A stretch of DNA of 64,000 nt from Halosolutus amylolyticus (GTDB lineage: Archaea > Halobacteriota > Halobacteria > Halobacteriales > Natrialbaceae): NCBI RefSeq assembly GCF_023566055.1, contig NZ_JALIQP010000001.1, positions 952,059 to 1,016,058 of the forward strand. Direction: 5' to 3'. The notes under the pieces were generated by a model. The model did not search any database. It saw only the letters and a list, made by a program, of their open reading frames with translations, and had not been told where the DNA came from. Positions 1 through 64,000 of the stretch are shown here, one piece after another. The translations under genes were made by a program, and so were the position numbers. Numbering within the stretch: position 1 is the stretch's first letter; each line of letters begins with the position of its first letter.

Positions 1-1449
1 TTGCACCGGATGTCGATCATGGCCCACGAGGTCGTGGTCATGCCGTACAAGACGTTCCGGCTGAACACCGTCGTCTGTCCGCCGTACAACGCCGACTTCG
101 ACGGCGACGAGATGAACATGCACGCCCTCCAGAACGAGGAGGCTCGCGCGGAAGCGCGCGTGCTCATGCGTGTCCAGGAACAGATCCTGAGTCCCCGCTT
201 CGGGGAGAACATCATCGGGGCCATCCAGGACCACATCTCGGGGATGTACCTCCTGACCCACGACAACCCCCGGTTCAACGAAACGCAGGCACTCGATCTG
301 CTGCGTGCCACTCGGATCGACGAACTGCCGGAGCCGAGCGGCATCGACGACGAAGGAGTCCCGTTCTGGACCGGCTACGACGTCTTCTCCGAACTCCTGC
401 CCGACGACCTCAATCTCGAGTTCACGGGCACAGTCGGCGACAAAGTGGTCATCGAGGACGGCCAACTCGTCGAGGGGACGATCGCCGAGGACGAGGTCGG
501 CGAGTTCGGCGGCGAGATCGTCGACCAGATCACGAAGGTCTACGGCAACACCCGCTCGCGGATCTTCATCAACGAGGTCTCGACGCTCGCCATGCGGGCG
601 ATCATGCACTTCGGGTTCTCGATCGGGATCGACGACGAGACCATCCCGGAAGAGGCCCAGGCTCGCATCGACGAGACGATCGAGGACGCCAACGATCGCG
701 TCGAGGAACTGATCGAGGCCTACGAGCGGGGCGAACTCGAGTCCCTGCCGGGCCGAACGATCGACGAGACCCTCGAGATGAAGATCATGCAGACGCTCTC
801 GCGTGCGCGTGACAATGCCGGTAACATCGCGGAAGAGCACTTCGAAGAGGACAACCCGGCGGTCGTCATGGCCTCCTCGGGGGCGCGTGGCTCGATGCTG
901 AACCTGACGCAGATGGCCGGCTCGGTCGGTCAGCAGGCAGTCCGCGGGGAGCGGATCAATCGCGGCTACGAGGACCGGACCCTCTCTCACTACAAGCCGA
1001 ACGACCTCTCGGCGGAGGCCCACGGCTTCGTCGAGAACTCCTACACCGGCGGCCTCACCCCGCGGGAGTTCTTCTTCCACGCGATGGGTGGTCGCGAGGG
1101 GCTGGTCGACACCGCAGTCCGAACCTCGAAGTCCGGCTACCTCCAGCGCCGTCTGATCAACGCGCTCTCCGAACTCGAGACCCAGTACGACGGCACCGTT
1201 CGCGACACCAGCGACACGATCGTCCAGTTCGAGTTCGGCGAGGACGGCACCTCGCCGGTCAAGGTCTCCTCCGGCGACGACAACGATATCGACGTCGAAC
1301 GGATCGCCGATCGCGTGCTCGACTCCGAGTTCGCGTCCGAAGAGGAGCGAGCGGAGTTCCTCGGCACCACACAGGAGCCGACCAACCTCTCGGAGAAGGC
1401 GGACGATCGTCGCTTCTACGAGGGTCCGGAGGTGACCTCCGATGACTGA
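1..1449 (+). CDS. rpoA1: DNA-directed RNA polymerase subunit A' (5' truncated)
   Basis: C-terminal part of the A' subunit of archaeal RNA polymerase, which with A'' makes up the equivalent of bacterial beta'. The gene begins before the window, so the first codon here is not a start. The invariant catalytic motif [12 protein letters not shown] is at visible residues 30-41; its three aspartates hold the active-site magnesium. The bridge-helix side ([14 protein letters not shown], then the [22 protein letters not shown] region) follows. The stop overlaps the rpoA2 start (ATGACTGA, 1442-1449), showing translational coupling. Ordinary codon use and acidic composition for a haloarchaeon. Identification is certain. 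Confidence 0.98.
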
Positions 1450-2638
1450 GGTCGACTACGACGTCGACGACGACACGATCGCGGTCGTGGAGGACACCAA
1501 TCTCCCCCGGCGACTCAAAGACGAGGTCTACGAGACGCTCGAGGGCCGGGGCGACGCCACCGTCGAAGACGCCGACGAACTCGCGAAGGCCGTCGAGGCC
1601 CGGTACGTGGACACTCGCGTCGATCCGCTCGACCCCGTCGGTACCGTCTCCGCCCAGTCGATCGGGGAACCGGGGACCCAGCTGACGATGAACACGTTCC
1701 ACTACGCGGGGGTCGCGGAGATCGACGTGACCCAGGGGCTTCCCCGACTCATCGAACTGGTCGACGCCCGGAAGACCCCGGACACGCCGATGATGACCGT
1801 CCACCTGGAGGACGAGTACGCCACCGAGCGCGAGCGGGCCCACGAGGTCGTCTGGAAGATCGAGGCCACCAAGATCCTCGCGCTGGGTGACGTCTCGACG
1901 AACGTCGCGGACATGCGCGTCCAGATCTCGCTCAACGACGACACCCTCCGCGAGCGGATGATCACGCCGGAAGAGGTCGCCGAGATCATCGAGGACCACC
2001 TCGGCGTGAGCACGGTCCAGCAGGGGACCCAGATCCAGTTCGGCCCCGAGGAGCCGTCGTATCGCGACCTGCTCCAGCTGGTCGAGGAACTGCGCGACAT
2101 CACGTTCAAGGGGATCGAGGAGGTTTCGCGGGTCGTCATCCGCCGCGAGGAGATGGACGACGGCAGCGAGGAGTTCGTCCTCTACACCGAGGGGTCGGCC
2201 TTCGGCGACGTCCTCGAGATCGAGGGCGTCGACGCCTCCCGGACGACGTGTAACAACATCCACGAGATCCACCGCAACCTCGGTATCGAGGCCGCCCGCG
2301 AGGCGATCATCGAGGAGACGAACAACACGCTGGCCGAGCAGGGGCTGGACGACGTCAACGTCCGGCACCTGATGCTCGTCGCGGACATCATGACGAATCG
2401 TGGTGAGATCGAGTCGATCGGCCGTCACGGCATCTCGGGCTCGAAGGAGTCCGTACTCGCCCGTGCCGCGTTCGAGGTTACGGTCAACCACCTGCTCAAC
2501 GCCGCGATTCACGGCGAAATCGACGACCTGGACGGCGTTACCGAGAACGTCATCGTCGGCAAACCGATCAAGCTCGGGACCGGCGACGTCGACCTCCGGA
2601 TGGGCTCGACGAGTTCCGGCGGCGGACAGGCCGACTGA
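1442..2638 (+). CDS. rpoA2: DNA-directed RNA polymerase subunit A''
   Basis: 398-residue A'' subunit, the C-terminal part of the split archaeal large subunit. The trigger-loop segment is visible near residues 60-90 ([20 protein letters not shown]), followed by the assembly region and the conserved C-terminal segment around [19 protein letters not shown]. Its ATG lies inside the last codons of rpoA1 and its stop is 3 bases before the NusA-like gene, so these are one operon. Length is normal for the family. Confidence 0.98.
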
Positions 2639-2641
2639 TCG

Positions 2642-3079
2642 ATGGGCGTCCGGCTCACCGACGACGCTCGCCAGTATCTCGCGGCGTTCGAGGACGCGAC
2701 GGGCGTCGGCGGAACGGACTGCATCGTCGACGACGCGGCTGGCGACGGGACGACCCGGCTCCTGATCGTCGTCGCGAGCGACCGAATGGCCGACGCGATC
2801 GGACCCGGCGGTCGCACGATCCAGCAGTTCGAGGAGCGCGTCGACGCACAGGTCCGTCTCGTCGAGGCTGCCGACGACCCCGAAACCTTCGTCGCGAACA
2901 CGCTCGCGCCGGCGGCCGTCTACAACGTGACGATCAGCGAAAACGACGACACCGTCGCCTACGTCGAAGTGGCCGAGGAGGATCACGGCGTGGCGATCGG
3001 ACAGGGCGGCCGCACGATCGACGCCGCACGCACGCTGGCGGCTCGTCACTTCGGGATCGACGACGTGCAGTTGATCTGA
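2642..3079 (+). CDS. nusA: NusA-like transcription factor (KH domains)
   Basis: 145-residue archaeal NusA homologue made essentially of two KH RNA-binding domains; the two GxxG loops appear as GPGG and GQGG. It lacks the N-terminal polymerase-binding and S1 domains of bacterial NusA, which is normal for archaea. It sits 3 bases after rpoA2 and before rps12, the classical archaeal order, and probably acts in elongation or termination with the polymerase encoded upstream. Confidence 0.93.
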   Translation: MGVRLTDDARQYLAAFEDATGVGGTDCIVDDAAGDGTTRLLIVVASDRMADAIGPGGRTIQQFEERVDAQVRLVEAADDPETFVANTLAPAAVYNVTISENDDTVAYVEVAEEDHGVAIGQGGRTIDAARTLAARHFGIDDVQLI

Positions 3080-3241
3080 GCGGTCGATCGCTCTCCCGGT
3101 TCTTCGTTCGGAAACCTCAGGGCGTCCGAGCGTCGCTAACGTCCGCTGTGACCGTTATTTGATCGAGCGAGACGCCCGCAGAATCGGCGAGCGAGGTATC
3201 TAAAGCGCTCTCGTGCCGTAACGCCCGACTCGAAACGGGCC

Positions 3242-3248
3242 GCTTAAG
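3242..3248 (+). promoter_or_regulatory. TATA box of the rps12-rps7 operon
   Basis: CTTAAG-type TATA element centred about 27 bases before the rps12 ATG at 3273, the spacing that gives a leaderless haloarchaeal transcript. It separates the ribosomal-protein pair from the upstream polymerase operon by a 193-base non-coding gap. Confidence 0.6.
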
Positions 3249-3272
3249 TGGCTTCGACGGATAACGACGCTC

Positions 3273-3701
3273 ATGGCAAACGGCAAGTACGCCGCGCGCA
3301 AGCTCAAGAAGGACCGCCAGGAGCAGCGGTGGTCCGACTCGGACTACGCGCGCCGCGCCCGTGGACTTCGCGAGAAGTCCGACCCACTCGAGGGCGCCCC
3401 GCAGGGACGAGGTATCGTACTCGAAAAGGTCGGCATCGAAGCCAAACAGCCCAACTCGGCGATCCGAAAGTGCGTCCGGGTGCAGCTGATCAAGAACGGC
3501 AAACAGGTCACCGCGTTCTGTCCCGGTGACGGCGCCATCTCGTTCATCGACGAACACGACGAAGTCACCATCGCCGGTATCGGTGGGGCGAAGGGTCGTG
3601 CGATGGGCGACCTCTCCGGCGTCAACTACAAGGTCGACAAGGTCAACGGCGTCGCGCTCAAGGAACTGGTCCGCGGTAACGCAGAGAAACCGGTGCGATA
3701 A
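3273..3701 (+). CDS. rps12: 30S ribosomal protein S12
   Basis: 142-residue archaeal/eukaryotic-type uS12, located at the decoding centre of the small subunit. The conserved decoding loop ([15 protein letters not shown]) and the GIGG segment near the C-terminus are present. The start is fixed by a TATA box 27 bases upstream and by family length. The rps7 gene follows after 2 bases, so the two are co-transcribed. Confidence 0.98.
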
Positions 3702-3703
3702 CT

Positions 3704-4312
3704 ATGGCTGCAGAAGACCAACCGGATCCTGACGCCCCGGCAGGCGGTGCCGACGTCTCCGCGAAGCTGTTCGGCACGTGGGAGATCGGCGAGATCGAGT
3801 ACGGCGATCCCTCCACCGAACGCTATATCACGGTGACGCCGATCGCTCACACCGCCGGCCGCCACGCCAGCAAGCAGTTCAAGAAGTCCCAGGTCTCGAT
3901 CGTCGAGCGGTTCATCAATCGCTTGATGCAGACCGAGGAGAACACGGGCAAGAAACAGCAGTCGCTCAACCACGTCCGCGAGGCGTTCGAACTCGTCCAC
4001 GAGCGCACCGAGGAGAACCCCGTTCAGGTGCTCGTGACCGCCGTCGAGAACGCCGCCCCGCGCGAGGAGACCGTCCGCCTGAAGTACGGTGGCATCTCGG
4101 TCCCCAAGGCCGTCGACGTCGCCCCCCAGCGACGCGTCGACCAGGCCCTGAAGTTCCTCGCCGAAGGCGTCTACAACGACTCGTTCAAGACGACCACGCC
4201 CGCAGCGGAAGCGATCGCCAACCAGCTCGTCGGCGCGGCCAACTACGACGTCCAGACGTACGCGATCAGCCAGAAAGAAGAGAAAGAGCGCGTCGCGGCG
4301 GCTGCACGCTAA
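3704..4312 (+). CDS. rps7: 30S ribosomal protein S7
   Basis: 202-residue archaeal uS7, head protein of the small subunit that binds the 3' major domain of 16S rRNA. The core has the family pattern (NPVQVLVTAVENAAPREE, then GGISVPKAVDVAPQRRVDQALKF); the first 25 residues are the usual acidic haloarchaeal extension. It is the last gene before an abrupt change of gene content at 4364. A T-rich tail after the stop (4318-4332) is a likely termination region. Confidence 0.98.
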   Translation: MAAEDQPDPDAPAGGADVSAKLFGTWEIGEIEYGDPSTERYITVTPIAHTAGRHASKQFKKSQVSIVERFINRLMQTEENTGKKQQSLNHVREAFELVHERTEENPVQVLVTAVENAAPREETVRLKYGGISVPKAVDVAPQRRVDQALKFLAEGVYNDSFKTTTPAAEAIANQLVGAANYDVQTYAISQKEEKERVAAAAR

Positions 4313-4363
4313 CGCGGTTCTTATTTCATTTTCTGATGATCGATAGTGAGCGACTGCTCCAGT

Positions 4364-6352
4364 TCACAATTCGGTCGTTTTTATCTCCTTGCTCCACCGC
4401 AGTTCACTGTCCAAGAGGACCGGGAAATCACCGCTCTCAAGGAAGTCTACGAGTTGACGTTTCGTGACGGGAGTTTCTCCAGCGTTGCCCGGAAATAGAT
4501 GATACGCGTCGACCGGTTCGATGCGAGGGCGGTGTATCCCACCGAGGGTGGATAGCTCCGTTATGTATGTGTGGCAGTCGATCGTTCTCTTACCTAATTT
4601 TCGTTTGATGATTCCCAGCAATGGTGATCCGGATTCTGGTTGTGAAACTGTTGTTTTCCCTGCCCCGATAATTTGATACTGCTGTCCACCAGTGCGGACC
4701 GTTCGTGTGATATCCATTGTCGCATACATCGGAAAGCCGTGACTCAGGAGTTGAGCAACGATACTCCCCACCTCGACAGCCTCCCGATTTTTCACATCAT
4801 CGAGCGTTACGATCCCTGCCTGGCTACCCAATTCGATGAGTTGGCGGCCTTGACGATAGGATTGACATGCGTTGAGGAAGAAAGCTGTCGCGCCAACGGT
4901 ATCGATCTTCGATGCGTCTATCTTTCCATTTGAACACCGAAAGCCCTCTCGATCGATGTGCCCGATATAGTGAAGGAAGTCGCTGTTTTTCGCCAGAATA
5001 TCTCCGAATTCGTCCTTCGTCAGGTTGTGATGGAGCGTAACCTCTAACGGGAACCGATCTCGTTCTTCGTATTTGCTGTGTACGCTCACGAATTCGCTGT
5101 TCATTTTTGGATCGTTACAAACGACCTCTATTTTGATCGGCCCCGATCGGGGAGATCGGTCGAGGCTGTGTCGGAATGCCGATAACGGCGACCGACCCAT
5201 AACCGTTGAGGACCTGACCGTGTTCCAGCGTTGATGAGCAGTCGCGCGAGTTTCCTCGTGCAAAACGTGGGAAGCAGATTTGTTCGAGAAGGTGTCGTCT
5301 TGGGTGGTATAAATCACCGATAGTTCTTCGACGAGGTGGGGAAGAAATTTCACGTTCTTCTCATTTTCTTCCAGTTTAGTTGTAACAGGCCAGGTTGGGA
5401 GATACGACATGACCGTCTCGAACGGTTCTTTGAGGTAGATCTCTGTTCGAGAGGCCAGTGATTCATTATATGTTTCCTCGATATCAAATTCGAGGTGTGG
5501 TTCCACAACCTGTCGCTCGTACAATGGTCCTGGACCTTCGCCCTCGGTTCGAACGATACAATCCAAGAAAAACACCTGTCTCAGTACCCGTTCGACTGTT
5601 GATTCGAATTCGTCCCCATTCCCGAGTCGGAACGAATATCCTGTTGGCGTTCTGAGTAGGGGTTCTGCTCCGGGAACCACTTTCGCCCCGAGATAGTATG
5701 CAAGCGGCGCAACGACGAGTACGTGCCTGACATCTGACGGTATCTCGATCGTGATGCCCGTTTCCGGACGCTCGAATTGATCCGGAATATTTAGTTTGTT
5801 GCCGAGTTCGATAATCGGTGGATGGCCCCTGAGCGTGGCGTACGATCGTTCGACTGACGTCGTTTTAAGTGCGGAACTGAATAACGATACTGCCTTCATC
5901 AAATCTGATGGATCCGTCGTGGTTTTGATCGTCCCTGCTGGGTTCGTATGAAACGATCGGGCACCGATAACTACCTCGGTAGCACTTCCGAACGAGATTT
6001 CGCTGTCTTCGCTTCCAAAGTCAATATCCATAGAACTATCGACAGCAAAGTACACCTTCATCCCTGAAGAAATGTCCAGAACGTATCTATCGTCGGGGAG
6101 GGAGAGTGATTGGTTTGGGTTTACTTCCGCAATTAATACCCCCTCATCGTTGTGTACGTAGATCGACTCCTTCGTCAGTACCGTCAATGAGTTCGTAATA
6201 ATCTGTCTCGTTGTATCCACTGGATACGGTATCTTACGGCCCCTGGACGGTACAGGTTCTACCTTTTTTGGTGTCAGGAGTCGTTGTCTGATCCGTTCGA
6301 TCGGATCGATAATTTCTAACCCATCTGAAGTATTTTCAATCGTGGCCTTCAT
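4364..6352 (-). CDS. CHAT-type caspase-like protein, copy 1
   Basis: 662 residues. The C-terminal part (about 405-560) has the layout of a caspase-fold CHAT peptidase: a hydrophobic strand ending in the HYIGHID motif (His461, His465) and a second strand ending in FLNACQS (Cys496), giving a His/Cys dyad. The first ~340 residues form a separate domain I do not recognise, opening with a GLEIIDPIER motif that copy 2 at 7348-9453 shares position for position. No signal peptide or membrane segment is evident, so it is probably cytoplasmic. It is divergent from the HalX regulator gene (154-base gap). Codon use is visibly AT-richer than that of the adjacent ribosomal genes, suggesting transfer. CHAT proteases elsewhere act in programmed death and defence; here the role is inference and the substrate unknown. 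Confidence 0.72.
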   Translation of the reverse strand: MKATIENTSDGLEIIDPIERIRQRLLTPKKVEPVPSRGRKIPYPVDTTRQIITNSLTVLTKESIYVHNDEGVLIAEVNPNQSLSLPDDRYVLDISSGMKVYFAVDSSMDIDFGSEDSEISFGSATEVVIGARSFHTNPAGTIKTTTDPSDLMKAVSLFSSALKTTSVERSYATLRGHPPIIELGNKLNIPDQFERPETGITIEIPSDVRHVLVVAPLAYYLGAKVVPGAEPLLRTPTGYSFRLGNGDEFESTVERVLRQVFFLDCIVRTEGEGPGPLYERQVVEPHLEFDIEETYNESLASRTEIYLKEPFETVMSYLPTWPVTTKLEENEKNVKFLPHLVEELSVIYTTQDDTFSNKSASHVLHEETRATAHQRWNTVRSSTVMGRSPLSAFRHSLDRSPRSGPIKIEVVCNDPKMNSEFVSVHSKYEERDRFPLEVTLHHNLTKDEFGDILAKNSDFLHYIGHIDREGFRCSNGKIDASKIDTVGATAFFLNACQSYRQGRQLIELGSQAGIVTLDDVKNREAVEVGSIVAQLLSHGFPMYATMDITRTVRTGGQQYQIIGAGKTTVSQPESGSPLLGIIKRKLGKRTIDCHTYITELSTLGGIHRPRIEPVDAYHLFPGNAGETPVTKRQLVDFLESGDFPVLLDSELRWSKEIKTTEL

Positions 6353-6470
6353 ATTCTAACACCTATTGTCAATAAGATTATTAAACACGAGTCATATGTT
6401 AGTATTATGCTCTCCGATAGTGGTTATATTGTTGGAAATCAAACCGGTTGGTTGCAGTTACTCGATCACA

Positions 6471-6476
6471 TTTAAT
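6471..6476 (+). promoter_or_regulatory. TATA box of the HalX gene
   Basis: TTTAAT about 33 bases before the GTG at 6507. It favours the short reading of the HalX gene over the ATG at 6366, which would add 47 residues with no similarity to a receiver domain. Confidence 0.45.
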
Positions 6477-6506
6477 AGCACCTGCCGACCAGTACTGGTA
6501 CGAGAC

Positions 6507-7076
6507 GTGGTGCTGGAATCTACTATCCATCTATTCGTCGTCCATCCGGACTTGACACTTGAGGATCCAGATGTGCTCGATCGTCGTATGGATTTCGAAA
6601 TTTCCGACGCTGAGTTCGACAAATCGATCCTAGACCAGATCGACGAGAGTTACGATGTCGTACTCCTTGATTGGAATCTCGAGATACCCGATGCACGTGG
6701 TGTACTGGATATCGTTCGACAACGTACTCCCGACACACGGATTCTTGCATTGATGTCGGACGTCCCCTCAGAAGACCCGATCGATCGCGGTGCCGACGAA
6801 TTCCTTGTCCAGCCGGTCTCGGACGAAACGCTATACAGGACGATCGAGCGACTGGCTCTGGAAAAGGAATACGAGGAATCGATGAACGAACTCTTCCGAC
6901 TGGCGACCGAGCGAGCCCTGCTCCAGACGGAGCGAGATTCGGACGCCGACGTAACCGATCAGTACGTGTCCGTTACTCAGGAACTGCAGGAGTGTAGAGA
7001 CCGTGCAGCATCGATCCGGGAGGAACTCTCGCTTGAGGAGTTCGATCGGGCACTGCGCCAACTGCTCGACGAGTGA
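6507..7076 (+). CDS. HalX-domain response regulator with degenerate receiver
   Basis: 189 residues from the GTG at 6507 (a second GTG follows at 6510). Residues 5-115 resemble a receiver domain and keep the phospho-acceptor aspartate (Asp55 in VVLLDWNL). The usual N-terminal acidic pair is replaced by His13-Pro14 and the usual lysine of the YLVKP motif is Gln102. Residues ~120-189 are the helical HalX domain (MNELFRLATERALLQTE, then a charged coiled segment). HalX is a haloarchaeal output domain that normally follows a receiver; no DNA-binding domain is visible. It lies between two CHAT-type genes and just before the microprotein gene, so it is a candidate signalling part of that locus. The loss of pocket residues suggests phosphorylation-independent action. 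Confidence 0.75.
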   Translation: MVLESTIHLFVVHPDLTLEDPDVLDRRMDFEISDAEFDKSILDQIDESYDVVLLDWNLEIPDARGVLDIVRQRTPDTRILALMSDVPSEDPIDRGADEFLVQPVSDETLYRTIERLALEKEYEESMNELFRLATERALLQTERDSDADVTDQYVSVTQELQECRDRAASIREELSLEEFDRALRQLLDE

Positions 7077-7179
7077 AAGGCCGTAATTTACGAATTCCCT
7101 TTCTGAGGTCTGGATTTCCGTGTCTAAGGGGCTGTTCTATTATCTCATACGTTTCGATCGGTTAACACACGGAATAATA

Positions 7180-7215
7180 CTATTATTGCTATATATGATA
7201 TATTAAAATAAATTG
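7180..7215 (+). promoter_or_regulatory. AT-rich promoter region of the microprotein gene
   Basis: Almost purely A/T stretch containing TATATATGATATATTAAA, ending about 33 bases before the ATG at 7248. It is among the most AT-rich non-coding DNA in the window, and the nearest gene it can serve is the 41-residue microprotein. Confidence 0.4.
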
Positions 7216-7247
7216 ATTACGGGCGCGTTCCATGGGTAGAACGTACC

Positions 7248-7373
7248 ATGACGGACTTAACTCAGTACCTGAAGAATCACCCGCGAATGATCGGTGTGCT
7301 GTTCACCATGATGTTAGTCTTGTCCCAGGCAGGGACTGTTGCAGCAATTAATAGTTCTTATCACGGTCCCTAA
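7248..7373 (+). CDS. 41-residue hydrophobic microprotein (DUF7503-like)
   Basis: Short gene with an ATG at 7248 and TAA at 7371-7373. Residues 1-12 are polar (MTDLTQYLKNHP), residues 14-34 are one hydrophobic segment (IGVLFTMMLVLSQAG core) and a short GP tail ends it. The NHPRMIGVLFTM...LSQAG pattern is one I associate with a recurrent ~40-residue haloarchaeal family often left unannotated (DUF7503, from memory). The polar start argues against a signal peptide; a single-span membrane peptide is more likely. Its last 26 bases overlap, in the opposite orientation, the 3' end of the second CHAT-type gene. Function unknown; position suggests a partner or target of the CHAT/HalX genes. Confidence 0.7.
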   Translation: MTDLTQYLKNHPRMIGVLFTMMLVLSQAGTVAAINSSYHGP

Positions 7374-9453
7374 TCGATTCAACTGTTTTTATAAACATAT
7401 CGCTCCAGATCATTTCGCCATTATACACGACAGGTACATCATCGACAGATAATAAATCAAGTACTTGACTAGTTGCAATAGAGAGGTTTTTTGTATTACC
7501 CGGGTTTATATAATGTGTGTTTATTGACTCTATATGTGGTACGAACACTCCTCCCTTTCCAGAACTAGGTGTAAGGTACGTATCCATTTCGACTTTCCAC
7601 ATGTTATTCTCCCGAGAAACTAAACAAATCGCTGGTTCTCCCCTTCTTGATTGGGCTATCCTTGTAGCCCCACTGCCTACAATGTGATATTGTTCCGCCA
7701 TCACGTTCTTCCTCCGAGCAATATCTAAAGATGCATAAATAGGAAACCCTTGATTTAACAGCCGTGCGATTGTCTTGCCGACACTAATGGCCCCGCTATT
7801 AACAACATCAGTGAGTGTTACGATTCCTCCGATACTCCCTTTTTCTATAAGGGTTAGCCCCTGATCATGTGATTGGCATGCGTTGAGTAAGAACGCTTTT
7901 AGGCCGACGCTGTCGAGTGATTTGGCGTCGAACTTTCCGTTCGAACACTGAAATCCATCTGTGTCGATGTGGCCGATGTAGTGGCAAAAATCGCTCTCCT
8001 GGGTGAGAATCCGTTCAAATGCGTTCTTCGTTAGATTGTGATGAATAGTCACATCAAACGGAAGTTCTTTGTGATTACCATAGAATTTGTTTACCGTCTC
8101 GAGTTCTTCGTTCATCTTCGAGTCGTTACAGACCACATCGATCGAGATGGGATCGTCTTTCGGCGTTCGCCCGATATCGTTCTGGAATGCTGTCAAGGGA
8201 GTCGTACTCGAGATCGGTGACGAATTCGTTCCGTTCCACCGCTGTTGCACCGTTGAAGTTTCCGATCCCCCGTGAGGGTGGGCTAGTGTGTCTGTTCCTC
8301 TGGTCGAGTGGCGAGTTTGACTCCCACTACCTCGTGTAAACGCTTCGATCGCCTGATTCTGGGCCTCGACCCGTGGCTTCTTGTCCCGAGTTTCGTCTCT
8401 CCCGTCCAGTTTTACGATCGAGAGATCGTCAGCGATGAACGGAAGAAATTCGATCGTTTCGCTCGGGGAATCGACCCGCGTCTCGAGTTGCCACTTCGGA
8501 AGGTGTGGTTCTAGGGAGGACACAGGTTCGTCGAGATACATCGCAACCTGTTCCGAAAGCGACTTCTCGTACGCAATTCCGGGGTCGAAGTCGAGAATCG
8601 GTTCGACGGCTTCCCGTTCATGGAGGGACAGCGGCGTCATCCCCTCGGTTCGAACGATGCAATCAAGCAAGAACAGTTGCTTGAGCGTTCGTTCTACGGT
8701 TGATTCGAATTTACCATCGGTCTTGAGCGAATGCGTGTACCCCGTTTCGGTGATGAGCTTCGGCTCCGGGCCGGGCGTGACGGTCGCTCCGAGATAGTAT
8801 GCGAGTGGAGTAACGACGAACACGTAGCCCAGTTCCGGTGGTACTTCGATACGAATCCCCGTCTGTGGCCGGTCTATCGTAGCAGGAATGTGCAATTCCT
8901 CTCCCTGTTCGAGTTTCGGCGGATGTCCTCGAAGCGTCGGGTACGATCGCTCCGGCGTCGTCGTTTTGAGAGCCGATCCGAACGCAGACACTGCTTTCAT
9001 TACGTCCGTGGGCTCTCTCGTCGTGGTAATCGTCTCCGCAGGGCGCGTGTGATACGATCGGGCACCGATGATCGCGTGGGTCCGATCTTCGAAGGAGATG
9101 TACGTTCGATTGGTATCGGAATAGATGTGAAGTCCGCACGTTATATTCACATACACTTTCATCGAGGCGGAAAGGTCGAGCGTATATTCCCCCTGACGAA
9201 ACGATCGCTGTTCGTTAGGTTGGACTTCGCCAACCATGGATCCGTCCGCGCTGCGAATATAGATGGTCTCCTTCGTCGATAGCGTGAGCATTTCCGTCGT
9301 AATTCCGACCGCTGCATCGATCGGATACTGGATTCGATCGCAATCGACAGCAGTCGGTGTCACCGGCTCGTGGGTCGTGAGCCGGTACCGGTGGCGTTCG
9401 ATCGGGTCGATAATTTCGAGGCCGTCCTCGATCGGTTCGAATTTCGGGTTCAT
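7348..9453 (-). CDS. CHAT-type caspase-like protein, copy 2
   Basis: 701 residues, paralogue of the protein at 4364-6352. The start is the ATG at 9453 because it aligns with copy 1 from residue 10 (GLEIIDPIER) onward; an upstream in-frame ATG at 9579 would add 42 residues that copy 1 lacks. Catalytic-type motifs are HYIGHID (His491, His495) and FLLNACQS (Cys526), as in copy 1. The first ~340 residues align without gaps; then copy 2 has roughly 30 extra residues in a low-complexity linker (350-410). It lies 85 bases downstream of, and in the same direction as, the DUF7504-like gene, so they may share a transcript. The 3' end overlaps the microprotein gene. Confidence 0.72.
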   Translation of the reverse strand: MNPKFEPIEDGLEIIDPIERHRYRLTTHEPVTPTAVDCDRIQYPIDAAVGITTEMLTLSTKETIYIRSADGSMVGEVQPNEQRSFRQGEYTLDLSASMKVYVNITCGLHIYSDTNRTYISFEDRTHAIIGARSYHTRPAETITTTREPTDVMKAVSAFGSALKTTTPERSYPTLRGHPPKLEQGEELHIPATIDRPQTGIRIEVPPELGYVFVVTPLAYYLGATVTPGPEPKLITETGYTHSLKTDGKFESTVERTLKQLFLLDCIVRTEGMTPLSLHEREAVEPILDFDPGIAYEKSLSEQVAMYLDEPVSSLEPHLPKWQLETRVDSPSETIEFLPFIADDLSIVKLDGRDETRDKKPRVEAQNQAIEAFTRGSGSQTRHSTRGTDTLAHPHGGSETSTVQQRWNGTNSSPISSTTPLTAFQNDIGRTPKDDPISIDVVCNDSKMNEELETVNKFYGNHKELPFDVTIHHNLTKNAFERILTQESDFCHYIGHIDTDGFQCSNGKFDAKSLDSVGLKAFLLNACQSHDQGLTLIEKGSIGGIVTLTDVVNSGAISVGKTIARLLNQGFPIYASLDIARRKNVMAEQYHIVGSGATRIAQSRRGEPAICLVSRENNMWKVEMDTYLTPSSGKGGVFVPHIESINTHYINPGNTKNLSIATSQVLDLLSVDDVPVVYNGEMIWSDMFIKTVESIRDRDKNY

Positions 9454-9538
9454 TGGAGTGGGGAGTGAGAGCGCAGAGTCGCAGTCACGAACCGGCCGTC
9501 GAGATAGTGAACTCGCATGACCGCTGGTGAGATAGCTG

Positions 9539-10282
9539 TTACGTCTCGGGTGCGGTGAGCCACCCGGAACAGTGGCCACTGTCCGGGAGGGACCATCGCT
9601 CCTGGAGGCAGTTGTTCCGATCCTGGAGTTCGACGAGGACGTCGAACAGCGGTTTCAGGACCGGGACGACGTCGGCGTCCGGCTCGACGGGGAGCAGGTA
9701 GTGGACCATTCCATCGACGTCTGTCACGCGGCCGTTGATCAGGTGAACGAACTTGAACACCTGTTCGGTGCTGTAGTCCTCGAGCAGCGGGAGCAGGGAG
9801 TCGACGCCGACCCGGAGTTCGCTCGGTTCGAAGCCGTCGGCGTCGGTTTCGAAGTCCTCGATCGCGCTCGAGATGGCGATGCCGAGGTCGCCAAGGGTGT
9901 CCGCGGTGGTTCCGTCGTCGTCGATCGCCGGCGGGGTGTGGTCGTCGATCGGTTCGGAGGCGACGGCGCTACGCGTCTGGCTCCCGTAGGTGACGAACCG
10001 GAGTCCGTCCGAAATCGAGGGCTCACTCACGAGCGAGTGATGATCACCGCTGCTCGTCGAGACGAGCACGCGGCGGCGGTCACGTTCGGACGCGTGTCCC
10101 AGCAGGCGTCGGGAGGCGCTCCGCTGATGCTCGGGGCGGACGGAGCCGACGACCAGGACGCTCGCACCCCGTCGTTTCAACTGTGACAACTCTTCGGTGA
10201 ACGAATCGTCGGTCGGCTCTTCCTCGCGATCCTTGGCCGAGAACATCAATTGTATGTTCCACTCGTTAGCCGTGTCAAACAT
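9539..10282 (-). CDS. DUF7504-like (RecA-fold related) haloarchaeal protein
   Basis: 247 residues starting at the ATG at 10282. An early strand-turn segment (GASVLVVGSVRPEH) followed by ASRRLLGHASERDRRRVLVSTS resembles the degenerate RecA/KaiC-like core of haloarchaeal signalling proteins usually named DUF7504 or HTR-like. The middle is acidic and linker-like; the C-terminal ~90 residues (LLPLLEDYSTEQVFKFVHLI onward) are helical. No intact Walker A motif is visible. It lies upstream of and co-directional with CHAT-type copy 2, so it may belong to that system; it could equally be part of the conserved EF-2 neighbourhood. Confidence 0.6.
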   Translation of the reverse strand: MFDTANEWNIQLMFSAKDREEEPTDDSFTEELSQLKRRGASVLVVGSVRPEHQRSASRRLLGHASERDRRRVLVSTSSGDHHSLVSEPSISDGLRFVTYGSQTRSAVASEPIDDHTPPAIDDDGTTADTLGDLGIAISSAIEDFETDADGFEPSELRVGVDSLLPLLEDYSTEQVFKFVHLINGRVTDVDGMVHYLLPVEPDADVVPVLKPLFDVLVELQDRNNCLQERWSLPDSGHCSGWLTAPET

Positions 10283-10359
10283 TAAACGTTCGGGTCGAGG
10301 GGGACGGCGGACCGATCGGGCAACGGACCGCTTCGAGGGTTCGAGCGTGGGCTTCGGTC

Positions 10360-11115
10360 CTAATCGGCCGCGGACTCCACACCGCCGACGTAGGATCGGG
10401 TCGCCTCGACGAGCACCTGCCGGTAGCTGCTCGTGTCGGGGTCGCGCGCGAGTTCCCGGAAGCGGCGGTTGAACTCCCCGAACGGGACCTCCGGAGCGTC
10501 CATCGCGGCCGCGTGTGCGATGTCGTACAGTCGGTGGCCGTCGTCGACGAGGTCGTGACGTTCCGCGAGTGCCAGCGCGAACGCCGCGTTGACGGCCGTA
10601 ATCTCGGGATCGGCACCCGGGGAGATCCGTTCGAGGCCCGGCCGCGGCGGCGTTCCGGGCCGATCGGCGACGGCCGCCGCGAGACTCGATTCGAGAAAGG
10701 AGAGGAGCTTCTTTCCGGGGCCCACCGAGAGGGTGATGTCGTCGGCGTAGATGTCTTTCATGTGGTTGGCGATCTGGTAGCAGTGGGTGAGCTTTCGCCG
10801 TTCGACGGATTTGCCGGCGAGCGCGAGATAGAGGACCTCTTCGGTCGACTGGGTGTGGGAGGGATGTTCCTGTTCGTACCTGGCCATGTGGGCGAACTCG
10901 TGGAGGACGAGTTCCGGGGCCATCGCGGAGGAGGCGGCCTGCCGCGAGATGTTCAGGACGTGGTGGTCGTCGTAGTGGCCGGCCCAGGTGCGTTCGTCGG
11001 GGTCGTCCCGCAACTGGATCTCGACCGGGAGCGTCAGATCGTGTTCGGTTTCGAATCGGTCCCGGGCGCTGAGAAACGGCGCGGTCGGGCCCGGTCCCTG
11101 GACGTGGACATCCAT
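10360..11115 (-). CDS. DUF5781 family putative metalloprotein
   Basis: 251 residues from the ATG at 11115. The motif HEFAH (His72, Glu73, His76) followed by MARYEQEH is a zincin-type HExxH site, so a metal-dependent peptidase-like fold is likely. The rest is mostly helical. It matches a haloarchaeal family I know as DUF5781, with no established function. Divergent from the EF-2 gene with 226 bases between the start codons. An in-frame upstream ATG at 11238 is less likely because the extra 41 residues are basic and unlike haloarchaeal coding sequence. Confidence 0.72.
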   Translation of the reverse strand: MDVHVQGPGPTAPFLSARDRFETEHDLTLPVEIQLRDDPDERTWAGHYDDHHVLNISRQAASSAMAPELVLHEFAHMARYEQEHPSHTQSTEEVLYLALAGKSVERRKLTHCYQIANHMKDIYADDITLSVGPGKKLLSFLESSLAAAVADRPGTPPRPGLERISPGADPEITAVNAAFALALAERHDLVDDGHRLYDIAHAAAMDAPEVPFGEFNRRFRELARDPDTSSYRQVLVEATRSYVGGVESAAD

Positions 11116-11341
11116 GCGTACCAATACCAAGTTCCCTCGAAGTATGTCTCTTACGCCCGGTATCGGTGGCCGCAACTGGCCCGGCGAGCCGTCGCCTATC
11201 GGACCCCGTCGAGAACCGTCTCGGTGCGTGGCATTCACTCACGTAAACTGGACATTCCGACGCCCCAACGGGGAAATTCGCTGAATTCGACCGGAGACGA
11301 AACACTACCCTTTTGACCCCGCTACCGGTATTGGGGGGTAT

Positions 11342-13528
11342 ATGGGCCGACGCAAGAAGATCGTCCAAGAGTGTGAACGGCTGATGGACGAACCGGAGAA
11401 CATCCGGAACATCGCCATCGCCGCTCACGTCGACCACGGGAAAACGACGCTTTCTGACAACCTGCTGGCCGGTGCCGGCATGATCTCCGACGAGACTGCC
11501 GGCGAGCAGCTGGCGATGGACACGGAGGAGGACGAACAGGAACGCGGGATCACGATCGACGCGGCGAACGTGTCGATGACCCACGAGTACGAGGAGACCA
11601 ACCACCTCATCAACCTCATCGACACGCCGGGCCACGTCGACTTCGGTGGCGACGTGACCCGCGCGATGCGCGCCGTCGACGGTGCGCTCGTCGTCGTCGA
11701 CGCCGTCGAAGGGGCCATGCCCCAGACCGAGACGGTTCTCCGACAGGCGCTCCGCGAGGGCGTCAAACCGACCCTGTTCATCAACAAGGTCGACCGCCTC
11801 ATCTCGGAGCTCCAGGAGGGGCCCGAAGAGATGCAACAGCGCCTCCTCTCGGTCATCCACGACGTCAACGAACTCATCCGCGGGATGACCCAGGACATGG
11901 ACGACATCGACGACTGGACCGTCTCCGTCGAAGACGGCACCGTCGGTTTCGGCTCCGCGCTGTACAAGTGGGGCGTCTCGATGCCGTCGATGCAACGCAC
12001 CGGGATGGACTTCGGCGATATCATGGAGATGGAGCGCAACGACCAGCGCCAGGAACTCCACGAGCGCACGCCGCTGTCCGACGTCGTGCTCGACATGGTC
12101 TGTGAGCACTTCCCGAACCCCGTCGACGCGCAGCCCCGACGTATTCCGCGGATCTGGCGCGGCGACGACGACTCCGAACTCGCCGAACAGATGCGCCTCG
12201 TCAACGAGGACGGCGAGGTCGTCTTCATGGTCACCGACATCTCGATGGACCCACATGCCGGCGAGATCGCGTCCGGTCGCGTCTTCTCCGGCTCCCTCGA
12301 GAAGGGACAGGAGCTGTACGTCTCCGGGACCGCGGGCAAGAACCGCGTCCAGTCCGTCGGCATCTACATGGGTGGCGAGCGCGAGGAAGTCGAGGAGGTT
12401 CCCGCCGGGAACATCGCCGCCGTCACCGGTCTCAAGGACGCCATTGCTGGCTCTACGGTCTCAAGCGTCGAGATGACGCCGTTCGAGTCGATCGAGCACA
12501 TCTCCGAGCCGGTCATCACGAAGGCCGTAGAGGCCCAGAACATGGACGACCTGCCGAAGCTCATCGAGACGCTGCGGCAGGTGTCCAAGGAGGACCCGAC
12601 GATCCAGATCGAGATCAACGAGGACACGGGCGAACACCTGATCTCCGGGCAGGGTGAACTCCACCTCGAGGTCATCACCCAGCGTATCGAGAAGAACCAG
12701 GGCATTCCGGTCAACACCGGCGAACCGATCGTCGTCTTCCGCGAACAGCCCCAGGAGGCGAGCGACCAGGTCGAGGGCATCTCGCCCAACCGCCACAACC
12801 GGTTCTACATCTCGATCGAGCCGATGACGGACGAACTCGTCGAGACGATCAAGCTCGGCGAGGCGTCGATGGACATGCCCGAGCAGGAACGCCGTGAAGC
12901 CCTGCAGGACGCCGGCATGGACAAGGACACGTCCCAGAACGTCGAACACATCCACGGGACGAACATCCTGATCGACGACACGAAGGGTATCCAGCACTTG
13001 AACGAGACGATGGAACTCGTCATCGAGGGGCTCGAGGAGGCCCTCGACAACGGTCCGCTCGCCAACGAGCCGGTCCAGGGGACGCTCATGCGTCTGCACG
13101 ACGCCCGACTGCACGAGGACACCATCCACCGCGGTCCGGCACAGGTCATCCCCGCGACCCGCGAGGCCGTCCACAAGGCGCTGATCGACGGCCAGATCAA
13201 GATGCTCGAGCCGATGCAGGACGTCCGCATCGACGTGCCCAACGACCACATGGGTGCCGCCTCCGGCGAGATCCAGGGTCGTCGTGGCCGCGTCGACGAC
13301 ATGTATCAGGAAGGTGACCTCATGGTCGTCGAGGGTATCGCGCCCGTCGGCGAGATGATCGGCTTCGCTTCCGACATCCGCTCCGCGACCGAGGGCCGTG
13401 CCTCCTGGAACACCGAGAACGCCGGCTTCGAGGTCATGTCCGACTCGCTCCAGCGCGAGAAGATCATGGAGATCCGCGAGCGCAAGGGCATGAAGCTCGA
13501 ACTGCCGCCGTCGATCGACTACATCTAG
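11342..13528 (+). CDS. fusA: Translation elongation factor aEF-2
   Basis: 728-residue archaeal EF-2, the GTPase that drives ribosomal translocation. G1 motif AAHVDHGKT near residues 27-35, DTPGH and NKVD motifs follow, then domains II-V. The diphthamide-site histidine is His596 in the IHRGPAQ motif. Length and start fit the family. In archaea it commonly lies close to rps12/rps7; here about 7 kb of other genes separate them. A T6 run follows the stop. Confidence 0.98.
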
Positions 13529-13536
13529 AACCGACC

Positions 13537-13542
13537 TTTTTT
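13537..13542 (+). terminator. T-run terminator after EF-2
   Basis: Six consecutive T residues 8 bases after the EF-2 stop codon, the simple oligo-T signal at which archaeal RNA polymerase terminates. No strong hairpin precedes it. Confidence 0.45.
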
Positions 13543-13676
13543 CCTCTCGGGTTCGCTCCGCTCACCCTCGAGCAAAAAACCTCGACCAAAAAACGCCGTT
13601 CGCGTCTTCGACGCTCATGGATGTAAACGGTGTACTCCACCGCCTCTCGCCGCTCGTATCAGTATCAACTACTTGG

Positions 13677-14126
13677 TTACTCGATCGGGTCCTGCCGCTC
13701 CATCATCCCCAGCGCGCGGTAGGTGATGACCGGTTCGTCGCGCTGGTTGTGGCCGATCGTCTCCATCGTCACGTTCCCGATCGACGGATACGTCTCGTTG
13801 GGTTCTTTCGCGACGACCTCGGTCTCGACGGAGAGCGTGTCGCCCGGGCGGAGCGGCTGAATCCACCGGAGGTCGTCGACGCCGCGCGCGCCGGCGAACT
13901 GGCGATCGTCCATGTGCCGGACGTTCTGGCGCATGCAGAGACAGGCGGTCTGCCAGCCGCTGGCGACGAGGCCGCCGAGAAAGGAGTCTTTCGCGGCCTC
14001 TTCGTCGAGGTGAAACGGCTGGGGATCGTACTTCTGTGCGAACTCGACGATCTCGTCCTTCGTGATCTCGTAGCTCCCGCAGTCGATCGTTTCGCCGACC
14101 GCGATATCCTCGTAGTAGCGGGTCAT
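13677..14126 (-). CDS. MaoC-family (R)-enoyl-CoA hydratase-like protein
   Basis: 149-residue single hot-dog-fold protein of the MaoC/FabZ type. It has the hydratase-motif pattern beginning at YDPQPFHLDEEAAKDSFLGG (conserved Asp and His expected to activate water) and the GLVASGWQTA helix. Such proteins hydrate enoyl-CoA to (R)-3-hydroxyacyl-CoA, for example for polyhydroxyalkanoate synthesis; the substrate here is not known. It stands alone with its own TATA box 24-34 bases upstream (14150-14160). Confidence 0.88.
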   Translation of the reverse strand: MTRYYEDIAVGETIDCGSYEITKDEIVEFAQKYDPQPFHLDEEAAKDSFLGGLVASGWQTACLCMRQNVRHMDDRQFAGARGVDDLRWIQPLRPGDTLSVETEVVAKEPNETYPSIGNVTMETIGHNQRDEPVITYRALGMMERQDPIE

Positions 14127-14149
14127 ACGTGAGGACGCTCACCGATCGA

Positions 14150-14160
14150 CATAAAATATT
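14150..14160 (-). promoter_or_regulatory. TATA box of the MaoC gene
   Basis: On the minus strand the sequence reads AATATTTTAT, centred 29 bases before the ATG at 14126. The spacing implies a leaderless transcript. Confidence 0.55.
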
Positions 14161-14236
14161 GTGCGCCACGGGACGGTCGCAGTCCCGGACCACTACGCAA
14201 ATCCGGGGCCGTCGTCACGGGCCGCGAGCGGACCGC

Positions 14237-14383
14237 TCACGCCGCGAGTACCCGCGCGAAAAACGGGAGCATCGCCCCGTATCCGAGCAGCGCGAGCCAC
14301 CAGGGAAAGAGGATCAGCATCCCGAGAGCGAACAGGATGCCGACGACCGAGGCGATTAGTTTCTGACGAATATCGAGATACAT
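14237..14383 (-). CDS. Small membrane protein (48 residues)
   Basis: Short gene from the ATG at 14383. Residues ~9-45 are hydrophobic with a likely hairpin of two membrane spans (LIASVVGILFALGMLILF, then WWLALLGYGAMLPFFARV). An upstream in-frame ATG at 14428 would add 15 residues with no clear merit. No family recognised beyond 'haloarchaeal small membrane protein'. It lies between the MaoC and seryl-tRNA synthetase genes, all on the minus strand but with gaps over 100 bases. Confidence 0.55.
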   Translation of the reverse strand: MYLDIRQKLIASVVGILFALGMLILFPWWLALLGYGAMLPFFARVLAA

Positions 14384-14511
14384 ACTCGTGTGTATAGACA
14401 AGAATTCATAACGCTTTCGCAGAATCATAGTCGGATCGGGGGACGCTCTCGCCGATCGGTGACGGGACGAATACCTTCTTGATCGTCAGCGATCGAGTCG
14501 GACGCGGTTCG

Positions 14512-15891
14512 TTACTCCCGATCGCCGGCACCCAGCGCGGCCTCGCCGACCTTCTCGTGGCCCTCGATGACCTCCTGGCCGTCCATGTACGGACGGAGGG
14601 CCTCGGGAATCGTGACGGTGCCGTCCTCGTTCTGGTAGTACTCGAGAATCGCGACCATCACCCGCGGGAGCGCGAGCCCCGAGGCGTTGAGGGTGTGGAG
14701 GTACTCGGCCGATTCGTGGCGCTCGGGCCGGTAGCGGAGACCGGCGCGACGGGCCTGGAAGTCCTCGAAGTTCGACGCGCTCGAGACCTCGAGCCAGCGG
14801 CCGCCTTCCTCGGGGCCGTCGTCCATGTCGTCGCCGGGTGCCCAGACCTCGATGTCGTAGGTCTTCGCGCTCGCGAAGGTCAGGTCACCGGTACAGAGTT
14901 CGAGGATGCGGTAGGGGAGGCCGAGTCGTCGGAGCACTTCCTCGGCCTCGTCGAGCAGGCCCTCGAGCCGGTCGTAACTGTCCTCGGGTTCGACGAAGTT
15001 GACGAGTTCTACCTTGTTGAACTGGTGGACGCGGACGATCCCGCGCGTCTCGGTGCCGTGTTCGCCGGCCTCGCGCCGGAAGTTCGGGGTGTAGGCCTGG
15101 TGTTTCAGCGGGAGGTCGTCCGTGAGGAGGATGTCGTCGGCGTACATGTTGGTCACTGGCACCTCCGCGGTGGGGCAGAGCCAGAGGTCGTCGTCCTCGT
15201 ACTCCTCCTCGTTGCTACCGCCGAGTCGGTACGCGTCGTCGGTGAACTTGGGGAACTGGCCGGTTCCGCGCATGGCCTCGCTCTTGACGGGAACCGGCGG
15301 GAAGAGGTCGACGTAGCCCTGTTCGCGGTGGATATCCATCATGAACTGGATCAGGGCGTGCTCGAGGCGGGCCCCGTCGCCCTTGAGGAAGTAAAAGCCC
15401 GAGCCGGTCGTCTTCGCGCCGCGGGCCTCGTCGATGACGTCCAGTTCCTCGCCGAGGTCGTAGTGGGGGGTTACGTCCGCGGGCAGGTCGCGAAGGTCGT
15501 CGAACCCCCAGCGCCGATCCTCCACGTTGTGGCGTTCGTCGACCCCCAGCGGGACGCTCTCGTGGGGGATCTGGGGGACCTCGAGCATGCGCTGGTCGAG
15601 GTCGTCCTTGAGTTCGGCGGCCTCGCTCTCGACGTCCTCGACCTCCGCTTTGAGCTCCTTCGATCGGGCGATCGCCTCCTCGCGTTCGTCGTCTTTCCCT
15701 TCGGCGACCAGTTTCCCGATCCGTTCGGTGATCTGGTTGCGTTCGTGGCGCAGTTCGTCGCCGCGGGCCTTCAGTTCCCGCCAGCGTTCGTCGAGGTCGC
15801 GCAGTTCGTCGAGGTCGACCTCGGCGCCCCGGTTCTCGAGGGCGTCGCGTACCTCGTCGGGGTGCTCGCGCAGGTAGCTCCGGTCGATCAT
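14512..15891 (-). CDS. serS: Seryl-tRNA synthetase
   Basis: 459-residue class II synthetase of the common (bacterial-like) SerRS type. The N-terminal ~110 residues are the long antiparallel coiled coil that grips the tRNA-Ser variable arm (many E, R and K residues from DELRDLDERW on). Motif 2 is seen in GTETRGIVRVHQFNKVE and motif 3 in LPRVMVAILEYYQNEDGT. The start at 15891 gives the standard MIDRSYLREHPDEVR beginning. Divergent from the PhoU/TrkA_C gene. Confidence 0.97.
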   Translation of the reverse strand: MIDRSYLREHPDEVRDALENRGAEVDLDELRDLDERWRELKARGDELRHERNQITERIGKLVAEGKDDEREEAIARSKELKAEVEDVESEAAELKDDLDQRMLEVPQIPHESVPLGVDERHNVEDRRWGFDDLRDLPADVTPHYDLGEELDVIDEARGAKTTGSGFYFLKGDGARLEHALIQFMMDIHREQGYVDLFPPVPVKSEAMRGTGQFPKFTDDAYRLGGSNEEEYEDDDLWLCPTAEVPVTNMYADDILLTDDLPLKHQAYTPNFRREAGEHGTETRGIVRVHQFNKVELVNFVEPEDSYDRLEGLLDEAEEVLRRLGLPYRILELCTGDLTFASAKTYDIEVWAPGDDMDDGPEEGGRWLEVSSASNFEDFQARRAGLRYRPERHESAEYLHTLNASGLALPRVMVAILEYYQNEDGTVTIPEALRPYMDGQEVIEGHEKVGEAALGAGDRE

Positions 15892-16001
15892 CGCTCGTGG
15901 CTTCTTTGCGCCCGTCCAAAACCGTGTCGGAAGCTCTCGTGTGGGTCGTGCGTGAGACGGTCCGGGAAACGTTTTTTTGCCGAGCACGGTTCAGTTGTCG
16001 T

Positions 16002-17207
16002 ATGGACCCGCTCGAGGGCGAGGCGTCGGTACCGATCGAGTACGAGCCGGTCAACGTCAAGGACCTGCTCGTCGAGATGAAGGACACGGCGGAGCTGTTG
16101 ATCGACCTCTCCTACTCGGCAGTGCTCCACTCGAGCGAGGACATCGCGACGGAGGTCCTGCGGCTCGAAGAGCAGATGAACGTCCTCGAGATGCGGGCGC
16201 GAATGGGGCTGATGATGGCGACGCGAAGCCCGGACGACGCCGAGCGACTCGCGCCGGTGCTCGGCATCGTCGCCGCCGCGGATGCGATCAGCGACGCCGC
16301 AGGCGACATCGCGAAGGTCGTTCTCGAGGACATCGGGCTCCCGGAGGCGATGCGGGCGGCCCTGCCCGAGGCCGTCGAGACGCTCGTCCGCGGTGTCGTC
16401 GCCGCCGACTCGCCGTACGCCGATCGGACGCTCGAGGACATCGACCTCGAATCGGAGACAGGGGTGCGCGTGATCGCGCTCCGCCGGGGCGACGACTGGC
16501 TGTTGAACCCCGGCCCGACGACCGTCATCCGGCCCGAGGACGCGGCGCTCCTCCGGGGGCCGGACGTCGCGATCGGCGACGTCTTCGAGACGCTGACCGG
16601 GACGGACTACGAACCGCCGACCACGGCGGCCTCGGACGTCGCGGATCTGGAGCGGGCGGTGGACACGATCGTCCACATGAAGAACCTCTCCGAACTGGCG
16701 GTCGACCTGGCCTACAGCGCCGTCCTGTTCGACAGCGAGGCGCTGGCCGAGGAGGTCCGGAACTTAGAGGTCGAGGTCGACGCCCTCGAGTCGCGGTTCG
16801 AGGCCTGGACGCTCCGGGCGGCCGCGGACGCGTCCGACCCGGTCGCCCTCCGCGGGTTGATCCACCTGGGCAACTCGACGGAGGTCATCAGCGACGCGGC
16901 GGTCGACATCAGCGAGGGGGTCCTCCGCGAGATCGAGGTCCACCCCGTCGTGGGGATGGCCGTCGAGGAGAGCGACGAGATCATCACGCGCGTCGCGGTC
17001 GAGACGGGGAGCGGCCTCGACGGGACGCCGATCGTCGACGGCCTGCCCGAGACCGAGTCGACGATGTCGGTGATCGCGATCCGCCGGCCCGAGGAGGGGT
17101 GGTTGCTGGTCGGCGACGCGGACGCCGAGATCCAGGGCGGCGACGTGCTCATCTCGAAGGGGACCCGGACTGCGGCGGCCGCGTTCGAAGAATTGGCACA
17201 GGCCTGA
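16002..17207 (+). CDS. Doubled PhoU-like/TrkA_C protein (potassium-channel family)
   Basis: 401 residues built as a tandem duplication: a PhoU-like helical segment (DTAELLIDLSYSAVLHS...) plus a TrkA_C/RCK-C-like segment (GVRVIALRRGDDWLLNPGP), then the same two again (NLSELAVDLAYSAVLFDS..., then MSVIAIRRPEEGWLLVGD). No membrane span is present, so although annotated in databases as potassium channel family it is more likely a cytosolic regulator of a cation channel or transporter. The start at 16002 follows a TTTTTTT-containing TATA-like stretch about 30 bases upstream. Confidence 0.8.
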   Translation: MDPLEGEASVPIEYEPVNVKDLLVEMKDTAELLIDLSYSAVLHSSEDIATEVLRLEEQMNVLEMRARMGLMMATRSPDDAERLAPVLGIVAAADAISDAAGDIAKVVLEDIGLPEAMRAALPEAVETLVRGVVAADSPYADRTLEDIDLESETGVRVIALRRGDDWLLNPGPTTVIRPEDAALLRGPDVAIGDVFETLTGTDYEPPTTAASDVADLERAVDTIVHMKNLSELAVDLAYSAVLFDSEALAEEVRNLEVEVDALESRFEAWTLRAAADASDPVALRGLIHLGNSTEVISDAAVDISEGVLREIEVHPVVGMAVEESDEIITRVAVETGSGLDGTPIVDGLPETESTMSVIAIRRPEEGWLLVGDADAEIQGGDVLISKGTRTAAAAFEELAQA

Positions 17208-17263
17208 GTCACCGTCCCGGTCTCCCGGCCGCCCGGGTTCGGGGCCGACGATAGCCCGTGTTT

Positions 17264-17281
17264 GCGGTCAGAAATGACCGC
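17264..17281. repeat. GAAA-capped hairpin
   Basis: GCGGTCA, GAAA, TGACCGC: a perfect 7-bp inverted repeat with a GNRA-type tetraloop, 57 bases after the stop of the upstream gene. It could be a 3'-end stabilising hairpin or a protein-binding palindrome. Confidence 0.5.
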
Positions 17282-17563
17282 TGACGGCGCTTCTGACAGC
17301 GATCGAATCCGGCGTACCGCTGTCGGAACCGACGTCAGTGATGACGGCCAGCATCTGTTTGTCAGACCCGGCAAGTGACTCGAGGCGATCGCGCAGTTCC
17401 GGAACTAACAGAACAGTTCGAACGTCAGTGAACTCCGGATGGCCTCACCTGGGCTTTCGCGTTGTTCTTCCTGTCGCTACTCCTCGTCAGCGATACTGTG
17501 GGTGACGTTCTCACGGTTCCGGGACCGCGTCGTTCCAGAACGGTTCGTCCTTCCAAATACCAA

Positions 17564-17580
17564 TATTATAAGAATTATTA
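17564..17580 (+). promoter_or_regulatory. Promoter of the phn operon
   Basis: ATATTATAAGAATTATT, an AT-rich TATA region 26-42 bases before the phnD ATG at 17606, in otherwise GC-rich sequence. Confidence 0.55.
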
Positions 17581-17605
17581 ACTATGCCTCGCCGAGAATC
17601 GCTCG

Positions 17606-18784
17606 ATGACGGAGAACCAATCCGACTTATCCTCGAATCACTCGCGGCGTAAATTCATCCTCGGCAGCAGCTCTATCGGGCTGGCTGCACTGGCGGGCTG
17701 TTTCGAGGGTGATGACGATTCCGCTCAGGCCGGCGCCGGTCTCAGCAGTGGAGGTGGATCCGGCGAAGCGAACGATCCAATGCTTTCGGACAGTTTCGAC
17801 CCGGAAAACCCCGGGTGGGAGGACAACAACTACCTGCTCTCACAGGTCGTCGAGAACGATTACATTCGGGGTCGCCGGGCAAACCTCGAATCAATGGCCA
17901 GTCGCGACGTCGACGAGGTCCCGCATGGAAACCCCGTGACGGAACCGCCGACGGACGAGAGCGAACTGGTCGACCCCGATCCGCTCGTGTTCGTCGACCA
18001 GCCCGGCGAAGAGGGCGAAGCGCAGTTCCAGGACAACGTCCAGGACCTCCTCGATCGCCTCGAGGAGGCGACCGGCAAGACCGTCCAGTGGGAGCCCGTC
18101 GATTCCTACGCTGCGACCGTCGAGGCGTTGCGATCCGGCCGGGCGCACATCGGCAACGTCTCTACGGGGACGACTGCGTTCGCGGTGAACCTTGCGGACG
18201 TCGTCCCGTTCGCCTGCGGCGTCCAGTCGGACGGCCAGTTCGGCTATCGCCTGCTCGCGATCACTCGATCGGACATGGACGACATCCAGAGCGTCGAGGA
18301 TTTCCCCGAGTTCGACGTGACACACACCGAGCCGGCCTCGAACTCCGGTCACCAGGCGCCGTCGGCGCTGTTCGATCAGTACTTCGATGTCACCCCGGAG
18401 GAGGATTACGAGGTCCAGTTCTCCGGGGGCCACGACCAGTCTGCGATCGGGATCTCGGCCGGAGACTACGACTGTGGACCGATCTGCAGCACGTGTATCC
18501 AGGATCTCGTCGAGTCGAGAGACGACATCGACTTCGAAGACTACAAAGTCGTCTGGGCGAGCGATCCGTTTCCGCCAGGACCAATGGTTCACCGGTACGA
18601 CCTCGAGCCGGACCTCGTAGCGGACATAAAGAGCGTCTGGCTCGACACCGACTGGTCGGGAACCGGCTACGAGGAGTCGACCAACTACGCCGAGTTCGTC
18701 GAAATCGACTACAGGAGCGTCTTCTACGACATCATGGTCATCCAGCGGTACAACGGCGTCGAGTACGAAAGCGGCAACCTCTGA
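17606..18784 (+). CDS. phnD: Phosphate/phosphite/phosphonate ABC transporter, substrate-binding protein
   Basis: 392-residue extracellular binding protein. The N-terminus has a twin-arginine signal (RRKFILG) and a lipobox (LAALAGC), so it is exported folded by Tat and lipid-anchored. The core has the PhnD pattern: ALRSGRAHIGNVSTGTTAF and ASNSGHQAPSALFDQYF, with serines/threonines placed to hold an oxyanion. First gene of a tight operon with an ATPase (6-base gap), two permeases, a HAD hydrolase and a lipoprotein. No C-P lyase genes are in the window, so the actual ligand (phosphonate, phosphite or another organophosphorus) is open. Confidence 0.88.
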   Translation: MTENQSDLSSNHSRRKFILGSSSIGLAALAGCFEGDDDSAQAGAGLSSGGGSGEANDPMLSDSFDPENPGWEDNNYLLSQVVENDYIRGRRANLESMASRDVDEVPHGNPVTEPPTDESELVDPDPLVFVDQPGEEGEAQFQDNVQDLLDRLEEATGKTVQWEPVDSYAATVEALRSGRAHIGNVSTGTTAFAVNLADVVPFACGVQSDGQFGYRLLAITRSDMDDIQSVEDFPEFDVTHTEPASNSGHQAPSALFDQYFDVTPEEDYEVQFSGGHDQSAIGISAGDYDCGPICSTCIQDLVESRDDIDFEDYKVVWASDPFPPGPMVHRYDLEPDLVADIKSVWLDTDWSGTGYEESTNYAEFVEIDYRSVFYDIMVIQRYNGVEYESGNL

Positions 18785-18790
18785 TCGACG

Positions 18791-19615
18791 ATGCTCAGAA
18801 CAGAGAACCTCGGGAAAACCTATGCAACTGGCGACGAGGCGCTGAAAGACGTGTCCGTCGAGATCGGTGGCCGGGAGGTCGTCGCGATGATCGGCCCCAG
18901 CGGGGCCGGCAAGAGCACGTTCGTCCGGTGTATCAACCGGCTCACCGAGCCGACCGCCGGGACGGTCACCCTCGACGGGACCGAACTCACCGCACTCGGC
19001 AAGAAGGAGCTCAGGAACGCCCGCCGGGACATCGGGATGGTGTTCCAGGAGTATAACCTCGTCGAGCGGCTCACGGTGATGGAAAACGTCCTCTCGGGAC
19101 GACTCGGCTACGTCTCGACCTGGAAGGCGTTCAGACGCAACTTCTCGCAGAAGGACGTCCAGCGTGCGTACGACCTGCTCGAACTGGTCGGCCTCGACGA
19201 CATGGAGAACAAGCGCGTCGACGAACTCTCGGGCGGACAGCGTCAGCGCGTCGGGATCGCGCGTGCAGTCATTCAGGAGCCGAAGATCATCCTCGCCGAC
19301 GAGCCGACCTCAAGCCTCGATCCGGAGACGTCCCGCGACGTAATGCGGCTGTTGACTGATATCGCGGTCGATCGAAACATCCCGGTGCTCATCAACATTC
19401 ACGAGGTCCACCTCGCCGAGCAGTATGCCGATCGCATTCTCGGCCTGCACGACGGGAACCTCGTCTTCGACGGTCGGACGGCGGAGTTGACCGGCGACGC
19501 GAAAGACGTCATCTACAGGGACGAGGGGATGCCCGAGGCACCCGCTGCCGAAACGGCGGCCGATACGGCCTCGACGACCGACAAACCAACCGATCCCGTG
19601 CCCGTGGAGGAGTAA
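18791..19615 (+). CDS. phnC: Phosphonate-type ABC transporter ATP-binding protein
   Basis: 274-residue ABC ATPase. Walker A is GPSGAGKS (residues 35-42), the signature [14 protein letters not shown] and Walker [13 protein letters not shown] are intact, and the switch histidine is in INIHEV. The [19 protein letters not shown] segment is typical of PhnC. About 30 extra Ala/Thr/Asp-rich residues form the C-terminal tail. It energises the permease pair that follows after 3 bases. Confidence 0.93.
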
Positions 19616-19618
19616 TCG

Positions 19619-20419
19619 ATGTCGACGGAGGAGTTCACCTGGACTCGCCCGACGGCGTTTCGGAGCCACCGGACCAAGTGGGCCGTCTACCTGCTCACGC
19701 TCGGGCTGATCGGGTGGTCGCTCGCGGGGCTCGCGATCACGCCCCAGCGGTTCGTTCAGGGTGTCGGTTACGGCCTGGAGCTGATCGACTCGATGCTGCC
19801 GCCAGCGACCGGACAGAGCGATACGATCCGCCTTCGTGACGCCATGATCGAAACGGTCGCGATGGCGATGATCGCGACCGCCTCGGGGATCATCATCAGC
19901 CTGCCGGTCGCTTTCGGCGCGGCGGAGAACCTCTCGCCGCGGCCAATCTACTACCTGAGTCGGGCGATAATCAGCATCTCGCGGGCGATCGACGGGCTCA
20001 TCGTGGCGATCATCGCGGTCGTCGCGCTCGGGTTCGGCCCGCTCGCGGGGATCGTCGCGATCAGCTTCAAGACGATCGGCTTCTTTTCGAAGCTGTTCGC
20101 GGAAGACATCGAGGACATCGACATGAAAAGCGTCGAGGCGATCCGTGCGACCGGTGCGTCCCCCCTGCAGGCGATCGTCTACGGCGTCGTCCCGCAGGTC
20201 ATTCCGCGGTTCGTGGGGCTGGCCGTTTACCGCTGGGACATCAACATCCGCTCGTCGACGATCGTCGGGATCGTCGGCGCGGGCGGGATCGGCGTACTCC
20301 TCAACCGCGCGTACGCGCGGTACGAGTACGACTACGTCGCCGCGATTCTGATCGCGATCATCGCCGTCGTGCTGGTCGCCGAACTGGTCAGTGCGGTCGT
20401 CAGACGGAGGGTCCAGTGA
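19619..20419 (+). CDS. phnE: Phosphonate-type ABC transporter permease 1
   Basis: 266-residue inner-membrane permease of the PhnE type. Several membrane spans are visible (for example AVYLLTLGLIGWSLAGLAI and the GLIVAIIAVVALGFGPLAGIVAI stretch). The cytoplasmic coupling loop EAIRATGASPLQAIVYGVVP contains the EAA-type motif. The stop overlaps the next permease start by one base, so the two are translationally coupled and probably form a heterodimer. Confidence 0.92.
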   Translation: MSTEEFTWTRPTAFRSHRTKWAVYLLTLGLIGWSLAGLAITPQRFVQGVGYGLELIDSMLPPATGQSDTIRLRDAMIETVAMAMIATASGIIISLPVAFGAAENLSPRPIYYLSRAIISISRAIDGLIVAIIAVVALGFGPLAGIVAISFKTIGFFSKLFAEDIEDIDMKSVEAIRATGASPLQAIVYGVVPQVIPRFVGLAVYRWDINIRSSTIVGIVGAGGIGVLLNRAYARYEYDYVAAILIAIIAVVLVAELVSAVVRRRVQ

Positions 20420-21225
20420 TGGCGAGCGCAACGCGAACCTGGAGCCGCTACGAGGGCCGCGCCCGGGCCGTCCGGATCGGTTTCGCTCTCGTCGCCGTCG
20501 TCACGGTAATCGGCTCGTGGGCCTGGCTGGCCGAAACGAGCAACATGTCCCTGCAGTACGTCTCGACCGCGCCCGAGCAGCTCGCGGACCTGTTCGGCCG
20601 GATGTACCCGCCGGACTGGGCGTACCTGCCGAACGCCGTCGCGCCGCTGGCGGAGACGATCCGCATCGCGGTCGTGGGAACGATCGCCGCGGTGATCATG
20701 GCCGCCCCGGTGGCGTACATTACCGCCGAGAACACGACGCCGAACAAGGCGACGTTTCTCCTCGGAAAACTCATCGTCACGGTCTCGCGCTCCGTCCACG
20801 TGATTATCTGGGCGCTGTTGTTCGTCATCATGTTTGGCCCCGGCGCGCTCGCAGGGACCGTCGCGACCGCGGTTCGATCGATCGGCTTCGTCGGCAAACT
20901 ACTCGGCGAGGAGATCGAAGAGATCGACTTCGGACAGGTCGAAGGCATCAGAGCGACCGGCGCATCACCGCTGAAGCTGCTGTTGTACGGGATCATCCCG
21001 CAAATAAAGCCCGCTCTCGTCGGCATCTCGGTGTACCGCTGGGATATCAACGTCCGCGCGGCGACTATCCTCGGTTTCGTCGGTGCGGGCGGGATCGGCG
21101 TCCAGCTGTTCGAGGCGATCGACTCGTTCGCCTGGCGTACCGTCTCGGCACTGCTCGTCGCGATCCTGGGTATCGTGTTGGTAAGCGAAGGGATCTCCGC
21201 CTACGCGCGGAAGAAAGTACGATGA
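20419..21225 (+). CDS. phnE: Phosphonate-type ABC transporter permease 2
   Basis: 268-residue paralogue of the preceding permease; the coupling loop reads EGIRATGASPLKLLLYGIIP. The ATG at 20419 is chosen because it forms TGATG with the previous stop; a GTG at 20416 is the alternative. Two PhnE subunits per transporter is a known arrangement. Five or six membrane spans are expected. Confidence 0.92.
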   Translation: MASATRTWSRYEGRARAVRIGFALVAVVTVIGSWAWLAETSNMSLQYVSTAPEQLADLFGRMYPPDWAYLPNAVAPLAETIRIAVVGTIAAVIMAAPVAYITAENTTPNKATFLLGKLIVTVSRSVHVIIWALLFVIMFGPGALAGTVATAVRSIGFVGKLLGEEIEEIDFGQVEGIRATGASPLKLLLYGIIPQIKPALVGISVYRWDINVRAATILGFVGAGGIGVQLFEAIDSFAWRTVSALLVAILGIVLVSEGISAYARKKVR

Positions 21226-21226
21226 G

Positions 21227-21928
21227 ATGGACACAATGACGATGCGACACTCCACGATCGGCAACGAATCGAACACCTCCGCCGTGCTCTTCGATATGGA
21301 CGGCGTGATCCTGGAAGGACACGGTACCGACTCGATAGTTCACAGCCGCGCCCTCGACGACGTGCTCGCCGCCCGGAAGGTAACGGTTCCCGATCACCTC
21401 CGACCGCCGCTCGAGCGGTTCGAGTACACCGACGAGTTCGTCGCCGCCTGTGAGACGATCGGCGTCGAGGCCGACGAGTTCTACGCGCTGCGCGAGGAGC
21501 ACAGCGCCCGACGATCGATCGATCGCATTCAGTCGGGCCGGCGGACGCTGTACGACGACGTCGACGTCCTCGAACGCCTCGCGAGCGATCGCGACATCGC
21601 GCTCGTGAGCAACAACTACGACCCGACGGTCTCGTTCGTCGTCGACCACTTCGGTCTCGAGGCGTTCTCGTTCGTCAGGGGCCGTGACATCGGCGTCGAG
21701 GGGTTCCATCGACGGAAACCTGAGCCCTACTATCTTGAGCAGGCGCTCGGGGCTCTCGACGTCGACGACGGCGTCTACGTCGGCGATCGCGAGACGGATC
21801 TTGTCGCCGCCGAGCGTGCGGGGCTCCGGCCGGTGTTCATCCGCAGGGAACACAATCGATCGCTCGAACTCGAACACGAGACGGCCGTCGAGATTCAGTC
21901 CCTCGACGAGCTGCGGGACCTCGTCTGA
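21227..21928 (+). CDS. HAD-superfamily hydrolase
   Basis: 233-residue haloacid-dehalogenase-fold phosphatase. Motif I is LFDMDGV (Asp23 nucleophile, Asp25), motif II the LVSNNYD serine, motif III the lysine in RRKPEPYY and motif IV GDRETD. It begins one base after the permease stop, so it belongs to the importer operon and may dephosphorylate the imported compound or a breakdown product. It lacks clear evidence of being phosphonoacetaldehyde hydrolase. Alternative in-frame ATGs at codons 4 and 6 exist. Confidence 0.82.
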   Translation: MDTMTMRHSTIGNESNTSAVLFDMDGVILEGHGTDSIVHSRALDDVLAARKVTVPDHLRPPLERFEYTDEFVAACETIGVEADEFYALREEHSARRSIDRIQSGRRTLYDDVDVLERLASDRDIALVSNNYDPTVSFVVDHFGLEAFSFVRGRDIGVEGFHRRKPEPYYLEQALGALDVDDGVYVGDRETDLVAAERAGLRPVFIRREHNRSLELEHETAVEIQSLDELRDLV

Positions 21929-21929
21929 C

Positions 21930-22475
21930 GTGACGACGGAAACGAGCGGAAGACTCGCGTCGAGACGCGGTGTTCTCGCCGCTGGTGTGGGTGTAACCGC
22001 GGCTCTCGCGGGCTGTTCCTCGATCCGTCGGCGTGACGTCCGATTTTCGGCGACGTCGCGCTTCAGTGCCTACGCGTACTCGTCTCCGGTCACGACGATC
22101 GACCTGTTCGAAGCGGGGCCGCCGTTCTACGCGACGGTGCTCCCGAGCGAGTCAGCACTCGAGCGGGAACTCGACGCCGACGCGTTCTCCGAGGGTCACG
22201 AGCACTGGTTCGATGAAGCGGATTTCGACGAGGAGTTCGTGACCCTGTTTGCGTCCCGGCGTTTCCTCGTCGAACCGGGCCGCAACAGTGGTGATCTCGT
22301 CACGACGAGGTTCACCGAGCCGGAAGCGGTATTTCGAGTCACCGTCGACTCCTGGCCGAAGTCTACGGTCCTCGACGATCCGCCGAGGGTATTCGTCGAA
22401 ACGAGACGCCACTCTCGGAACGGGGACGATCCACCTCGGTCGGTGTCGGTCAGGTATTCGATGCCTACGCAGTAA
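21930..22475 (+). CDS. Putative Tat-exported lipoprotein
   Basis: 181 residues starting at GTG 21930, one base after the HAD stop. It has a twin-arginine motif (ASRRGVLAAG), a hydrophobic stretch and a lipobox (ALAGCSS), then a ~150-residue domain with many aromatic and acidic residues that I do not recognise. Last gene of the phn-type operon by spacing, so possibly an envelope accessory of the importer. Confidence 0.6.
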   Translation: MTTETSGRLASRRGVLAAGVGVTAALAGCSSIRRRDVRFSATSRFSAYAYSSPVTTIDLFEAGPPFYATVLPSESALERELDADAFSEGHEHWFDEADFDEEFVTLFASRRFLVEPGRNSGDLVTTRFTEPEAVFRVTVDSWPKSTVLDDPPRVFVETRRHSRNGDDPPRSVSVRYSMPTQ

Positions 22476-22569
22476 CTCGTCCGGATACCACCGCGAGCAC
22501 GCGCCGGCGAGAACGATGTTTGCGTTTTCACACTGATCGACCCAGGACCCCGGCGTGATCGGTCGATCG

Positions 22570-23157
22570 TCAGAATCCGAGTACGAGCGCCGAGACGCCG
22601 ATGAAGATGACCATCCCGAAGACGTCGACGACGTTCGTGACGATCGGGATCGTCGTGTCGTCGGGGTCGATCCCCAGCCGGTAGGAGCCGTAGGTCGCGA
22701 GGAAGCTACAGACGACCGCGATCACGGCCACCGAGAGCCCGCTGCCGAGCGAGATGACGAGCAGCGTCGGCAGGCCGAGCGTCGATCCGACGACCCGTCC
22801 GAGCAGCCACGCGCCGAGCGCGAGGGCGGTGAAGATGGTCGCGGCGAGCGCCAGGATCGCGGCCACGTTGGCCCACAGTTCCCGGTCCCGCGGGGCGAAC
22901 GTCGTCGTCCCCAGGTGGAGGCGGGTCGAGAGGCGGGCGCTCAGGATCGCGCCGAGATTGCCGCCGGTCCCCACCATCGTCGGGACCATGATCGCGAGGA
23001 CGGCGTACCGTTCGAGCAACTCCTCGGCACCTTCGAGCGTGATGCCCGCCCAGAGGACGATGATCGAGAGGACGACGAGCAACGGAAACTGGTTGCGGAC
23101 GATTCGTTTCCAGTCCCACGCCCCCAGCGACTCCGTGGGGCCGCGGGACCCGGCCAT
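22570..23157 (-). CDS. MgtE/SLC41-type divalent cation transporter, second half
   Basis: 195 residues, a single MgtE membrane domain with about five spans. The signature segment is MVPTMVGTGGNLGAILSARLSTRLHLG and the end has DPDDTTIPIVTNVVDVFG, which carries acidic residues expected to line the magnesium path. There are no cytoplasmic N or CBS domains. Its ATG overlaps the stop of the partner half (ATGA, 23154-23157), so the two are co-translated and presumably form one transporter. A second such pair is at 55287-56482. Confidence 0.85.
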   Translation of the reverse strand: MAGSRGPTESLGAWDWKRIVRNQFPLLVVLSIIVLWAGITLEGAEELLERYAVLAIMVPTMVGTGGNLGAILSARLSTRLHLGTTTFAPRDRELWANVAAILALAATIFTALALGAWLLGRVVGSTLGLPTLLVISLGSGLSVAVIAVVCSFLATYGSYRLGIDPDDTTIPIVTNVVDVFGMVIFIGVSALVLGF

Positions 23158-23726
23158 CAGACGATCACCTCGACCAGCCTGACCGAGAACAGCATGAACA
23201 GCATGCCGAAGATGTCCCCGAGCGTGGTGACGATCGGGCCGACGAGGTTGTCGGGGTCGTAGCCGGAGGTGTAGCCGGCGAAGATCAACGCGAGCAGGCC
23301 GAATATCAGCACGACCGAGGTCAACACGCCGGCGAGCACCATGATCCCGACGAGTTCGTACAGGGCCGCGACCTCCCAGCCGAGAAGCAACAACGCGAGC
23401 CACGTGATGACGCCGATCACGATCGAGATCCCGATCGCGTTGACGAACGAGGCGAGAACCGCGTTGACGAGTCGATCGTTCATCTCGAATCGCGGCTCGA
23501 GCAGCCCCTGGTGGAGTCCGCTGGAGATCCGTCCGCCGAGCGCGGCGTAGACGTTTCCGCGGGTCGCGAGAAAGACCGGTACCATCACGAGCAGGCCGGG
23601 AAAGCGCGCGACGCTTTCGACGATGCCCTCGAGTACGAGACCGGAGAAGAGGCCGCCACCGAGCGCGATCACGAGAACGGGGAGCGCTTCGCGATAGATC
23701 GACCAGAAGTCGCTCCGGACGCCCAT
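23157..23726 (-). CDS. MgtE/SLC41-type divalent cation transporter, first half
   Basis: 189 residues, first of two overlapping genes each encoding one MgtE-type membrane domain. The signature segment is VFLATRGNVYAALGGRISSGLHQG and the end has DPDNLVGPIVTTLGDIFG. Together with the next gene it reproduces, as two polypeptides, the two-domain arrangement of eukaryotic SLC41 carriers. Probable role: magnesium or related divalent cation transport. Confidence 0.85.
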   Translation of the reverse strand: MGVRSDFWSIYREALPVLVIALGGGLFSGLVLEGIVESVARFPGLLVMVPVFLATRGNVYAALGGRISSGLHQGLLEPRFEMNDRLVNAVLASFVNAIGISIVIGVITWLALLLLGWEVAALYELVGIMVLAGVLTSVVLIFGLLALIFAGYTSGYDPDNLVGPIVTTLGDIFGMLFMLFSVRLVEVIV

Positions 23727-23860
23727 ATCTGTACCTTTCGAAGTCCCCTGTTAAAATTACCGGGAACCGCCCATCGCGGTACGCGCGTGGCTCGAACGTG
23801 GCCAGTCGACGTGTCCGTTCTCGGCCCGACGACGACCCGACTTGATCGCCGGTGCGCCCC

Positions 23861-24274
23861 TTATCGCTGCGCCGACAGGCCGGATCCGTCCCGTCGCTCT
23901 CGCTCGAGCGTGTGACAGCCGTCGACCAGCCGGTCGGGGAGGCGATCGGCGGTCTCCTGGAGGGACGTCACGACGCTCGCCACCTCCTCAAACCGGGGGC
24001 CGCGAGTCGCCCGCAGTGGGTCGGCCTCCCACCTGACATAGCCCGAATCGGACAGCATCGGCAGGTGGCGATGGTGTAATTCGACGGATACCGTCTCGCG
24101 ATCGACGGCCCGGTTGGGTCCGATCGCGGCGTCGGGGAGGGACACCCACTCGTCCGTCGACACGTCGAGAAGTCCGAGGACGAGTTGCCGTCGTGGCTCG
24201 GCACGGAGTGCGTCGAACACGCGGTCCCATCGGTCGACGACCCGGTTCTCGGGTGGAAGGGCTCGGTTTGCCAT
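23861..24274 (-). CDS. Haloarchaeal winged-helix protein (DUF7344-like)
   Basis: 137 residues from the ATG at 24274. The segment RVFDALRAEPRRQLVLGLLD, then VELHHRHLPMLSDSGYVRWE, fits the helix-turn-helix plus wing of small haloarchaeal ArsR-like regulators in which the recognition helix reads LxHxHLPxLxxxGYV. The C-terminal ~30 residues are a helical tail. Divergent from the CDF exporter gene (142-base gap) and so a candidate regulator of it; a longer upstream frame is not supported. Confidence 0.65.
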   Translation of the reverse strand: MANRALPPENRVVDRWDRVFDALRAEPRRQLVLGLLDVSTDEWVSLPDAAIGPNRAVDRETVSVELHHRHLPMLSDSGYVRWEADPLRATRGPRFEEVASVVTSLQETADRLPDRLVDGCHTLERERRDGSGLSAQR

Positions 24275-24393
24275 GGGTTCCCATACATCGTCTGAACCAT
24301 AATGGTTGTGGTGGTATACCATACCAATACCCGTGCCGCGAGAACTGAGACTCGTGCCGGTCGGCGCAGGAATCGAAAGGAAAAGACCCAAGG

Positions 24394-24408
24394 TTAGACT
24401 CCATCTAA
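24394..24408. promoter_or_regulatory. Inverted repeat overlapping the CDF gene start region
   Basis: TTAGA, 5-base spacer, TCTAA, 9-23 bases before the CDF ATG. Position over the likely transcription start and resemblance to TTAGG/CCTAA-type metalloregulator sites suggest an operator; this is inference. Confidence 0.35.
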
Positions 24409-24416
24409 ATCTGGCA

Positions 24417-25352
24417 ATGGCTGACGCTGCGGCGGGGGACGGCGGCCGGGACGGGTTTGCGAGGGCCTCCTGGGTCAACGTCCTCGGCAACGCCGTCAAG
24501 ATCGTCGTCGAGGGTGCCGCGGGGCTCACGTTCGGAAGCGTCGCGCTGGTCGCGGACGCGGCCCACTCGATCGCGGACCTCGTCGCGAGCGTCGTCGTCC
24601 TCGTCTGGGGGCGGAGTTCTTACGACGAACCCGACGACACCCATCCTCACGGGCACGAGCGGATCGAGCCCCTGACGGCGCTGTTCGTCGGCGCCGTCAT
24701 CGCGCTTCTCGGGCTGAACCTGCTGTACGAGTCCGCCCAGGGGCTCGTCTACGGCGTCGAGGTCCGCTTCAGCCCCCTGTTGTTCGGCGCGCTCGCGTTC
24801 GCCCTCGTGGACATGTACGTCGTCTACTGGTACACGATGCGAGTCAACGAAGAACTGAATTCGACCGCGCTCCGGGCACTCGCCACGGACTGCCTGAACG
24901 ACATCTACACCACCCTCGCGGCGGTCGTCGGCATCATCGGCGTCCTGCTCGGTCAGCCGTTGCTCGATCCGATCGCCGGCGCGCTCGTCAGCCTGCTCGT
25001 CGTCTACCAGGGGATCGAGATCGGGAGCGAGAACGTCGACTACCTGATCGGTGCGGCCCCGCCCGCCGCGAAGCGCGCGGAGATCACGGGGGCGCTCCGT
25101 GACCACCCCGACGTCCGGGGCGTTCACGACCTCGCGGTCTTCTACGACGGCACCGCCCTCGAGGTGGAGGTCCACGTCGAGGTCGACGGCGACATGCCGT
25201 TTCGCAAGGCTCACGACATCGAGTCCGAACTGGTGAGTCGACTGCGCGCGCTCGAGGACGTCGGGGACGCCCACGTCCACCTCGATCCCTCGGGCATTGG
25301 CGAGTGGAAGGACGGGGTCGATCGGATCGACGGGGGAATCGACGATCGGTGA
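24417..25352 (+). CDS. Cation diffusion facilitator transporter
   Basis: 311-residue CDF exporter starting at ATG 24417. Six membrane spans occupy residues ~15-215; the metal-site pattern DAAHSIAD is in span 2 and ATDCLNDIY in span 5. The C-terminal ~90 residues form the ferredoxin-like cytoplasmic domain (HPDVRGVHDLAVFYDG...). A short His-rich loop (HPHGHE) follows span 2. It should extrude Zn, Fe, Mn or a similar divalent metal in exchange for protons. The upstream frame to 24306 is non-homologous and excluded. Confidence 0.9.
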   Translation: MADAAAGDGGRDGFARASWVNVLGNAVKIVVEGAAGLTFGSVALVADAAHSIADLVASVVVLVWGRSSYDEPDDTHPHGHERIEPLTALFVGAVIALLGLNLLYESAQGLVYGVEVRFSPLLFGALAFALVDMYVVYWYTMRVNEELNSTALRALATDCLNDIYTTLAAVVGIIGVLLGQPLLDPIAGALVSLLVVYQGIEIGSENVDYLIGAAPPAAKRAEITGALRDHPDVRGVHDLAVFYDGTALEVEVHVEVDGDMPFRKAHDIESELVSRLRALEDVGDAHVHLDPSGIGEWKDGVDRIDGGIDDR

Positions 25353-26139
25353 CCGGAATCTCGCGGCCACCCGTCGACCATCTCGGATCGGTTCGCGATT
25401 ACCGGTTCCGGTTCGATCTGTTCGTCACCGTCTCGCTTCGCCGCGAAATCGCGCTCGTCGTACGGCATCGAATTCAAACACTACTATAGTTTATAGAATG
25501 GTAAACACTCGATATGTGGTTGGTGGTATAGTTATGAAATAATTATATTTAATTGCCAATTCCAGCATCTCTTCGACGCACACTCCTATCACGGACGATC
25601 GATCACGCGCTCACGATCGGGATTCGAGTGTCGGCGGCAAACGGTGTTTAGTCGTCCGTTCCGGTTCTATAGGGCCTTTTGGCCGCTGAGGTAGTTCTGG
25701 ATGACTACCTGCCACCGTACACAATCAAAATGGTCTGCTGGGCGGATCTTGGCGGCGAAATCGGGGCTTTGGACATCGATTCAACGATGCGTCTCGCCTC
25801 TCACTGGACCGGCGCCGATAGCGGGTAGCAACGGTAGCTGACGTCCTGTCTCGTTATATAATACACCATATATTTATGTAGAAGTATCAGATATCGTATT
25901 ATCTAGAACTATCCTAAGAAAAACCTACTATGGGTTTATTACGTGGTACGTCGTCGGTTCGTCGTACTGAACCGTGCCTTGCAACCGATCCGGAGCGATT
26001 TCTCACGCAGCATTCCTCGTTCGGTTTCTCGGGTCCGTTGCCGAATGCTACGCTCGATGCGTCACCCGGTCTCGTGGCCAATCGACGGCCAGGTACTCGG
26101 GTCCGACGATATCGGATCTTCAACTATCCACACGAGAAA

Positions 26140-26159
26140 TTACAGAGGTACGAGTGTAG
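26140..26159. promoter_or_regulatory. 20-bp palindromic motif, copy 1
   Basis: TTACAGAGGTACGAGTGTAG; matches copies at 26167 and 35857 at 13 invariant positions. Eight bases separate it from copy 2, so a tandem pair of dimer sites is possible. Confidence 0.45.
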
Positions 26160-26166
26160 CGAGGGA

Positions 26167-26186
26167 TTACAAAGGTACGTTTGTAA
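26167..26186. promoter_or_regulatory. 20-bp palindromic motif, copy 2
   Basis: TTACAAAGGTACGTTTGTAA, the most symmetrical copy (arms TTACAAA and TTTGTAA). About 460 bases upstream of the IclR-type gene; its controlled promoter is not obvious. Confidence 0.5.
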
Positions 26187-26648
26187 ATACATCTCGCGAC
26201 TGTGAACCGATCAGCTAGTCGATCATTTCTCACCGACTTCCTGCAGGCTGGTTCGATCGGTTCCCCTCACCGGATCGGCCTCAGACCGGTCCAAACGGTC
26301 GTTGACCGTCTTTTCTGTCCGATATCGCACGTTCGTAACGTAGTGACGGATCGTCCCGACACGGACTGACCGGCCGCGCTATCGCTGGGGTCCGTCCCGA
26401 ATGCGACTTTCCGCTACCCGTTCGTTCCCGACCGTCCGAGATGGTCGATACTGTGATTCAGACTCTCGAAATCGTGTATTTTACTCGATTAGAAACGTAA
26501 GTATAAGTCTCCGTTCGGAACAGATTACGACGATGTCGATTTCGTCTCTGACTTGCCTCTTGAGACGCGCTTCAAGCGATCGTTATTCGAGGCCGATCGG
26601 TATTGTCGGATAGAATTAAGTGGGATGAGACCATTTATCGTGACAGAA

Positions 26649-27413
26649 ATGACCACGAACGATCGGATCCCGATCAAAACTACCGGGACGGCGTTCGACC
26701 TGCTCGAGGTGCTCGCCAGGGAAGGGGAGACGACGTTACCGGAACTGGCGGGGCACCTGGAGATGCCGACGAGCACGGTTCACGATCACCTGCTCACGCT
26801 ACAGAAACTCGGGTACGTCGTCAAGACGGGAAACGCATACCGCGTGAGCACGCGCCTGCTGAATATGGGGGAGTCAGCACGCCGGAAGATGAAAATCTTC
26901 CCGCCAGCGAAGAAGGAGGTGGACAAACTCGCCGCACAGACGGGCGAGCACGCCGCTCTCGGGATCGAGGAGAACGGCCAGACCGTCCTGCTCTACATCT
27001 CGAAAGGCGAGGACGCGCTCAACCTCGGCGTCTCCGAAGGGTTCCGGATGGCGATGCCGACGAACTGCCTCGGCAAGGCGATGCTTGCGTTTCTCCCGGA
27101 CGATCGGGTCGAGGAGATACTCGATCGTCACGGGTTGCCGGAGATCACGGACAACTCCCTGACGAGTCGCGACGAACTCTACGAGCAACTCGACCTGATC
27201 CGGGACCGCCGGTACGCGACGGACGTCGGCGAGCGCGTCGGCGGCGTCAACGCCGTCGCCGCGCCGATCGTCACCGAGGACACCGTCCGCGGCGCGCTCG
27301 CCATCAGCGCGCCCGCCAACCGGATGGAGGGCGATCGGTTCGAGATGGAACTCCCGAACCTGTTGCTCCAGTCGACGAACGTCGTCGAGGTCCAGTACAC
27401 GCTCGGCGAGTGA
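26649..27413 (+). CDS. IclR-family transcriptional regulator
   Basis: 254 residues from the ATG at 26649. The N-terminal winged helix-turn-helix (LLEVLAREGETTLPELAGHLEMPTSTVHDHL) is followed by the GAF-like effector domain with the usual IclR landmarks (MPTNCLGKAMLAF, then YATDVGERVGGVNAVAAPI). IclR regulators of haloarchaea control sugar and organic-acid catabolism. It lies 73 bases before the ThDP enzyme gene, so it is the likely local regulator. Its ligand and site are unknown; the TTAC palindromes at 26140, 26167 and 35857 are candidates. Confidence 0.9.
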   Translation: MTTNDRIPIKTTGTAFDLLEVLAREGETTLPELAGHLEMPTSTVHDHLLTLQKLGYVVKTGNAYRVSTRLLNMGESARRKMKIFPPAKKEVDKLAAQTGEHAALGIEENGQTVLLYISKGEDALNLGVSEGFRMAMPTNCLGKAMLAFLPDDRVEEILDRHGLPEITDNSLTSRDELYEQLDLIRDRRYATDVGERVGGVNAVAAPIVTEDTVRGALAISAPANRMEGDRFEMELPNLLLQSTNVVEVQYTLGE

Positions 27414-27486
27414 CGCCGGTCGGCGCGGCCCACTCTCGATCCGCACGCATCTTTATTATCGAGTGGCAGGAACTCCTACGGGAATC

Positions 27487-29163
27487 ATGGCGAAGACCGG
27501 TGCGGAACTAGCTGCTGAATCGCTCGCCGATCTCACGGAGCGGGTGTACGGGCTGTGCGGCGGTCACATTCAGCCGATCTGGGACGCAGTCGCCGATACG
27601 GACGCGTCGATAATCGACACGCGCGACGAGCGGGCCGCCGTCCACGGCGCCCACGCCGACGCGGAAGTGACCGGCGACCTCGGCGTTGCACTCGTGACCG
27701 CCGGACCCGGGTTCACGAACGCGCTGACGGGAATCGCGAACGCCAGCACGTTCGGTACCCCGCTCCTGATCGTCACGGGATACCCGCCCGTCCCGCAGTT
27801 CGACCGGGGGGCGCTCCAGTCGATCCCACACCGCGACATGAGCGAGGCCGTGACGGTGACCGATCGGACGGTTTACGAGGCCGATCGGGTCCGGGAGTAC
27901 CTGTTCGAGGCCGCGGCGGCGGCGCTCGACGAGCGCGGCCCCGCGGTCGTCGAAATCCCGACAGACGTCCTCCGCGCGACCGCGACCCGGGTCCGGGACC
28001 GGCAGGTACCGACGGGGCCGACCGACCCCGCGGCCCCCGAAGACGCAATCGCCGGAGCGGCGGACGCGTTACGGGACGCCGATCGACCCGTGGCGGTTCT
28101 GGGGCGGGGATCCCGGGACGCGGCGGCCGAGATCCGCGCGTTCGTCGAGTCGACGGCGGTGCCGGTCCTCACGACGGCCGGCAGTAAGGGGGTCGTCCCC
28201 GAGTCGAACGACTACTGCGTGCCTGGGGCGCGGGGCGACGCGATGGGGGAAGCGGACTGCTATCTTCTCCTCGGCAAACGCCTCGACTTCACGCTCGGGT
28301 ACGGGAGTCCGGCGGTCTACGGCGACGCGACGTTCGTCCAGGTCGACGTCGACGCCGACGCCCTGCGGCGGAACCGGACGCCGGACGTCGCCGTCCGGGG
28401 AACCGTCCCGTCCGTCGTCTCCGCTCTCACCGATCGACTCGACGGGCCGCTGGGCGTTCCCGGGTGGGCCGAGGGGTTGCAGACGACCCACGAGGATCGT
28501 GCGGCGCGCCTGACCGAGCGGAAGACGGCGGACGATACGCCGATCCACCCCTACCGGGTCTGCGGGGCGATCGAGCGCGCCATCGACGACGACGCGATCG
28601 TCATCTGCGACGGCGGGGACGCGCTGTCGTTCGGGCGCGTCGCGATCCCGACCGCGAACCCGCGTGGCTACCTCGATCCGGGTCCACTCGGGTGTCTCGG
28701 TGTGGGACTGCCGTTCGCCATCGGCGCGTCGCTCGCCCAGCGGGAGACCGACGTCGTCTGTTTCACCGGGGACGGATCGCTTGGGTTCAACCTGGCGGAC
28801 CTCGAGACGGCCGTCCGCCAGGAGGCCGACGTCACGATCGTCGTCGCGAACAACGCCGCGTGGAACATCGAACGGTACGATCAACTGGAGAACTACGATC
28901 GGGAGGTCGGCAGCGAACTCGGCCACGTCGCGTTCGACGAGGTGGCGGCCGGCCTCGGCGCCGACGGCGTCTCCGTCTCGGATCCGGCTGCGCTCGACGA
29001 AACCGTCGAACGAGCGGTCGAAACGGACGGGCCGGTCGTCGTCGACGTCCCGGTAGACACCGAAGCGGTGAGCCCGGACGCCGCGAACGGACTGGCCCGA
29101 GTCCCGGAGTACCAGCCGCTCGACGCCTGGGACGACGCGGAGCGGGAGTACCGCCAGGGATGA
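27487..29163 (+). CDS. ThDP-dependent enzyme, candidate 2-hydroxyacyl-CoA lyase
   Basis: 558 residues from the ATG at 27487. Three-domain architecture of the acetolactate synthase/oxalyl-CoA decarboxylase superfamily: N-terminal PYR domain with cofactor-activating Glu48 (TRDERAA), central domain ~190-320, and C-terminal PP domain with the ThDP/Mg motif GDGS (428-431) to Asn455-Asn456. The C-terminal tail (VPEYQPLDAWDDAEREYRQG) resembles the lid of 2-hydroxyacyl-CoA lyases rather than a FAD-linked acetolactate synthase; no regulatory subunit gene is nearby. Context with an acyl-CoA ligase and a 2-hydroxyisobutyryl-CoA-type mutase favours cleavage or formation of 2-hydroxyacyl-CoA (ketone or aldehyde plus formyl-CoA). 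That assignment is inference; a decarboxylase or another lyase is possible. Confidence 0.7.
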   Translation: MAKTGAELAAESLADLTERVYGLCGGHIQPIWDAVADTDASIIDTRDERAAVHGAHADAEVTGDLGVALVTAGPGFTNALTGIANASTFGTPLLIVTGYPPVPQFDRGALQSIPHRDMSEAVTVTDRTVYEADRVREYLFEAAAAALDERGPAVVEIPTDVLRATATRVRDRQVPTGPTDPAAPEDAIAGAADALRDADRPVAVLGRGSRDAAAEIRAFVESTAVPVLTTAGSKGVVPESNDYCVPGARGDAMGEADCYLLLGKRLDFTLGYGSPAVYGDATFVQVDVDADALRRNRTPDVAVRGTVPSVVSALTDRLDGPLGVPGWAEGLQTTHEDRAARLTERKTADDTPIHPYRVCGAIERAIDDDAIVICDGGDALSFGRVAIPTANPRGYLDPGPLGCLGVGLPFAIGASLAQRETDVVCFTGDGSLGFNLADLETAVRQEADVTIVVANNAAWNIERYDQLENYDREVGSELGHVAFDEVAAGLGADGVSVSDPAALDETVERAVETDGPVVVDVPVDTEAVSPDAANGLARVPEYQPLDAWDDAEREYRQG

Positions 29164-29248
29164 CCGGCCGACAGTCGCTCGCGTGCCAGGAGACGTGAGG
29201 TCGCCGCGCGTCGGAGCCGACTCGATCGCCGTGTGCCCCGCACCCAAA

Positions 29249-29256
29249 CTTATAAC
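29249..29256 (+). promoter_or_regulatory. TATA box of the acyl-CoA ligase gene
   Basis: CTTATAAC centred ~31 bases before the ATG at 29284, in the 120-base gap after the ThDP enzyme gene. It suggests that the ligase-mutase genes have their own promoter. Confidence 0.5.
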
Positions 29257-29283
29257 CCGTCTCAACTGAATCAACACGTAAGG

Positions 29284-30681
29284 ATGAGTTGGCCAACCAT
29301 ACCCACAGCAGACGCTCGTCCGGATCTGGAGTCGCCGTACTGGGACGAGCACCAGGAGACGCGACCGCCGGAGGAACGCCGCGAGGCAATCCTCGAGAAG
29401 CTAACCGAACAGGTCCGGTACGCGTACGACAACAGCGAGTTCTATCGCGAGTTCTACGCCGACGTCGACGTCGATCCGCGGAACATCACGTCCTTCGAGG
29501 AGTTCGAACAGCTCCCGATCCTGCGATCGGACGACATCAAGCAGGAACAGAAAGAACACCCGCCGTTCGGGCGACTCCTCTGTATCGACGAGGAGGACAT
29601 CACCCGAATCTACGGCACGTCGGGGACGACCGGTCGCCCGAAAGTCTTCGGGATCGGCGAGGACGACTGGGAACGGATCGGCGAGTGGCACGCGCAAATC
29701 CTCTGGAGCGTCGGCCTCCGCCCGGACGATCGGGTCATCATCACGAGTCCGTTCATCCAGTACCTGGGCTCGTGGGGCGCGCTCGCGGGCGTCGACCGGC
29801 TGGGCTGTACGACGTTCCCGTTCGGTGCGGGGATGGAGGGCCAGACCGAGCAGGCGGTAGAGTGGATCGCCGACCTCCAGCCCGACGCGCTGTACGGGAC
29901 GCCGTCGTACGCGCTGTACCTCGGAGAAACCGCCCAGGAAAGCGGCTACGACCCGGCCGATGATTTCAGCTTCGACGTCATGTTCTTCTCCGGGGAACCG
30001 GGTGCGAGCGTCCCGTCGACGCGTCGGCAGATCGAGACGATGTTCGACTGCGAGGTCATCGATCAGGGGAGCATGGCCGAGATGACCCCGTGGATGTCGA
30101 ACTCCGGGTGCGAGCACCTCAAGAACGGGATGCACATCTGGAACGACATCGTCTACACCGAACTGCTCGACGTAGAGACGGAAACGCCGCTCGATTACGG
30201 GGCGGAGGGCGTGCCGACCTACACCCACCTTGAGCGGACCTCGCAGCCGATGATCCGCTACTGGAGTGGCGACATAACGCGCTGGGAGCGACACGACGTG
30301 ACCGATTGCGACTGCGGCCGCACGTATCCGACCCTCCCCAAAGGTATATACGGCCGCGCGGACGACATGTTGGTTATCCGGGGAAAAAACGTCTTTCCCT
30401 CGCAGATCGAAGATCAACTCCACGCGCTCGACGACTTCGGCGACGAGTTCCGCGTCGTCGTCGAGCGGGAAGGAACCCTCGACACGCTCCGCCTCATCGT
30501 CGAACTCGCGGACGGTGCCCAGACGACCGCGGACGAGTTCCAAGACGTCGTTCGGACGGCGATCAAGTCGGAAATCGGCGTCACGCCGGACGTCAACGTG
30601 ATCCAGCAAGGCGAACTCGAACGGACGCAGTTCAAGGCCGATCGAGTCAAAGACGAGCGCGAACTGGCAGTCGAAATTTGA
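29284..30681 (+). CDS. AMP-forming acyl-CoA ligase, PaaK (phenylacetate-CoA ligase) type
   Basis: 465 residues from the ATG at 29284. It belongs to the adenylate-forming superfamily, with the short PaaK-like plan: AMP motif YGTSGTTGRPK (residues 110-120), a EMTPWM-type acyl/AMP segment, and the C-terminal GRADDMLVIRGKNVFPSQIE hinge. Length (~430-470) fits PaaK rather than acetyl-CoA synthetase. Placed 24 bases before the mutase large subunit, it probably activates the acid that the mutase rearranges, the same logic as the 2-hydroxyisobutyrate-CoA ligase of known hcm clusters. Substrate unproven. Confidence 0.85.
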   Translation: MSWPTIPTADARPDLESPYWDEHQETRPPEERREAILEKLTEQVRYAYDNSEFYREFYADVDVDPRNITSFEEFEQLPILRSDDIKQEQKEHPPFGRLLCIDEEDITRIYGTSGTTGRPKVFGIGEDDWERIGEWHAQILWSVGLRPDDRVIITSPFIQYLGSWGALAGVDRLGCTTFPFGAGMEGQTEQAVEWIADLQPDALYGTPSYALYLGETAQESGYDPADDFSFDVMFFSGEPGASVPSTRRQIETMFDCEVIDQGSMAEMTPWMSNSGCEHLKNGMHIWNDIVYTELLDVETETPLDYGAEGVPTYTHLERTSQPMIRYWSGDITRWERHDVTDCDCGRTYPTLPKGIYGRADDMLVIRGKNVFPSQIEDQLHALDDFGDEFRVVVEREGTLDTLRLIVELADGAQTTADEFQDVVRTAIKSEIGVTPDVNVIQQGELERTQFKADRVKDERELAVEI

Positions 30682-30705
30682 GGTCTACACGATAGAAGCC
30701 CGAAA

Positions 30706-32499
30706 ATGAGCTCAGAGACGCACGAAACAGACGACGATCGAATTCCGGACGAACCGAACGGGATGTACGATCCCGAAGAAATCGACGGCGACGGATCGAT
30801 GTTCGACGAGGACCGATTCAACGAGTTCCTCGCCGCCCGGGACGACTGGGAGGCGAACACCCTCGACGAGTGGCTCGAGGGGCATCCCGAGCGCAAGGAG
30901 GTGTTCGAGACGCTGTCGGGGTACGAACGCCAGCGCCTCTACACGCCGGAGGACGTCGAGGACCTCGATTACGAGTCCGACCTCGGCTTCCCGGGCGAAC
31001 CGCCGTTCACGCGCGGGGCCTACCCCACGATGTACCGCGGCCGCCACTGGACCCACCGCCAGATCGCGGGGTTCGAGACGGCCGAAGAGACGAACGAACG
31101 GTACAAGTACCTGCTCGAGCAGGGGCAGACGGGGCTGTCGACCGACTTCGACCATCCGACGCTGACCGGCTACGACTCCGACGATGATCACTCCGAGGGC
31201 GAGGTCGGTCGCATCGGCGTCGCGATCGATACGCTCGACGACTTCGAGGACCTCTTCGAGGACATCCCTCTCGACGAGGTCTCGACGAGCATGACGATCA
31301 ACTCGCCCGCGCCGATCCTGCTCGCGTTCTACGTCGCGCTCGCGGACCAGCGCGGGGTCGATCGAGAGAAACTCCGCGGGACGATCCAGAACTCCATTTT
31401 CAAGGAGTTCATCGCGCAGAAGACGTTCGCGCTCCCGCCGCGACCGAACATCAAACTCGTCGAGGACGTCATCGAGTACTGTACCGAAGAGGTGCCGAAC
31501 TGGTACTGGGCGAACGTCAGCGGTTACCACACCCGCGAAGCCGGGGGGACCGCCGCACAGGAGGCGGCGTTCACCATCGCCGCGGGGATGGGCTACATCG
31601 AATCCGGTATCGAGCGCGGCCTCGATCCCGACGACTTCGCGCCGCGGATGTCGTTCTTCTACGTCTCCCAGACCGACTTCTTCGAGGAGATCGCGAAGTT
31701 CCGCGCGGTCCGGCGCATCTGGGCCCGTATCATGGAAGACCGCTACGGTGCGGAGAGCGACGCCGCGCGGCGGATGCGATACCACGTCCAGACGGCCGGC
31801 GAGAGCCTCACCGCCAAACAGCCGATGGTCAACATTGCCCGGACGACGATCCAGGCCCTCGCCGCGGTGCTCGGCGGCTGTCAGTCGCTGCACACGAACG
31901 GGTACGACGAGGCGCTGTCGATCCCGAGCGAGGACGCCATGCGGATCGCATTGCGAACCCAGCAGGTCATCGCCCACGAGTCGGGCGTCGCGGATACCAT
32001 CGATCCGCTGGGCGGCAGTTACTACGTCGAGAAGGCCACCAGGGACATGGAAGAGCGCGTCCTCGAGTACCTCGCGGAGATCGAAGAACTCGGCGACGGA
32101 AGCATGCGTGAGGGGATGTTGCGCGGCATCGAGACCGGTTACTTCGAACAGGAGATCGTCGACTCCTCCTACGAGTGGGAGAAGCGAAAGGCCGAGGGCG
32201 ATCTGAAGAAAGTCGGCGTCAACTGCTTCACGGAGGGTGGCGACGACACGGAGATCGAACTGTTCCAGGCCGACCCGGAAACCGAGGAGCGCCAGAAAGA
32301 GCGCCTGCAGCGGGTCAAAGAGGGGCGCGACGACGAACTCGTCGAGGAGCGGATCGACGCGCTCCGCGAGGCGGTCGAGAACGGCGAAAACGTCATGCCC
32401 TACCTCGTCGACGCCGCGAAGGCGTACGCAACCGAGGGCGAGATGATGGGCGTGCTACGCGAGAAGTACGGAACCTACGAAGATCCAGGAGTGTTCTAA
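30706..32499 (+). CDS. hcmA: 2-hydroxyisobutyryl-CoA mutase-type B12-dependent mutase, large subunit
   Basis: 597-residue substrate-binding (TIM-barrel) subunit of a B12-dependent acyl-CoA mutase; no fused B12 domain, which is the next gene. Residues that set substrate choice can be read directly by alignment to the conserved frame. At the methylmalonyl-CoA mutase Tyr89 position is Ile120 (RQIAGFET), 27 residues on is Asp147 (GLSTDFD), and the carboxylate-binding Arg207 position is Gln238 (IAQKTF). Ile and Asp at exactly these positions are the hallmark of 2-hydroxyisobutyryl-CoA mutase (Ile90 and Asp117 in the Aquincola enzyme), which interconverts 2-hydroxyisobutyryl-CoA and (S)-3-hydroxybutyryl-CoA. 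The first ~95 residues are an acidic extension. Operon: ligase, hcmA, hcmB, meaB-like. Confidence 0.88.
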   Translation: MSSETHETDDDRIPDEPNGMYDPEEIDGDGSMFDEDRFNEFLAARDDWEANTLDEWLEGHPERKEVFETLSGYERQRLYTPEDVEDLDYESDLGFPGEPPFTRGAYPTMYRGRHWTHRQIAGFETAEETNERYKYLLEQGQTGLSTDFDHPTLTGYDSDDDHSEGEVGRIGVAIDTLDDFEDLFEDIPLDEVSTSMTINSPAPILLAFYVALADQRGVDREKLRGTIQNSIFKEFIAQKTFALPPRPNIKLVEDVIEYCTEEVPNWYWANVSGYHTREAGGTAAQEAAFTIAAGMGYIESGIERGLDPDDFAPRMSFFYVSQTDFFEEIAKFRAVRRIWARIMEDRYGAESDAARRMRYHVQTAGESLTAKQPMVNIARTTIQALAAVLGGCQSLHTNGYDEALSIPSEDAMRIALRTQQVIAHESGVADTIDPLGGSYYVEKATRDMEERVLEYLAEIEELGDGSMREGMLRGIETGYFEQEIVDSSYEWEKRKAEGDLKKVGVNCFTEGGDDTEIELFQADPETEERQKERLQRVKEGRDDELVEERIDALREAVENGENVMPYLVDAAKAYATEGEMMGVLREKYGTYEDPGVF

Positions 32500-32500
32500 C

Positions 32501-32920
32501 ATGGCAGCAACCGATAGCAACGAGACGGAACGAACTGTGCGCGTACTGATCGGCAAACCGGGTCTCGACGGCCACGACAGAGGGGCGAAAGTCGTCGCCC
32601 GCGCGTGTCGCGACGCGGGCTTCGAGGTCATCTACTCCGGGCTCCGCCAGTCGCCCGAGGCGATCGTCCAGACGGCCATCCAGGAGGACGTCGACGTCCT
32701 CGGACTGAGCATCCTGAGCGGCGCCCACGACACGCTCGTCCCGAAGATAATCGACCTGCTGGAGGAGAAGGGCATGACGGACGTCCTGGTCCTCGTCGGC
32801 GGTACCATCCCGGAGGTCGACAGGGACGACCTCAGGGAACAGGGCGTGGACCGGGTCTTCGGGCCGGACACGGACATCAACAACATCGTCGAGTACGTCG
32901 ATCGAGAGGTATCGACGTGA
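32501..32920 (+). CDS. hcmB: Acyl-CoA mutase small subunit, cobalamin-binding
   Basis: 139-residue B12-binding flavodoxin-like subunit. The DxHxxG cobalt-ligand motif is Asp23-Gly-His25-Asp-Arg-Gly28; His25 replaces dimethylbenzimidazole under the cobalt. The SILSGAH and VLVGGTIPEVD segments that cradle the nucleotide tail follow. It begins one base after hcmA, as expected for the two subunits of one enzyme. Confidence 0.9.
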   Translation: MAATDSNETERTVRVLIGKPGLDGHDRGAKVVARACRDAGFEVIYSGLRQSPEAIVQTAIQEDVDVLGLSILSGAHDTLVPKIIDLLEEKGMTDVLVLVGGTIPEVDRDDLREQGVDRVFGPDTDINNIVEYVDREVST

Positions 32921-32945
32921 TCGCCCGGAGGCATCGTCGACAGCC

Positions 32946-33971
32946 ATGACCGTCTCCACGCCGCCCGTCGAGAACCTCGACGACGACCTGCGATCGCTCG
33001 TCGACGGCGTGCTCGAGGGCGATCAACTCTCGCTCTCGCGACTGATTTCGCGCATCGAGAACGACGCGCCGGGCTACCGCGACGCGGTGAAGGTGCTCCA
33101 CGAGCACACGACCGGCACCAGAACGATCGGCATCACGGGTCAACCCGGCGCGGGGAAATCGACGCTCGTGGACAAACTGGTCGACGCGCTGCGCGAACGC
33201 GGTCTCACCGTCGGCGTCATCGCCGTCGACCCGTCGTCGCCCTACTCCGGCGGGAGCGTCCTCGGCGATCGCGTCCGCCAGACCTCGCGCAACGAGGATC
33301 CCGACGTGTTCTTCAGATCGATGAGCGCACGCGGACACGTGGGCGGCCTCGCGGCCGCGACGTTCGACGTCGTCCATGCTATGGACGCCTACGGGAAAGA
33401 CGTCATCCTCGTCGAGACCGTCGGGGCCGGACAGAACGAGGTCGAGATCGTCCGGGCCGCGGACACCGTCTGCGTCGTCGCGCTCCCCGGTGCCGGCGAC
33501 GACGTCCAGGCGAACAAGGCGGGTATCCTCGAAATCGCAGACGTCTTCGCCGTCAACAAGGCCGACTACGACGGCGCGAAGCGAACGGCTCAGGAACTCC
33601 AGCAGATGATCCGGATCGGTCGCGACCTCGAGCGAAGCGACGCGGGCGATCCGGCGGACGATCCGGACACCTGGGTGCCGTCCGTCGAACTGACGGTCGC
33701 GACCACCGGCGACGGGATCGCGGACCTCGTCGAAGCCTTCGACGACCACTACGCGTTCCTCCGAGAGAGCGGCGAACTCGAGGAAACCCGTTCGCGGCGG
33801 TTCGAACAGGAGGTGCGAACGCACCTGCAGAACGAACTCGAGGACCTGGGCGACGCGATGGTTGCGGCCCACCGCGACCTGTTCGCGGACGACGTCGATC
33901 CGTACACCGCCTCCGAGGAACTCGTCGACCCCTTCCGTCGCGCCGTCGAGGGCCACCTCGAAGACGGCTAA
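32946..33971 (+). CDS. meaB: MeaB/ArgK-type G3E GTPase, mutase chaperone
   Basis: 341 residues. Walker A GQPGAGKS (65-72), the VIAVDPSSPYSGGSVLGDR switch region and the NKAD motif identify a MeaB-type P-loop GTPase, which loads and protects the adenosylcobalamin of acyl-CoA mutases. It lies 25 bases after the small subunit, completing a self-contained mutase operon. The dedicated copy suggests this mutase does not rely on the chaperone of any core methylmalonyl-CoA mutase. Confidence 0.92.
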   Translation: MTVSTPPVENLDDDLRSLVDGVLEGDQLSLSRLISRIENDAPGYRDAVKVLHEHTTGTRTIGITGQPGAGKSTLVDKLVDALRERGLTVGVIAVDPSSPYSGGSVLGDRVRQTSRNEDPDVFFRSMSARGHVGGLAAATFDVVHAMDAYGKDVILVETVGAGQNEVEIVRAADTVCVVALPGAGDDVQANKAGILEIADVFAVNKADYDGAKRTAQELQQMIRIGRDLERSDAGDPADDPDTWVPSVELTVATTGDGIADLVEAFDDHYAFLRESGELEETRSRRFEQEVRTHLQNELEDLGDAMVAAHRDLFADDVDPYTASEELVDPFRRAVEGHLEDG

Positions 33972-34029
33972 CCCCGGGAACCCGAACTACTTTTGCGAAA
34001 CGGTCCGTCCTGTCAACCGGTGTGGCCAG

Positions 34030-35298
34030 ATGAGTGATTCAACTCCGGAGCCCTACGATCGGACGGTTGCACACGAACGGGACGTCACCCGGTACCGCCA
34101 CTCGTATCCCGACTTCGACTACGAGACCCGCATCGCCGACCTCGCTCGCCGCCTCGAGTCGACCGACGTCGACGCGGCGGTCCTCTCGAACTACGTCGAT
34201 CTCGCGTACTATGCGGGTACCGGGCAGCCGGCGAATCTCTACGTCCCCGCCGGCGATCCCGATCGCGCCCGCCTGTTCGTTCGACGGGCGGTGGCGTTCG
34301 CGAAGCAGGAGGGCGGCCTCCCCGAGGATCGACTCGTGGGAGGCGGTCTCACCGCACTCGCGGACTACGTGGACGCGGTCGACGCGGTGGGGCTTCCCCT
34401 CGATGCGATTCCGGCCTCGCTCGCGTCGAAACTCGCGGCCGTCCTGGGGGCCGAGCCGATCGACGTTTCCGACGTCGTCTCGACCCAGCGGGCGGTCAAG
34501 GAGGAGGGCGAAGTCGAACTGCTGACGGCGGCGGCCGACCTCTACGAGGTGGCCCACGAGGCGATCCGCAGACGGGCGGCACCCGGCGTGACGGAGAAGG
34601 AGGTCGCGGGTGAGGTGATCGGCTCGCTGGTGAGCGCAGGAATGGACGATCGTGTCTTCTTTCGGCGATGGGACGCTCGACTACCGGCGGCCGGACTGAT
34701 CGCCGCCGGCGACACGCTCCCGCTCGTTTCGGGTCACGCGATGACGGTAACCGGGACGGGTACGAGCCGGACCATGCCCTGGGGACCGTCGAATCGGTCG
34801 CTGGACGCCGGGGATTTCCTGGTGGCGGATCTCGCCCTGAACTGGGCGGGTTACCACGGCGACGTCGCCCGGACCTACGTGATCGGATCCGCGACGTCCG
34901 CACAGCGGGAGTGGTACCGAACGGTCCGCGAGATACACGAGGCTGCCAGGGCGAGTATCGAACCCGGCGTGCCGGCCGAAGAGCCGTACCTCGCTGCGCA
35001 CGAGCGCGCCGAGGATCTCGGCGTGGCCGACTGGCTGTGCGGGTACGCGGAGATGCAGGCCCCGTACGTCGGCCACGCGATCGGCCTGGAGGCGGACGAA
35101 GAACCGACGCTCGTCCGGGGCAACGAGACGGAACTGCGCGAAGGCATGGTCCTGACTATCGAGCCGAAGCTGATACACCCGGACCGCGGAACGGTCGTGA
35201 TCGAAGACGACTACCTCGTGACGGCCGACGGAACCGAGCGTCTCTCGACGACGACGCGAGAACTGACCGAAATTCCGGTCGAACGAACCGCACCGTAA
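34030..35298 (+). CDS. M24-family (Xaa-Pro peptidase/creatinase-like) hydrolase
   Basis: 422 residues from the ATG at 34030. The N-terminal creatinase-like domain (~1-165) is followed by a pita-bread catalytic domain with a full set of metal ligands: two aspartates (VADLALNWAGYHGDVARTYV), the histidine in VGHAIGLEADEEP, and glutamates in LTIEPKL and VVIEDDYLV. The M24 family includes peptidases but also creatinase, ectoine hydrolase and DMSP lyase, so in this catabolic neighbourhood a non-peptidase role is quite possible. 58 bases after the meaB-like gene. Confidence 0.82.
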   Translation: MSDSTPEPYDRTVAHERDVTRYRHSYPDFDYETRIADLARRLESTDVDAAVLSNYVDLAYYAGTGQPANLYVPAGDPDRARLFVRRAVAFAKQEGGLPEDRLVGGGLTALADYVDAVDAVGLPLDAIPASLASKLAAVLGAEPIDVSDVVSTQRAVKEEGEVELLTAAADLYEVAHEAIRRRAAPGVTEKEVAGEVIGSLVSAGMDDRVFFRRWDARLPAAGLIAAGDTLPLVSGHAMTVTGTGTSRTMPWGPSNRSLDAGDFLVADLALNWAGYHGDVARTYVIGSATSAQREWYRTVREIHEAARASIEPGVPAEEPYLAAHERAEDLGVADWLCGYAEMQAPYVGHAIGLEADEEPTLVRGNETELREGMVLTIEPKLIHPDRGTVVIEDDYLVTADGTERLSTTTRELTEIPVERTAP

Positions 35299-35350
35299 CC
35301 GCCCCTCGCTGCCGTCCGATCCTCACGGTCAGGTGTCTCTCCCCGTCGGA

Positions 35351-35767
35351 TCACTTTTCGCCGTCGATCGGATTTCCCTCCTCGTCCACGGTGTACGTGT
35401 CGCCGTTGATGATCGCGGGCGAGTGGACGAACATCGCCCGAAACGTCTCGTCGGCGTCGTCCGGGTTTCGCGGATAGTGCGGCACGCCCGGCGGGATGAA
35501 TACGAGGTGCTCGTCGGCGTGACACGGGACCGGGTCCCCGTCGACGACGATCTCGCCGCGACCGTCGAGCCCGTAGAAGGTTTCGCCGCTGTAACGGTGG
35601 ACGTGCCGTGTCACAGACTCCCCCGGATCGACGTGGATGATTCCCTGGTCGAACATCTGGGTGTCCTCCTGGTCGGTGTTCATCAGGAACTGGATCCCGA
35701 TCCCCAGTCGATCGCGCACCGGGGGGTCGTCGACGTCGTAGAGTTGATACGGTTCTGAGTGGTCCAT
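35351..35767 (-). CDS. Cupin-domain protein
   Basis: 138 residues, single cupin barrel. Motif 1 is seen around RHVHRYSGETFYGLDGRGE (two histidines and a glutamate for metal) and motif 2 around FIPPGVPHYPRNPDD (histidine). Family members range from isomerases and dioxygenases to non-catalytic sensors, so no reaction is assigned. It is opposite in direction to its neighbours, and has its own upstream region with a TATA-like CTTATTA at ~-33 and the 20-bp palindromic motif at about -100. Confidence 0.8.
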   Translation of the reverse strand: MDHSEPYQLYDVDDPPVRDRLGIGIQFLMNTDQEDTQMFDQGIIHVDPGESVTRHVHRYSGETFYGLDGRGEIVVDGDPVPCHADEHLVFIPPGVPHYPRNPDDADETFRAMFVHSPAIINGDTYTVDEEGNPIDGEK

Positions 35768-35856
35768 TGCGGATCGTCCTGCGATACGAACCGGATCGTA
35801 ATAAGATCCGACCCCGCCCTGCGTCGAATCTCCGATATGAAATTTTATTTGGACTA

Positions 35857-35876
35857 TTACAAACGTATTTGTGTAA
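35857..35876. promoter_or_regulatory. 20-bp palindromic motif, copy 3
   Basis: TTACAAACGTATTTGTGTAA, 90-109 bases upstream of the cupin start and beside the AT-rich AAATTTTATTT. Shares TTACA.A.GTA....TGTA pattern positions with the two copies near 26.1 kb. Confidence 0.5.
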
Positions 35877-35995
35877 CGCGGCGTATGACTTCGAACGTTG
35901 CGTTTCGACCGATCACGGACCGATTGCCGGCGTCGGGAACGTCGATGGACGATCGAGCAGTAGGTCCCTGGTGTTCTCCTCGGAATTCGTCACGC

Positions 35996-36075
35996 ATAGC
36001 AGTCACCGAAAGTCAGCACACACCCGATCGCACGATGACCGTACGATCGATGTGCAATCAGTTACAGGGGCTACG
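35996..36075. repeat. Palindromic repeat element, degenerate copy
   Basis: Roughly 80 bases running from ATAGCAGTCACCGAAAGTCA through a CGATCG-containing centre to ATCAGTTACAGGGGCTAC. It aligns with the element at 36186 in both arms but with many substitutions, so it looks like an older copy. Confidence 0.5.
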
Positions 36076-36185
36076 AGACGGCGACAGTGTCGTCCACTGC
36101 CACGGTCGCGTCCGGGATTCGGGCCGGTCCGGTGCCGACTCCCGGTGTATTTCTGCCGGGTCACCACTGCCGTGGGTTTCGTTCG

Positions 36186-36265
36186 ATAGTAGCCACTGAA
36201 AGTCACTGCACACCTGATCGCAAGGCGGCTTTGCGATCAGTGTGAATCGTTTCAGTTGCTACTAT
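36186..36265. repeat. Palindromic repeat element, best-preserved copy
   Basis: About 80 bases forming a long imperfect hairpin. The left arm starts ATAGTAGCCACTGAAAG and reaches TGATCGCAA; after a ~6-base loop the right arm TTGCGATCA ends with GTTTCAGTTGCTACTAT. The outer 8 and inner 9 bases pair perfectly. No reading frame or flanking transposase gene is present. It resembles a MITE/REP-type dispersed element. Confidence 0.65.
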
Positions 36266-36313
36266 AGCGGCCGGGAGCGTCGATCCGCGGCCCGCGATCG
36301 GATCCGTTCGCCG

Positions 36314-36799
36314 TCAGCGGGTACGCTGATAAACGTGTTCCGTGTAGGTTTCCCCGCCGATGACCGTCTCCTGTTCGTCGACTTTTTCGAAGCCGAACTC
36401 CTCGTAGAACGCGTTTCCGGGTTCGTTCCCGGCGAGAACCATCGCCCGTACGTCGTCGACGCCCCGGGTCAAAAGCGCATCCCGTGCGCTCGTCAGGAGC
36501 GCGCTCCCGACGCCTCGCCCGCGGGCATCGGGGGCCACGTACACCCGGAGGATGTACCCCGTTCGTTGCTGCCGGATGGCGTGTGCGAACCCTACCGGTT
36601 CGTCGTCGAGCTCCGCGACCAGCACGACCGCGTCGTCTTCCGCCAGTTCGGCCTGTATCCGATCGGGATCGTACCACTCGTCGATACCGTCCTCGATCGC
36701 TTCGCGGTTGAGGATGTCCGGATAGTCGGTCCTCCACGATGTCTCTGCGATCTCCCTGATCGCGTCGACGTCGGTCGCCGTCGCGCGCCTGAGTTCCAT
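36314..36799 (-). CDS. GNAT-family N-acetyltransferase
   Basis: 161 residues from ATG 36799 (an ATG at 36811 would add four). Classic GNAT fold: N-terminal MELRRATATDVDAIREI, acetyl-CoA pyrophosphate loop in VYVAPDARGRGVGSALL, and the C-terminal NEPGNAFYEEFGFEKV helix-strand. Acetyl acceptor unknown. Divergent from the metallo-hydrolase gene; a perfect TTAACATGTTAA palindrome lies between them (36825-36836). Confidence 0.88.
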   Translation of the reverse strand: MELRRATATDVDAIREIAETSWRTDYPDILNREAIEDGIDEWYDPDRIQAELAEDDAVVLVAELDDEPVGFAHAIRQQRTGYILRVYVAPDARGRGVGSALLTSARDALLTRGVDDVRAMVLAGNEPGNAFYEEFGFEKVDEQETVIGGETYTEHVYQRTR

Positions 36800-36824
36800 A
36801 CTCGTACACATATTATGACTCGTG

Positions 36825-36836
36825 TTAACATGTTAA
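36825..36836. promoter_or_regulatory. 12-bp perfect palindrome between divergent genes
   Basis: TTAACATGTTAA, 26 bases upstream of the acetyltransferase start and about 106 before the metallo-hydrolase start. It could be an operator or part of the acetyltransferase promoter. Confidence 0.35.
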
Positions 36837-36941
36837 GTCTTGGCATCCGGTTCCTGACCGGTTTCGTCGGGCGCGGACGGGCTGCCGAGAAACTGGTTCG
36901 ATCCGCTATCGTTACAAGCGAGCAGTGAGTTGCGTTTAGAT

Positions 36942-37856
36942 ATGCTACCGGAACACACCCGGAAGATCACCGCGGGCGGTTGCGAGGACCTCTACTGCGT
37001 CGACGTGAACATGTTCGACGTCGAGGAGTTCGGGGCCGTCTACGTTCTCGACGCCGATCGACCGACCATCATCGAGTCCGGAACGGGACGCAACTACGAA
37101 CGCGTCCTCGAAGCACTGGACGCGCTCGATATCGACCGCGCCGACGTCGAGGTCATCGCACTCACCCACGTCCACCTCGACCACGCCGGTGGCGCCGGAT
37201 ACTTCGCGGAGGCGTGTCCGAACGCGACCGTGAAAATCCACGATATCGGGACGTCGCACCTTGCCGACCCCGAGCGGCTGGTCGAAGGAACCAAACGCGC
37301 CGTCCAAGAGCAGTGGCAGTACTACGACGATCCGGTTCCGATTCCCGACGATCGGATCGACGCGATCGGCGACGGCGACGTCATCGATCTCGGCGATCAC
37401 CGGCTCGTGGTACACGCCGCGCCCGGGCACGCACCCCACCAGGTCGTCTTCGAACATCCGGAGAACGACGCGGTGTTCGTCGCTGACGCCGCGGGACTGT
37501 GGGCGCCCGACCCTGGCGTGCTCGCCCCGACCAGTCCGCCGCCGAACTTCCAGTTCGAGCAGTGTCTCGACGATGTCGACACGCTCGAATCGCTCTCTCC
37601 GTCGACGATCCTGTACACGCACTTCGGCGCCCGGACGGACGTCGCCGACGCGCTGACTGAATACCGGGAGGTCCTCACGGCGTGGGTCGAGGACGTTCGC
37701 GAGGCGCGGGCCGAACTCGAGGACGACGACGCCGTGATCGAGCACTTCGTCGAGCGGACGTCGCTCGACGACGTCTGGGGCGATCACAAGGCGTACCCGG
37801 AGGTCCGGATGAACACCCGCGGCGTCCTGCGATACCTCGATTCGCAGGCGGACTGA
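36942..37856 (+). CDS. Metallo-beta-lactamase-fold hydrolase
   Basis: 304 residues from ATG 36942 (an in-frame TTG at 36930 is the alternative). The binuclear zinc motif HxHxDH is His76-Val-His78-Leu-Asp80-His81, with further ligands in APGHAPHQVV, VFVADAAG and LYTHFG. Overall layout is that of the glyoxalase II-like/quorum-lactonase branch, so a thioester- or ester-hydrolase is plausible. Its place between the mutase cluster and the importer may mean thioesterase action on CoA intermediates, but that is inference. Confidence 0.83.
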   Translation: MLPEHTRKITAGGCEDLYCVDVNMFDVEEFGAVYVLDADRPTIIESGTGRNYERVLEALDALDIDRADVEVIALTHVHLDHAGGAGYFAEACPNATVKIHDIGTSHLADPERLVEGTKRAVQEQWQYYDDPVPIPDDRIDAIGDGDVIDLGDHRLVVHAAPGHAPHQVVFEHPENDAVFVADAAGLWAPDPGVLAPTSPPPNFQFEQCLDDVDTLESLSPSTILYTHFGARTDVADALTEYREVLTAWVEDVREARAELEDDDAVIEHFVERTSLDDVWGDHKAYPEVRMNTRGVLRYLDSQAD

Positions 37857-38070
37857 CGCGGCCCCGATCGATCGACCGACCCGTCGGACTTCGTCGGATC
37901 CCGGTTCGTCGGCCGCCGGTCGATCGGTGTCGGACGCGTCTCGCCTACCGGCTGGCGACGTCCCGGCGGTCTGCTATTCGATTCCGATGTACTATTAATT
38001 ATATAAATTAACGGTCGGATGGGTTATACTCTCCAAAAATTTTAATAGCCGATGATTGTATTGCGTTACC

Positions 38071-39342
38071 ATGGCACGAAGAGGTGACCACGTTCGACGT
38101 CGTGACGTGTTGAAAGCGACAGGCGCAGCAGGGGTGGGGGGACTTACCGGATTGGCCGGCTGTTCCGCGAGTCCGGGTGACGGTGACGGCGAGTACGATG
38201 GCAGCATCCACATCGGAGCCGTCGAACCGTTTAGTGGCGTGTACGCTAACCTCGGGGAGGCGGAAGTCCAGGGGGCCGAACTCGCGATCCAGGACCTCGA
38301 GGAGGAGTTCGACGTCGACATCGAGATGTCCGAGGCCGACACCGAGGTCGATCCGGACGTCGGCGTCCGTCGGATCGAGGAACTCACGACGCAGGACGGG
38401 ATCGACGTCGCGTTCGGCGGCGTATCGTCCTCGGTCGCGATCGCGATGGGCCAGTGGGCCTCGCGCAACGACCTCGCGTACATCGCGTCGGGGAGCCACT
38501 CGGACGCGACGACGGGCGAGGACTGCGGCCAGTACATGTGGCGGACGGCGAGTTCGAACACGATGCTCGCACGAACCGCCGGCCAGGCGATGGCGGAGCA
38601 CGCCGATTCGTGGGCGCTCATTTACGCCGATTACACCTGGGGACAGACGGCTCGAGACGCGGTCACCGCCGCGCTCGAAGAGAATGGCGCCGAGGTAGTC
38701 GACACGATTTCGGCTCCGCTGGGGGCGGACGACTACACCTCGGCCCTCAATCAGGCCGAAAGCTCCGGCGCCGAGGCGATGGGCAATATCACCGCGGGGG
38801 CCGACACGACGCGCCTGTGTCAGCAGTACCTCGATAGCGGTCTCGCCGAGGAGATGAAGACCGGCGGCGTGTTGCTCGAGGACGAGGTTCTGTGGTCGCT
38901 CGGTCCCGAAGGCGTCTCGCAGATGGGCGTCTGGGCGACCGTCTGGGGACCGAGCGTGCAGTCCGGGCAGATGGAGGAATTCGTCCAGCGCATCCGCGAC
39001 GAGTACGGAACCACCGCCTATTCGCGCCACTACCTCGGGTACCAGTCGGTCGACCAGCTCGTTCGCGCCGTCGTCCGAGCCGAGTCCGTGGCGGCGGAGG
39101 ACATTCGCCAGGAACTCGACGGGCACGACTACACCGACGTTGGGCTACTTGACGGCACCCAGCAGTGGCGAGAGTGCGACCACCAGAACGTAAAACCGAC
39201 CTACGCGGTTCGGGCCAGAGACGCGGACGACATGGTCGACGAGGACGGCGAGCGCATCTGGTTCGAAACAGTCACGGAACAACAGGGCGAGGACGTCATG
39301 CGATCGTGCGACGAAACCGGCTGCAGTTCCGACTGGACGTAG
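38071..39342 (+). CDS. livK: Branched-chain amino-acid-type ABC transporter, substrate-binding protein
   Basis: 423 residues. Twin-arginine signal (VRRRDVLKATG) and lipobox (LTGLAGCS) show Tat export and lipid anchoring. The mature part is a type I periplasmic-binding fold of the LivK/amide family (IGAVEPFSGVYANLGEAEVQGAELAI). It opens a five-gene importer cluster. Family members bind amino acids, amides, urea or short carboxylates; with a hydroxyacid-CoA module on both sides, a carboxylic-acid ligand is a fair guess. Confidence 0.85.
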   Translation: MARRGDHVRRRDVLKATGAAGVGGLTGLAGCSASPGDGDGEYDGSIHIGAVEPFSGVYANLGEAEVQGAELAIQDLEEEFDVDIEMSEADTEVDPDVGVRRIEELTTQDGIDVAFGGVSSSVAIAMGQWASRNDLAYIASGSHSDATTGEDCGQYMWRTASSNTMLARTAGQAMAEHADSWALIYADYTWGQTARDAVTAALEENGAEVVDTISAPLGADDYTSALNQAESSGAEAMGNITAGADTTRLCQQYLDSGLAEEMKTGGVLLEDEVLWSLGPEGVSQMGVWATVWGPSVQSGQMEEFVQRIRDEYGTTAYSRHYLGYQSVDQLVRAVVRAESVAAEDIRQELDGHDYTDVGLLDGTQQWRECDHQNVKPTYAVRARDADDMVDEDGERIWFETVTEQQGEDVMRSCDETGCSSDWT

Positions 39343-39423
39343 ACGCCGATCGGGTATCGGTCTCTCGTTCGGGTGACCGTAACAACTAACCCTCTCGGTT
39401 CTGCATTCATGTGAAAAGGACTC

Positions 39424-40467
39424 ATGGCAAGTACTACACTAGCAGGGAAACGGTGGACGGAACGGACCGTTGCCACGATCACTGGCATGAACACGGTCTG
39501 GAAGGTGATGTATCTGCTCCTCGGGCTGTGGATCCTCCTCACGGCCGCGGTCAGCCCGGGGCTGTTCGCAACGCAGTTCGTCAGCGGGCTCGTTTACGGG
39601 ATGATCCTGGTGATGATCGCCCTCGGACTGTCGCTGATACTCGGATTGATGGGGGTGATCAACTTCGCACACGGGGCGTTCTTCATGTTCGGCGGCTACG
39701 TCGCGTTCGCCGTCGTCGCACAGCTCGGACTTCCGTTCTCGGTTGCGCTGATCGTCGCACCGATCACCGTCGGCCTCCTCGGCGTGGTGATCGAGCGGTT
39801 CCTCCTCAGGCGGCTGTACGGGACGGAACCGATCAACGGGCTGTTGCTCACGTTCGGGATCGCCCTGATGCTCGAGGAGGCGGTCCGGTACACGTGGGGA
39901 AGCGCCCCGCTCGGGTACTCCGCGGACGTCTTCGAGAACCCGGTTCCGCTACTCGTGACCAACGTTGCGGGGATCCGGATATTCACGACGATCGTCGGCA
40001 TCCTGTCCGTGATCACGATCTACCTGTTGATCGTCCGGACGGATTTCGGCCTCTCGATCCGCGCTGGCGTCCAGGACCCCGAAATGACCGAACTCGTCGG
40101 CGAGAACCTGCCGGTGAAGTTCACGCTCCTGTTTTTCATCGGCTCAGCGCTCGCCGGCCTGGCCGGTGTCCTCCGCGGGGCGGAGACGGGAATCGATCCC
40201 GGGATGGGATCACTGTTCATCATCCTGGTGTTCGTCGTGATCGTCGTCGGTGGGATGGGGAGTTTCTTCGGGAGCGTCGTCGGCGGCCTCCTGATCGGGA
40301 CGGCGATGTTCGTGGCACCGACGATGCTGAACGCGCTCGCGACCACGACCGGGCTCCCGTGGCTCTACCTGCCCGGTGCCCGGCGGGTCGTTCCGTTCGT
40401 CGTGATGATCGTCGTGTTGCTCGCCAGACCGCGTGGCCTCTTCGGCGAGGAGGGGTTCCTCGAATGA
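39424..40467 (+). CDS. livH: Branched-chain-type ABC transporter permease
   Basis: 347-residue LivH-type permease with about eight membrane spans. GVINFAHGAFFMFGGYVAF and GAETGIDPGMGSLFIILVFV are the typical pore segments. The ~30-residue polar N-terminus is longer than usual. It follows the binding-protein gene by 81 bases and precedes the second permease by 67. Confidence 0.93.
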   Translation: MASTTLAGKRWTERTVATITGMNTVWKVMYLLLGLWILLTAAVSPGLFATQFVSGLVYGMILVMIALGLSLILGLMGVINFAHGAFFMFGGYVAFAVVAQLGLPFSVALIVAPITVGLLGVVIERFLLRRLYGTEPINGLLLTFGIALMLEEAVRYTWGSAPLGYSADVFENPVPLLVTNVAGIRIFTTIVGILSVITIYLLIVRTDFGLSIRAGVQDPEMTELVGENLPVKFTLLFFIGSALAGLAGVLRGAETGIDPGMGSLFIILVFVVIVVGGMGSFFGSVVGGLLIGTAMFVAPTMLNALATTTGLPWLYLPGARRVVPFVVMIVVLLARPRGLFGEEGFLE

Positions 40468-40534
40468 GTCCCGCTCGCCCGTCGCGCACTGGTCGGATCC
40501 CACACGCAAACCACAGCTCGATTCGCACGTACCA

Positions 40535-41614
40535 ATGAGCAAGAAGACATCAACGAGGGCGGAACAGTTCAAAAATCTCGTCAACGGGTCGATTACGGTA
40601 CCCGAACGCCAGGTCGACCTGCTCGTCGTCGGCGCGCTGGCGGCGCTCGCGATCGCGATGCCGACGATCGCGGGCGTGCTGATGGGGTACAGTGGGGTCG
40701 CATCGAACGTCCTCATCTGGATGTTGTTCGCCGTCGCGTTCAACCTCCTGCTGGGCTACACCGGCCTCCTCTCGTTCGGGCACGCCATGTTCCTCGGCGG
40801 AGCGATGTACGTCGTCGCGATCGTGATGAACCAGCTGGGCCCGGTGATGATCGTCCTCGCGATCCCGCTGGCGCTCGCGCTCGCCGGCCTCGTCGCCTAC
40901 GGGATCGCCCGGCTCATCGTCGAGAAGGGGGAGATTTACTTCGCACTTCTCACGATCGCGTTCGGCGAAGTCGTCTGGTACATCGCGAACTCGGACCCCG
41001 GCGGCCTCACCGGCGGCGACGACGGCATCGCGAGCGGGCTCCTGCCGCCCCTCGTCGAGTCGTACCGCGGTCAGCTGAGCGTCTACCTCGGGTCGTTCGC
41101 TGTAGACATCTACTGGCCGGTCGCAGCGGTGTTCGTCGTCGCGACGTACCTGTTGTTCCGGATCGTCCGATCGCCGTTCGGACGCACCCTCCTGACGATC
41201 CGCGAGAACGAACAGCTCGCCCGGAGCATCGGCGTGAACACGCGGCGCTACAAGATCCACACCTTCGTCATCAGTGCGGTCTTCAGCGCCCTTGCCGGCG
41301 TGTTGCTGGTGATCGTCAACCAGAACGTCGCGACGAGTTACCTCTTCTGGGAGACCAGCGGCGAGGTGGTGATGATGACGATCGTCGGCGGCATGAGTAG
41401 CTTCGCGGGACCGATCTTCGGCGCGTTCCTCTGGTACCTCGGTGCGGAGTTCCTCAGCGGGTGGCAAGCCATCGGCGGCCTGCGACACTACTGGCAGTTC
41501 GGTTTCGGGCTGTTGTTCGTGGCCATCATCCTGATCGACCCGCGAAACGGCGGCTGGGGGGCGCTCAAGAACAGTGTCCGCTGGGCGGTCAACAAGTACT
41601 TCGGAGGGAACTAG
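40535..41614 (+). CDS. livM: Branched-chain-type ABC transporter permease
   Basis: 359-residue LivM-type permease. The segments NLLLGYTGLLSFGHAMFLGG and SPFGRTLLTIRENEQLARSIG are family hallmarks; the latter is the cytoplasmic loop that contacts the ATPases. The start at ATG 40535 removes a 34-residue non-homologous extension. Partner of the preceding LivH-type permease. Confidence 0.93.
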   Translation: MSKKTSTRAEQFKNLVNGSITVPERQVDLLVVGALAALAIAMPTIAGVLMGYSGVASNVLIWMLFAVAFNLLLGYTGLLSFGHAMFLGGAMYVVAIVMNQLGPVMIVLAIPLALALAGLVAYGIARLIVEKGEIYFALLTIAFGEVVWYIANSDPGGLTGGDDGIASGLLPPLVESYRGQLSVYLGSFAVDIYWPVAAVFVVATYLLFRIVRSPFGRTLLTIRENEQLARSIGVNTRRYKIHTFVISAVFSALAGVLLVIVNQNVATSYLFWETSGEVVMMTIVGGMSSFAGPIFGAFLWYLGAEFLSGWQAIGGLRHYWQFGFGLLFVAIILIDPRNGGWGALKNSVRWAVNKYFGGN

Positions 41615-41615
41615 C

Positions 41616-42410
41616 ATGAGCACACCACCACAATCTGACGCGGAGCCGATCCTCGAGACCCGCGGACTCACCAAGAAGTTCGGCGAGATCATCGCCAACG
41701 ACGACATCTCGATCGACGTACGGAACGACGAACTCCGATCGATCATCGGTCCGAACGGTGCCGGAAAGACGACGTTCTTCAACCAGATCGCCGGCGTCCT
41801 GCCGTCGACCGAGGGTACCGTCCACTTCAAGGGACGGGACGTCACGGACGAACCGATCGAAGAACGAGCCCAGCTCGGTCTCGGCCGCGCGTACCAGAGC
41901 AACGAACTGTTCTTCGAACAGACGGTTTTCGAGAACGTCCGCGTCGCCGCCCAGACAGCAGAGATCGGCGAGTTCAGCTTCGACGTGTTCTCTCGCGCCC
42001 GGAACTTCAAGGCCGACCGGGCCGAGGAACTCCTCGAGCGGCTGTACCTTTCCGACGAGCGGAACACGGAGGCGAGAAACCTCTCGCACGGCGATCAGCG
42101 CCGTCTCGGGATCGCGATCGCGCTGGCGACGGAGCCCGATCTACTGTTGCTCGACGAGCCAACGAGCGGGATGGGGCCGGAGGCCACCGAAGAGACGGCC
42201 TCGCTCATCAAGGAGCTCCGGGACGAACTCGACATCGCGATCGTTCTCATCGAACACGACATGAGCGTGGTGATGGGGATCAGTGACCGGATCACCGTCC
42301 TCTACGACGGTTCACACGTCGCGACGGGCGATCCGGAGACGATCCGGGCGAACGAGGAAGTACAGGAGGCGTACCTTGGCGGTATGAAAGAGGAGGAGCT
42401 AGAACTATGA
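41616..42410 (+). CDS. livG: Branched-chain-type ABC transporter ATP-binding protein
   Basis: 264-residue LivG ATPase starting at ATG 41616, one base after the LivM stop. Walker A is GPNGAGKTT, Walker B LLLLDEPTSGM, and the switch histidine lies in LIEHDMSVVMGISDRI. The signature reads LSHGDQRRLGIAIALA (LivG variants commonly replace LSGGQ). Its stop overlaps the LivF start (ATGA). Confidence 0.94.
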   Translation: MSTPPQSDAEPILETRGLTKKFGEIIANDDISIDVRNDELRSIIGPNGAGKTTFFNQIAGVLPSTEGTVHFKGRDVTDEPIEERAQLGLGRAYQSNELFFEQTVFENVRVAAQTAEIGEFSFDVFSRARNFKADRAEELLERLYLSDERNTEARNLSHGDQRRLGIAIALATEPDLLLLDEPTSGMGPEATEETASLIKELRDELDIAIVLIEHDMSVVMGISDRITVLYDGSHVATGDPETIRANEEVQEAYLGGMKEEELEL

Positions 42411-43114
42411 CTCTCGTCGAAATCGAAGACCTCTGTGCAGGGTACGGCACCGGACAGGTGCTGTTCGACGTATCGATCGACATCGAGGAGGGGGAGATCG
42501 TCTCCCTGCTCGGACGCAACGGTGCGGGCAAGTCGACGACGATGCGGTGCGTGGCCGGTGCGGAGCCGCCCCACGTCCTGGACGGCAGCATCCGGGTCAA
42601 CGGCGAGGACATCACCGACACCAAGACGTACAAGCGCGCCAACAAGGGCATAGGCTACGTCCCGGAGGAGCGTCGCGTCTGGCCCGGCCTGACCATCACC
42701 GAAAACATCCGAATGGCCATCAACAACACGACCGATCCGCTGGATATGGACCGGGTGCTGTCGTACTTCCCGCGACTCCAGGATCTGGAGGACAAGGCGG
42801 CACGAAACCTGAGCGGCGGCGAACAGCAGATGCTCGCCATCGCCCGCGCGCTGGCGAGCAACCCGGACGTCATGTTGATGGACGAACCGAGCGAAGGGCT
42901 TGCACCCTACATCGTCCGTGACGTAGAGGAGGTCATCACGACGCTGAACGAGGAGGAAGGGCTCACGATATTCCTCGTCGAACAGAACGTCGTCATGGCG
43001 ATGGACGTCAGCGATCGCCACTACTTCATCGACCAGGGGCAGATCGTCGACGAGATGACGCCGTCGAAACTCAAAGAGCGCCCGGAGGTCCGCCAGAAGT
43101 ACCTGAGCGTGTAG
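42407..43114 (+). CDS. livF: Branched-chain-type ABC transporter ATP-binding protein
   Basis: 235-residue LivF ATPase. Walker A GRNGAGKST, signature LSGGEQQMLAIARAL, Walker B VMLMDEPSEGLAP, and the VEQNVVMAMDVSDR switch segment. Completes a full LivKHMGF-type importer. The gene is convergent with the propionyl-CoA synthase gene; the 160 bases between them contain a T5 run (43148-43152) suited to termination. Confidence 0.94.
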   Translation: MTLVEIEDLCAGYGTGQVLFDVSIDIEEGEIVSLLGRNGAGKSTTMRCVAGAEPPHVLDGSIRVNGEDITDTKTYKRANKGIGYVPEERRVWPGLTITENIRMAINNTTDPLDMDRVLSYFPRLQDLEDKAARNLSGGEQQMLAIARALASNPDVMLMDEPSEGLAPYIVRDVEEVITTLNEEEGLTIFLVEQNVVMAMDVSDRHYFIDQGQIVDEMTPSKLKERPEVRQKYLSV

Positions 43115-43147
43115 CGGATCGGCGGGAGCGACGCGTTTTCGAGTCGC

Positions 43148-43152
43148 TTTTT
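43148..43152 (+). terminator. T-run after livF
   Basis: TTTTT 34 bases after the livF stop, following GCGTTTTCGAGTCGC, in a convergent intergenic region. Simple oligo-T termination signal. Confidence 0.35.
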
Positions 43153-43274
43153 CTCAGTTCGGTCGCGTTTTCGAGACGATCGTCCGATGTCGGGCTCCCA
43201 CGAGTCGGTTCTGGCCCGTGAAAAAGAACGTCGGAGTCCGATCGGTTCGGCGATGACCGGACGTTACGCGGCCG

Positions 43275-46200
43275 TCAGTCGTCCTGTGCGGCCCACGCGA
43301 GGAACAGTTCCTCCTTCGAGGTGAGCCCCTCGTCCGGGAGCGCGTGTTCGGCGACGTAGCTGCTCGCCTCGTGTTCGTTGTCCCACATCGCCTGGTGGGC
43401 CGTCGGGAGGTCGTCCCAGTCGACGACCTCCGGCTCGGTCAGGTCGATCTCGCCGGCGTCGATCGCTTCGTTCAACTGTTCGACCTCGTAGGCGTTGCTC
43501 AGGTGCGTCCCCAGTATCTCGGCGGTCGGCATCAGCACGTCCCGCTGGCGCATCCACACCTGCGGCGCGTACATCGAGTAGCGATTGTCCTCGAGGTCCT
43601 CGCTGTAGACCACTGTACCGGTGTGTGGCTTCGTGAGCATGGTGCTCACGAAGAGCGCGTCGTGGTCGGCGCGCTCGAAGACGACGTCGGGGTAGCCACG
43701 CGGGTTCTTCGGCGTCCGGAGGTGTTCGCCCACCGCCCGTCCGAGCGGCTTGAACACCTCGTCAGTGAACTGCTGGACCGTCCGCCTGAACGTCTCGGGG
43801 TCCTCCTGTGCGTCCGGCAGGTCGGGGAGCGTCTCCGGCCAGCGGAAGTCGTCTTCCCGGCGTTTCAGTCCCTCGATGCTGACGGTTCCTTCCACCGCGT
43901 CGCCGTAACCGAGCGACTCGACGAACTCCTGCTGTTCGTCTGTGTACGTGACGACCGCGATGCGTGCGCCCGCCTCCCGGGCGTCTTCGATGGCGCGCAG
44001 TCCCGTCTCGTCGACGACGTCGTCGTCACCGGTATCGGTGCCGTAGTAGACGAGCACCCCATCACCGGAGCGGACCGCCGCGCGTTCGAACATCTCGCTC
44101 GGCGTTGACGCCCCTGGCTTGCCGAGGAACGTCAGGTAGTAGCCGGTCGACGCGCCGTAGAACGTGAGCTTGCCGCCCTCGCCGAGTAACTGGAACGTTC
44201 GCGGGAACGACAGTTCGCCGGCGTGGCTCACGGCGTAATCGGCGCGCTCGCCGCCGTGCTGTTCCTCGAACGCCTCGACGAACTCCCGGCCGTTCTCCTT
44301 CCACTCGTCCCACGTCTCGGGGTCTTTCGGGATCGGCCCCCAGATATCGTCGTACGGGTCGTCGGTCCGATCGATCGCGTCCGCACCGAGGGTCTCGATG
44401 CGTTCGGCTCGCTCGTCGCTCGAGCACAGGCCCGTGACCGCGACGTCGTTGCGAGTCGCCAGCTTCGTCGTTTCCCAGCCGGTGCCGGTCGAAGCGCCTT
44501 CGACGAACATGGACGTCCGGGGGTCGATGTCGAGCGTCGTGAACAGCGCTCGCCAGACGGTCCCCGTCGCGAGGACGTACGCGCCTGCCTGCTCGATCGT
44601 CGCCTCCTGGGGGATGGGGAGGACCTGCGGCGCCTGTGCGAGCATGAACTGCTGGTGGCTCCCGTTGGGGCCCTCGTATCCCTGAATGGAGAACCCGGCG
44701 TACATGGGGTCGAGCCCCATCGTCGGGGACAGCAGGTCGCTCTGCCCCGAGTAGATCGTCACCAGGTCGCCGACCGCGATTCGGCCCTCGCGTTTGACCG
44801 CCTCGCCGGCGTCCACGACGAGCGCGACGCCCCCGCTCCCCGTGATGTGGTAGTCCTGGTCGTGGGAGTCGAACTGACTTACCGGAACTCCAGTGATCGC
44901 CCAGATGTCGTTGAAGTTCACCTCGCTCGCGAGGACGTAGACCAGCACCTCGTTCGGTCCGGGCGCTTCGACCGGCACGATCTCCTCGACCTCCGCCTCG
45001 TCCGGATCGCCGTGGGCGGCTTCGCCGGTTTCGTCGTCCTTGACGACGGCCTGGGCGTACTGGTAGTCCGGAATCTCGTCGACCCCTGGGAAGAAGGGTT
45101 CACCCGGCGGAAGCAACTCGCCGGCTTCCTGAAGCGTCTCGATTTCGTCCGACGAGGGGCTCTTTCGCTCCCGGGTCGGCAGCGGTTCACTCGCGTTGTC
45201 GAGGAACTTCTCGATTCCCGTTTTTCCGCCGACGGGATCGACGACGGCCTCGGCGAAGTGCGTCGCTTCGCTCTCCAGTCCGGCCTCGATCCCCTCCTCG
45301 AACCCGGTCCGGATCGCCTCGATCGCGCGGTCGAACGCCTTCGATCGACCCTCGCTCACGTGCTCGCACTGGGTCCGATTGCGCTCCACGATCGGATCGT
45401 CGAGCACGTCCGCCGGGAACTCGCCGGGTTCGTTCCAAGCCGATCGCTTCCGCAGGCGCCGATCGCGAGCGTCTGCGAGCACGCTTCCGTCGTCCGCGAT
45501 GTGCTCGCGAGCGAGTTCGGACGCCCGTGCGCGGGCGGTCCGATCCGTCTCGAGTTCGTCGACGAGTCCCATCTCGTGTGCAGTCTCGGCGTCGACGTTC
45601 CGACCGTTGGTGATCATCTTCACCGCGTCCCTGACGCCCTCGGCTCTGCGGCTCTCGCCCAGCAGGCGCGGCAGTCGCTGCGTCCCGCCGTATCCCGGAA
45701 CGAGGTTGAGATTGAGTTCCGGTTGGCCGAACTCGGCGTCCTGATCCGCTACCGAGTAGTGGGCGGCGAGTTGCAGTTCGTTACCGCCCCCGAGGGCCGA
45801 TCCGTTCACCGCGGCGACGACCGGAACCGATAGCTCCTCGATCCGACGGAACGCCTCGTGGGCCTTGTTCGGGAACGAGATGGCCTCGTCGAACTCGTGA
45901 ACTTCATCCAGGAACTGCTCGATGTCCGCTCCGGCCACGAAGTTACGCGGGCCGGCGCCCGTTATCACGACCGCGCCGACGTCCTCGCGGCGATCGAGGT
46001 GCTCGACGACGGTGTTGAGTTCGTCGAGTGCGCGCTCGTTGAGCGCGTTCACGGGCGGGTTGTCGATCGTGACGGTCGCGATCTGTTCGTCGGCGTCGGC
46101 GCCCCGGACGGCGTTGTACTGCACCGTCACGTTCCGGTACTGTTCGAGGATCTCCTGTTCGGCGGCGAGGTCCTGGCGCCGTCGCCACTGCTCGCACTTG

Positions 46201-48710
46201 GGCCGGACGTGGTCGATCGATTCGGGATTCTTCAGCGTGGTCGTGTCGCCGATGTCGTCCCCGTTCAGCATCGCCGTCAGCATCCGGCGCATGTACTTCC
46301 CGGAGCGGGTCTCCGGGAACTCCTCGACCTCGATGAACGTCTCGGGAATCGCCGTCACGCCCTTCTCCTCCCGGACGAGACGGGCCAACCGCTTCTCGGC
46401 CTCGTTCGTCAGTCGCTCGTTAGGCTTGGTCTGGACGAACGCGACGGGCGTCAGTCCCTTCTCGTGGTGGTCCGCACCGACCACGACCGCGTTCGCGACG
46501 GGGGAGTCGGGGTTGACCTGCTTGTCCTGCAGGATCGCTCCCTCGATCTCCTCGGTCCCCATCCGGTGGCCCGACACGTTGATGACCTCGTCGGACCGTC
46601 CGTGGAGGCTGAACGATCGGTCCTCGTACTTCTTCGCGAAGTCCCCCTGGAGGTAGGCGTACTCGCCGTCCTTCCGGACCCAGTAGACGTCCTCGAACCG
46701 CTCTGCGTTCCCGCTCCAGTTCTCTTTCCAGCCGTCCGGATCCCAGTTCTCGAGGTCGCCCCAGACGTACCGCATCAGGTACGGGTAGGGTTCCTCGATG
46801 ATGATCTCGCCTTTCTCTTCGGTCTCCGCCTCGCGCCACGTGATCGATCCGTCCGGGTGTTCCTCTTCTTTGACCCAGACGTTGCCGAAGATCCAGGGCA
46901 GCGGGTAGTTGTGCGCGTCCGGTCTGAGTTCGAAGTCCTCGTTGCCGAAGAAGTGCGTCCAGGCGATGCCGCCGTGTTCGGTGGCCCAGTAGGAGTTGAT
47001 GTACCACTCGCAGATCTCCTCCATGCCGAACTCCTGGACCGCCGGACTCACCGGTTCGGCACAGAACGTCGCGACGCGTAGCGAATCGGTGCTCCACTCG
47101 CGCACGTCGCTCACGCTCTCGTCGTCCTCCATGATCCCCTTGAGGAAGGTCACTCCCGCCTTGAACACCGTCGCGCCGTACCGCTCGATGACGGAACTGA
47201 ACCGGCCGGCGTCGGGGTAGACGGGTGCGCCCTCGAGCAGGATGCTCGTCGTCCGGGTCGACAGCGAGGCACTGATGAGGTAGGACTGGCCCGTAATCCA
47301 GCCGGGATCGGCGATGACGAACATCGTGTCCTCCCCCGGGACGACGTCGAACGAGACCTTCATCGTGTGGGCGATTCCAGCCGTGTAGCCGCCGTGGACG
47401 TGCACGACCCCCTTCGGCTTGCCCGTCGACCCGCTCGTGAAGATGACGAACAGTGGATACTCCGCGTCGACCGGCACGGGACGAGCGGTCGCCCACAGCG
47501 CCCGCACCAGTTCCCGGTCCGGGAGGTCGTACAGGTCCCCCATCGTCTCGACGTCCGCGCCGGCGTCGCGAGCGTTCGCCAGCACGTCCGCCTGCGCGTC
47601 GTCGATCAGGTCCGACGACCAGTCGTCGCGGTCGTGCATCTGGATCTCCTGGCCCGTGTGCTCGACGACGACGACTCGCTCGACCCGTTCGCCGGAGTCG
47701 ACCAGCGCCCGAGCGATCTCGGTCCGGATTTCGGACTTCTCCTCGCCCGAGAGGTCGTCGAACTCCACCAGCGCGTTCCCGACACCGCGCATGGCCTGGC
47801 CCCGATCGACGGTCGCTTCGCCGGCGATCGCCTGGTCGACGCCCTCGAGAATGGCGTTCGCGTGGTGGTCGTCGACGTCGAGGTCGACGAGCGTCCGCCC
47901 GACGATATCCGTCACCGTCTCCACGGGAAGGTACTCGTCGAGCGCGGGATCGGCGTACTGTTCCTTGTACGGAACGACCTCCGCGTTCCGGTAGCCGCCG
48001 TCGCTCGTGATCAACACGTCGGCACCGAGTCGCGCGATGCGATCGGAGAGCGTCTTGTCGCTGAACCCGCCGAACACCGGCGTGTAGACGATCCCGAGAC
48101 GCTTCGCCGCCTCGGTGTAGTAGATCTGCTCCATGATGTTCGGCATGTTCAGCGCGATCCGATCGCCCTTCTCGAGCCCGAGGTTCCGAAGCACCTGGGC
48201 CGCGGAGACGACGTTCACGAGGAGTTCGCGCCGGGAGATGTCCTTCGACACGACCGGTCCGCCGCGCCCGTCGTTCTTCGACTGGTCCCACCTGTCGCCC
48301 TCGAAGTGGAACGCCGTCTCGTCGCCGTGGCCGGCGAGGACGTGACGATCGATCTCGTTGAAACAGGCGTTGGTGAGGCCGCCAGAGAACCACTCGTACT
48401 GGGGCGGCGACGAGTCGTCGAACGCCACGTCCCACGGTTCGTGAGATTCGGCGTACTCCCGTTCGACCGACGAACCGGTCCCGTCCTCGTATCCGGTCCA
48501 GGTTTCCTCGTCGTCGCTCCAGGACAGCCACTCCCCGTCCGACTCGTGGTACCAGTGCAGTTCACGTTTCGCGATCGAACCGTGAAATTCGCCCGGATCC
48601 TCCTCGACTCGCTCCCGCATCGCCTTCCAGTCCTCGCCGGTCCGAATCGGATTCGATCGAATCGATCTGTCGATACTTGACTCTTCTCCGGCGAAATTCG
48701 AACCCGCCAT
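43275..48710 (-). CDS. pcs: Propionyl-CoA synthase, trifunctional fusion
   Basis: 1811 residues from ATG 48710 (in-frame GTG at 48722). Three enzymes in one chain. (1) Residues ~1-870: acetyl-CoA-synthetase-like ligase, TSGSTGKPKG motif at 425-434 and the GRSDEVINVSGHRMGTEEIE hinge, activating 3-hydroxypropionate. (2) ~880-1240: enoyl-CoA hydratase/crotonase fold with both catalytic-type glutamates (GGGNELQ and FGQPELN) and the VAGADIEQF oxyanion segment. (3) ~1290-1811: MDR-type enoyl-CoA reductase related to crotonyl-CoA reductase. Order, length (Chloroflexus Pcs is ~1820 residues) and many long conserved segments, e.g. WFSGGLTNACFNEIDRHV, identify propionyl-CoA synthase: 3-hydroxypropionate to propionyl-CoA with ATP and NADPH. 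Convergent with the Liv-type importer. Confidence 0.95.
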   Translation of the reverse strand: MAGSNFAGEESSIDRSIRSNPIRTGEDWKAMRERVEEDPGEFHGSIAKRELHWYHESDGEWLSWSDDEETWTGYEDGTGSSVEREYAESHEPWDVAFDDSSPPQYEWFSGGLTNACFNEIDRHVLAGHGDETAFHFEGDRWDQSKNDGRGGPVVSKDISRRELLVNVVSAAQVLRNLGLEKGDRIALNMPNIMEQIYYTEAAKRLGIVYTPVFGGFSDKTLSDRIARLGADVLITSDGGYRNAEVVPYKEQYADPALDEYLPVETVTDIVGRTLVDLDVDDHHANAILEGVDQAIAGEATVDRGQAMRGVGNALVEFDDLSGEEKSEIRTEIARALVDSGERVERVVVVEHTGQEIQMHDRDDWSSDLIDDAQADVLANARDAGADVETMGDLYDLPDRELVRALWATARPVPVDAEYPLFVIFTSGSTGKPKGVVHVHGGYTAGIAHTMKVSFDVVPGEDTMFVIADPGWITGQSYLISASLSTRTTSILLEGAPVYPDAGRFSSVIERYGATVFKAGVTFLKGIMEDDESVSDVREWSTDSLRVATFCAEPVSPAVQEFGMEEICEWYINSYWATEHGGIAWTHFFGNEDFELRPDAHNYPLPWIFGNVWVKEEEHPDGSITWREAETEEKGEIIIEEPYPYLMRYVWGDLENWDPDGWKENWSGNAERFEDVYWVRKDGEYAYLQGDFAKKYEDRSFSLHGRSDEVINVSGHRMGTEEIEGAILQDKQVNPDSPVANAVVVGADHHEKGLTPVAFVQTKPNERLTNEAEKRLARLVREEKGVTAIPETFIEVEEFPETRSGKYMRRMLTAMLNGDDIGDTTTLKNPESIDHVRPKCEQWRRRQDLAAEQEILEQYRNVTVQYNAVRGADADEQIATVTIDNPPVNALNERALDELNTVVEHLDRREDVGAVVITGAGPRNFVAGADIEQFLDEVHEFDEAISFPNKAHEAFRRIEELSVPVVAAVNGSALGGGNELQLAAHYSVADQDAEFGQPELNLNLVPGYGGTQRLPRLLGESRRAEGVRDAVKMITNGRNVDAETAHEMGLVDELETDRTARARASELAREHIADDGSVLADARDRRLRKRSAWNEPGEFPADVLDDPIVERNRTQCEHVSEGRSKAFDRAIEAIRTGFEEGIEAGLESEATHFAEAVVDPVGGKTGIEKFLDNASEPLPTRERKSPSSDEIETLQEAGELLPPGEPFFPGVDEIPDYQYAQAVVKDDETGEAAHGDPDEAEVEEIVPVEAPGPNEVLVYVLASEVNFNDIWAITGVPVSQFDSHDQDYHITGSGGVALVVDAGEAVKREGRIAVGDLVTIYSGQSDLLSPTMGLDPMYAGFSIQGYEGPNGSHQQFMLAQAPQVLPIPQEATIEQAGAYVLATGTVWRALFTTLDIDPRTSMFVEGASTGTGWETTKLATRNDVAVTGLCSSDERAERIETLGADAIDRTDDPYDDIWGPIPKDPETWDEWKENGREFVEAFEEQHGGERADYAVSHAGELSFPRTFQLLGEGGKLTFYGASTGYYLTFLGKPGASTPSEMFERAAVRSGDGVLVYYGTDTGDDDVVDETGLRAIEDAREAGARIAVVTYTDEQQEFVESLGYGDAVEGTVSIEGLKRREDDFRWPETLPDLPDAQEDPETFRRTVQQFTDEVFKPLGRAVGEHLRTPKNPRGYPDVVFERADHDALFVSTMLTKPHTGTVVYSEDLEDNRYSMYAPQVWMRQRDVLMPTAEILGTHLSNAYEVEQLNEAIDAGEIDLTEPEVVDWDDLPTAHQAMWDNEHEASSYVAEHALPDEGLTSKEELFLAWAAQDD

Positions 48711-48718
48711 TGTACGAG

Positions 48719-49087
48719 TCACATCATGAACCTGCTAGGCAAAGAGTATTTCGTGAGACAATCTCTAGGAGGGATCTTTCCGGGCCGAGAACGGTCGTCT
48801 ATCGCGACTGCTGTTCGATCGCTGCCCGGTATCGCCGGCGATACGTACCCGATCCATCGATCCGACCGGCCGTCCGCGAGTGCCGTTCGCCAGGTTCGCA
48901 ACCGATCGACCGGGATCACGTCCGCTCCGGACCTCCAGCGCCGGTACACGACGTCCGCGTACTGGACGGCCGGTCCACCGTCGGCGGTCGGCCCACGTTC
49001 GAACCGACCGTCGGCGCACGTCGGCACCGACGGAAGTCGAACTCCGGCGTCCGATCGATTGGCGGTGTATTCGACATATACAATCAC
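48719..49087 (-). CDS. Hypothetical protein preceding pcs
   Basis: 122 codons from GTG 49087 to a stop 8 bases before the pcs ATG. From ~residue 5 to ~85 the frame has the high GC3 and Asp/Arg-rich composition of real haloarchaeal coding sequence (for example GGPAVQYADVVYRRWRSGAD); the last ~25 residues are less convincing. An AT-rich stretch with ATTTTATAG lies 25-40 bases upstream of the start, so this may be the promoter-proximal gene of a pcs transcript. No family recognised. A spurious frame is possible. Confidence 0.35.
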   Translation of the reverse strand: MIVYVEYTANRSDAGVRLPSVPTCADGRFERGPTADGGPAVQYADVVYRRWRSGADVIPVDRLRTWRTALADGRSDRWIGYVSPAIPGSDRTAVAIDDRSRPGKIPPRDCLTKYSLPSRFMM

Positions 49088-49816
49088 CTATACTAAGAAC
49101 TATCTAACTACACTTTGACTATAAAATATTGTCTCATATCTACGGCCGATCGGCTCGGCGTTCTCGGTCGGAGTCGTACCATCGACGACTGCGTCGTCGA
49201 TCGGTATCGCTTTCGACTCGCTGCCGAGTTACTGGAGGTGCCTCTCCTCTAACCAGCGATATTGTCCCTTCTGTCCATTAAACGCGCTATTCCGTTCGCG
49301 TTCTCCGGACGACAACGATCCGGATCGTACTCCTGTCGATCGAACACCTCCCCCTTCGCTCGGACCGTTCTCTCTCGTGTCTGGACTGGTGTTCTCCCGA
49401 CTAGATCTCTGGTAACGTATTTCTACCATTTCTGAATGTATAACGTAGAATTGGTAGATCGCGATACTCGATTTCGACGACCGCGGAACGAATTCGCGGT
49501 TCCGGTCACGTGTCCCGTTCCGCGTGCCGTCGATCGCTCCCGCGACGACACGTATCAAATTATCGTCGCAACCGAGCGTCGATGCACACCTGATTGCAGG
49601 ACAGATTTGCGATCGATGTGTAAGTCGTTTCAGTTGCGACTATTATCTATTGAATTGACATTATGCGCTATTGCTGTTCTTTCACGATTGTTCCCGATCG
49701 CGCTCTCGCTCAGTCCTATCGTCCGAAAGCGCACGTCTCCGGGATGTGATAAACGGGACTACAGGTGCGATCAGTTTCATCACGTTTTATCGCTCGGGAG
49801 GTACTGTCACGCGTAT
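49088..49816. other. 729-base intergenic region with promoter and repeat
   Basis: Left end: AT-rich block 49070-49135, the likely promoter reading left toward pcs. Middle: nothing recognised from 49140 to 49550. Then a copy of the palindromic element (49562-49643), and the promoter of the acyl-CoA ligase gene with TTTTAT at ~49785. No supported gene. Confidence 0.55.
49562..49643. repeat. Palindromic repeat element, third copy
   Basis: About 82 bases with the same design as 36186-36265: GCACACCTGAT in the left arm, TTTGCGATC and GTTTCAGTTGCGACTAT in the right arm. The right arm is the better conserved. Located 13 kb from the other two copies, in a different intergenic region. Confidence 0.6.
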
Positions 49817-51760
49817 ATGAACTGGCGGGACGCCGAACGGGAGTACGAGGACGAGGTGACCGGGGAGACGACGCTCGGACGGATGTTCGAGAACGCGGCC
49901 GAGCGCAATCCGAATCGCCCGGCGCAGAAGTACAAGGGTGGCGTCTACGACCGATCCCTGACCGAGTCGGTGCTGCCGGCCGCTTCGCCGGGGGAGTTCC
50001 GGCCGATATCTTACACGGAGATGCGTGGAATCGTCCGCAACCTCGCGGCGGGCTTTCGCGACCTCGGCGTCGAAACGGGCGATCGCGTCGGCATCTTCGC
50101 GAACACCCGGATGGAGTGGGCGCAGTCTGACTTCGCCCTGCTCTCGGCGGGCGCGGTCGTCACGACCGTCTACACGAGTTCCTCGCCGGATCAGGCGCGG
50201 TACCTGCTCGACGACCCGGACGCGAGCGGGGTCGTCGTCGAGAACGAGGAGATCCTCGAGCGCGTCCTCGAAGTCGAGGACGATCTCAACCTCGAATTCA
50301 TCGTCTCGATGGACGAATTCGACGGCTACGACGATCGCGACGACGTCATGACCCTGGCCGACGTCCACGATCGGGGTGAGGCGGCGTTCGACCTCGAGAC
50401 CTACGAGACGTGGGTCGACGAACCCGAGATGGACGATCTGGCGAGCATGATCTACACCAGCGGGACGACGGGCAAGCCGAAGGGGGTCGAACTGACCCAC
50501 GCGAACTTCCGCTCGAACGTCACCCAGATCCGCAAGCGGTACGGCCCACGGCCCGACAAACCGGACGACGTACCGGTGATCGACGAGCGGGTCCAGTCGG
50601 TGTCGTACCTGCCGCTGGCCCACGTCTTCGAGCGGACCTCGGGCCACTTCCTGCTCTTCGCCAGCGGTGCCTGCGTCGCGTACGCGGAGGATCCGGAGAC
50701 GCTCCAGGAGGACTTCGGCACGGTCCAGCCGAACACCGCCACCAGCGTCCCGCGGGTCTACGAGAAGATCTACGACGCGATCCGCGAGCAGGCCAGCGAG
50801 TCGTCGGTCAAGAAGCGCATCTTCGAGTGGGCGACCGACGTCGGGGTGGAGTACCAGCAGGCCGACGACCCCGGCCCGATCCTGGGGGCGAAACAGTCGC
50901 TCGCCGACAAACTGGTGTTCTCGACTGTCCGCGAGGCGCTCGGGGGCAACATCGAACTCCTGATCAGCGGCGGCGGGAGCCTCTCGCCGGAACTCTGTCG
51001 GCTCTACCACGCGATGGGGCTGCCGATCTACGAGGGGTACGGACTCACGGAGACGGCGCCGGTCGTGACGGTCAACCCCCCCGAGGAGCCGAAGATCGGC
51101 ACCATCGGGCCGGCGCTCCCGGACGTGGAGTTGCGGATCGACGAGTCCGTCGCCGACCAGGAGGCCTTCGACGACCCCGGCGAGGTCGGCGAACTCCTCG
51201 TCAAGGGACCGAACGTCTTCGAGAGGTACTGGGAACGGCCCGGTGCGACCGATCGGGCGTTTACGGAGGACGGCTGGTTCCGCACCGGCGACATCGTCCA
51301 CCTGCGGCCCGACGGCTACGTCGAGTTCCGCGATCGGGCCAAGCAGATCATCGTCCTCTCGACGGGGAAGAACGTCGCGCCGGCCCCGATCGAGGACGCC
51401 TTCGCGGCCAGCGAGCGCGTCGAGCAGGCGATGGTCGTCGGCGACGGCGAGAAGTTCATCGGCGCGCTCATCGTCCCGAACACGGAGCACGTCCGCGAGT
51501 GGGCCGCCGAGGAGGGGATCGACGTCCCCGACGATCCCCAGGCGTTGGTCGACCACGACCGCGTCCGCGAGTACATCGAAGCGGAGGTCGATCGGGTCAA
51601 CGAGGACTTCGAGAAGCACGAGACGATCAAGCAGTTCGAACTCGTCCCTCAGGAGTTCACCGAGGAGAACGACATGCTGACGCCGACGATGAAGAAGAAA
51701 CGCCGGGTCATCATGGACCGGTTCGAGGACCGGGTCGATCGGATCTACGCCGAGGCGTAA
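49817..51760 (+). CDS. Long-chain fatty-acid-CoA ligase, paralogue 1
   Basis: 647 residues from ATG 49817. Long-chain acyl-CoA synthetase type: AMP motif MIYTSGTTGKPKG, the SVSYLPLAHVFER segment, a YEGYGLTETAPVV motif, GWFRTGDI and the C-terminal DMLTPTMKKKRRV that positions the catalytic lysine. Activates fatty acids for beta-oxidation or lipid synthesis. A close paralogue is at 53221-55242. The long upstream frame to 49436 crosses the palindromic repeat and is not coding. Confidence 0.92.
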   Translation: MNWRDAEREYEDEVTGETTLGRMFENAAERNPNRPAQKYKGGVYDRSLTESVLPAASPGEFRPISYTEMRGIVRNLAAGFRDLGVETGDRVGIFANTRMEWAQSDFALLSAGAVVTTVYTSSSPDQARYLLDDPDASGVVVENEEILERVLEVEDDLNLEFIVSMDEFDGYDDRDDVMTLADVHDRGEAAFDLETYETWVDEPEMDDLASMIYTSGTTGKPKGVELTHANFRSNVTQIRKRYGPRPDKPDDVPVIDERVQSVSYLPLAHVFERTSGHFLLFASGACVAYAEDPETLQEDFGTVQPNTATSVPRVYEKIYDAIREQASESSVKKRIFEWATDVGVEYQQADDPGPILGAKQSLADKLVFSTVREALGGNIELLISGGGSLSPELCRLYHAMGLPIYEGYGLTETAPVVTVNPPEEPKIGTIGPALPDVELRIDESVADQEAFDDPGEVGELLVKGPNVFERYWERPGATDRAFTEDGWFRTGDIVHLRPDGYVEFRDRAKQIIVLSTGKNVAPAPIEDAFAASERVEQAMVVGDGEKFIGALIVPNTEHVREWAAEEGIDVPDDPQALVDHDRVREYIEAEVDRVNEDFEKHETIKQFELVPQEFTEENDMLTPTMKKKRRVIMDRFEDRVDRIYAEA

Positions 51761-51917
51761 CCGGCCCCTTCGGCTGTCGGCATCGATCGAACGAGATCCC
51801 TTCCGCCGTCGGCGCCGATCGGCCGCCCGCCCGTCGCGATCGGACGGTTTCGATCGTCGCAATCGTCCGCAAGCGTCGGAACTGTTATCCGTGTGATGGT
51901 GGCGGGACCCGGACAAC

Positions 51918-52580
51918 ATGGCGTTCGTTGCCGAGGTGACGGTCCCGCCGGCGGCGGTCTCGTTCGGCCGCGTGCTCGATCGTCACGACGACCTGACCCT
52001 CGAACTCGATCGCGTCGTCCCGACCCAGCACGGGCGCATGCCGTTCGTCATCGTCCGGGCCGACGATCGGTACGACCGGATCGAAGGCGACATCCGCGCC
52101 GATCCGACGGTGCGGCGTCTCGAATCGATCGAACGGTTCGAGGACGGTCGGCTCTACCGAATCGAGCGAAACGGCACGGTCGGGGCGTTCGCACGCGCGA
52201 TCGTCGAGTCGGGGGCCACGGTGACCAGCGGGGTCGGCGCGGGGGAGGCGTGGTCGTTCGAACTCCGCTTTCGCGATCAGGGGCGGGTCGAGCAATTCCA
52301 GGCACGCACCCGGGAGAACGACGTCGACCTCGAACTCGATCGGCTGCGGACGACGCTCGAGGTCGATCCGGCGTCCCGGTACGACCTCACGGAGAAACAG
52401 TACGAGACGCTGGTGACGGCCGTCGAGTCCGGCTTCTTCGAGACACCCAGGCAGGCCACCCTGGCGGAACTCGGCGACGAACTCGACGTCTCGAAGGCGG
52501 CGGTTACCGGTCGACTCCGCCGCGGACTCACGAACCTCCTCTCCCAGACCGTCGTACAGTGTGCCGAACGGGGAGCGTGA
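51918..52580 (+). CDS. Bat-type helix-turn-helix regulator
   Basis: 220 residues. The C-terminal ~55 residues (LTEKQYETLVTAVESGFFETPRQATLAELGDELDVSKAAV...) are the HTH_10 domain of bacterioopsin-activator-like regulators. The N-terminal ~150 residues are the ligand- or signal-sensing region typical of the same group, without PAS or GAF motifs I can name. It lies between the two fatty-acid ligase genes, so lipid-linked regulation is a reasonable guess. Confidence 0.85.
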   Translation: MAFVAEVTVPPAAVSFGRVLDRHDDLTLELDRVVPTQHGRMPFVIVRADDRYDRIEGDIRADPTVRRLESIERFEDGRLYRIERNGTVGAFARAIVESGATVTSGVGAGEAWSFELRFRDQGRVEQFQARTRENDVDLELDRLRTTLEVDPASRYDLTEKQYETLVTAVESGFFETPRQATLAELGDELDVSKAAVTGRLRRGLTNLLSQTVVQCAERGA

Positions 52581-52715
52581 CCCGCCGTGGGCGGCGTCCG
52601 ATGTACCCTGTGATAAACGTCCGAAGCGGTGAAGACGCAGTTTCATCGCCGGACGACGTGTAGGGGACGGTGTGAGTCCCCCGTCCGATCCCCGGCACGT
52701 CGAGGCTGATCGTCC

Positions 52716-52997
52716 ATGACTGGATCGCGTGCGCCCCGCGAGGAGTGGCCGATCCGTACCGCGGTGAGGGACGACGAGGACCCGTCGATGGCTGTGCTCC
52801 GGGCCGTCACCGAGGCGTCAGGCGGCGATCCGACCGAGACCGCCGTCCTGTACGACACCGTGGATCCGGCGGCGCTCGATCGACTGTTTTCCGACACGAA
52901 CCGATCGACGCGGCGCGGCGTCGTGCGGTTCACGTTCGCAACGTACGACGTTCGACTCGTCGACGGAGAGGTCGTCGAACTCCGCGAGCGGTCCTGA
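52716..52997 (+). CDS. HalOD1 output-domain protein
   Basis: 93 residues, essentially one HalOD1 domain, a haloarchaeal output module (MAVLRAVTEASGGDPTE... LYDTVDPAALDRLF... VRFTFATYDVRLVDGEVVE). Stand-alone versions are common in haloarchaea and of unknown biochemical role. It follows the Bat-type gene by 135 bases on the same strand. Confidence 0.8.
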   Translation: MTGSRAPREEWPIRTAVRDDEDPSMAVLRAVTEASGGDPTETAVLYDTVDPAALDRLFSDTNRSTRRGVVRFTFATYDVRLVDGEVVELRERS

Positions 52998-53220
52998 CCG
53001 TGCGTCGTCGGCCCGACAGTGCCGGACCGGCGGCGTCGGTATCCAGCAGTGCCACGGCAGCGTCGCCGCTGGTAGTGTCGCGGGGGCTGCGGCTCACGGC
53101 ACTGCCGCCATCCCCTCCGAGGCCGTCGTTCACTCCTCCAGACCCGGATTCCCGGTTCGCCGAACCGTCCGGGACGGACCCCTAATTTAATGACACGCCC
53201 GGGACATGGTAGAACGACCC

Positions 53221-55242
53221 ATGGAACGGCAGCACGCGGAACGGGACTTTTCGAGTGAGGTGCTGGGGATGGAGCCGATCGGGCGGCTGTTCGACGCGAC
53301 CGTCGAGCGAAACGCGACGGGGACCGCCCAGCAGTACAAGGGCGGCGTCTACGATCGGAGTCTCGCGGGGACGGCGTTCGAGCCGGCACCGACCGGCGAG
53401 TACGCGAGTCTGACCTACGAGGAGATGGGCGACATCGTGCGCTCGCTGGCGGCGGGCTTTCGATCGCTCGGGATCGACGCGGGCGATCGCGTCGGCATCT
53501 TCTCGGATACCCGGATGGAGTGGGCGCAGTCTGACTTCGCCCTGCTCTCGGCGGGCGCGGTCGTCACGACCGTCTACAAGAGTTCTTCGCCGGATCAGGC
53601 GCGGTACCTGCTCGACGACCCGGGTGCCAGCGGGGTCGTCGTCGAGAACGAGGACCTGCTCGAGCGCGTCCTCGAGGTCGAGGACGAACTCGACCTCGAG
53701 TTTATCGTCTCGATCGACGACCCCGGCGACGAATACGCCGATCGGGAGGGAGTCTACACGCTGGCGGAGGTGTACGAGCAGGGCGTTGCGGCGTACGATC
53801 CGGAGACGTACGACGAGTGGCTCGAGGCGGTCGACGTCGACGACCTCGCGAGTATCATCTACACCAGCGGGACGACCGGTCAGCCGAAGGGCGTGAAACT
53901 CACCCATCGAAACTTCCGGACGAACGTCAACCAGATCTACCGGCGGTACGGCCCGCGGGACGACAAGCCCGACGACGTGCCGGCGATCGATTCGGAGAGT
54001 CGACTCGTCTCGTACCTGCCGCTGGCCCACGTCTTCGAGCGGACCTGCGGGCACTTCATGATGTTCGCCGCCGGGAGCACCGTCGCCTACGCGGAGAGCG
54101 TCGACACGCTCCAGGAGGACTTCAGCCTCGTCGGGCCGACGGGGGCGACCAGCGTTCCCCGCGTCTACGAGAAGATCTACGACGCGATCCGCGAACAGGC
54201 CAGCGAGTCGCCGCTCAAGGAGCGCATCTTCGAGTGGGCGACCGACGTCGGCCGCGACTACCACCGGGCCGACAACCCGGGTGCGATCCTCGAACTCAAG
54301 CGGACGATCGCGGACAAACTCGTCTTCAGCCAGGTCAAGGAGGCGCTCGGCGGGAACGTCGAGTTCCTCGTCAGCGGCGGCGGCACGCTCTCTGCGGACC
54401 TCTGTACCCTCTATCACGGGATGGGGCTGCCCATCTTCGAGGGGTACGGGCTCACCGAGACCGCACCCGTCGTCTCGACGAATCCGCCCGAGAACGCGAA
54501 GATCGGCACGATCGGCCCGCCGGTCGTCGACTGCGAGGTGGCAGTCGACGAGACGGTGATTCCGGACAGCGAGACGATCGACACGCTCGGCGAGACCGGG
54601 GAGCTCCTGGTGAAGGGGCCGAACGTGTTCGAGGGATACTGGGAGAAGCCGCGGGCGACGGACGAGGCGTTCACGGACGACGTCCCCGGAAGCGACGCGA
54701 CCGGGGAGTCGGAAGACTCGTCTTCCGGACGGTGGTTCCGGACCGGCGACATCGTCACCATCCGCCCCGACGACTACATGGTCTTCCACGAGCGATCGAA
54801 ACAGCTCGTCGTCCTCTCGACGGGGAAGAACGTCGCGCCGGCCCCGATCGAGGACGCCTTCGCGGCGATCGACGTCGTCGAGCAGTGTCTGGTGGTCGGC
54901 AACGGCGAGAAGTTCGTCGGCGCGCTCATCGTCCCCAACTTCGAGCCGCTTCGGCGGCTCGCCGACGAGGAGGGGATCGACCTGCCGGCCGATCCCGAGG
55001 CCGTCTGCGAACACGACTGGGTGGGCGATCGCGTCGAGGCGGCCGTCGCCGAGGTCAACGAGCGGTTCGAGGCCCACGAGACGATCAAGGAGTTCCGCCT
55101 CGTCCCCGTGGAGTTCACCGAGGACAACGACATGCTGACGCCGACGATGAAGAAGAAGCGCCGGGTCATTCTGGACGCCTACGAGGACCAGGTCGCGGAC
55201 ATCTACGACGAGGGCGAAACGCGGGAGAAGCAGACGGCCTGA
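53221..55242 (+). CDS. Long-chain fatty-acid-CoA ligase, paralogue 2
   Basis: 673 residues. The ATG at 53221 is preferred over 53206 because from there the N-terminus aligns without gaps with paralogue 1 (both reach AER(E/D)(Y/F) at residues 6-10). The AMP motif IIYTSGTTGQPKG, SYLPLAHVFER, FEGYGLTETAPVV and DMLTPTMKKKRRV are all present. It differs by an ~18-residue acidic insertion before the WFRTGDI motif. TATA-like TAATTTAAT lies 28-40 bases upstream. Probably a duplication with different chain-length or regulatory specialisation. Confidence 0.92.
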   Translation: MERQHAERDFSSEVLGMEPIGRLFDATVERNATGTAQQYKGGVYDRSLAGTAFEPAPTGEYASLTYEEMGDIVRSLAAGFRSLGIDAGDRVGIFSDTRMEWAQSDFALLSAGAVVTTVYKSSSPDQARYLLDDPGASGVVVENEDLLERVLEVEDELDLEFIVSIDDPGDEYADREGVYTLAEVYEQGVAAYDPETYDEWLEAVDVDDLASIIYTSGTTGQPKGVKLTHRNFRTNVNQIYRRYGPRDDKPDDVPAIDSESRLVSYLPLAHVFERTCGHFMMFAAGSTVAYAESVDTLQEDFSLVGPTGATSVPRVYEKIYDAIREQASESPLKERIFEWATDVGRDYHRADNPGAILELKRTIADKLVFSQVKEALGGNVEFLVSGGGTLSADLCTLYHGMGLPIFEGYGLTETAPVVSTNPPENAKIGTIGPPVVDCEVAVDETVIPDSETIDTLGETGELLVKGPNVFEGYWEKPRATDEAFTDDVPGSDATGESEDSSSGRWFRTGDIVTIRPDDYMVFHERSKQLVVLSTGKNVAPAPIEDAFAAIDVVEQCLVVGNGEKFVGALIVPNFEPLRRLADEEGIDLPADPEAVCEHDWVGDRVEAAVAEVNERFEAHETIKEFRLVPVEFTEDNDMLTPTMKKKRRVILDAYEDQVADIYDEGETREKQTA

Positions 55243-55286
55243 TCCGGCCGGCCGCGTCGATCGTTTTCGTTCGCGATCGAGGCTAC

Positions 55287-55886
55287 TCAGACCACGAGCC
55301 AGACCACGGTAAAGAGGATGAGCACGCCGCTGATGTCACAGACGTTGGTGACGACCGGGATCGTGGTGTCGTCGGGATCGTAGCCGAGCCGATAGGAGGC
55401 GTAGACGGCGACGGAGCTGACGACGACGACCCAGACGGCGAGTAGCATCCCGCTGACGATCGTGACGAGCAGGAGCGTCCCGAGACCGAGCGTCCCGCCC
55501 AGGGCGCGGCCGATCGCCCACGAGGCGATCCCGAGCAGGACGAACACCGTCGCGGCCAGCCCCATGACCGCCCCGACGTTCGCCCGGATGGCGGGGTTGT
55601 CGGGCGAGAACTCGAGGGTCCCGAGGTGGAGCTGCGTCGAGAGCCGCGCGCACATGATCGAGCCGAGGTTGCCGGCGGTCCCGATCATCACCGGCACGAG
55701 GACCAGCAGTGCGGGGTTCGCGAGCAACTCCTCTTCGAAGCTCTCGAGGACGGTTCCCGAGACCATCTGCAGGACCGAGAGGGCGGCCAGCAGCGGGACG
55801 AGCGTCGTGACGATGTTGCCGACGGTCCAGTCGCCGATCGGGTCGTCCAGATCTTCGCCGTGGAGGACGTCGCCGCCGGCGCTCAC
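55287..55886 (-). CDS. MgtE/SLC41-type transporter, second half (copy 2)
   Basis: 199 residues from GTG 55886, which overlaps the partner's stop (GTGA, 55883-55886). One MgtE membrane domain with the VPVMIGTAGNLGSIMCARLSTQLHLG signature and DPDDTTIPVVTNVCDISG. Same design as 22570-23157. No cytoplasmic regulatory domains. Confidence 0.84.
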   Translation of the reverse strand: MSAGGDVLHGEDLDDPIGDWTVGNIVTTLVPLLAALSVLQMVSGTVLESFEEELLANPALLVLVPVMIGTAGNLGSIMCARLSTQLHLGTLEFSPDNPAIRANVGAVMGLAATVFVLLGIASWAIGRALGGTLGLGTLLLVTIVSGMLLAVWVVVVSSVAVYASYRLGYDPDDTTIPVVTNVCDISGVLILFTVVWLVV

Positions 55887-56482
55887 AGCACCGCCCCCGC
55901 GACGGCGATGCCGATCAGCAAGAACGCGACGCCGAAAACGTCGCCGACGGTCGTCACGACCGGGCCGATAATGTTGTCCGGGTCGAGGCCGCGCCGGTAG
56001 CCCTTGAAGATCACGGTGAGCAACACCCCGAGCATCGCGAACGCACTCAGCAGGGCTGCGATGACCAGGACGACGACGAGTTCGAGCAGGCTTCCGTCCC
56101 GCCCCAGCGCGAGCAGGACGCCCCACGCGAGGACGGCGATGAAGACGGAGACGATCATCCCGTTCAGGAACGAGGCGACGATCGCGTTCCTGAGGCGGCC
56201 GTTCCACTCGAAGTGCGGGTCGATCAGCCCCTGATGGAGACCGCTCGAGAGGCGGGCCCCGAGCGACCCGTAGACGCCGCCGCGAGTCGCGAGGAAGGCG
56301 GGCAACAGGAGCAAGATTCCGGGGACGCTCTCGATCCCCTCGCGCATCGTCTCGGTACCGAGCAGCGTGCCGGCGAACAGACCCGCCACGAGGCTGACGA
56401 GGATGACCGGCAACGCCTGCCGATAGACGTCGAGGGCGGTGTCGTGGCCCAACATCTGTCCGTAGGTCCGTCCCCGTCCCAT
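55883..56482 (-). CDS. MgtE/SLC41-type transporter, first half (copy 2)
   Basis: 199 residues from ATG 56482. One MgtE domain with AFLATRGGVYGSLGARLSSGLHQG and DPDNIIGPVVTTVGDVFG. Forms an overlapping pair with the following gene, as in the copy at 22570-23726; the two pairs are paralogous and probably differ in metal preference or expression. An upstream frame to 56590 is arginine/threonine-rich and rejected. Confidence 0.84.
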   Translation of the reverse strand: MGRGRTYGQMLGHDTALDVYRQALPVILVSLVAGLFAGTLLGTETMREGIESVPGILLLLPAFLATRGGVYGSLGARLSSGLHQGLIDPHFEWNGRLRNAIVASFLNGMIVSVFIAVLAWGVLLALGRDGSLLELVVVLVIAALLSAFAMLGVLLTVIFKGYRRGLDPDNIIGPVVTTVGDVFGVAFLLIGIAVAGAVL

Positions 56483-56612
56483 TAAGTATTGATCCTCGGA
56501 CGGGCGGTCGATCCCCGTCGACCGCGATCTCGTTCCGCCGGTTTCCGTCGATCGCGTCGTTCGTCGTCGATCGGTTCCGCGGTGGATCAACCCCGTTCCC
56601 CGACGCTCTCGA

Positions 56613-56813
56613 TCAAAATCCGTAGTAGACGTGGGCGAGGTGGCCGTCCGGACAGCGGGCCGTCAGCCGTCGCCGCCGAGCGTCGGCGTCGATCTCGGTT
56701 TCGAGTGCCGGATCCGGACCGGTGGTGATCCCGAAGACGCTCGCTCCCTGTGGCATCCCGACCCGCAACGGTGCGTCACAGACCGGGCAGTCGGTGTCGG
56801 CCCACTCTCTCAT
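56613..56813 (-). CDS. Small zinc-ribbon-like protein
   Basis: 66 residues from ATG 56813. A CPVC knuckle near the N-terminus (DTDCPVCDAPLRVG) and a second Cys/His cluster near the C-terminus (ARCPDGHLAHVYYGF) could bind one zinc. Stand-alone mini zinc fingers are frequent in haloarchaea and function in regulation or protein contacts. A frame extending to 56858 would add 15 residues. Confidence 0.6.
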   Translation of the reverse strand: MREWADTDCPVCDAPLRVGMPQGASVFGITTGPDPALETEIDADARRRRLTARCPDGHLAHVYYGF

Positions 56814-56995
56814 GCCAGCCCGTCCGACTCGAGAGATATTCGCTCTTGACCCTAACAACCCAGTCGATCCGTGGGATCCTGTGGGAACGGCCCTGTCGCC
56901 GTGGCGATCGTCGGAGCTGATCGTCGCCGTCCGGTGAACGTCGCGGTTCGATGAACCGATACCGATTTGAGGTCGGGCCTGTCACGTACTGACAC

Positions 56996-58681
56996 ATGAA
57001 ACACGTACGGGGACCGCTGTGTTCGATCGACGTCGGCGACCGAACCGGTTCGACGGAACCGATCGACGACGTCCTCGAGACGTACGTCGGCGGCCGGGGG
57101 CTGGGGACGAAACTGGCCCACGATCGGATCCCGTTCGACGCCGATCCGCTGGGACCGGACAACCGGCTCTACTTCGCGACGGGGCCGCTCCAGCACTCGA
57201 CGATGAGTTTCACGGGCCGGATGTCGGCGACGGGCGTCTCGCCGCTCACTGACGGATTGCTCTCCTCGAACGCTGGTGGCTTCCTCTCGCGGAACTTCAC
57301 GGGAACGGGGTACAGCGCCGTCGAGGTGACTGGCGCGAGCGACGACCTCGTGATCGTCCACGTCACCGACGAGGGAATCGAGTTCGAGGCGGTCCCGGAC
57401 CTCGAGGAGGCGACCGTCCCGGAGACCTGCGAGTACATCGAGACGGAGCACGGGCTGGGCTCCGAACACACCGTCGTCGTCGGTCCCGCGGGCGAGAACG
57501 AGGTCCGCTTCGCCTCGATCATGACCTCCGAGGAGCGGGCGTTCGGCCGGGGCGGACTCGGCGCGGCCCTGGGCGCGAAGAACGTCAAGGCGATCACCTT
57601 CGACGGCGACTCGACCCGCGGGGTCGAGATTCCGCCGCTCCAGACCGACGTCCACCGGGAGGCGGCCCAGGCCGACCATCCGATGAAAGAGTCGGGGACG
57701 ACCTCCGTCACCGAGTACGCCAACATGGTCGAGGCGCTGCCGACGCGGTACTTCTCCGAACTCTCCTTCGAGGGAGCCGCCGACATCGGCGGCGACGCGG
57801 TCGCCGAGAAGAAGTACGAGAAGGGGACCTGCTCGGCGTGTGCGTTCGCGTGCAAGCTTCCCACCCGGGACGAGGAGACCGGCCTCGAAACCGAGGGGCC
57901 CGAGTACGAGACGGTCATGTCGTTCGGGTCGAACGCGGGCGTGGACGACGTCGTCGACGTCATGAAGTCGAACAAACTGTGTGACGACCTCGGCCTCGAC
58001 ACGATTTCGGCGGGCGACGTCGTCGCGGCGTACCTCGAGAGCGAGGACGAGTTCGGCAACGCCGACCTGATCCACGAGACGGTGGAGAAGATCGCCTACC
58101 GCGAGGGGATCGGCGATCGACTCGCGGAGGGGATCGATCGGATTCACGACGACCTCGGCGTCGAGAACTGGTCCGTGAAGGGCATGGAGTTTTCCGCCCA
58201 CGACGGGCGCACCCTGAACGGACAGGGACTGGCCTTCGCGACCTCGAACCGCGGGGCCGACCACATGTACGCCGAGTTCTACCCCTACGAGTACCCGCTG
58301 GTCGACGCCGAGAAGGCCTTCGACAAGGCGGGACTCGACGGCAAGCCGCCGAAGATCGTCGAACTCGAGAATATCAACGCGATCAAGGACAGCGCCGTCC
58401 TCTGCAAGTTCTCGCGGGACTTCGTGGACGAGGACCGCCTGACGACGCTGCTCGACGCCGACTACGAGGACCTGCTCGAACTCGGCGGTCGCGTCGTCTC
58501 GCTCGAACGCCACTTCAACAACCAGCGCGGCTTCGACGAGCGCGACGATCGGCTCCCGTACGAGTTACCCGACTTCGAGTCCGCCCTGCAGGAGTACTAC
58601 GACGAACGCGGCTGGAACGAGGACGGGACCGTCCCCGAGAGCGCGGTCGAGAGCGACACCGCGGCACCGGCCGACGACTGA
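56996..58681 (+). CDS. Aldehyde:ferredoxin oxidoreductase family protein
   Basis: 561 residues, tungsto-bispterin enzyme of the AOR family. The [4Fe-4S] cysteines are Cys279, Cys282, Cys286 (CSACAFAC) and Cys470 (VLCKFSR). The N-terminal domain shows YVGGRGLGTKLAHD and the pterin region TGPLQHSTMSFTGRMSATGVSPLT. Oxidises aldehydes to carboxylic acids with ferredoxin as acceptor (or the reverse). Slightly shorter than the ~605-residue archetype. Substrate unknown; formaldehyde, glyceraldehyde-3-phosphate and general aldehyde types are not separable by eye. Confidence 0.9.
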   Translation: MKHVRGPLCSIDVGDRTGSTEPIDDVLETYVGGRGLGTKLAHDRIPFDADPLGPDNRLYFATGPLQHSTMSFTGRMSATGVSPLTDGLLSSNAGGFLSRNFTGTGYSAVEVTGASDDLVIVHVTDEGIEFEAVPDLEEATVPETCEYIETEHGLGSEHTVVVGPAGENEVRFASIMTSEERAFGRGGLGAALGAKNVKAITFDGDSTRGVEIPPLQTDVHREAAQADHPMKESGTTSVTEYANMVEALPTRYFSELSFEGAADIGGDAVAEKKYEKGTCSACAFACKLPTRDEETGLETEGPEYETVMSFGSNAGVDDVVDVMKSNKLCDDLGLDTISAGDVVAAYLESEDEFGNADLIHETVEKIAYREGIGDRLAEGIDRIHDDLGVENWSVKGMEFSAHDGRTLNGQGLAFATSNRGADHMYAEFYPYEYPLVDAEKAFDKAGLDGKPPKIVELENINAIKDSAVLCKFSRDFVDEDRLTTLLDADYEDLLELGGRVVSLERHFNNQRGFDERDDRLPYELPDFESALQEYYDERGWNEDGTVPESAVESDTAAPADD

Positions 58682-58702
58682 TCGGTACCCGACGGCGATC
58701 GC

Positions 58703-59029
58703 TCACTCGCGCCGATCGGACTCGTCCGGTTCGTCGTCCGGCGAGAGCCGATCGTCCCCCCGGGACCGCAGCGGCGCGTCGTCGGCCCGCGAGGGGTGGA
58801 TGTTGAAGTTGTTCCCCCGGTACGGGTCGCTTTCGGGATCGTAGGACAGTTCGCTCCGCTCGAAGAGGTAGATGAAGAAGCCGAAGATCGGGATGCAGAA
58901 CGTGATCGCCGTCCACTTCTCGCGGGGCTCGAGGCCGACCCGATCGGCATCGTAGTAGGTGAACGCGGTGAGCCCGAGGTGCCAGGCCAGCGGAACGCCG
59001 ACGATCGCCGCCAGCAGGAGCGTGCTCAT
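58703..59029 (-). CDS. Membrane protein with PLDc_N-like domain
   Basis: 108 residues from ATG 59029. Two membrane spans (LLLAAIVGVPLAWHLGLTAF and TAITFCIPIFGFFIYLF), the second followed by ERSELSYDPES; this resembles the two-span phospholipase D N-terminal module found alone in many haloarchaea. The ~45-residue tail is acidic and disordered. Function unknown. Convergent with the AOR gene. Confidence 0.65.
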   Translation of the reverse strand: MSTLLLAAIVGVPLAWHLGLTAFTYYDADRVGLEPREKWTAITFCIPIFGFFIYLFERSELSYDPESDPYRGNNFNIHPSRADDAPLRSRGDDRLSPDDEPDESDRRE

Positions 59030-59179
59030 ACCCGTCCTACGGCCCGTGAATACTAAACTGACCGGCCTCGTTGGAACCCTCAAAAGACGATAGATTTCGG
59101 CGGTCGCGCTGAATAGAAAGCGCGAATATTGCACGAGATTCAGCTCGATCTGCGAAAGTGGTGATCGTTTCGTGCAGCC

Positions 59180-59353
59180 TCAGGATGAATCGCTGGATGA
59201 AAGCGCTGAACCTACAACAATTGTTCCGATGAACAGAAAGATGACACTGACCCAGAACCCATCCGCGCTCTGTGAGTGGAAAGAGTAAACCAGAACCCAG
59301 ATGCTAACCAATGTCGTTTGAACTCCGAGAAGACCCTCTTTTATTGCATCCAT
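59180..59353 (-). CDS. Small two-span membrane protein (57 residues)
   Basis: 58-codon gene with ATG at 59353 and TGA at 59180-59182. Two hydrophobic spans (LVSIWVLVYSF and FWVSVIFLFIGTIVVGSAL) flank a short polar turn, with a serine-rich tail. Codon use is AT-richer than the neighbours. It is too short for ordinary gene calling and no family is recognised. A competing 62-codon frame (59304-59492) overlaps its start and is less protein-like. Confidence 0.5.
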   Translation of the reverse strand: MDAIKEGLLGVQTTLVSIWVLVYSFHSQSADGFWVSVIFLFIGTIVVGSALSSSDSS

Positions 59354-59731
59354 ACATCAGTGAGGGTGAGAATGTGTTAAAAGTTTGTTTATCATACTCC
59401 GCAGCCATATATTGTGCAATATCCAGGATCTGTTGGCCGGATGGTTCGCCAGAGTTGGTGTGAAATAAACTGAACTGGCCTGCTGCACTCATGCTCTGTA
59501 TCTCGCACACTGTTCCTATCAACTGGCAAGGATTCCAACAGAGCCAACTGACCGGCTGTATGACGGTCCGTGATCGGATACGGCGATGATAGCGGCCGCT
59601 GTAAACACCACGAAAGCCCTCCCGTGGTGTTCTCGATCGACTCGGTACCGCAACTCCGTCTGCTGTCGATCGTGAGCTGCAACCGTCCCGTCGCTACGAC
59701 GACGAAAACCGGAAAACCGAAGCAGAAGGCC
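59354..59731. other. 378-base AT-richer intergenic region
   Basis: No convincing gene. A minus-strand frame at 59304-59492 begins MSAAGQFSLFHTNSGEPSGQ and could be a remnant. Around 59608-59640 is CACCACGAAAGCCCTCCCGTGGTG, a short inverted repeat (CACCACG/CGTGGTG) that could be a hairpin. Base composition is lower in GC than on either side, which suggests an insertion or a decayed gene. Confidence 0.45.
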
Positions 59732-60868
59732 CTAGTTGACGTCGAACTCGATCGCCGCACCTTGCCCGAAGCCGACACAGAGCGTCGCGAGGCCGAGGCC
59801 GCCGCCGCGCTTCTGGAGTTCGTTGATCAGCGTCACCGGCAGGCGAGCGCCGGAGGCACCGAGCGGGTGGCCGATCGCGATCGCGCCGCCGTTGACGTTG
59901 AAGATCTCGGGGTCGATGCCGAGTTCGTCGCGGGAGTAGATCGACTGGCTGGCGAACGCCTCGTTGAGTTCGACGAGATCGTACTCGTCGATGTCGCGGC
60001 CGTTGCGCTCGAGCAGGCCACGCGTGGCGGGCACCGGCCCGATTCCCATGACGGTCGGGTCGACGCCGGCGACGTTGTTCTTGCCGATTTCGGCCATGAT
60101 CTCGAGGTCGTGTTCCTCGGCGAACGCCTCGCTCGTGACGAGCAGGGCGGAGGCCCCGTCGGAGATCTGCGAGGCGTTACCGGGCGTGACCGTGCCGTCG
60201 GACTTGAAGACGGTCGGCAGTTCGGCGAGCTTCTCGGCGGTGGTGCCCGGGCGAATGCCCTCGTCCTCGGTGACGGTGCCGTCCTCGGTCTCGATCGGGA
60301 CGATCTCGTCGTCGAAGCGACCCTCCTCGGTCGCCTCGGCGGCGCGTTGCTGGCTCCGGGCGGCGTACTCGTCCTGCTCCTCGCGGCTGACGCCGTACTC
60401 CTCGGCGACCTTCTCGGCGGTCATCCCCATCTGGAGTTCGCCCATGTTGTAGAGTTCGGCCATCTTGGGGTGGACGTTCGGGGTGTTCTCGCCCATCGGG
60501 ACGCGACTCATCGACTCGACGCCGCCCGCGATGATCGCGTCACGGTTGCCCGCGGCGATCGCGTCGGAGGCGGAGATGACCGACTGCATGGAGGAGGCAC
60601 ACCAGCGGTTGATCGTCGTCGCGGGGACGTCCTCGCCGAGTTCCGAGAGGAGGGCGATGACGCGGGCCATGTTGTTGCCCTGTTCGCCGCGCTGCTGGGC
60701 ACAGCCCCACATCAGGTCGTCGACGTCCTCGCCGGTGAGTCCGGTCTCGGCGAGGATCTCGTCGATCAGCGGCACCGACAGGTCCTCGCTCCGAACGTCA
60801 GCGAAGACGCCGTCTTCTTTCCCCTGTGGGGTTCGCACTGCCTCGACAACGACAGGTGTCTGTGACAT
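59732..60868 (-). CDS. Acetyl-CoA C-acyltransferase (thiolase)
   Basis: 378 residues from ATG 60868. Thiolase fold with nucleophile Cys90 (NRWCASSMQ), the GGAIAIGHPLGASGAR histidine and the second cysteine in CVGFGQGAA. Interconverts 3-ketoacyl-CoA plus CoA with acetyl-CoA plus shortened acyl-CoA. It would finish degradation of 3-hydroxybutyryl-CoA made by the mutase at 30706, but it is 27 kb away and may be a general beta-oxidation enzyme. TATA box 24-31 bases upstream. Confidence 0.92.
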   Translation of the reverse strand: MSQTPVVVEAVRTPQGKEDGVFADVRSEDLSVPLIDEILAETGLTGEDVDDLMWGCAQQRGEQGNNMARVIALLSELGEDVPATTINRWCASSMQSVISASDAIAAGNRDAIIAGGVESMSRVPMGENTPNVHPKMAELYNMGELQMGMTAEKVAEEYGVSREEQDEYAARSQQRAAEATEEGRFDDEIVPIETEDGTVTEDEGIRPGTTAEKLAELPTVFKSDGTVTPGNASQISDGASALLVTSEAFAEEHDLEIMAEIGKNNVAGVDPTVMGIGPVPATRGLLERNGRDIDEYDLVELNEAFASQSIYSRDELGIDPEIFNVNGGAIAIGHPLGASGARLPVTLINELQKRGGGLGLATLCVGFGQGAAIEFDVN

Positions 60869-60891
60869 ACAGTACCGAATGTCCCTCATTA

Positions 60892-60899
60892 ACTTAAAT
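60892..60899 (-). promoter_or_regulatory. TATA box of the thiolase gene
   Basis: On the minus strand ATTTAAGT, centred 27 bases before the ATG at 60868; typical of a leaderless haloarchaeal promoter. Confidence 0.55.
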
Positions 60900-61053
60900 C
60901 CGGTACAACTCCCTGGAGCGGGCTGGCGGTTTACAGGCTGTCGAGGCGAATGCCACGGGGCTTGACCCCGAGGCGGTTCACGATCATCTCGAGGCTGAAA
61001 TCGGCGTTTTACCTTGCGGTGTCTCCTTATCACAGTGATACGTTTTGCAGACC

Positions 61054-62997
61054 ATGCGTGATCGAACCACACTGATCGCGGTCGCCCTCGCGGCGTTGCT
61101 CGTCGGGTCGGCGATCGGCGTCGGCCTCACGGGCGTGTTCGACGACACGAGCGCCGACGCGGCCGGGGACGATCGGTCGGGATCGCCGCTCGAGGAGCCG
61201 TCCGCGGCGACCCTGTCGACCTTCGAATCCGACGAGGCGTTCGCCGACTACTTCGACGACGATCGATCGGGACTCGTCCGGCCGGTCGGACCGACCGTCG
61301 CTCGAGCAGGCGGTGACGACGTCGCGGTCGAGGAGGATATGGACGCCGCGAACGGAGCGGACGAGGCGGATTCCGGCGGCGACGCTGGCGGCGGAACCGG
61401 CGGCGAACCGCGCCACTCCGAGACGAACGTCCAGGAGGCCGCGCTCGACGAACCGGACGTACTGAAGACCGACGGCGAGTCGGTCTACTATTCCGACGTT
61501 CGCTACACCCCGCGGTGGGACGAGACGAGTATCGTCGACGTGAGCGACCCCGCGGACCCCGAGTCGATCGGCTCGATCCCGCTCTCGGGGACGCTGTTGC
61601 TCGCGAACGACACGCTCGTCGTGCTCGGCCACGACCAGGTCGCCGGCTACGACGTGAGCGACCCTGCCGACCCCGAAGAGCAGTGGCGCAAGGACCTCGA
61701 GGCCCGGATCGACACCGCCCGCCTCTACGACGGCGACCTCTATCTCGTCCTCGTCGATCGACCCGGGAGCGATCCCTGTCCGATCGAGCCGTTCGGGGAC
61801 CGCGCGATCGAGTGCACCGACGTCGTCCGTCCCGACGCGCCGGCCGACGCGGACGTCGTCTACACCGCCATGCGCGTCGATCCCGAGACGGGGGACGTCG
61901 ACAGCGAGGAGAGCGTGATCGGCTCGCAGTCTCACTCTGCGACCTACGTCTCCGAGGAGGCGATCTACCTCTCGTACACGCGATCGACCTCGGAGTACGA
62001 CCTGCTGCGATCGTACCTTCTGAGCGAGAACGGCAGCGAGGTGGTCGACGAGACCGTCCGCGATCGGGTGCGGACGCTCGACGGCCTCGACATCTCCGAG
62101 CGAGCGAAGTCGGTCGAACTCCGCGAGATCCTCGACGGCTGGTACAGTGGGATGGACGACACGGACCGCAGGGAATCTCAGCGGGCGTTCGACGAGGGCC
62201 TGGCGGCGTACGTCGCGGACAACCAGCGGGACCTCACCCGGACCGGGATCGTCAGGATCGACATCGACGGCGACCTGACCGCCGACGGGAACGGCGAGGT
62301 GCCCGGCTACCCGCTGAACCAGTTCTCGCTGGACGAACACGACGACCACGTCCGCATCGCGACGACGATCCCCCGGAGCCACGGCGTCGACTCCGAAAAC
62401 GACGTCTACGTCCTCGATTCGGACCTCGAGACGGTCGGCTCGGTGACGGGACTCGGCGTCGACGAGCGGGTCTACTCCGTGCGCTTCGAGGGCGACGAGG
62501 GCTACGTCGTCACCTTCCGCGAGATCGACCCGTTCTACACGCTCGACCTCTCGGACCCGACCGATCCGATCGTCGAGGGCGAACTCAAACTGCCGGGCTT
62601 CTCCGAGTACCTCCACCCGCTAGAGGAGGACCTCGTGCTCGGCGTCGGACAGGAGGATCGACAGCCAAAGCTCTCGCTGTTCGACGTGAGCGATCGCGAC
62701 GACCCGATCGAGCGCGACTCGGTGATCCTCGACGACGAGCGCTACAGCGACGTCAGCCGGACCCACACCGCCTTCCTGCAGGACGAGGCCCACGGCGTGT
62801 TCTTCGTCCCGGGGAGCGAGCACAGCTACGTGTTCGGCTACGAGGGCGGCGACCTCGACGAGGTCGCCCGCGTTGACGTCGGCGGCCACGGTACGCGCGC
62901 GATGTACGTCGACGACTACCTCTACATCTTCGGCGGGGACGAAGCGGTCGTCCTCGACCAGACCACCTGGGAGGAGGAGACCCGGATCGACCTGTAG
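61054..62997 (+). CDS. Secreted beta-propeller domain protein
   Basis: 647 residues from ATG 61054 (a TTG three codons earlier is less likely). N-terminal signal or anchor (LIAVALAALLVGSAIGVGL), an acidic linker to ~125, then repeated ~50-residue units with the pattern VSDPADPE/DLSDPTDPIVEGEL (at least four copies), typical of the C-terminal beta-propeller family of archaea and some bacteria. Probably cell-surface; function unknown. Divergent from the thiolase gene. Confidence 0.82.
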   Translation: MRDRTTLIAVALAALLVGSAIGVGLTGVFDDTSADAAGDDRSGSPLEEPSAATLSTFESDEAFADYFDDDRSGLVRPVGPTVARAGGDDVAVEEDMDAANGADEADSGGDAGGGTGGEPRHSETNVQEAALDEPDVLKTDGESVYYSDVRYTPRWDETSIVDVSDPADPESIGSIPLSGTLLLANDTLVVLGHDQVAGYDVSDPADPEEQWRKDLEARIDTARLYDGDLYLVLVDRPGSDPCPIEPFGDRAIECTDVVRPDAPADADVVYTAMRVDPETGDVDSEESVIGSQSHSATYVSEEAIYLSYTRSTSEYDLLRSYLLSENGSEVVDETVRDRVRTLDGLDISERAKSVELREILDGWYSGMDDTDRRESQRAFDEGLAAYVADNQRDLTRTGIVRIDIDGDLTADGNGEVPGYPLNQFSLDEHDDHVRIATTIPRSHGVDSENDVYVLDSDLETVGSVTGLGVDERVYSVRFEGDEGYVVTFREIDPFYTLDLSDPTDPIVEGELKLPGFSEYLHPLEEDLVLGVGQEDRQPKLSLFDVSDRDDPIERDSVILDDERYSDVSRTHTAFLQDEAHGVFFVPGSEHSYVFGYEGGDLDEVARVDVGGHGTRAMYVDDYLYIFGGDEAVVLDQTTWEEETRIDL

Positions 62998-63113
62998 CGA
63001 TCGAACGCCCCGTTCCTGCGCCGGTCCGACGGTATCGATCGCGATCGAGGGGGCAGGACTGACAGTCCCGACCGAGGGGAATCCTTTTGCCGTCCGTTTG
63101 GCAATGCCAGTCC

Positions 63114-63911
63114 ATGGACGGAGACGAGCACCTCGATCGGCCGACCGACGACCGACCCACGGGGACCGATCGGGACGGAGCGGACCAGGACGGCGACGGA
63201 GACGATCGGGATGGAGACGCCGACGATCCGGAACCCGACTCGATCGACGGACGACCGGATGCGACGGATCGGGCAACGACGGATCAGGCCGGGACGTCTC
63301 CTGCCCCGGACGAGAACGGAGACGCGGCCGCGAACGGCGGCGCGACGGAAGCCGCGTCGGCCGACGACGAAGCGGGAACGATGCCCGGCGTCCCGGATCC
63401 CGACCCCGAGGAGTCGGACGTCCCCGAGGACGTCCGGAAGTACGCCCGGTTCAAAAAGATGGACGGGGCCCAGTACGATCGGGTCAACGAGTTCCTGCGC
63501 GATCGGACCTACGTCACTGCCCGCGAGTGGGCGATCGCGCGCCTCTGTTCGGACTTTCGCACCGAAACCGGCGTCGAGATGACCAAGATCGGCGAGAACC
63601 TGCCGGAACTCGTGCCGTTCATGACGGACACCTACACGCCGCAGGCGGTCAACCAGGCCCGCTCCTCGTTCGAGGAGAAGGTCCGGAAGGCGGGCGCGAC
63701 CTTCCTCTACGGGGCGATGTGTGACTTCTTCACCGCGGAGGAACTCGACGACGTGATGTACGAGTCGACCGAGGTCGCGAAGTTCCTGCTGGAGGTCGAG
63801 GGCGTGGACCTCTCCGTCGAAGAGGAACTCGAGGCCGAAGAACGGATCTCGTCGGTGATGCGCGAGGTCCGCGAGGCGAGCGAGGAACTCCGCGAGCAGG
63901 AGACCGAATAA
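63114..63911 (+). CDS. DUF5806 family protein
   Basis: 265 residues from ATG 63114. The first ~100 residues are an extremely acidic, low-complexity Asp/Gly/Ala tail. The conserved part (~105-265) is helical, starting PEDVRKYARFKKMDGAQYDR and containing REWAIARLCSDFRTETG; it matches a haloarchaeal family I know as DUF5806, without known function. 116 bases after the beta-propeller gene. Confidence 0.72.
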   Translation: MDGDEHLDRPTDDRPTGTDRDGADQDGDGDDRDGDADDPEPDSIDGRPDATDRATTDQAGTSPAPDENGDAAANGGATEAASADDEAGTMPGVPDPDPEESDVPEDVRKYARFKKMDGAQYDRVNEFLRDRTYVTAREWAIARLCSDFRTETGVEMTKIGENLPELVPFMTDTYTPQAVNQARSSFEEKVRKAGATFLYGAMCDFFTAEELDDVMYESTEVAKFLLEVEGVDLSVEEELEAEERISSVMREVREASEELREQETE

Positions 63912-64000
63912 CGCGCTCGGCAAACGCCGATGGCGATCCGTGCCGTCGCCGGTTCCGTGCCCCCTGTTCCCTGTCGAGAGGTTCGCGGTCGGTGACCCGA

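Follow-up and report, generated by a model that had tools for sequence, protein, structure and literature searches.

In type III-E CRISPR systems, the TPR-CHAT protein Csx29 cuts a dedicated partner protein, Csx30 (PMC10028731). CHAT proteins are also found in prokaryotic physiology outside defence islands, as in HetF of cyanobacteria, in which CHAT is combined with TM and TPR regions and which acts together with the divisome (PMC8406250). A different kind of pairing is seen in RRNPPA peptide signalling, including Rap-Phr and AimR-AimP, where Sec-type and leaderless propeptides both occur (PMC12700828). Among haloarchaea, Haloferax volcanii has constitutive caspase-like activity (LEVDase, VEIDase, and IETDase, with low YVAD cleavage in extracts) that is not assigned to a gene, and clear homologues are said to be absent (PMC3615174).

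The locus discussed here lies in a 64,000-nucleotide window of Halosolutus amylolyticus, the window being the whole stretch of DNA that was analysed, and is made up of the following features:

4364..6352, minus strand: P0001 (662 aa), a paralogue in tandem with P0002; its dyad is intact, and its 3' end has no adjoining peptide gene
4865..4867, minus strand: predicted catalytic Cys496 codon of P0001, invariant in the family alignment
4958..4960, minus strand: predicted catalytic His465 codon of P0001, invariant in the family alignment
6510..7076, plus strand: HalX response-regulator-like gene with a GTG start, facultative, upstream of the peptide gene
7248..7373, plus strand: DUF7503 microprotein, 41 aa (Pfam PF24335, E=4e-22)
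7347..7370, plus strand: tail INSSYHGP at the C-terminus, proposed as the active unit on the basis of Gly-Pro (GP) conservation and a multicopy form in genus g57
7348..9453, minus strand: P0002, 701 aa, the pair's predicted protease, with full-length relatives across Halobacteria
7876..7878, minus strand: predicted catalytic Cys526 codon of P0002 in the LNACQS motif, which matches [SN]AC in the alignment to canonical CHATs
7969..7971, minus strand: predicted catalytic His495 codon of P0002 in the GHID motif, aligned with GH[GA] of canonical CHATs
9539..10222 (start approximate), minus strand: DUF7504 gene (PF24336, E=1e-55), upstream of P0002, facultative

Both large proteins are present as the sequence-only reading described them and are ~46% identical over their whole length. 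P0002 is made up of an N-terminal domain (residues ~1-345) followed by a linker and a C-terminal CHAT cysteine protease domain. As single sequences neither protein matches PF12770, the CHAT family, but 22 of 67 family members do (best E 4e-4), and a PF12770 search of 145 Halobacteria genomes returned members of the P0001/P0002 family, in 9 genomes above the curated cut-off. Profile-profile alignment with hhalign matches the C-terminal region to canonical CHAT domains at 97.0% (E=1e-10), while the N-terminal domain, used as a control, scores 0.1%. By this comparison the region proposed as caspase-like is a true CHAT domain, for which protease activity is predicted. The proposed dyads were right for Cys496 and Cys526 and wrong for His461 and His491, which lie four residues before the catalytic His; the latter is H465/H495 because these residues align with the GH[GA] His of canonical CHATs. 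The dyad His465/Cys496 of P0001, equivalent to His495/Cys526 of P0002, is invariant in 89/89 relatives. The earlier-named His is invariant in the same 89, although two distant homologues carry Gln there and keep the second His. The Cys/His match, the paralogy, and the layout go far past anything that chance would give.

The ~340-residue N-terminal domain was reported as unrecognised, and it indeed lacks a match in Pfam, NCBIfam, PADLOC, PHROGs, and PDB sequences; no TPR was found in this family by Pfam or PDB-sequence search. AF2 models from a 4-sequence input reached pLDDT 45 and 40, in which the β-strand order is no more than suggestive of a caspase-type fold bringing His and Cys together, and neither the dyad geometry nor a peptide pocket is visible; Foldseek gave no match at E<=0.001. 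PF25215 (HVO_B0008_C) matched P0001 at E=0.028, which is a chance match since only 1 of 67 members shows it.

The locus resembles Csx29-Csx30 in that a CHAT His-Cys dyad is fused to a non-protease regulatory region and a dedicated partner is encoded alongside. It differs in having an N-domain without a Pfam TPR match, no Cas gene (neither cas7-11 nor csx30, and no cas genes among the conserved neighbours of CHAT loci), a GP-tailed partner of 41-190 aa, and a near-universal distribution in Halobacteria in place of CRISPR linkage. HetF, likewise a CHAT protein of physiology and not of a defence island, differs in its TM and TPR regions, and no GP peptide was found in the passages of its source that were covered (PMC8406250).

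The earlier reading took both proteases, HalX, and the membrane peptide as one unit and called for a survey of gene neighbourhoods, which separates the four. At 40/40 places the CHAT gene is convergent with DUF7503, usually with touching 3' ends; these loci were picked by DUF7503 presence alone, independent of CHAT. The dyad is intact in 81/81 CHATs with a DUF7503 neighbour and lost in one clade without such neighbours. Judged from these neighbourhoods, the pairing is close to obligate, and the suggestion that the protease has a local partner fits a dedicated peptide gene adjoining the CHAT gene. The four-gene unit is not conserved because the second CHAT is a peptide-less duplication, HalX adjoins only ~1/5 of loci, and DUF7504, absent from the earlier reading, is linked more often (beside CHAT in about half of loci). 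In the tree P0001 falls in a Natrialbaceae duplicate clade of 6 rows with 99 support, which places the second CHAT as a Natrialbaceae-specific duplication without its own peptide. The peptide gene was found neither at the tandem duplicates nor in a six-row clade with L148, L149, L151, and L153. The HalX gene itself is real (PF08663, E=6e-5, above cut-off), with a degenerate receiver that scores below the PF00072 cut-off and has Gln where the KP lysine is usual, and its order is identical in part of two families. Conserved neighbours consist of DUF7503, DUF7504, HalX, and housekeeping genes, and in sampled Natrialbaceae the position of the locus is conserved, with rps7 on one side and the EF-2 gene on the other. 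Viral contigs (IMG/VR) yielded no relatives. The conserved core, as read from gene order, is a convergent two-gene CHAT-peptide pair with HalX and DUF7504 as optional additions.

The 41-residue membrane peptide is a real gene, scoring 78 bits for DUF7503 against a curated cut-off of 27, and it shares its 3'-most 26 bases with the 3' end of P0002. It is made up of a short N-terminus, the hydrophobic segment HPRMIGVLFT, V-A-A, a variable tail, and a C-terminal Gly-Pro, with its length, counted from HP, fixed at 32±1. The C-terminus is its most conserved element (Gly-Pro in 113/120, with a TID ending in place of GP in 3 related peptides), and it closes a variable and almost uncharged tail of ~8-9 residues, in which 1.6% of residues are charged vs 24% in CHATs. 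Values of pN/pS are 0.125 for the core, 0.446 for the tail, and 0.006 for GP. A DNA-level cause of the ending, such as a GGNCC palindrome or terminator, is ruled out because both wobble positions of the Gly and Pro codons vary freely, and the codon pattern instead places GP under selection at the protein level. Positive selection is likewise ruled out as the source of tail hypervariability, a tail pN/pS below 1 indicating relaxed rather than diversifying change. One genome can hold different tails on different pairs (NGASAYSGP and GVARACYGP in L114), and genus g43 has GNTGVIYGP-type tails throughout, so that change within genera is slow.

It is very improbable that the two genes are kept together for antisense regulation, with overlapping 3' ends that couple expression and proteins that do not interact. 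Many loci do have 3' ends that meet or run into each other (gap mode 0 and -4), but gaps of up to 206 bp, and one of 992, still keep both GP and the pairing, GP is selected at the protein level with wobble free, and the same ending occurs on unrelated carriers. These carriers are unrelated small ORFs ending in -GP, which replace DUF7503 at 8/17 clade-B CHATs and occur at 9/20 CHATs in DUF7503-negative genomes; at clade-B loci 8/25 ORF ends are -GP vs a background of 0.78%. No gene for a peptide turned up at 9/17 clade-B loci or at roughly half of the remaining DUF7503-negative loci. Clade-B partners in Natrialbaceae are soluble, single-tail proteins without a membrane segment. In 6/8 genomes of genus g57 the membrane segment is replaced by 4-13 identical tail copies, 46 over the 6 genomes, with Ala-Asp (AD) before 45/46; the copies are identical at the protein level within each genome, yet the units differ by 1.5-4.0 of 27 bases. 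No signal peptide is apparent in the tandem form, and 2 sister g57 genomes keep the single-tail DUF7503 form.

Since soluble tandem-repeat and soluble single-tail partners exist, the membrane segment is dispensable. This bears on the earlier proposal of a cell-death module, here read as CHAT cutting the membrane peptide to yield a pore former or death effector by a gasdermin-like logic. Gasdermin-linked protease systems have an adjacent gasdermin, and the neighbours conserved here are DUF7503, DUF7504, and HalX. CHAT proteases are known to cut dedicated partners, as with Csx29-Csx30 (PMC10028731), and here the partner is a one-pass membrane peptide adjoining CHAT. Against this, relatives of P0001 and P0002 occur in 365/391 Halobacteria genomes, so the family is near-universal and not a rare island, and this is not the sporadic, island-linked distribution expected of an anti-virus or abortive infection module. 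A PADLOC defence-system search gave no convincing match. The membrane segment is lost in 6/8 g57 genomes and absent from the Natrialbaceae clade-B partners, and the conserved end sits in the tail. A membrane death effector is therefore distinctly unlikely, being disfavoured because the family is near-universal and the membrane segment dispensable.

GP conservation, carrier replacement, and multicopy tails lead us to place the working unit in the tail and not in the membrane segment; the tail would serve CHAT as a ligand or be its product. One possibility is a secreted bioactive product, such as a microhalocin-like antimicrobial or a modified peptide, which CHAT would mature as its protease or to which it would confer immunity, and the short exported-type precursor with its variable C-terminal core, the multicopy form, and paralogues with different tails in one genome are in keeping with this. 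Such a role is improbable, as no conserved modification or transport genes were found in the pair's neighbourhoods, the peptide is neutral and very small, and the system is near-universal with slow change within genera. Alternatively, the whole microprotein may stay in the membrane or cytosol, its GP end acting as a docking motif that tethers, inhibits, or activates CHAT with no release. A docking tag would explain why different carriers have a C-terminal motif in common, avidity could come from the repeats, and the DUF7503 hydrophobic segment (QAG, LFT) is strongly conserved, beyond what an ordinary signal peptide needs. We nevertheless regard docking as rather doubtful: internal repeats have no free C-terminus, the tail is predicted outside for many carriers, and identical multicopy units with a conserved AD before each resemble a processed precursor.

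In yeast α-factor type precursors, several copies of one short peptide stand in tandem, set apart by a conserved spacer, and are released by proteolysis. The g57 repeats would follow this design without being homologous and without an apparent signal peptide, and, as they resemble peptide-hormone precursors, the pair has the look of a protease-peptide switch not described before. The reading to which we give close to an even chance is that of a peptide-controlled protease switch, in which CHAT would be a cytosolic cysteine protease that carries a sensor-like domain at its N-terminus and is matched to a small precursor protein. The working part of the precursor would be a nearly uncharged C-terminal peptide of ~8-9 residues with a free Gly-Pro end. 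In the DUF7503 type the tail might most simply be freed outside the cell by signal peptidase at A-x-A, and in the soluble tandem type each copy would be released by cleavage next to it, plausibly by CHAT itself after Ala-Asp. The freed tail would then bind CHAT, at its N-domain or protease groove (the candidate sites being the ERSYPTLRGHPP region and the groove), and switch its activity, with HalX and DUF7504 as possible optional regulators. We infer the processing, binding, direction of control, signalling, export of the tail, and any travel between cells. Charges predict DUF7503 to be N-in with its tail outside the cell, and an enrichment of sequons in tails (25.5% vs 13.9%), seen in sequences related to one another, hints at export. 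As CHAT itself lacks an export signal, a tail acting as its ligand would have to be imported, unless the DUF7503 tails do another job.

As a logic analogy only, the switch resembles RRNPPA systems in having a large cytosolic protein with a neighbouring small propeptide, and a short peptide as proposed active unit; gene layout and tail anatomy fit a short propeptide with a putative mature peptide at its C-terminus, and Sec-type and leaderless propeptides would likewise occur side by side. Unlike RRNPPA systems, it has no recognisable TPR receptor, a predicted protease effector, and convergent genes, and it belongs to Archaea rather than Bacillota. The switch could also serve communication, short exported neutral GP peptides each being sensed by a cognate cytosolic CHAT whose response is proteolysis. 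Paralogous pairs that differ in their tails within a genome would then act as separate channels, and the g57 polyprotein as a leaderless multicopy form. The chances of this are fairly low.

Few uncharacterised gene pairs are as widespread among haloarchaea as CHAT with DUF7503; most of the CHAT proteins carry the annotation hypothetical, and DUF7503, a family of unassigned function, is not mentioned in the literature searched. H. volcanii is DUF7503 positive, and the CHAT gene is a first concrete gene candidate for its orphan activity, which is likewise haloarchaeal and caspase-like, though as a candidate source only. If the tail is a signal, the pair would make peptide signalling in Archaea accessible to genetics. 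A neutral GP nonapeptide is not favoured as the H. volcanii quorum signal, given that this signal passes as a small molecule, can be extracted with ethyl acetate, and resists proteinase K (PMC12240190). A possible co-variation between tail ending and CHAT, in which L174H and Y492F accompany GT/GL tails, was seen in two sister rows and is a lead only.

P0001 (662 residues) and P0002 (701 residues) are present as a sequence-only reading of the window had described, are homologous along their full length, and enclose a HalX gene and the gene of a 41-residue peptide, as that reading stated. Pfam assigns the peptide to DUF7503 (E=4e-22) and the product of the gene upstream of P0002 to DUF7504 (E=1e-55). 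The HalX gene matches PF08663 barely over the cut-off, and its receiver domain scores under it. In this genome and in sampled Natrialbaceae sharing this arrangement, the locus is flanked by rps7 and the EF-2 gene. A zinc metalloprotease-like gene with a HEFAH motif (10360-11238, minus strand) lies between DUF7504 and the EF-2 gene and is conserved at this position in sampled Natrialbaceae.

P0001 and P0002 have no above-threshold Pfam match, and none in NCBIfam, PADLOC or PHROGs. When 67 relatives were scanned singly, 22 matched PF12770 (best E=4e-4) and any other family was matched by at most two. Searching 145 Halobacteria genomes with PF12770 returned members of this family wherever coordinates could be matched, the curated cut-off being exceeded in nine genomes. 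A C-terminal profile aligned over 201 columns with a reference profile of 13 canonical CHATs from other members of the phylum (probability 97.0%, E=1e-10), compared with 0.1% for the roughly 340-residue N-terminal domain used as a control. Judged from these alignments, the family of the window pair is a CHAT protease family. The second histidine of HYIGH (H465 in P0001, H495 in P0002) aligns with the histidine of canonical GH[GA], and LNACQS aligns with the canonical cysteine; therefore, of the dyads first proposed (His461/Cys496 and His491/Cys526), the cysteines hold and the histidines are off by four. Both histidines of HYIGH and the cysteine are invariant (89/89), and two distant homologues carry Gln at the first histidine and keep the second. 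AlphaFold2 models were poor (pLDDT 45 and 40). One distant homologue outside Halobacteria (L133:4840-6900, minus strand) has GR for GH and a replaced cysteine, a natural dead copy that has lost the dyad.

Homologues were found in 365 of 391 Halobacteria genomes; outside the class, the genomes sampled in the phylum yielded them in four, all from a single other family. Because the sampled genomes are related, such counts do not represent independent events. In the tree, clade A holds the DUF7503-paired copies, including P0002. P0001 belongs to a Natrialbaceae clade made up of six rows, all tandem duplicates that lack the peptide. DUF7503 is absent from clade B (17 rows, dyad intact) and clade C (12 rows, N-terminal domain kept, dyad lost). 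A clade at loci L135-L145 has the same N-terminal domain, with the His/Cys dyad missing from the CHAT positions; its members are probably pseudo-proteases or carry a different C-terminal effector. Two loci of one family (L149, L148) hold tandem arrays of two to three clade-A genes without any Gly-Pro peptide.

With open reading frames (ORFs) called mechanically, nearly all clade-A copies at loci sampled by CHAT match had a DUF7503 gene converging on their 3' end, and loci sampled by DUF7503 match had a convergent CHAT in 40/40. The gaps are grouped around 0 and -4 bases, 78 of 79 measured falling within -38 to +206. Each of the 81 CHATs that neighbour DUF7503 has an intact dyad. DUF7504 is present at about half of the loci and HalX at about one in five, where HalX and DUF7503 usually occupy one strand and CHAT and DUF7504 the other. 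One contig (G368:C1) has equally scoring DUF7503 copies near each end (1820-1945 and 2988500-2988625) with tails alike (NNGATISGP).

DUF7503 follows the pattern HP[RK]MxG[VA]LFTxxLLL[ST]QAGx[VA]xA, followed by a variable stretch and a final Gly-Pro, and measures 31-33 residues from HP[RK] to the C-terminus in 77/80. Just ahead of the tail, the V/A-x-A looks like a signal peptidase site. Across 243 close pairs, Gly-Pro had a pN/pS of 0.006, the core 0.125 and the tail 0.446; the Gly-Pro codons use most wobble combinations. Charged residues make up 1.6% of the tail versus 24% of CHATs, and tails of paralogous pairs within one genome usually differ. Three related peptides (L062, L063, L064) end Thr-Ile-Asp, and their CHATs are intact.

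The prediction of a Gly-Pro ending was tested at CHATs where DUF7503 is absent, namely clade B and 20 further CHATs. A convergent small ORF ending -GP lies within -16 to +88 bases of 8/17 clade-B CHATs (8 of 25 ORF ends against a background of 15/1920; nominal P=1.3e-11, several rows being related). An example is MGVRHNRLWWVVQ...AKRVSTYGGP, of which this genome has a copy next to its third CHAT:

L074:6354-6476, plus strand: 40-residue ORF MGARHNRLWW...AKRVSTYGGP, convergent with this clade-B CHAT, 88 bases from the CHAT 3' end

Nine of the 20 further CHATs, from genomes without clear DUF7503, also have a -GP ORF; most of these carriers combine a positively charged N-terminus with a single membrane segment and a longer acidic stretch, and have endings such as TTTTPGP, SSTNSGP and TVTNPGP. 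No above-cut-off Pfam family was found for any of six non-DUF7503 carriers scanned. Two genomes of one genus (G124 and G346) have 12 and 10 CHAT matches, many of them having -GP partners that differ from one another and carry long ectodomains.

No other single finding speaks as strongly for the tail as a unit as its multicopy form in genus g57, for which the search was not designed. At L054, DUF7503 is apparently missing and an ORF of tandem GNGGGISGP copies takes its place. Such ORFs occur in six of eight g57 genomes, the copy numbers found being 4, 5, 7, 7, 10 and 13. At L240, L241, L242, L243, L244 and L247 they are soluble proteins of GNSGGISGP-type nonapeptides, convergent with CHAT in DUF7503's place. 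Within a genome the copies share one protein sequence, though in DNA the units differ at 1.5-4.0 of their 27 bases. Ordinary DUF7503 is present in the remaining two genomes, its tails reading SNGAATSGP and GNSGAISGP. Both forms have matching N-termini (MSExDSGTVA), so the hydrophobic segment was replaced by repeated tails. Ala-Asp precedes 45/46 copies, which suggests a caspase-like cut.

All forms have in common the CHAT protein and a tail ending in Gly-Pro; what differs between carriers is the membrane segment, the length and the copy number. This makes a pore former unlikely. The CHAT protein would instead recognise the tail, and such recognition would account for all carrier forms. That the tail peptide is a ligand or product of the CHAT protein is a tentative reading, close to evenly balanced, and a cell-to-cell version is improbable. 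By predicted topology the DUF7503 tail lies outside the cell, which would fit a signal returning to a cytosolic receptor, the logic of Rap-Phr, and leaves equal room for a membrane regulator.

The literature searched mentioned neither DUF7503 nor CHAT domains in connection with haloarchaea or Haloferax. In named plasmid records, relatives are mostly labelled 'hypothetical protein', with one entry named 'CHAT domain-containing protein' and another 'caspase family protein'; automated annotation has thus picked up individual members and described neither the family nor the pair. A strong caspase-like activity of H. volcanii has yet to be assigned to a gene (PMC3615174), and the quorum signal of that species is unidentified (PMC12240190); links of the CHAT/tail pair to either are only leads.

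Follow-up and report, generated by a model that had tools for sequence, protein, structure and literature searches.

Gly-Pro-ending DUF7503 micropeptides and the predicted caspase-like CHAT proteases encoded convergently with them in haloarchaea

The peptide gene and the CHAT genes of the window

The window analysed here (the whole 64,000-nucleotide stretch of Halosolutus amylolyticus DNA) contains a short ORF that runs from ATG to TAA and encodes the 41-residue peptide MTDLTQYLKNHPRMIGVLFTMMLVLSQAGTVAAINSSYHGP; the features at this locus are listed in Table 1. The original prediction had proposed a real but unannotated gene with a clean start and stop. The ORF is indeed a genuine gene: its product matches the Pfam family DUF7503 (PF24335) over the full length, with residues 1-41 aligning to positions 1-42 of the 42-position profile (78 bits at a cut-off of 27, E = 4e-22), and across 281 pairs of relatives pN/pS is 0.30 overall, 0.27 in the core and 0.37 in the last nine residues. 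A chance ORF was rejected on conservation, codon pattern and pN/pS. The word 'unannotated' has to be corrected in part, as a family already exists; what stands is that its function is not described, and the DUF7503 record contains no CHAT partnership, Gly-Pro rule or array forms. The genome of the window has one DUF7503 copy; a pair of DUF7503 genes in direct tandem is found at G012:C1:486534-486796.

Table 1 Features at the peptide/CHAT locus, in window coordinates
Feature	Position	Strand	Basis or remark
CHAT copy 1, 662 aa, with 45% identity to copy 2	4364..6352	-	no DUF7503 peptide at its own 3' end
Response-regulator receiver/HalX protein, upstream of the peptide gene	about 6501..7076	+	PF08663, E = 5.9e-5; start approximate
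Promoter region of the peptide gene, AT-rich with TATA-like sequence; start of leaderless type	7170..7217	+	sequence and family-wide A+T peak
DUF7503 peptide gene, 41 aa	7248..7373	+	PF24335, 78 bits vs 27; pN/pS 0.30
Hydrophobic core HPRMIGVLFTMMLVLSQAGTVAA, residues 11-33, signal-peptide/anchor-like, ends in (-3,-1)-type VAA site	7278..7346	+	column statistics
C-terminal tail INSSYHGP, putative released 8-mer with near-invariant Gly-Pro end	7347..7370	+	GP in 139/145; tail of 7-10 residues
Antisense overlap between the ends of both coding regions, 26 bp	7348..7373	.	ORF coordinates
CHAT copy 2, 701 aa, predicted caspase-like cysteine protease fold, convergent with the peptide gene	7348..9453	-	alignment A1, AlphaFold, structure comparison

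The AT-rich promoter region postulated earlier is of the haloarchaeal type and common to the family: among 145 distinct peptide genes, the mean A+T content is 0.89 at positions -40 to -31, and 95 of these genes have a TATA-like 8-mer (7/8 or better). Shine-Dalgarno-like motifs are rare (only 12/145), fitting a leaderless message.

The gene that faces the peptide gene, CHAT copy 2, is a minus-strand ORF with its ATG at 9453 and its end, stop codon included, at 7348, in agreement with the original prediction that the last 26 bases of the peptide gene are antisense to the CHAT coding end. In the AlphaFold model of the protein (pLDDT 87.3, pTM 0.87), residues of about 320-603 match SAVED-CHAT, gingipains, separase, Craspase and caspases (Foldseek, VIA-align); structure comparison gave Z 19.1 for SAVED-CHAT (rmsd 2.4 over 169), 18.1 for RgpB, 16.5 for separase and 14.2 for Craspase. 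His491/His495 and Cys526 are invariant in alignment A1 (n = 36), and the His/Cys dyad is intact in 163/163 CHAT ORFs, these being 167 candidates minus 4 that look like antisense frames. From the model, the CHAT protein is a predicted protease of the caspase/separase fold.

The Pfam CHAT profile (PF12770) matches 7/36 A1 members at E <= 0.1 (best 6.5e-5) and gives no match in the CHAT copies of the window. A sequence search of the PDB with CHAT gave no match, and PADLOC defence models gave no identification (1/36 CHAT proteins at E 0.06). The N-terminal 330 residues contain many invariant charged residues, and invariant positions in this part include R132, H135, E168, R169, R175, H177, D264 and R268; modelled alone, the N-terminal part matched no solved fold at E <= 0.001 in one fold search. 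No regulator domain was found in the CHAT partner by Pfam and structure comparison, and no CRISPR or cyclic-nucleotide module was noticed. Tandem CHAT copies of the kind seen in the window also occur at L078, L079 and L084.

Pairing and distribution of the two genes

The original prediction had staked a functional tie of the peptide to its neighbours on homologues lying next to CHAT or HalX genes. For CHAT, this tie holds in three surveys. At 61 loci (60 regions and the window), picked for genus spread from the strongest 150 peptide matches and not at random, a CHAT-like ORF lies downstream on the opposite strand in 61/61; exceptions concern only the spacing (the CHAT gene is about 1 kb away behind another ORF at L058 and at 155 bp at L075), and the CHAT ORF of L078 is split over two frames. 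Viewed from the CHAT gene, a convergent DUF7503 gene (E <= 0.005) is present at 75 of the 80 named loci that rank best among 462 CHAT places, with stop-to-stop distances of -17 to +126 bp; the remaining five have GP-ending substitutes (L132, L164, L165, L174) or a run of N (L125). Finally, 25 genomes chosen mostly for having several copies contain 85 peptide matches, of which 84 have a convergent CHAT match no more than 500 nt away; for the remaining one, the distance is at most 871 nt. Thus, the pair multiplies as a unit. HalX in contrast is only weakly tied: response-regulator/HalX neighbours are present in 14/61 loci, and a reading of the locus as a HalX module was rejected for this reason.

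Beside 60/66 CHAT genes of these loci, but beside 0/456 other genes, there is a GP-ending ORF (25 residues or longer) in convergent orientation within -60 to +200 bp; among the control ORFs, 0/737 end in GP, with about 4 expected. The pair is class-wide and, for the peptide, near-obligate. The reverse is not the case: 142 CHAT ORFs have a GP-ending convergent ORF and 39 have none, the latter including tandem second copies, C-terminal variants, a masked locus and members of another clade. In the multi-copy genomes, 30 of the 114 strong CHAT matches listed, plus weaker ones, have no detected DUF7503 partner, indicating that the protease can do without the peptide. The second CHAT clade (HxxGHC ... 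NACGS motifs; L190-L205) is mostly without a GP-ending peptide gene: no GP-ending DUF7503-like ORF was found at most of the other-clade loci (L188-L193, L195-L205 and others). GP-ending ORFs are present at the other-clade loci L206, L209-L211 and L214, and these may be chance or real. Four genomes (G274, G256, G346, G326) have 10-13 CHAT-family matches each, far above their peptide count, a pattern that we read from the sequences as a lineage-specific expansion of caspase-like proteins.

Of 391 genomes of the class Halobacteria, 334 have DUF7503 over the cut-off and 365 match CHAT profile A1 at E <= 1e-30; at E <= 0.01, DUF7503 matches are found in 74/86 genera. The 26 CHAT-negative genomes have no DUF7503 over the cut-off, the sole trace being one match at E 0.009 (G001); the two lists were compared by eye, with six unlisted negatives identified by elimination. 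Among 148 genomes sampled from the phylum there are 18 DUF7503 matches, all within the window's order or nearer, and none outside this order. Nearly all haloarchaea thus have a predicted gene for a peptide of about 45 residues that ends in Gly-Pro, convergent with the gene for a putative caspase-like protease. Among haloarchaeal plasmids, 25 records carry CHAT and 12 the peptide. A virus-borne origin was rejected, as neither CHAT (in IMG/VR searched by pattern plus tblastn) nor the peptide matched in phage records or IMG/VR.

The Gly-Pro tail, the loss of the core and the Haloplanus arrays

Column statistics over the 145 peptide genes reveal a strongly kept core motif, HPRM.GVLFT..LLLSQAG: P12 is invariant and G16, L18, F19, Q27 and G29 are each conserved in at least 97%, which bears out the core that had merely looked conserved in the single sequence. 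The core of the window peptide has a mean hydropathy of 1.79 over 19 residues, and 98/145 peptides reach 1.6 or more. The hydrophobic segment proposed originally is thus present; the designation as membrane peptide is less certain, since the segment resembles a signal peptide as much as a membrane anchor. The (-3,-1) rule of signal peptidases is obeyed by the putative site before the tail in 145/145 peptides (-3: V80, A59, T3, G2, S1; -1: A136, G9).

The tail that follows the putative site has 7 (5 peptides), 8 (45), 9 (91) or 10 (4) residues, contains a charged residue in only 16/145 cases and terminates with Gly-Pro-stop in 139/145. All 145 canonical genes share the pattern of a putative secretory N-terminus and a short C-terminal peptide, whereas the array forms described below have no secretory segment. 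The terminal Gly-Pro is encoded by all four Gly codons (GGC 46, GGT 40, GGA 33, GGG 20) and all four Pro codons (CCG 73, CCC 39, CCT 16, CCA 11), indicating that selection acts on the amino acids; codon use and pN/pS show that the tail, as delimited here by the putative site, is under selection at the protein level. The six peptides without GP (L097, L100, L123, L160, L173, L175; ends GT (2), GL, IS, IR, TY) all adjoin a CHAT gene. Two of them, from Natronococcus (L173, L175), stop before the Gly-Pro with the ends AIR and TIS, and the CHAT gene there is intact.

In the genus of the Haloplanus ruber contig (g57; L174 and L180 give the same ORF), the canonical peptide is kept in two genomes (G335, G290), while six others (G080, G135, G173, G233, G240, G281) are DUF7503-negative with strong CHAT matches. 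At the DUF7503 position, these have array ORFs (L180-L185, L174, L132) with a similar start, for example MSESDSGTVA, and an end of ...GNGGGISGP or alike. The hydrophobic core is absent; instead, the tail recurs in units of 13 residues, with 13, 10, 7, 7, 5 and 4 units per array plus 2 in the MAG L132. The promoter is the same, and the CHAT proteins share 82-85% identity with their counterpart at L036, the canonical Haloplanus locus. In the 13 units of L180 the codon varies at 12/13 positions and the amino acid only at the first (spacer) position; as a terminal GP was already demanded by the pattern used to delimit the units, it is this synonymous drift and not the GP itself that counts as evidence. 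Asp precedes the conserved Gly-Asn in 47/48 units from seven loci, at a position where the canonical Haloplanus peptide has Ala (AAGNSGAISGP, L036). Caspases cleave after Asp, and the Asp-Gly of the units, at the ancestral Ala-Gly site, could be a boundary that a caspase-like enzyme cuts.

Arrays of near-identical 13-residue units are an unusual repeat-peptide precursor for archaea. Yeast alpha-factor is made from a repeat-peptide precursor, and the likeness lies in the several copies of a short peptide in a row with variable residues between them; the Haloplanus form differs in being archaeal and in having an array without a secretory leader.

Further substitutes occupy the same place. Two Halococcus loci (L164, L165) have a different ORF of 41 residues without a hydrophobic core that ends in CTYSGP; two g23 genomes have ORFs starting with MSLIETARRW... 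or MSLIATVRRW... and ending in PGP or SGP, the former not recognised in a Pfam scan; and G109 has a remote DUF7503 relative (E 0.007) with the end SPGP. Neither the array nor the Halococcus forms are recognised by the DUF7503 model. In Natrinema gelatinilyticum (L109, about 5584-5710) the core seems to be out of frame, and the start and the tail ...ANGGLFTGP are in frame. Taken together, these forms suggest that the tail, rather than the membrane segment, is the part to be kept, and the Haloplanus arrays are a natural experiment on which part of the microprotein matters.

Possible roles of the tail, related systems and further neighbours

Judging from these comparisons, the functional unit is probably the Gly-Pro tail, most likely as a ligand or a substrate of its CHAT protease, and the repetition of the tail in one genus suggests a working peptide signal or ligand. 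DUF7503 genes would then encode precursors of a mostly uncharged C-terminal peptide of 7-10 residues with a Gly-Pro end. The N-terminal segment of the canonical forms, similar to a signal peptide or anchor, would carry the tail to or through the membrane, where it would be released at the signal-peptidase-type site directly before it or stay displayed; as cognate ligand or substrate of the convergent CHAT protease, it would control this enzyme or be controlled by it. In Haloplanus, the delivery segment would have been lost and the tail turned into a polyprotein-like array. We give this full explanation (precursor, delivery segment and Gly-Pro tail as cognate CHAT ligand or substrate) an even chance; the parts of it that we infer are export and processing of the tail, its binding to CHAT, and which of the two partners controls the other. 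A CHAT cleavage substrate, one of the roles considered in the original prediction, is among the favoured readings. Class-wide archaeal peptide signalling, with DUF7503 precursors releasing a Gly-Pro oligopeptide that CHAT reads or makes and with multi-copy precursors in Haloplanus, is suggested here only tentatively.

Several points speak against a tail that acts as ligand or substrate after delivery to the membrane. CHAT looks cytosolic, whereas the canonical tail would lie outside if the positive-inside rule applies. The two forms, canonical and array, would then encounter the protease in different ways unless the peptide re-enters the cell. To reconcile them, the canonical peptide would have to return or remain inside, or else the arrays would need a separate exit route. 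Conservation of the hydrophobic core exceeds what a plain signal peptide would require. Moreover, the six non-GP peptides still lie beside CHAT, and many CHAT genes have no peptide.

The absence of a secretory segment from the array and core-less forms would be explained if the tail was never secreted but served inside the cell as a CHAT inhibitor or pseudo-substrate plug, antidote-like as securin is for separase, with arrays raising dose or avidity. The CHAT fold groups with that of separase, which has a dedicated inhibitor, and the pair duplicates as a unit; however, the canonical (-3,-1) site (145/145) and the conserved hydrophobic core point to the membrane and many CHAT genes are without a peptide, and we consider such an inhibitor unlikely. 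A small membrane toxin or pore former that is controlled or cut by the protease, like type I toxins or gasdermin, is in our view improbable: hydropathy of at least 1.6 in 98/145 peptides and the tail-to-tail overlap at some loci agree with it, but the six Haloplanus genomes (seven loci if the MAG L132 is counted) have lost the core, and the Halococcus substitute and some others lack it, each time with the GP tail kept. An invariant hydrophobic effector, as type I toxin-antitoxin systems have, is not found in Haloplanus and Halococcus, and the pore former or tether of the original prediction is disfavoured as the core function.

Control at the RNA level, with the overlapping 3' ends exerting antisense control on the CHAT message and the peptide as by-product, would draw on the convergent order and the near-abutting stops (median gap of 3 bp in 128 measured pairs, a number that reflects the limit of a strict filter for CHAT partners of the 145 genes and not a biological count, as the 17 misses include loci with a CHAT gene visible in the CHAT-centred survey). 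Coding overlap is atypical: it is present in only 22/128 pairs, gaps measure 51-130 bp in 34/128, and many pairs abut or lie 1-126 bp apart, so that antisense interference through this overlap, as first proposed, is not a general property. As selection acts on the amino acids and not on the bases (pN/pS 0.30, free Gly and Pro codons, synonymous drift in the arrays), we hold antisense control for very improbable. Ribosome arrest, known from SecM and TnaC, in which the Gly-Pro at the stop would stall the ribosome while the hydrophobic segment meets the translocon, fits the near-invariant GP directly before the stop and its fixed spacing to the conserved core, but is hardly probable either, given that there is no same-strand gene downstream for regulation in cis (this DNA is CHAT antisense in 61/61 loci, with an intervening ORF at L058) and that GP recurs inside the Haloplanus arrays, which have no core.

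By analogy, the group III Rgg/SHP systems of streptococci are a direct precedent for the anatomy of the pair, not for the enzyme. According to the accessible part of PMC3679016, their small pheromone gene is located downstream of the receptor gene, in convergent orientation, and likeness extends to the small hydrophobic precursor, the short C-terminal mature peptide, putative in DUF7503, and the position beside the gene of a cytosolic partner. The systems differ in that the Rgg/SHP receptor is an adjacent transcription regulator, whereas the DUF7503 partner has the CHAT fold of a predicted caspase-like protease, and in that mature SHP peptides begin with an acidic residue, whereas DUF7503 tails end in Gly-Pro. 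SAVED-CHAT, Craspase (Csx29/TPR-CHAT) and separase with securin share with the haloarchaeal CHAT protein the fold of the protease domain and the His/Cys dyad; here, the differences are an N-terminus that matches no solved fold at E <= 0.001 and a micropeptide as the partner. In the open-access literature, we found no paper on DUF7503, on the CHAT domain in haloarchaea or on peptide pheromone precursors of archaea or haloarchaea; judged by this literature and the DUF7503 record consulted, the pairing with CHAT, the conserved Gly-Pro end and the arrays appear to be new.

If the tail is a signal, haloarchaea would gain a peptide-based control of a caspase-fold protease, and the pair would represent a genetically encoded archaeal peptide signal wired to a caspase-fold enzyme. 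In extracts of Haloferax volcanii, according to the accessible part of PMC3615174, caspase-like activity is reported to dominate proteolysis, with homologues of caspase genes lacking. H. volcanii carries DUF7503, making its putative paired CHAT protease a candidate for this activity; the peptide/CHAT pair was also found in several other named Haloferax species.

Two further neighbours were observed. DUF7504 (PF24336), which directly follows DUF7503 in Pfam numbering, is encoded near CHAT in 28/61 loci, mostly just upstream on the CHAT strand (for example L084:3362-4087), and is possibly a third member of the system; after CHAT, it is the most frequent neighbour family, ahead of response-regulator/HalX. 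At 10360-11238 on the minus strand, the window encodes a DUF5781 protein (E 4.5e-131) that contains VLHEFAHM, which we take to be a zinc-protease-like motif.

Follow-up and report, generated by a model that had tools for sequence, protein, structure and literature searches.

A complete trifunctional propionyl-CoA synthase predicted in the haloarchaeon Halosolutus amylolyticus

Does Halosolutus amylolyticus, a haloarchaeon, encode a complete trifunctional propionyl-CoA synthase (Pcs), and, if so, from where would the enzyme draw its substrate and to where would it pass its product? The question arises from one long open reading frame in the window, by which we mean the whole 64,000-nucleotide stretch analyzed here (contig NZ_JALIQP010000001.1, positions 952,059 to 1,016,058). 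The initial annotation had read this frame as a complete Pcs representing an acquired capacity. The frame is real and its coordinates are right, and it can now be assigned to the minus strand, on which that annotation was silent (Table 1). It contains no internal stops, and a GTG at 48722 offers an alternative start (ORF 43275-48722). Comparisons with three relatives yield dN/dS values of 0.14, 0.16, and 0.22, with codon differences concentrated at third positions; as such, pcs is under purifying selection and is an intact, selected gene.

Table 1. Coordinates (window numbering) of pcs, its domains, and neighboring genes
Feature	Position	Strand	Basis or remark
IclR-family regulator	26553..27413	+	Pfam; head of module
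ThDP-dependent 2-hydroxyacyl-CoA lyase, AcHACL-like	27463..29163	+	NF058623, 532 bits (cut-off 600)
PaaK-like acyl-CoA ligase	29233..30681	+	
B12 acyl-CoA mutase, large subunit, 2-hydroxyisobutyryl-CoA type	30706..32499	+	RQIAGF, AQKT
Mutase, small B12-binding subunit	32501..32920	+	GPDT at HcmB Asp position
MeaB-type GTPase	32946..33971	+	TIGR00750, 308 bits (cut-off 241)
M24 prolidase/creatinase-fold hydrolase	33862..35298	+	True start probably near 33980
Small cupin protein	35351..35767	-	Conserved in module
LIV/urea-type ABC transporter, whole	38056..43114	+	NCBIfam; convergent with pcs
Transporter binding protein	38056-39342	+	
Transporter permeases	39424-40467, 40433-41614	+	
Transporter ATPases	41574-42410, 42407-43114	+	
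pcs, trifunctional propionyl-CoA synthase, 1811 aa	43275..48710	-	ATG start at 48710
MDR enoyl-CoA (acrylyl-CoA) reductase domain, residues 1186-1811	43278..45155	-	Pfam
Crotonase/enoyl-CoA hydratase domain, residues 866-1180	45171..46115	-	Pfam
3-Hydroxypropionyl-CoA ligase domain, acetyl-CoA-synthetase type, residues 1-860	46131..48710	-	Pfam

The Pfam domains run ACAS_N, AMP-binding, and AMP-binding_C, then ECH_1, then ADH_N and ADH_zinc_N: this is the ligase-hydratase-reductase order of the Pcs fusion, at its length of ~1800 aa. Residues 9-1809 align in one stretch with residues 10-1842 of PDB 6eqo (phmmer, E=0, 2090 bits), which we take to be the Pcs of Erythrobacter sp. NAP1 (the PDB record itself is titled acetyl-coenzyme A synthetase). 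The runner-up to 6eqo_A scores 270 bits and covers the ligase only, and further matches are single-domain; searched by itself, the reductase domain finds a single solved chain at E<=1e-60, namely 6eqo, with 741 bits. Across 30 aligned Pcs proteins, the A10 lysine of the ligase (K805, within ETRSGK) and the glutamate pair of the crotonase (E978 and E998) are invariant, as is the reductase motif SEVNFND save for one V-to-I substitution; the NADPH motif of the reductase reads EGASTGTG. The earlier claims that the fusion is complete in this haloarchaeon and that its motifs are intact are thus upheld by the order of the domains, the collinear match to a solved Pcs, and 1811 uninterrupted residues with conserved catalytic positions, and the assignment of the predicted product as a propionyl-CoA synthase is solid.

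We place at about 85% the probability that pcs specifies a functional propionyl-CoA synthase whose product enters the propionyl-CoA carboxylase (PCC) and methylmalonyl-CoA mutase (MCM) route, and possibly PHBV. The ligase domain would convert 3-hydroxypropionate, ATP, and CoA to 3-hydroxypropionyl-CoA; the crotonase domain would dehydrate this to acrylyl-CoA; and the reductase domain would reduce acrylyl-CoA with NADPH to propionyl-CoA, with no release of the reactive intermediate. Propionyl-CoA would most likely pass to PCC and then to MCM, yielding succinyl-CoA, and might also supply 3-hydroxyvalerate for PHBV. We infer this reaction and this fate in Halosolutus amylolyticus from sequence comparisons and gene content: the genome contains a PccB orthologue (70% identity, G000:C1:193914), an MCM with the Tyr/Arg signature (G000:C4:113178), and a class III PHA synthase above its model cut-off. 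Because genes for all three are present, propionyl-CoA from Pcs could be either assimilated or directed to PHBV, and the uses proposed in the initial annotation gain genomic backing. PCC and MCM are required by the methylaspartate cycle anyway; methylaspartate ammonia-lyase is found above its model cut-off, and no isocitrate lyase in this genome scores over the cut-off.

Fused Pcs is distributed patchily, occurring in 13/392 haloarchaeal genomes of the order and in neither of the two congeners examined. Among public genomes, Pcs proteins from Natribaculum, Natronococcus, Natronomonas, Haloglomus, Salinirussus, and Halovenus show 68-86% identity to that of the window, compared with 60% for Bacillota (Aneurinibacillus) and 54-57% for Chloroflexales. 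Megaplasmids (PLSDB) carry pcs in three Natribaculum species, Natronococcus sp. CG52, and Natrinema zhouii. In an unrooted tree, haloarchaeal Pcs form one branch (SH-aLRT 100, stem 0.64), and the Chloroflexota, Bacillota, and proteobacterial enzymes stand apart from it. The proposal of an acquired capacity is therefore sustained in part: the patchiness fits it, but, with the fusion in 13/392 genomes and these Pcs forming one clade, the acquisition is not singular to this archaeon, and the tree, being unrooted, separates the haloarchaeal clade from bacteria without giving donor or direction. Within the clade, G305 is a genome of the family to which the window belongs, yet its Pcs clusters with those of other families, which hints at transfer of pcs among haloarchaea.

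Several variants accompany these complete enzymes. One of the 13 genomes (G312, L105 14048-16494) has the ligase of pcs in two frames, a frameshift or an assembly error, and another locus (L036, G013:C101:1496-4336) encodes a 956-aa hydratase-reductase fusion that lacks the ligase domain and has no ligase nearby. Reductase-only relatives (~612-772 aa, 51-54% identity to the Pcs reductase domain) exist in 7/392 genomes, one of which (G293) also has full Pcs. These stand-alone reductases (L037-L043) are a separate haloarchaeal group; their origin by recent fission of haloarchaeal Pcs was considered and rejected, since they form their own group (SH-aLRT 82, with poor outgroups) outside the Pcs clade.

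In the window, pcs is convergent with the LIV-type transporter (Table 1). About 10 kb further on lies an operon of an IclR regulator, lyase, ligase, mutase subunits, MeaB, and an M24 protein. Its core (27463-33971, plus strand), in which enzymes resembling 2-hydroxyisobutyryl-CoA lyase and mutase cluster with ligase and MeaB, is rare (3/392 genomes of the order). The best PDB match of the lyase is 7pt1, the Actinomycetospora enzyme (410 bits), and that of the mutase large subunit is 4r3u_A (610 bits, versus 429 for MCM). The 2-hydroxyisobutyryl-CoA mutase signature, which we take to be Ile90 and Asp117 (the former replacing Tyr89 of MCM), is present: the large subunit has the Ile (RQIAGF), and the small subunit has the Asp, its GPDT aligning with QDT of 4r3u_C. 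The PaaK-like ligase is probably a 2-hydroxyacyl-CoA ligase, judged partly by its position in the cluster. Bacterial lyase/mutase clusters serve in 2-hydroxyisobutyrate degradation (PMC7176365) and ketone formylation (PMC7888143). We also considered a link to DMSP or acrylate: the M24 protein was rejected as the DMSP lyase DddP, its solved relatives at E<=1e-15 being only Xaa-Pro dipeptidases and aminopeptidases, and no NCBIfam model matches the small cupin. On the other side, upstream of pcs, are AMP-binding ligases (two, both with C_3-type C-termini), an aldehyde ferredoxin oxidoreductase, and a thiolase (49436-51760, 53206-55242, 56996-58681, and 59732-61072).

With a predicted Pcs in hand, the question becomes what furnishes its substrate. 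In the relatives, and perhaps ancestrally here, Pcs could be step four of a carboxylating route for acetyl-CoA assimilation, a proposal to which we give even odds. Here, an acetyl/propionyl-CoA carboxylase would form malonyl-CoA, a SucD-type acylating aldehyde dehydrogenase would reduce it to malonate semialdehyde, and an iron-containing alcohol dehydrogenase (Fe-ADH) would yield 3-hydroxypropionate, which Pcs would convert to propionyl-CoA and PCC plus MCM to succinyl-CoA. Genes for such a dehydrogenase and Fe-ADH adjoin pcs in nine relatives' loci (L045, L066, L067, L074, L098, L099, L103, L104, and L105), in two different arrangements; five of the nine have a PccB/MmdA-like carboxyltransferase nearby, and the L067 locus includes an MCM with the Tyr/Arg signature. 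The dehydrogenase is encoded in 6/13 Pcs genomes versus 8/379 others (Fisher p=9e-7, ignoring relatedness) and lies next to pcs in 6/6 genomes having both, yet it is missing from 7/13 Pcs genomes. Its best solved relative is the succinyl-CoA reductase SucD (8cei), which would be consistent with a role as malonyl-CoA reductase, the Fe-ADH then acting as malonate semialdehyde reductase. However, it scores 574-581 against the NCBIfam model for SauS (sulfoacetaldehyde), just below the cut-off of 600, and may therefore act on a different acid. Lys and Ser residues matching K70 and S243 of SucD, presumably those that bind the distal carboxylate, appear in the Pcs-linked dehydrogenases; close orthologues from genomes that lack Pcs share them, so they do not discriminate. 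Nor does the mutase of the Natrialbaceae clusters fit the route: the pcs-adjacent mutase of Natribaculum was rejected as an MCM, its Phe/Gln residues marking it as isobutyryl-CoA-mutase-like by sequence. A route from acetyl-CoA and CO2 through 3-hydroxypropionate has been reported in Haloferax mediterranei (PMC7137286). In Halosolutus amylolyticus itself, PCC and MCM are present, but of the two enzymes sought following the initial annotation, PCC was recovered, as a PccB orthologue; the relatives' SucD-type dehydrogenase, the malonyl-CoA reductase candidate, has no match at E<=1e-80, and their Fe-ADH has a best match of only 35%, so orthologues of this pair are absent. For this reason, we consider uptake or catabolism the more probable supply of 3-hydroxypropionate here.

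The different module neighboring pcs in the window leaves room for another Pcs substrate. Pcs might serve that 2-hydroxyacid/ketone module, with the mutase or lyase acting on, say, lactyl-CoA to give 3-hydroxypropionate or its CoA ester, which Pcs would then reduce to propionyl-CoA, but we regard this as unlikely. Module and pcs are neighbors in two genera, with their order rearranged: in G305, the whole module and transporter recur with pcs directly upstream and adjoining the IclR regulator. Co-occurrence of the lyase with Pcs (p=0.003) is suggestive only, because it involves just three genomes, and one 2-hydroxyisobutyryl-CoA mutase has measured, weak activity between 3-hydroxypropionyl-CoA and lactyl-CoA (PMC11599936). 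Against this, genome G192 retains the entire module and transporter without Pcs, the module is missing from the majority of Pcs loci, and the numbers are tiny. It is more improbable still, to the point of being a long shot, that the pcs and mutase genes together are nature's version of the synthetic Lcm module described in the literature (3-hydroxypropionyl-CoA to and from lactyl-CoA); were this so, a single haloarchaeal module would connect propionyl-CoA with C3 hydroxyacids and, through the lyase, with acetaldehyde plus formyl-CoA. A possible, though still tentative, reading is that gene transfer placed pcs next to the lyase/mutase module in a catabolic island, where Pcs, a bystander, would act alone on imported 3-hydroxypropionate or acrylate. 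The patchy distribution, the megaplasmid location in relatives, and the absence from two congeners agree with this, as does a LIV-type transporter next door; however, that transporter is conserved together with the lyase/mutase module in both G305 and the Pcs-less G192 and hence is probably not for Pcs.

The relatives' loci hold further genes. Acyl-CoA mutases with isobutyryl-CoA-type residues sit beside pcs in L098, L099, and L045 (Phe/Gln in L045), and the window's genome encodes a homologue with 79% identity (C3:554920), adjoining an acetate-CoA-ligase-like gene. Two Natrialbaceae pcs loci share a conserved gene pair ~1 kb downstream of pcs (L046/L047; 95 aa and 375 aa), the larger member of which has a formyl-transferase-like domain.

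Propionyl-CoA synthase is an already known enzyme; our analyses place a complete version in a clade of haloarchaea, whose pcs neighbors in relatives appear to point to a little-explored route of carbon assimilation. The pcs, SucD-type dehydrogenase, Fe-ADH, and PccB genes of cultured relatives constitute a candidate set for a carboxylating route from acetyl-CoA to propionyl-CoA, by which a candidate for the missing malonyl-CoA reductase of haloarchaea becomes testable, with bearing on PHBV monomer supply. A literature search covering few subscription journals returned no published description of pcs-dehydrogenase-Fe-ADH clusters; K14469, the orthology group of Pcs, already figures as an archaeal marker in one survey, which also refers to 3HP cycles of halophilic lineages (PMC12806544).

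Among known systems, the Pcs of Erythrobacter sp. NAP1 (6eqo) resembles that of the window in domain order and catalytic residues and is collinear with it over 1801 residues (1850 aa versus 1811 aa), whereas the window's protein is haloarchaeal, acidic, and of a separate clade. Full-length homologues with 54-60% identity exist in Chloroflexales and Bacillota (L050, L056, L049, and L051). Chloroflexus has a fused Mcr, for which the relatives' SucD-type dehydrogenase and Fe-ADH are candidate substitutes. Closest are the Pcs of Natribaculum, Natronococcus, Natronomonas, and Haloglomus, which belong to the same clade; Natribaculum and Haloglomus carry the dehydrogenase/Fe-ADH cluster, in contrast to the window's genome. 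Haloferax mediterranei, likened here by pathway description, is also a haloarchaeon, proposed to take acetyl-CoA and CO2 via 3-hydroxypropionate to propionyl-CoA (PMC7137286).
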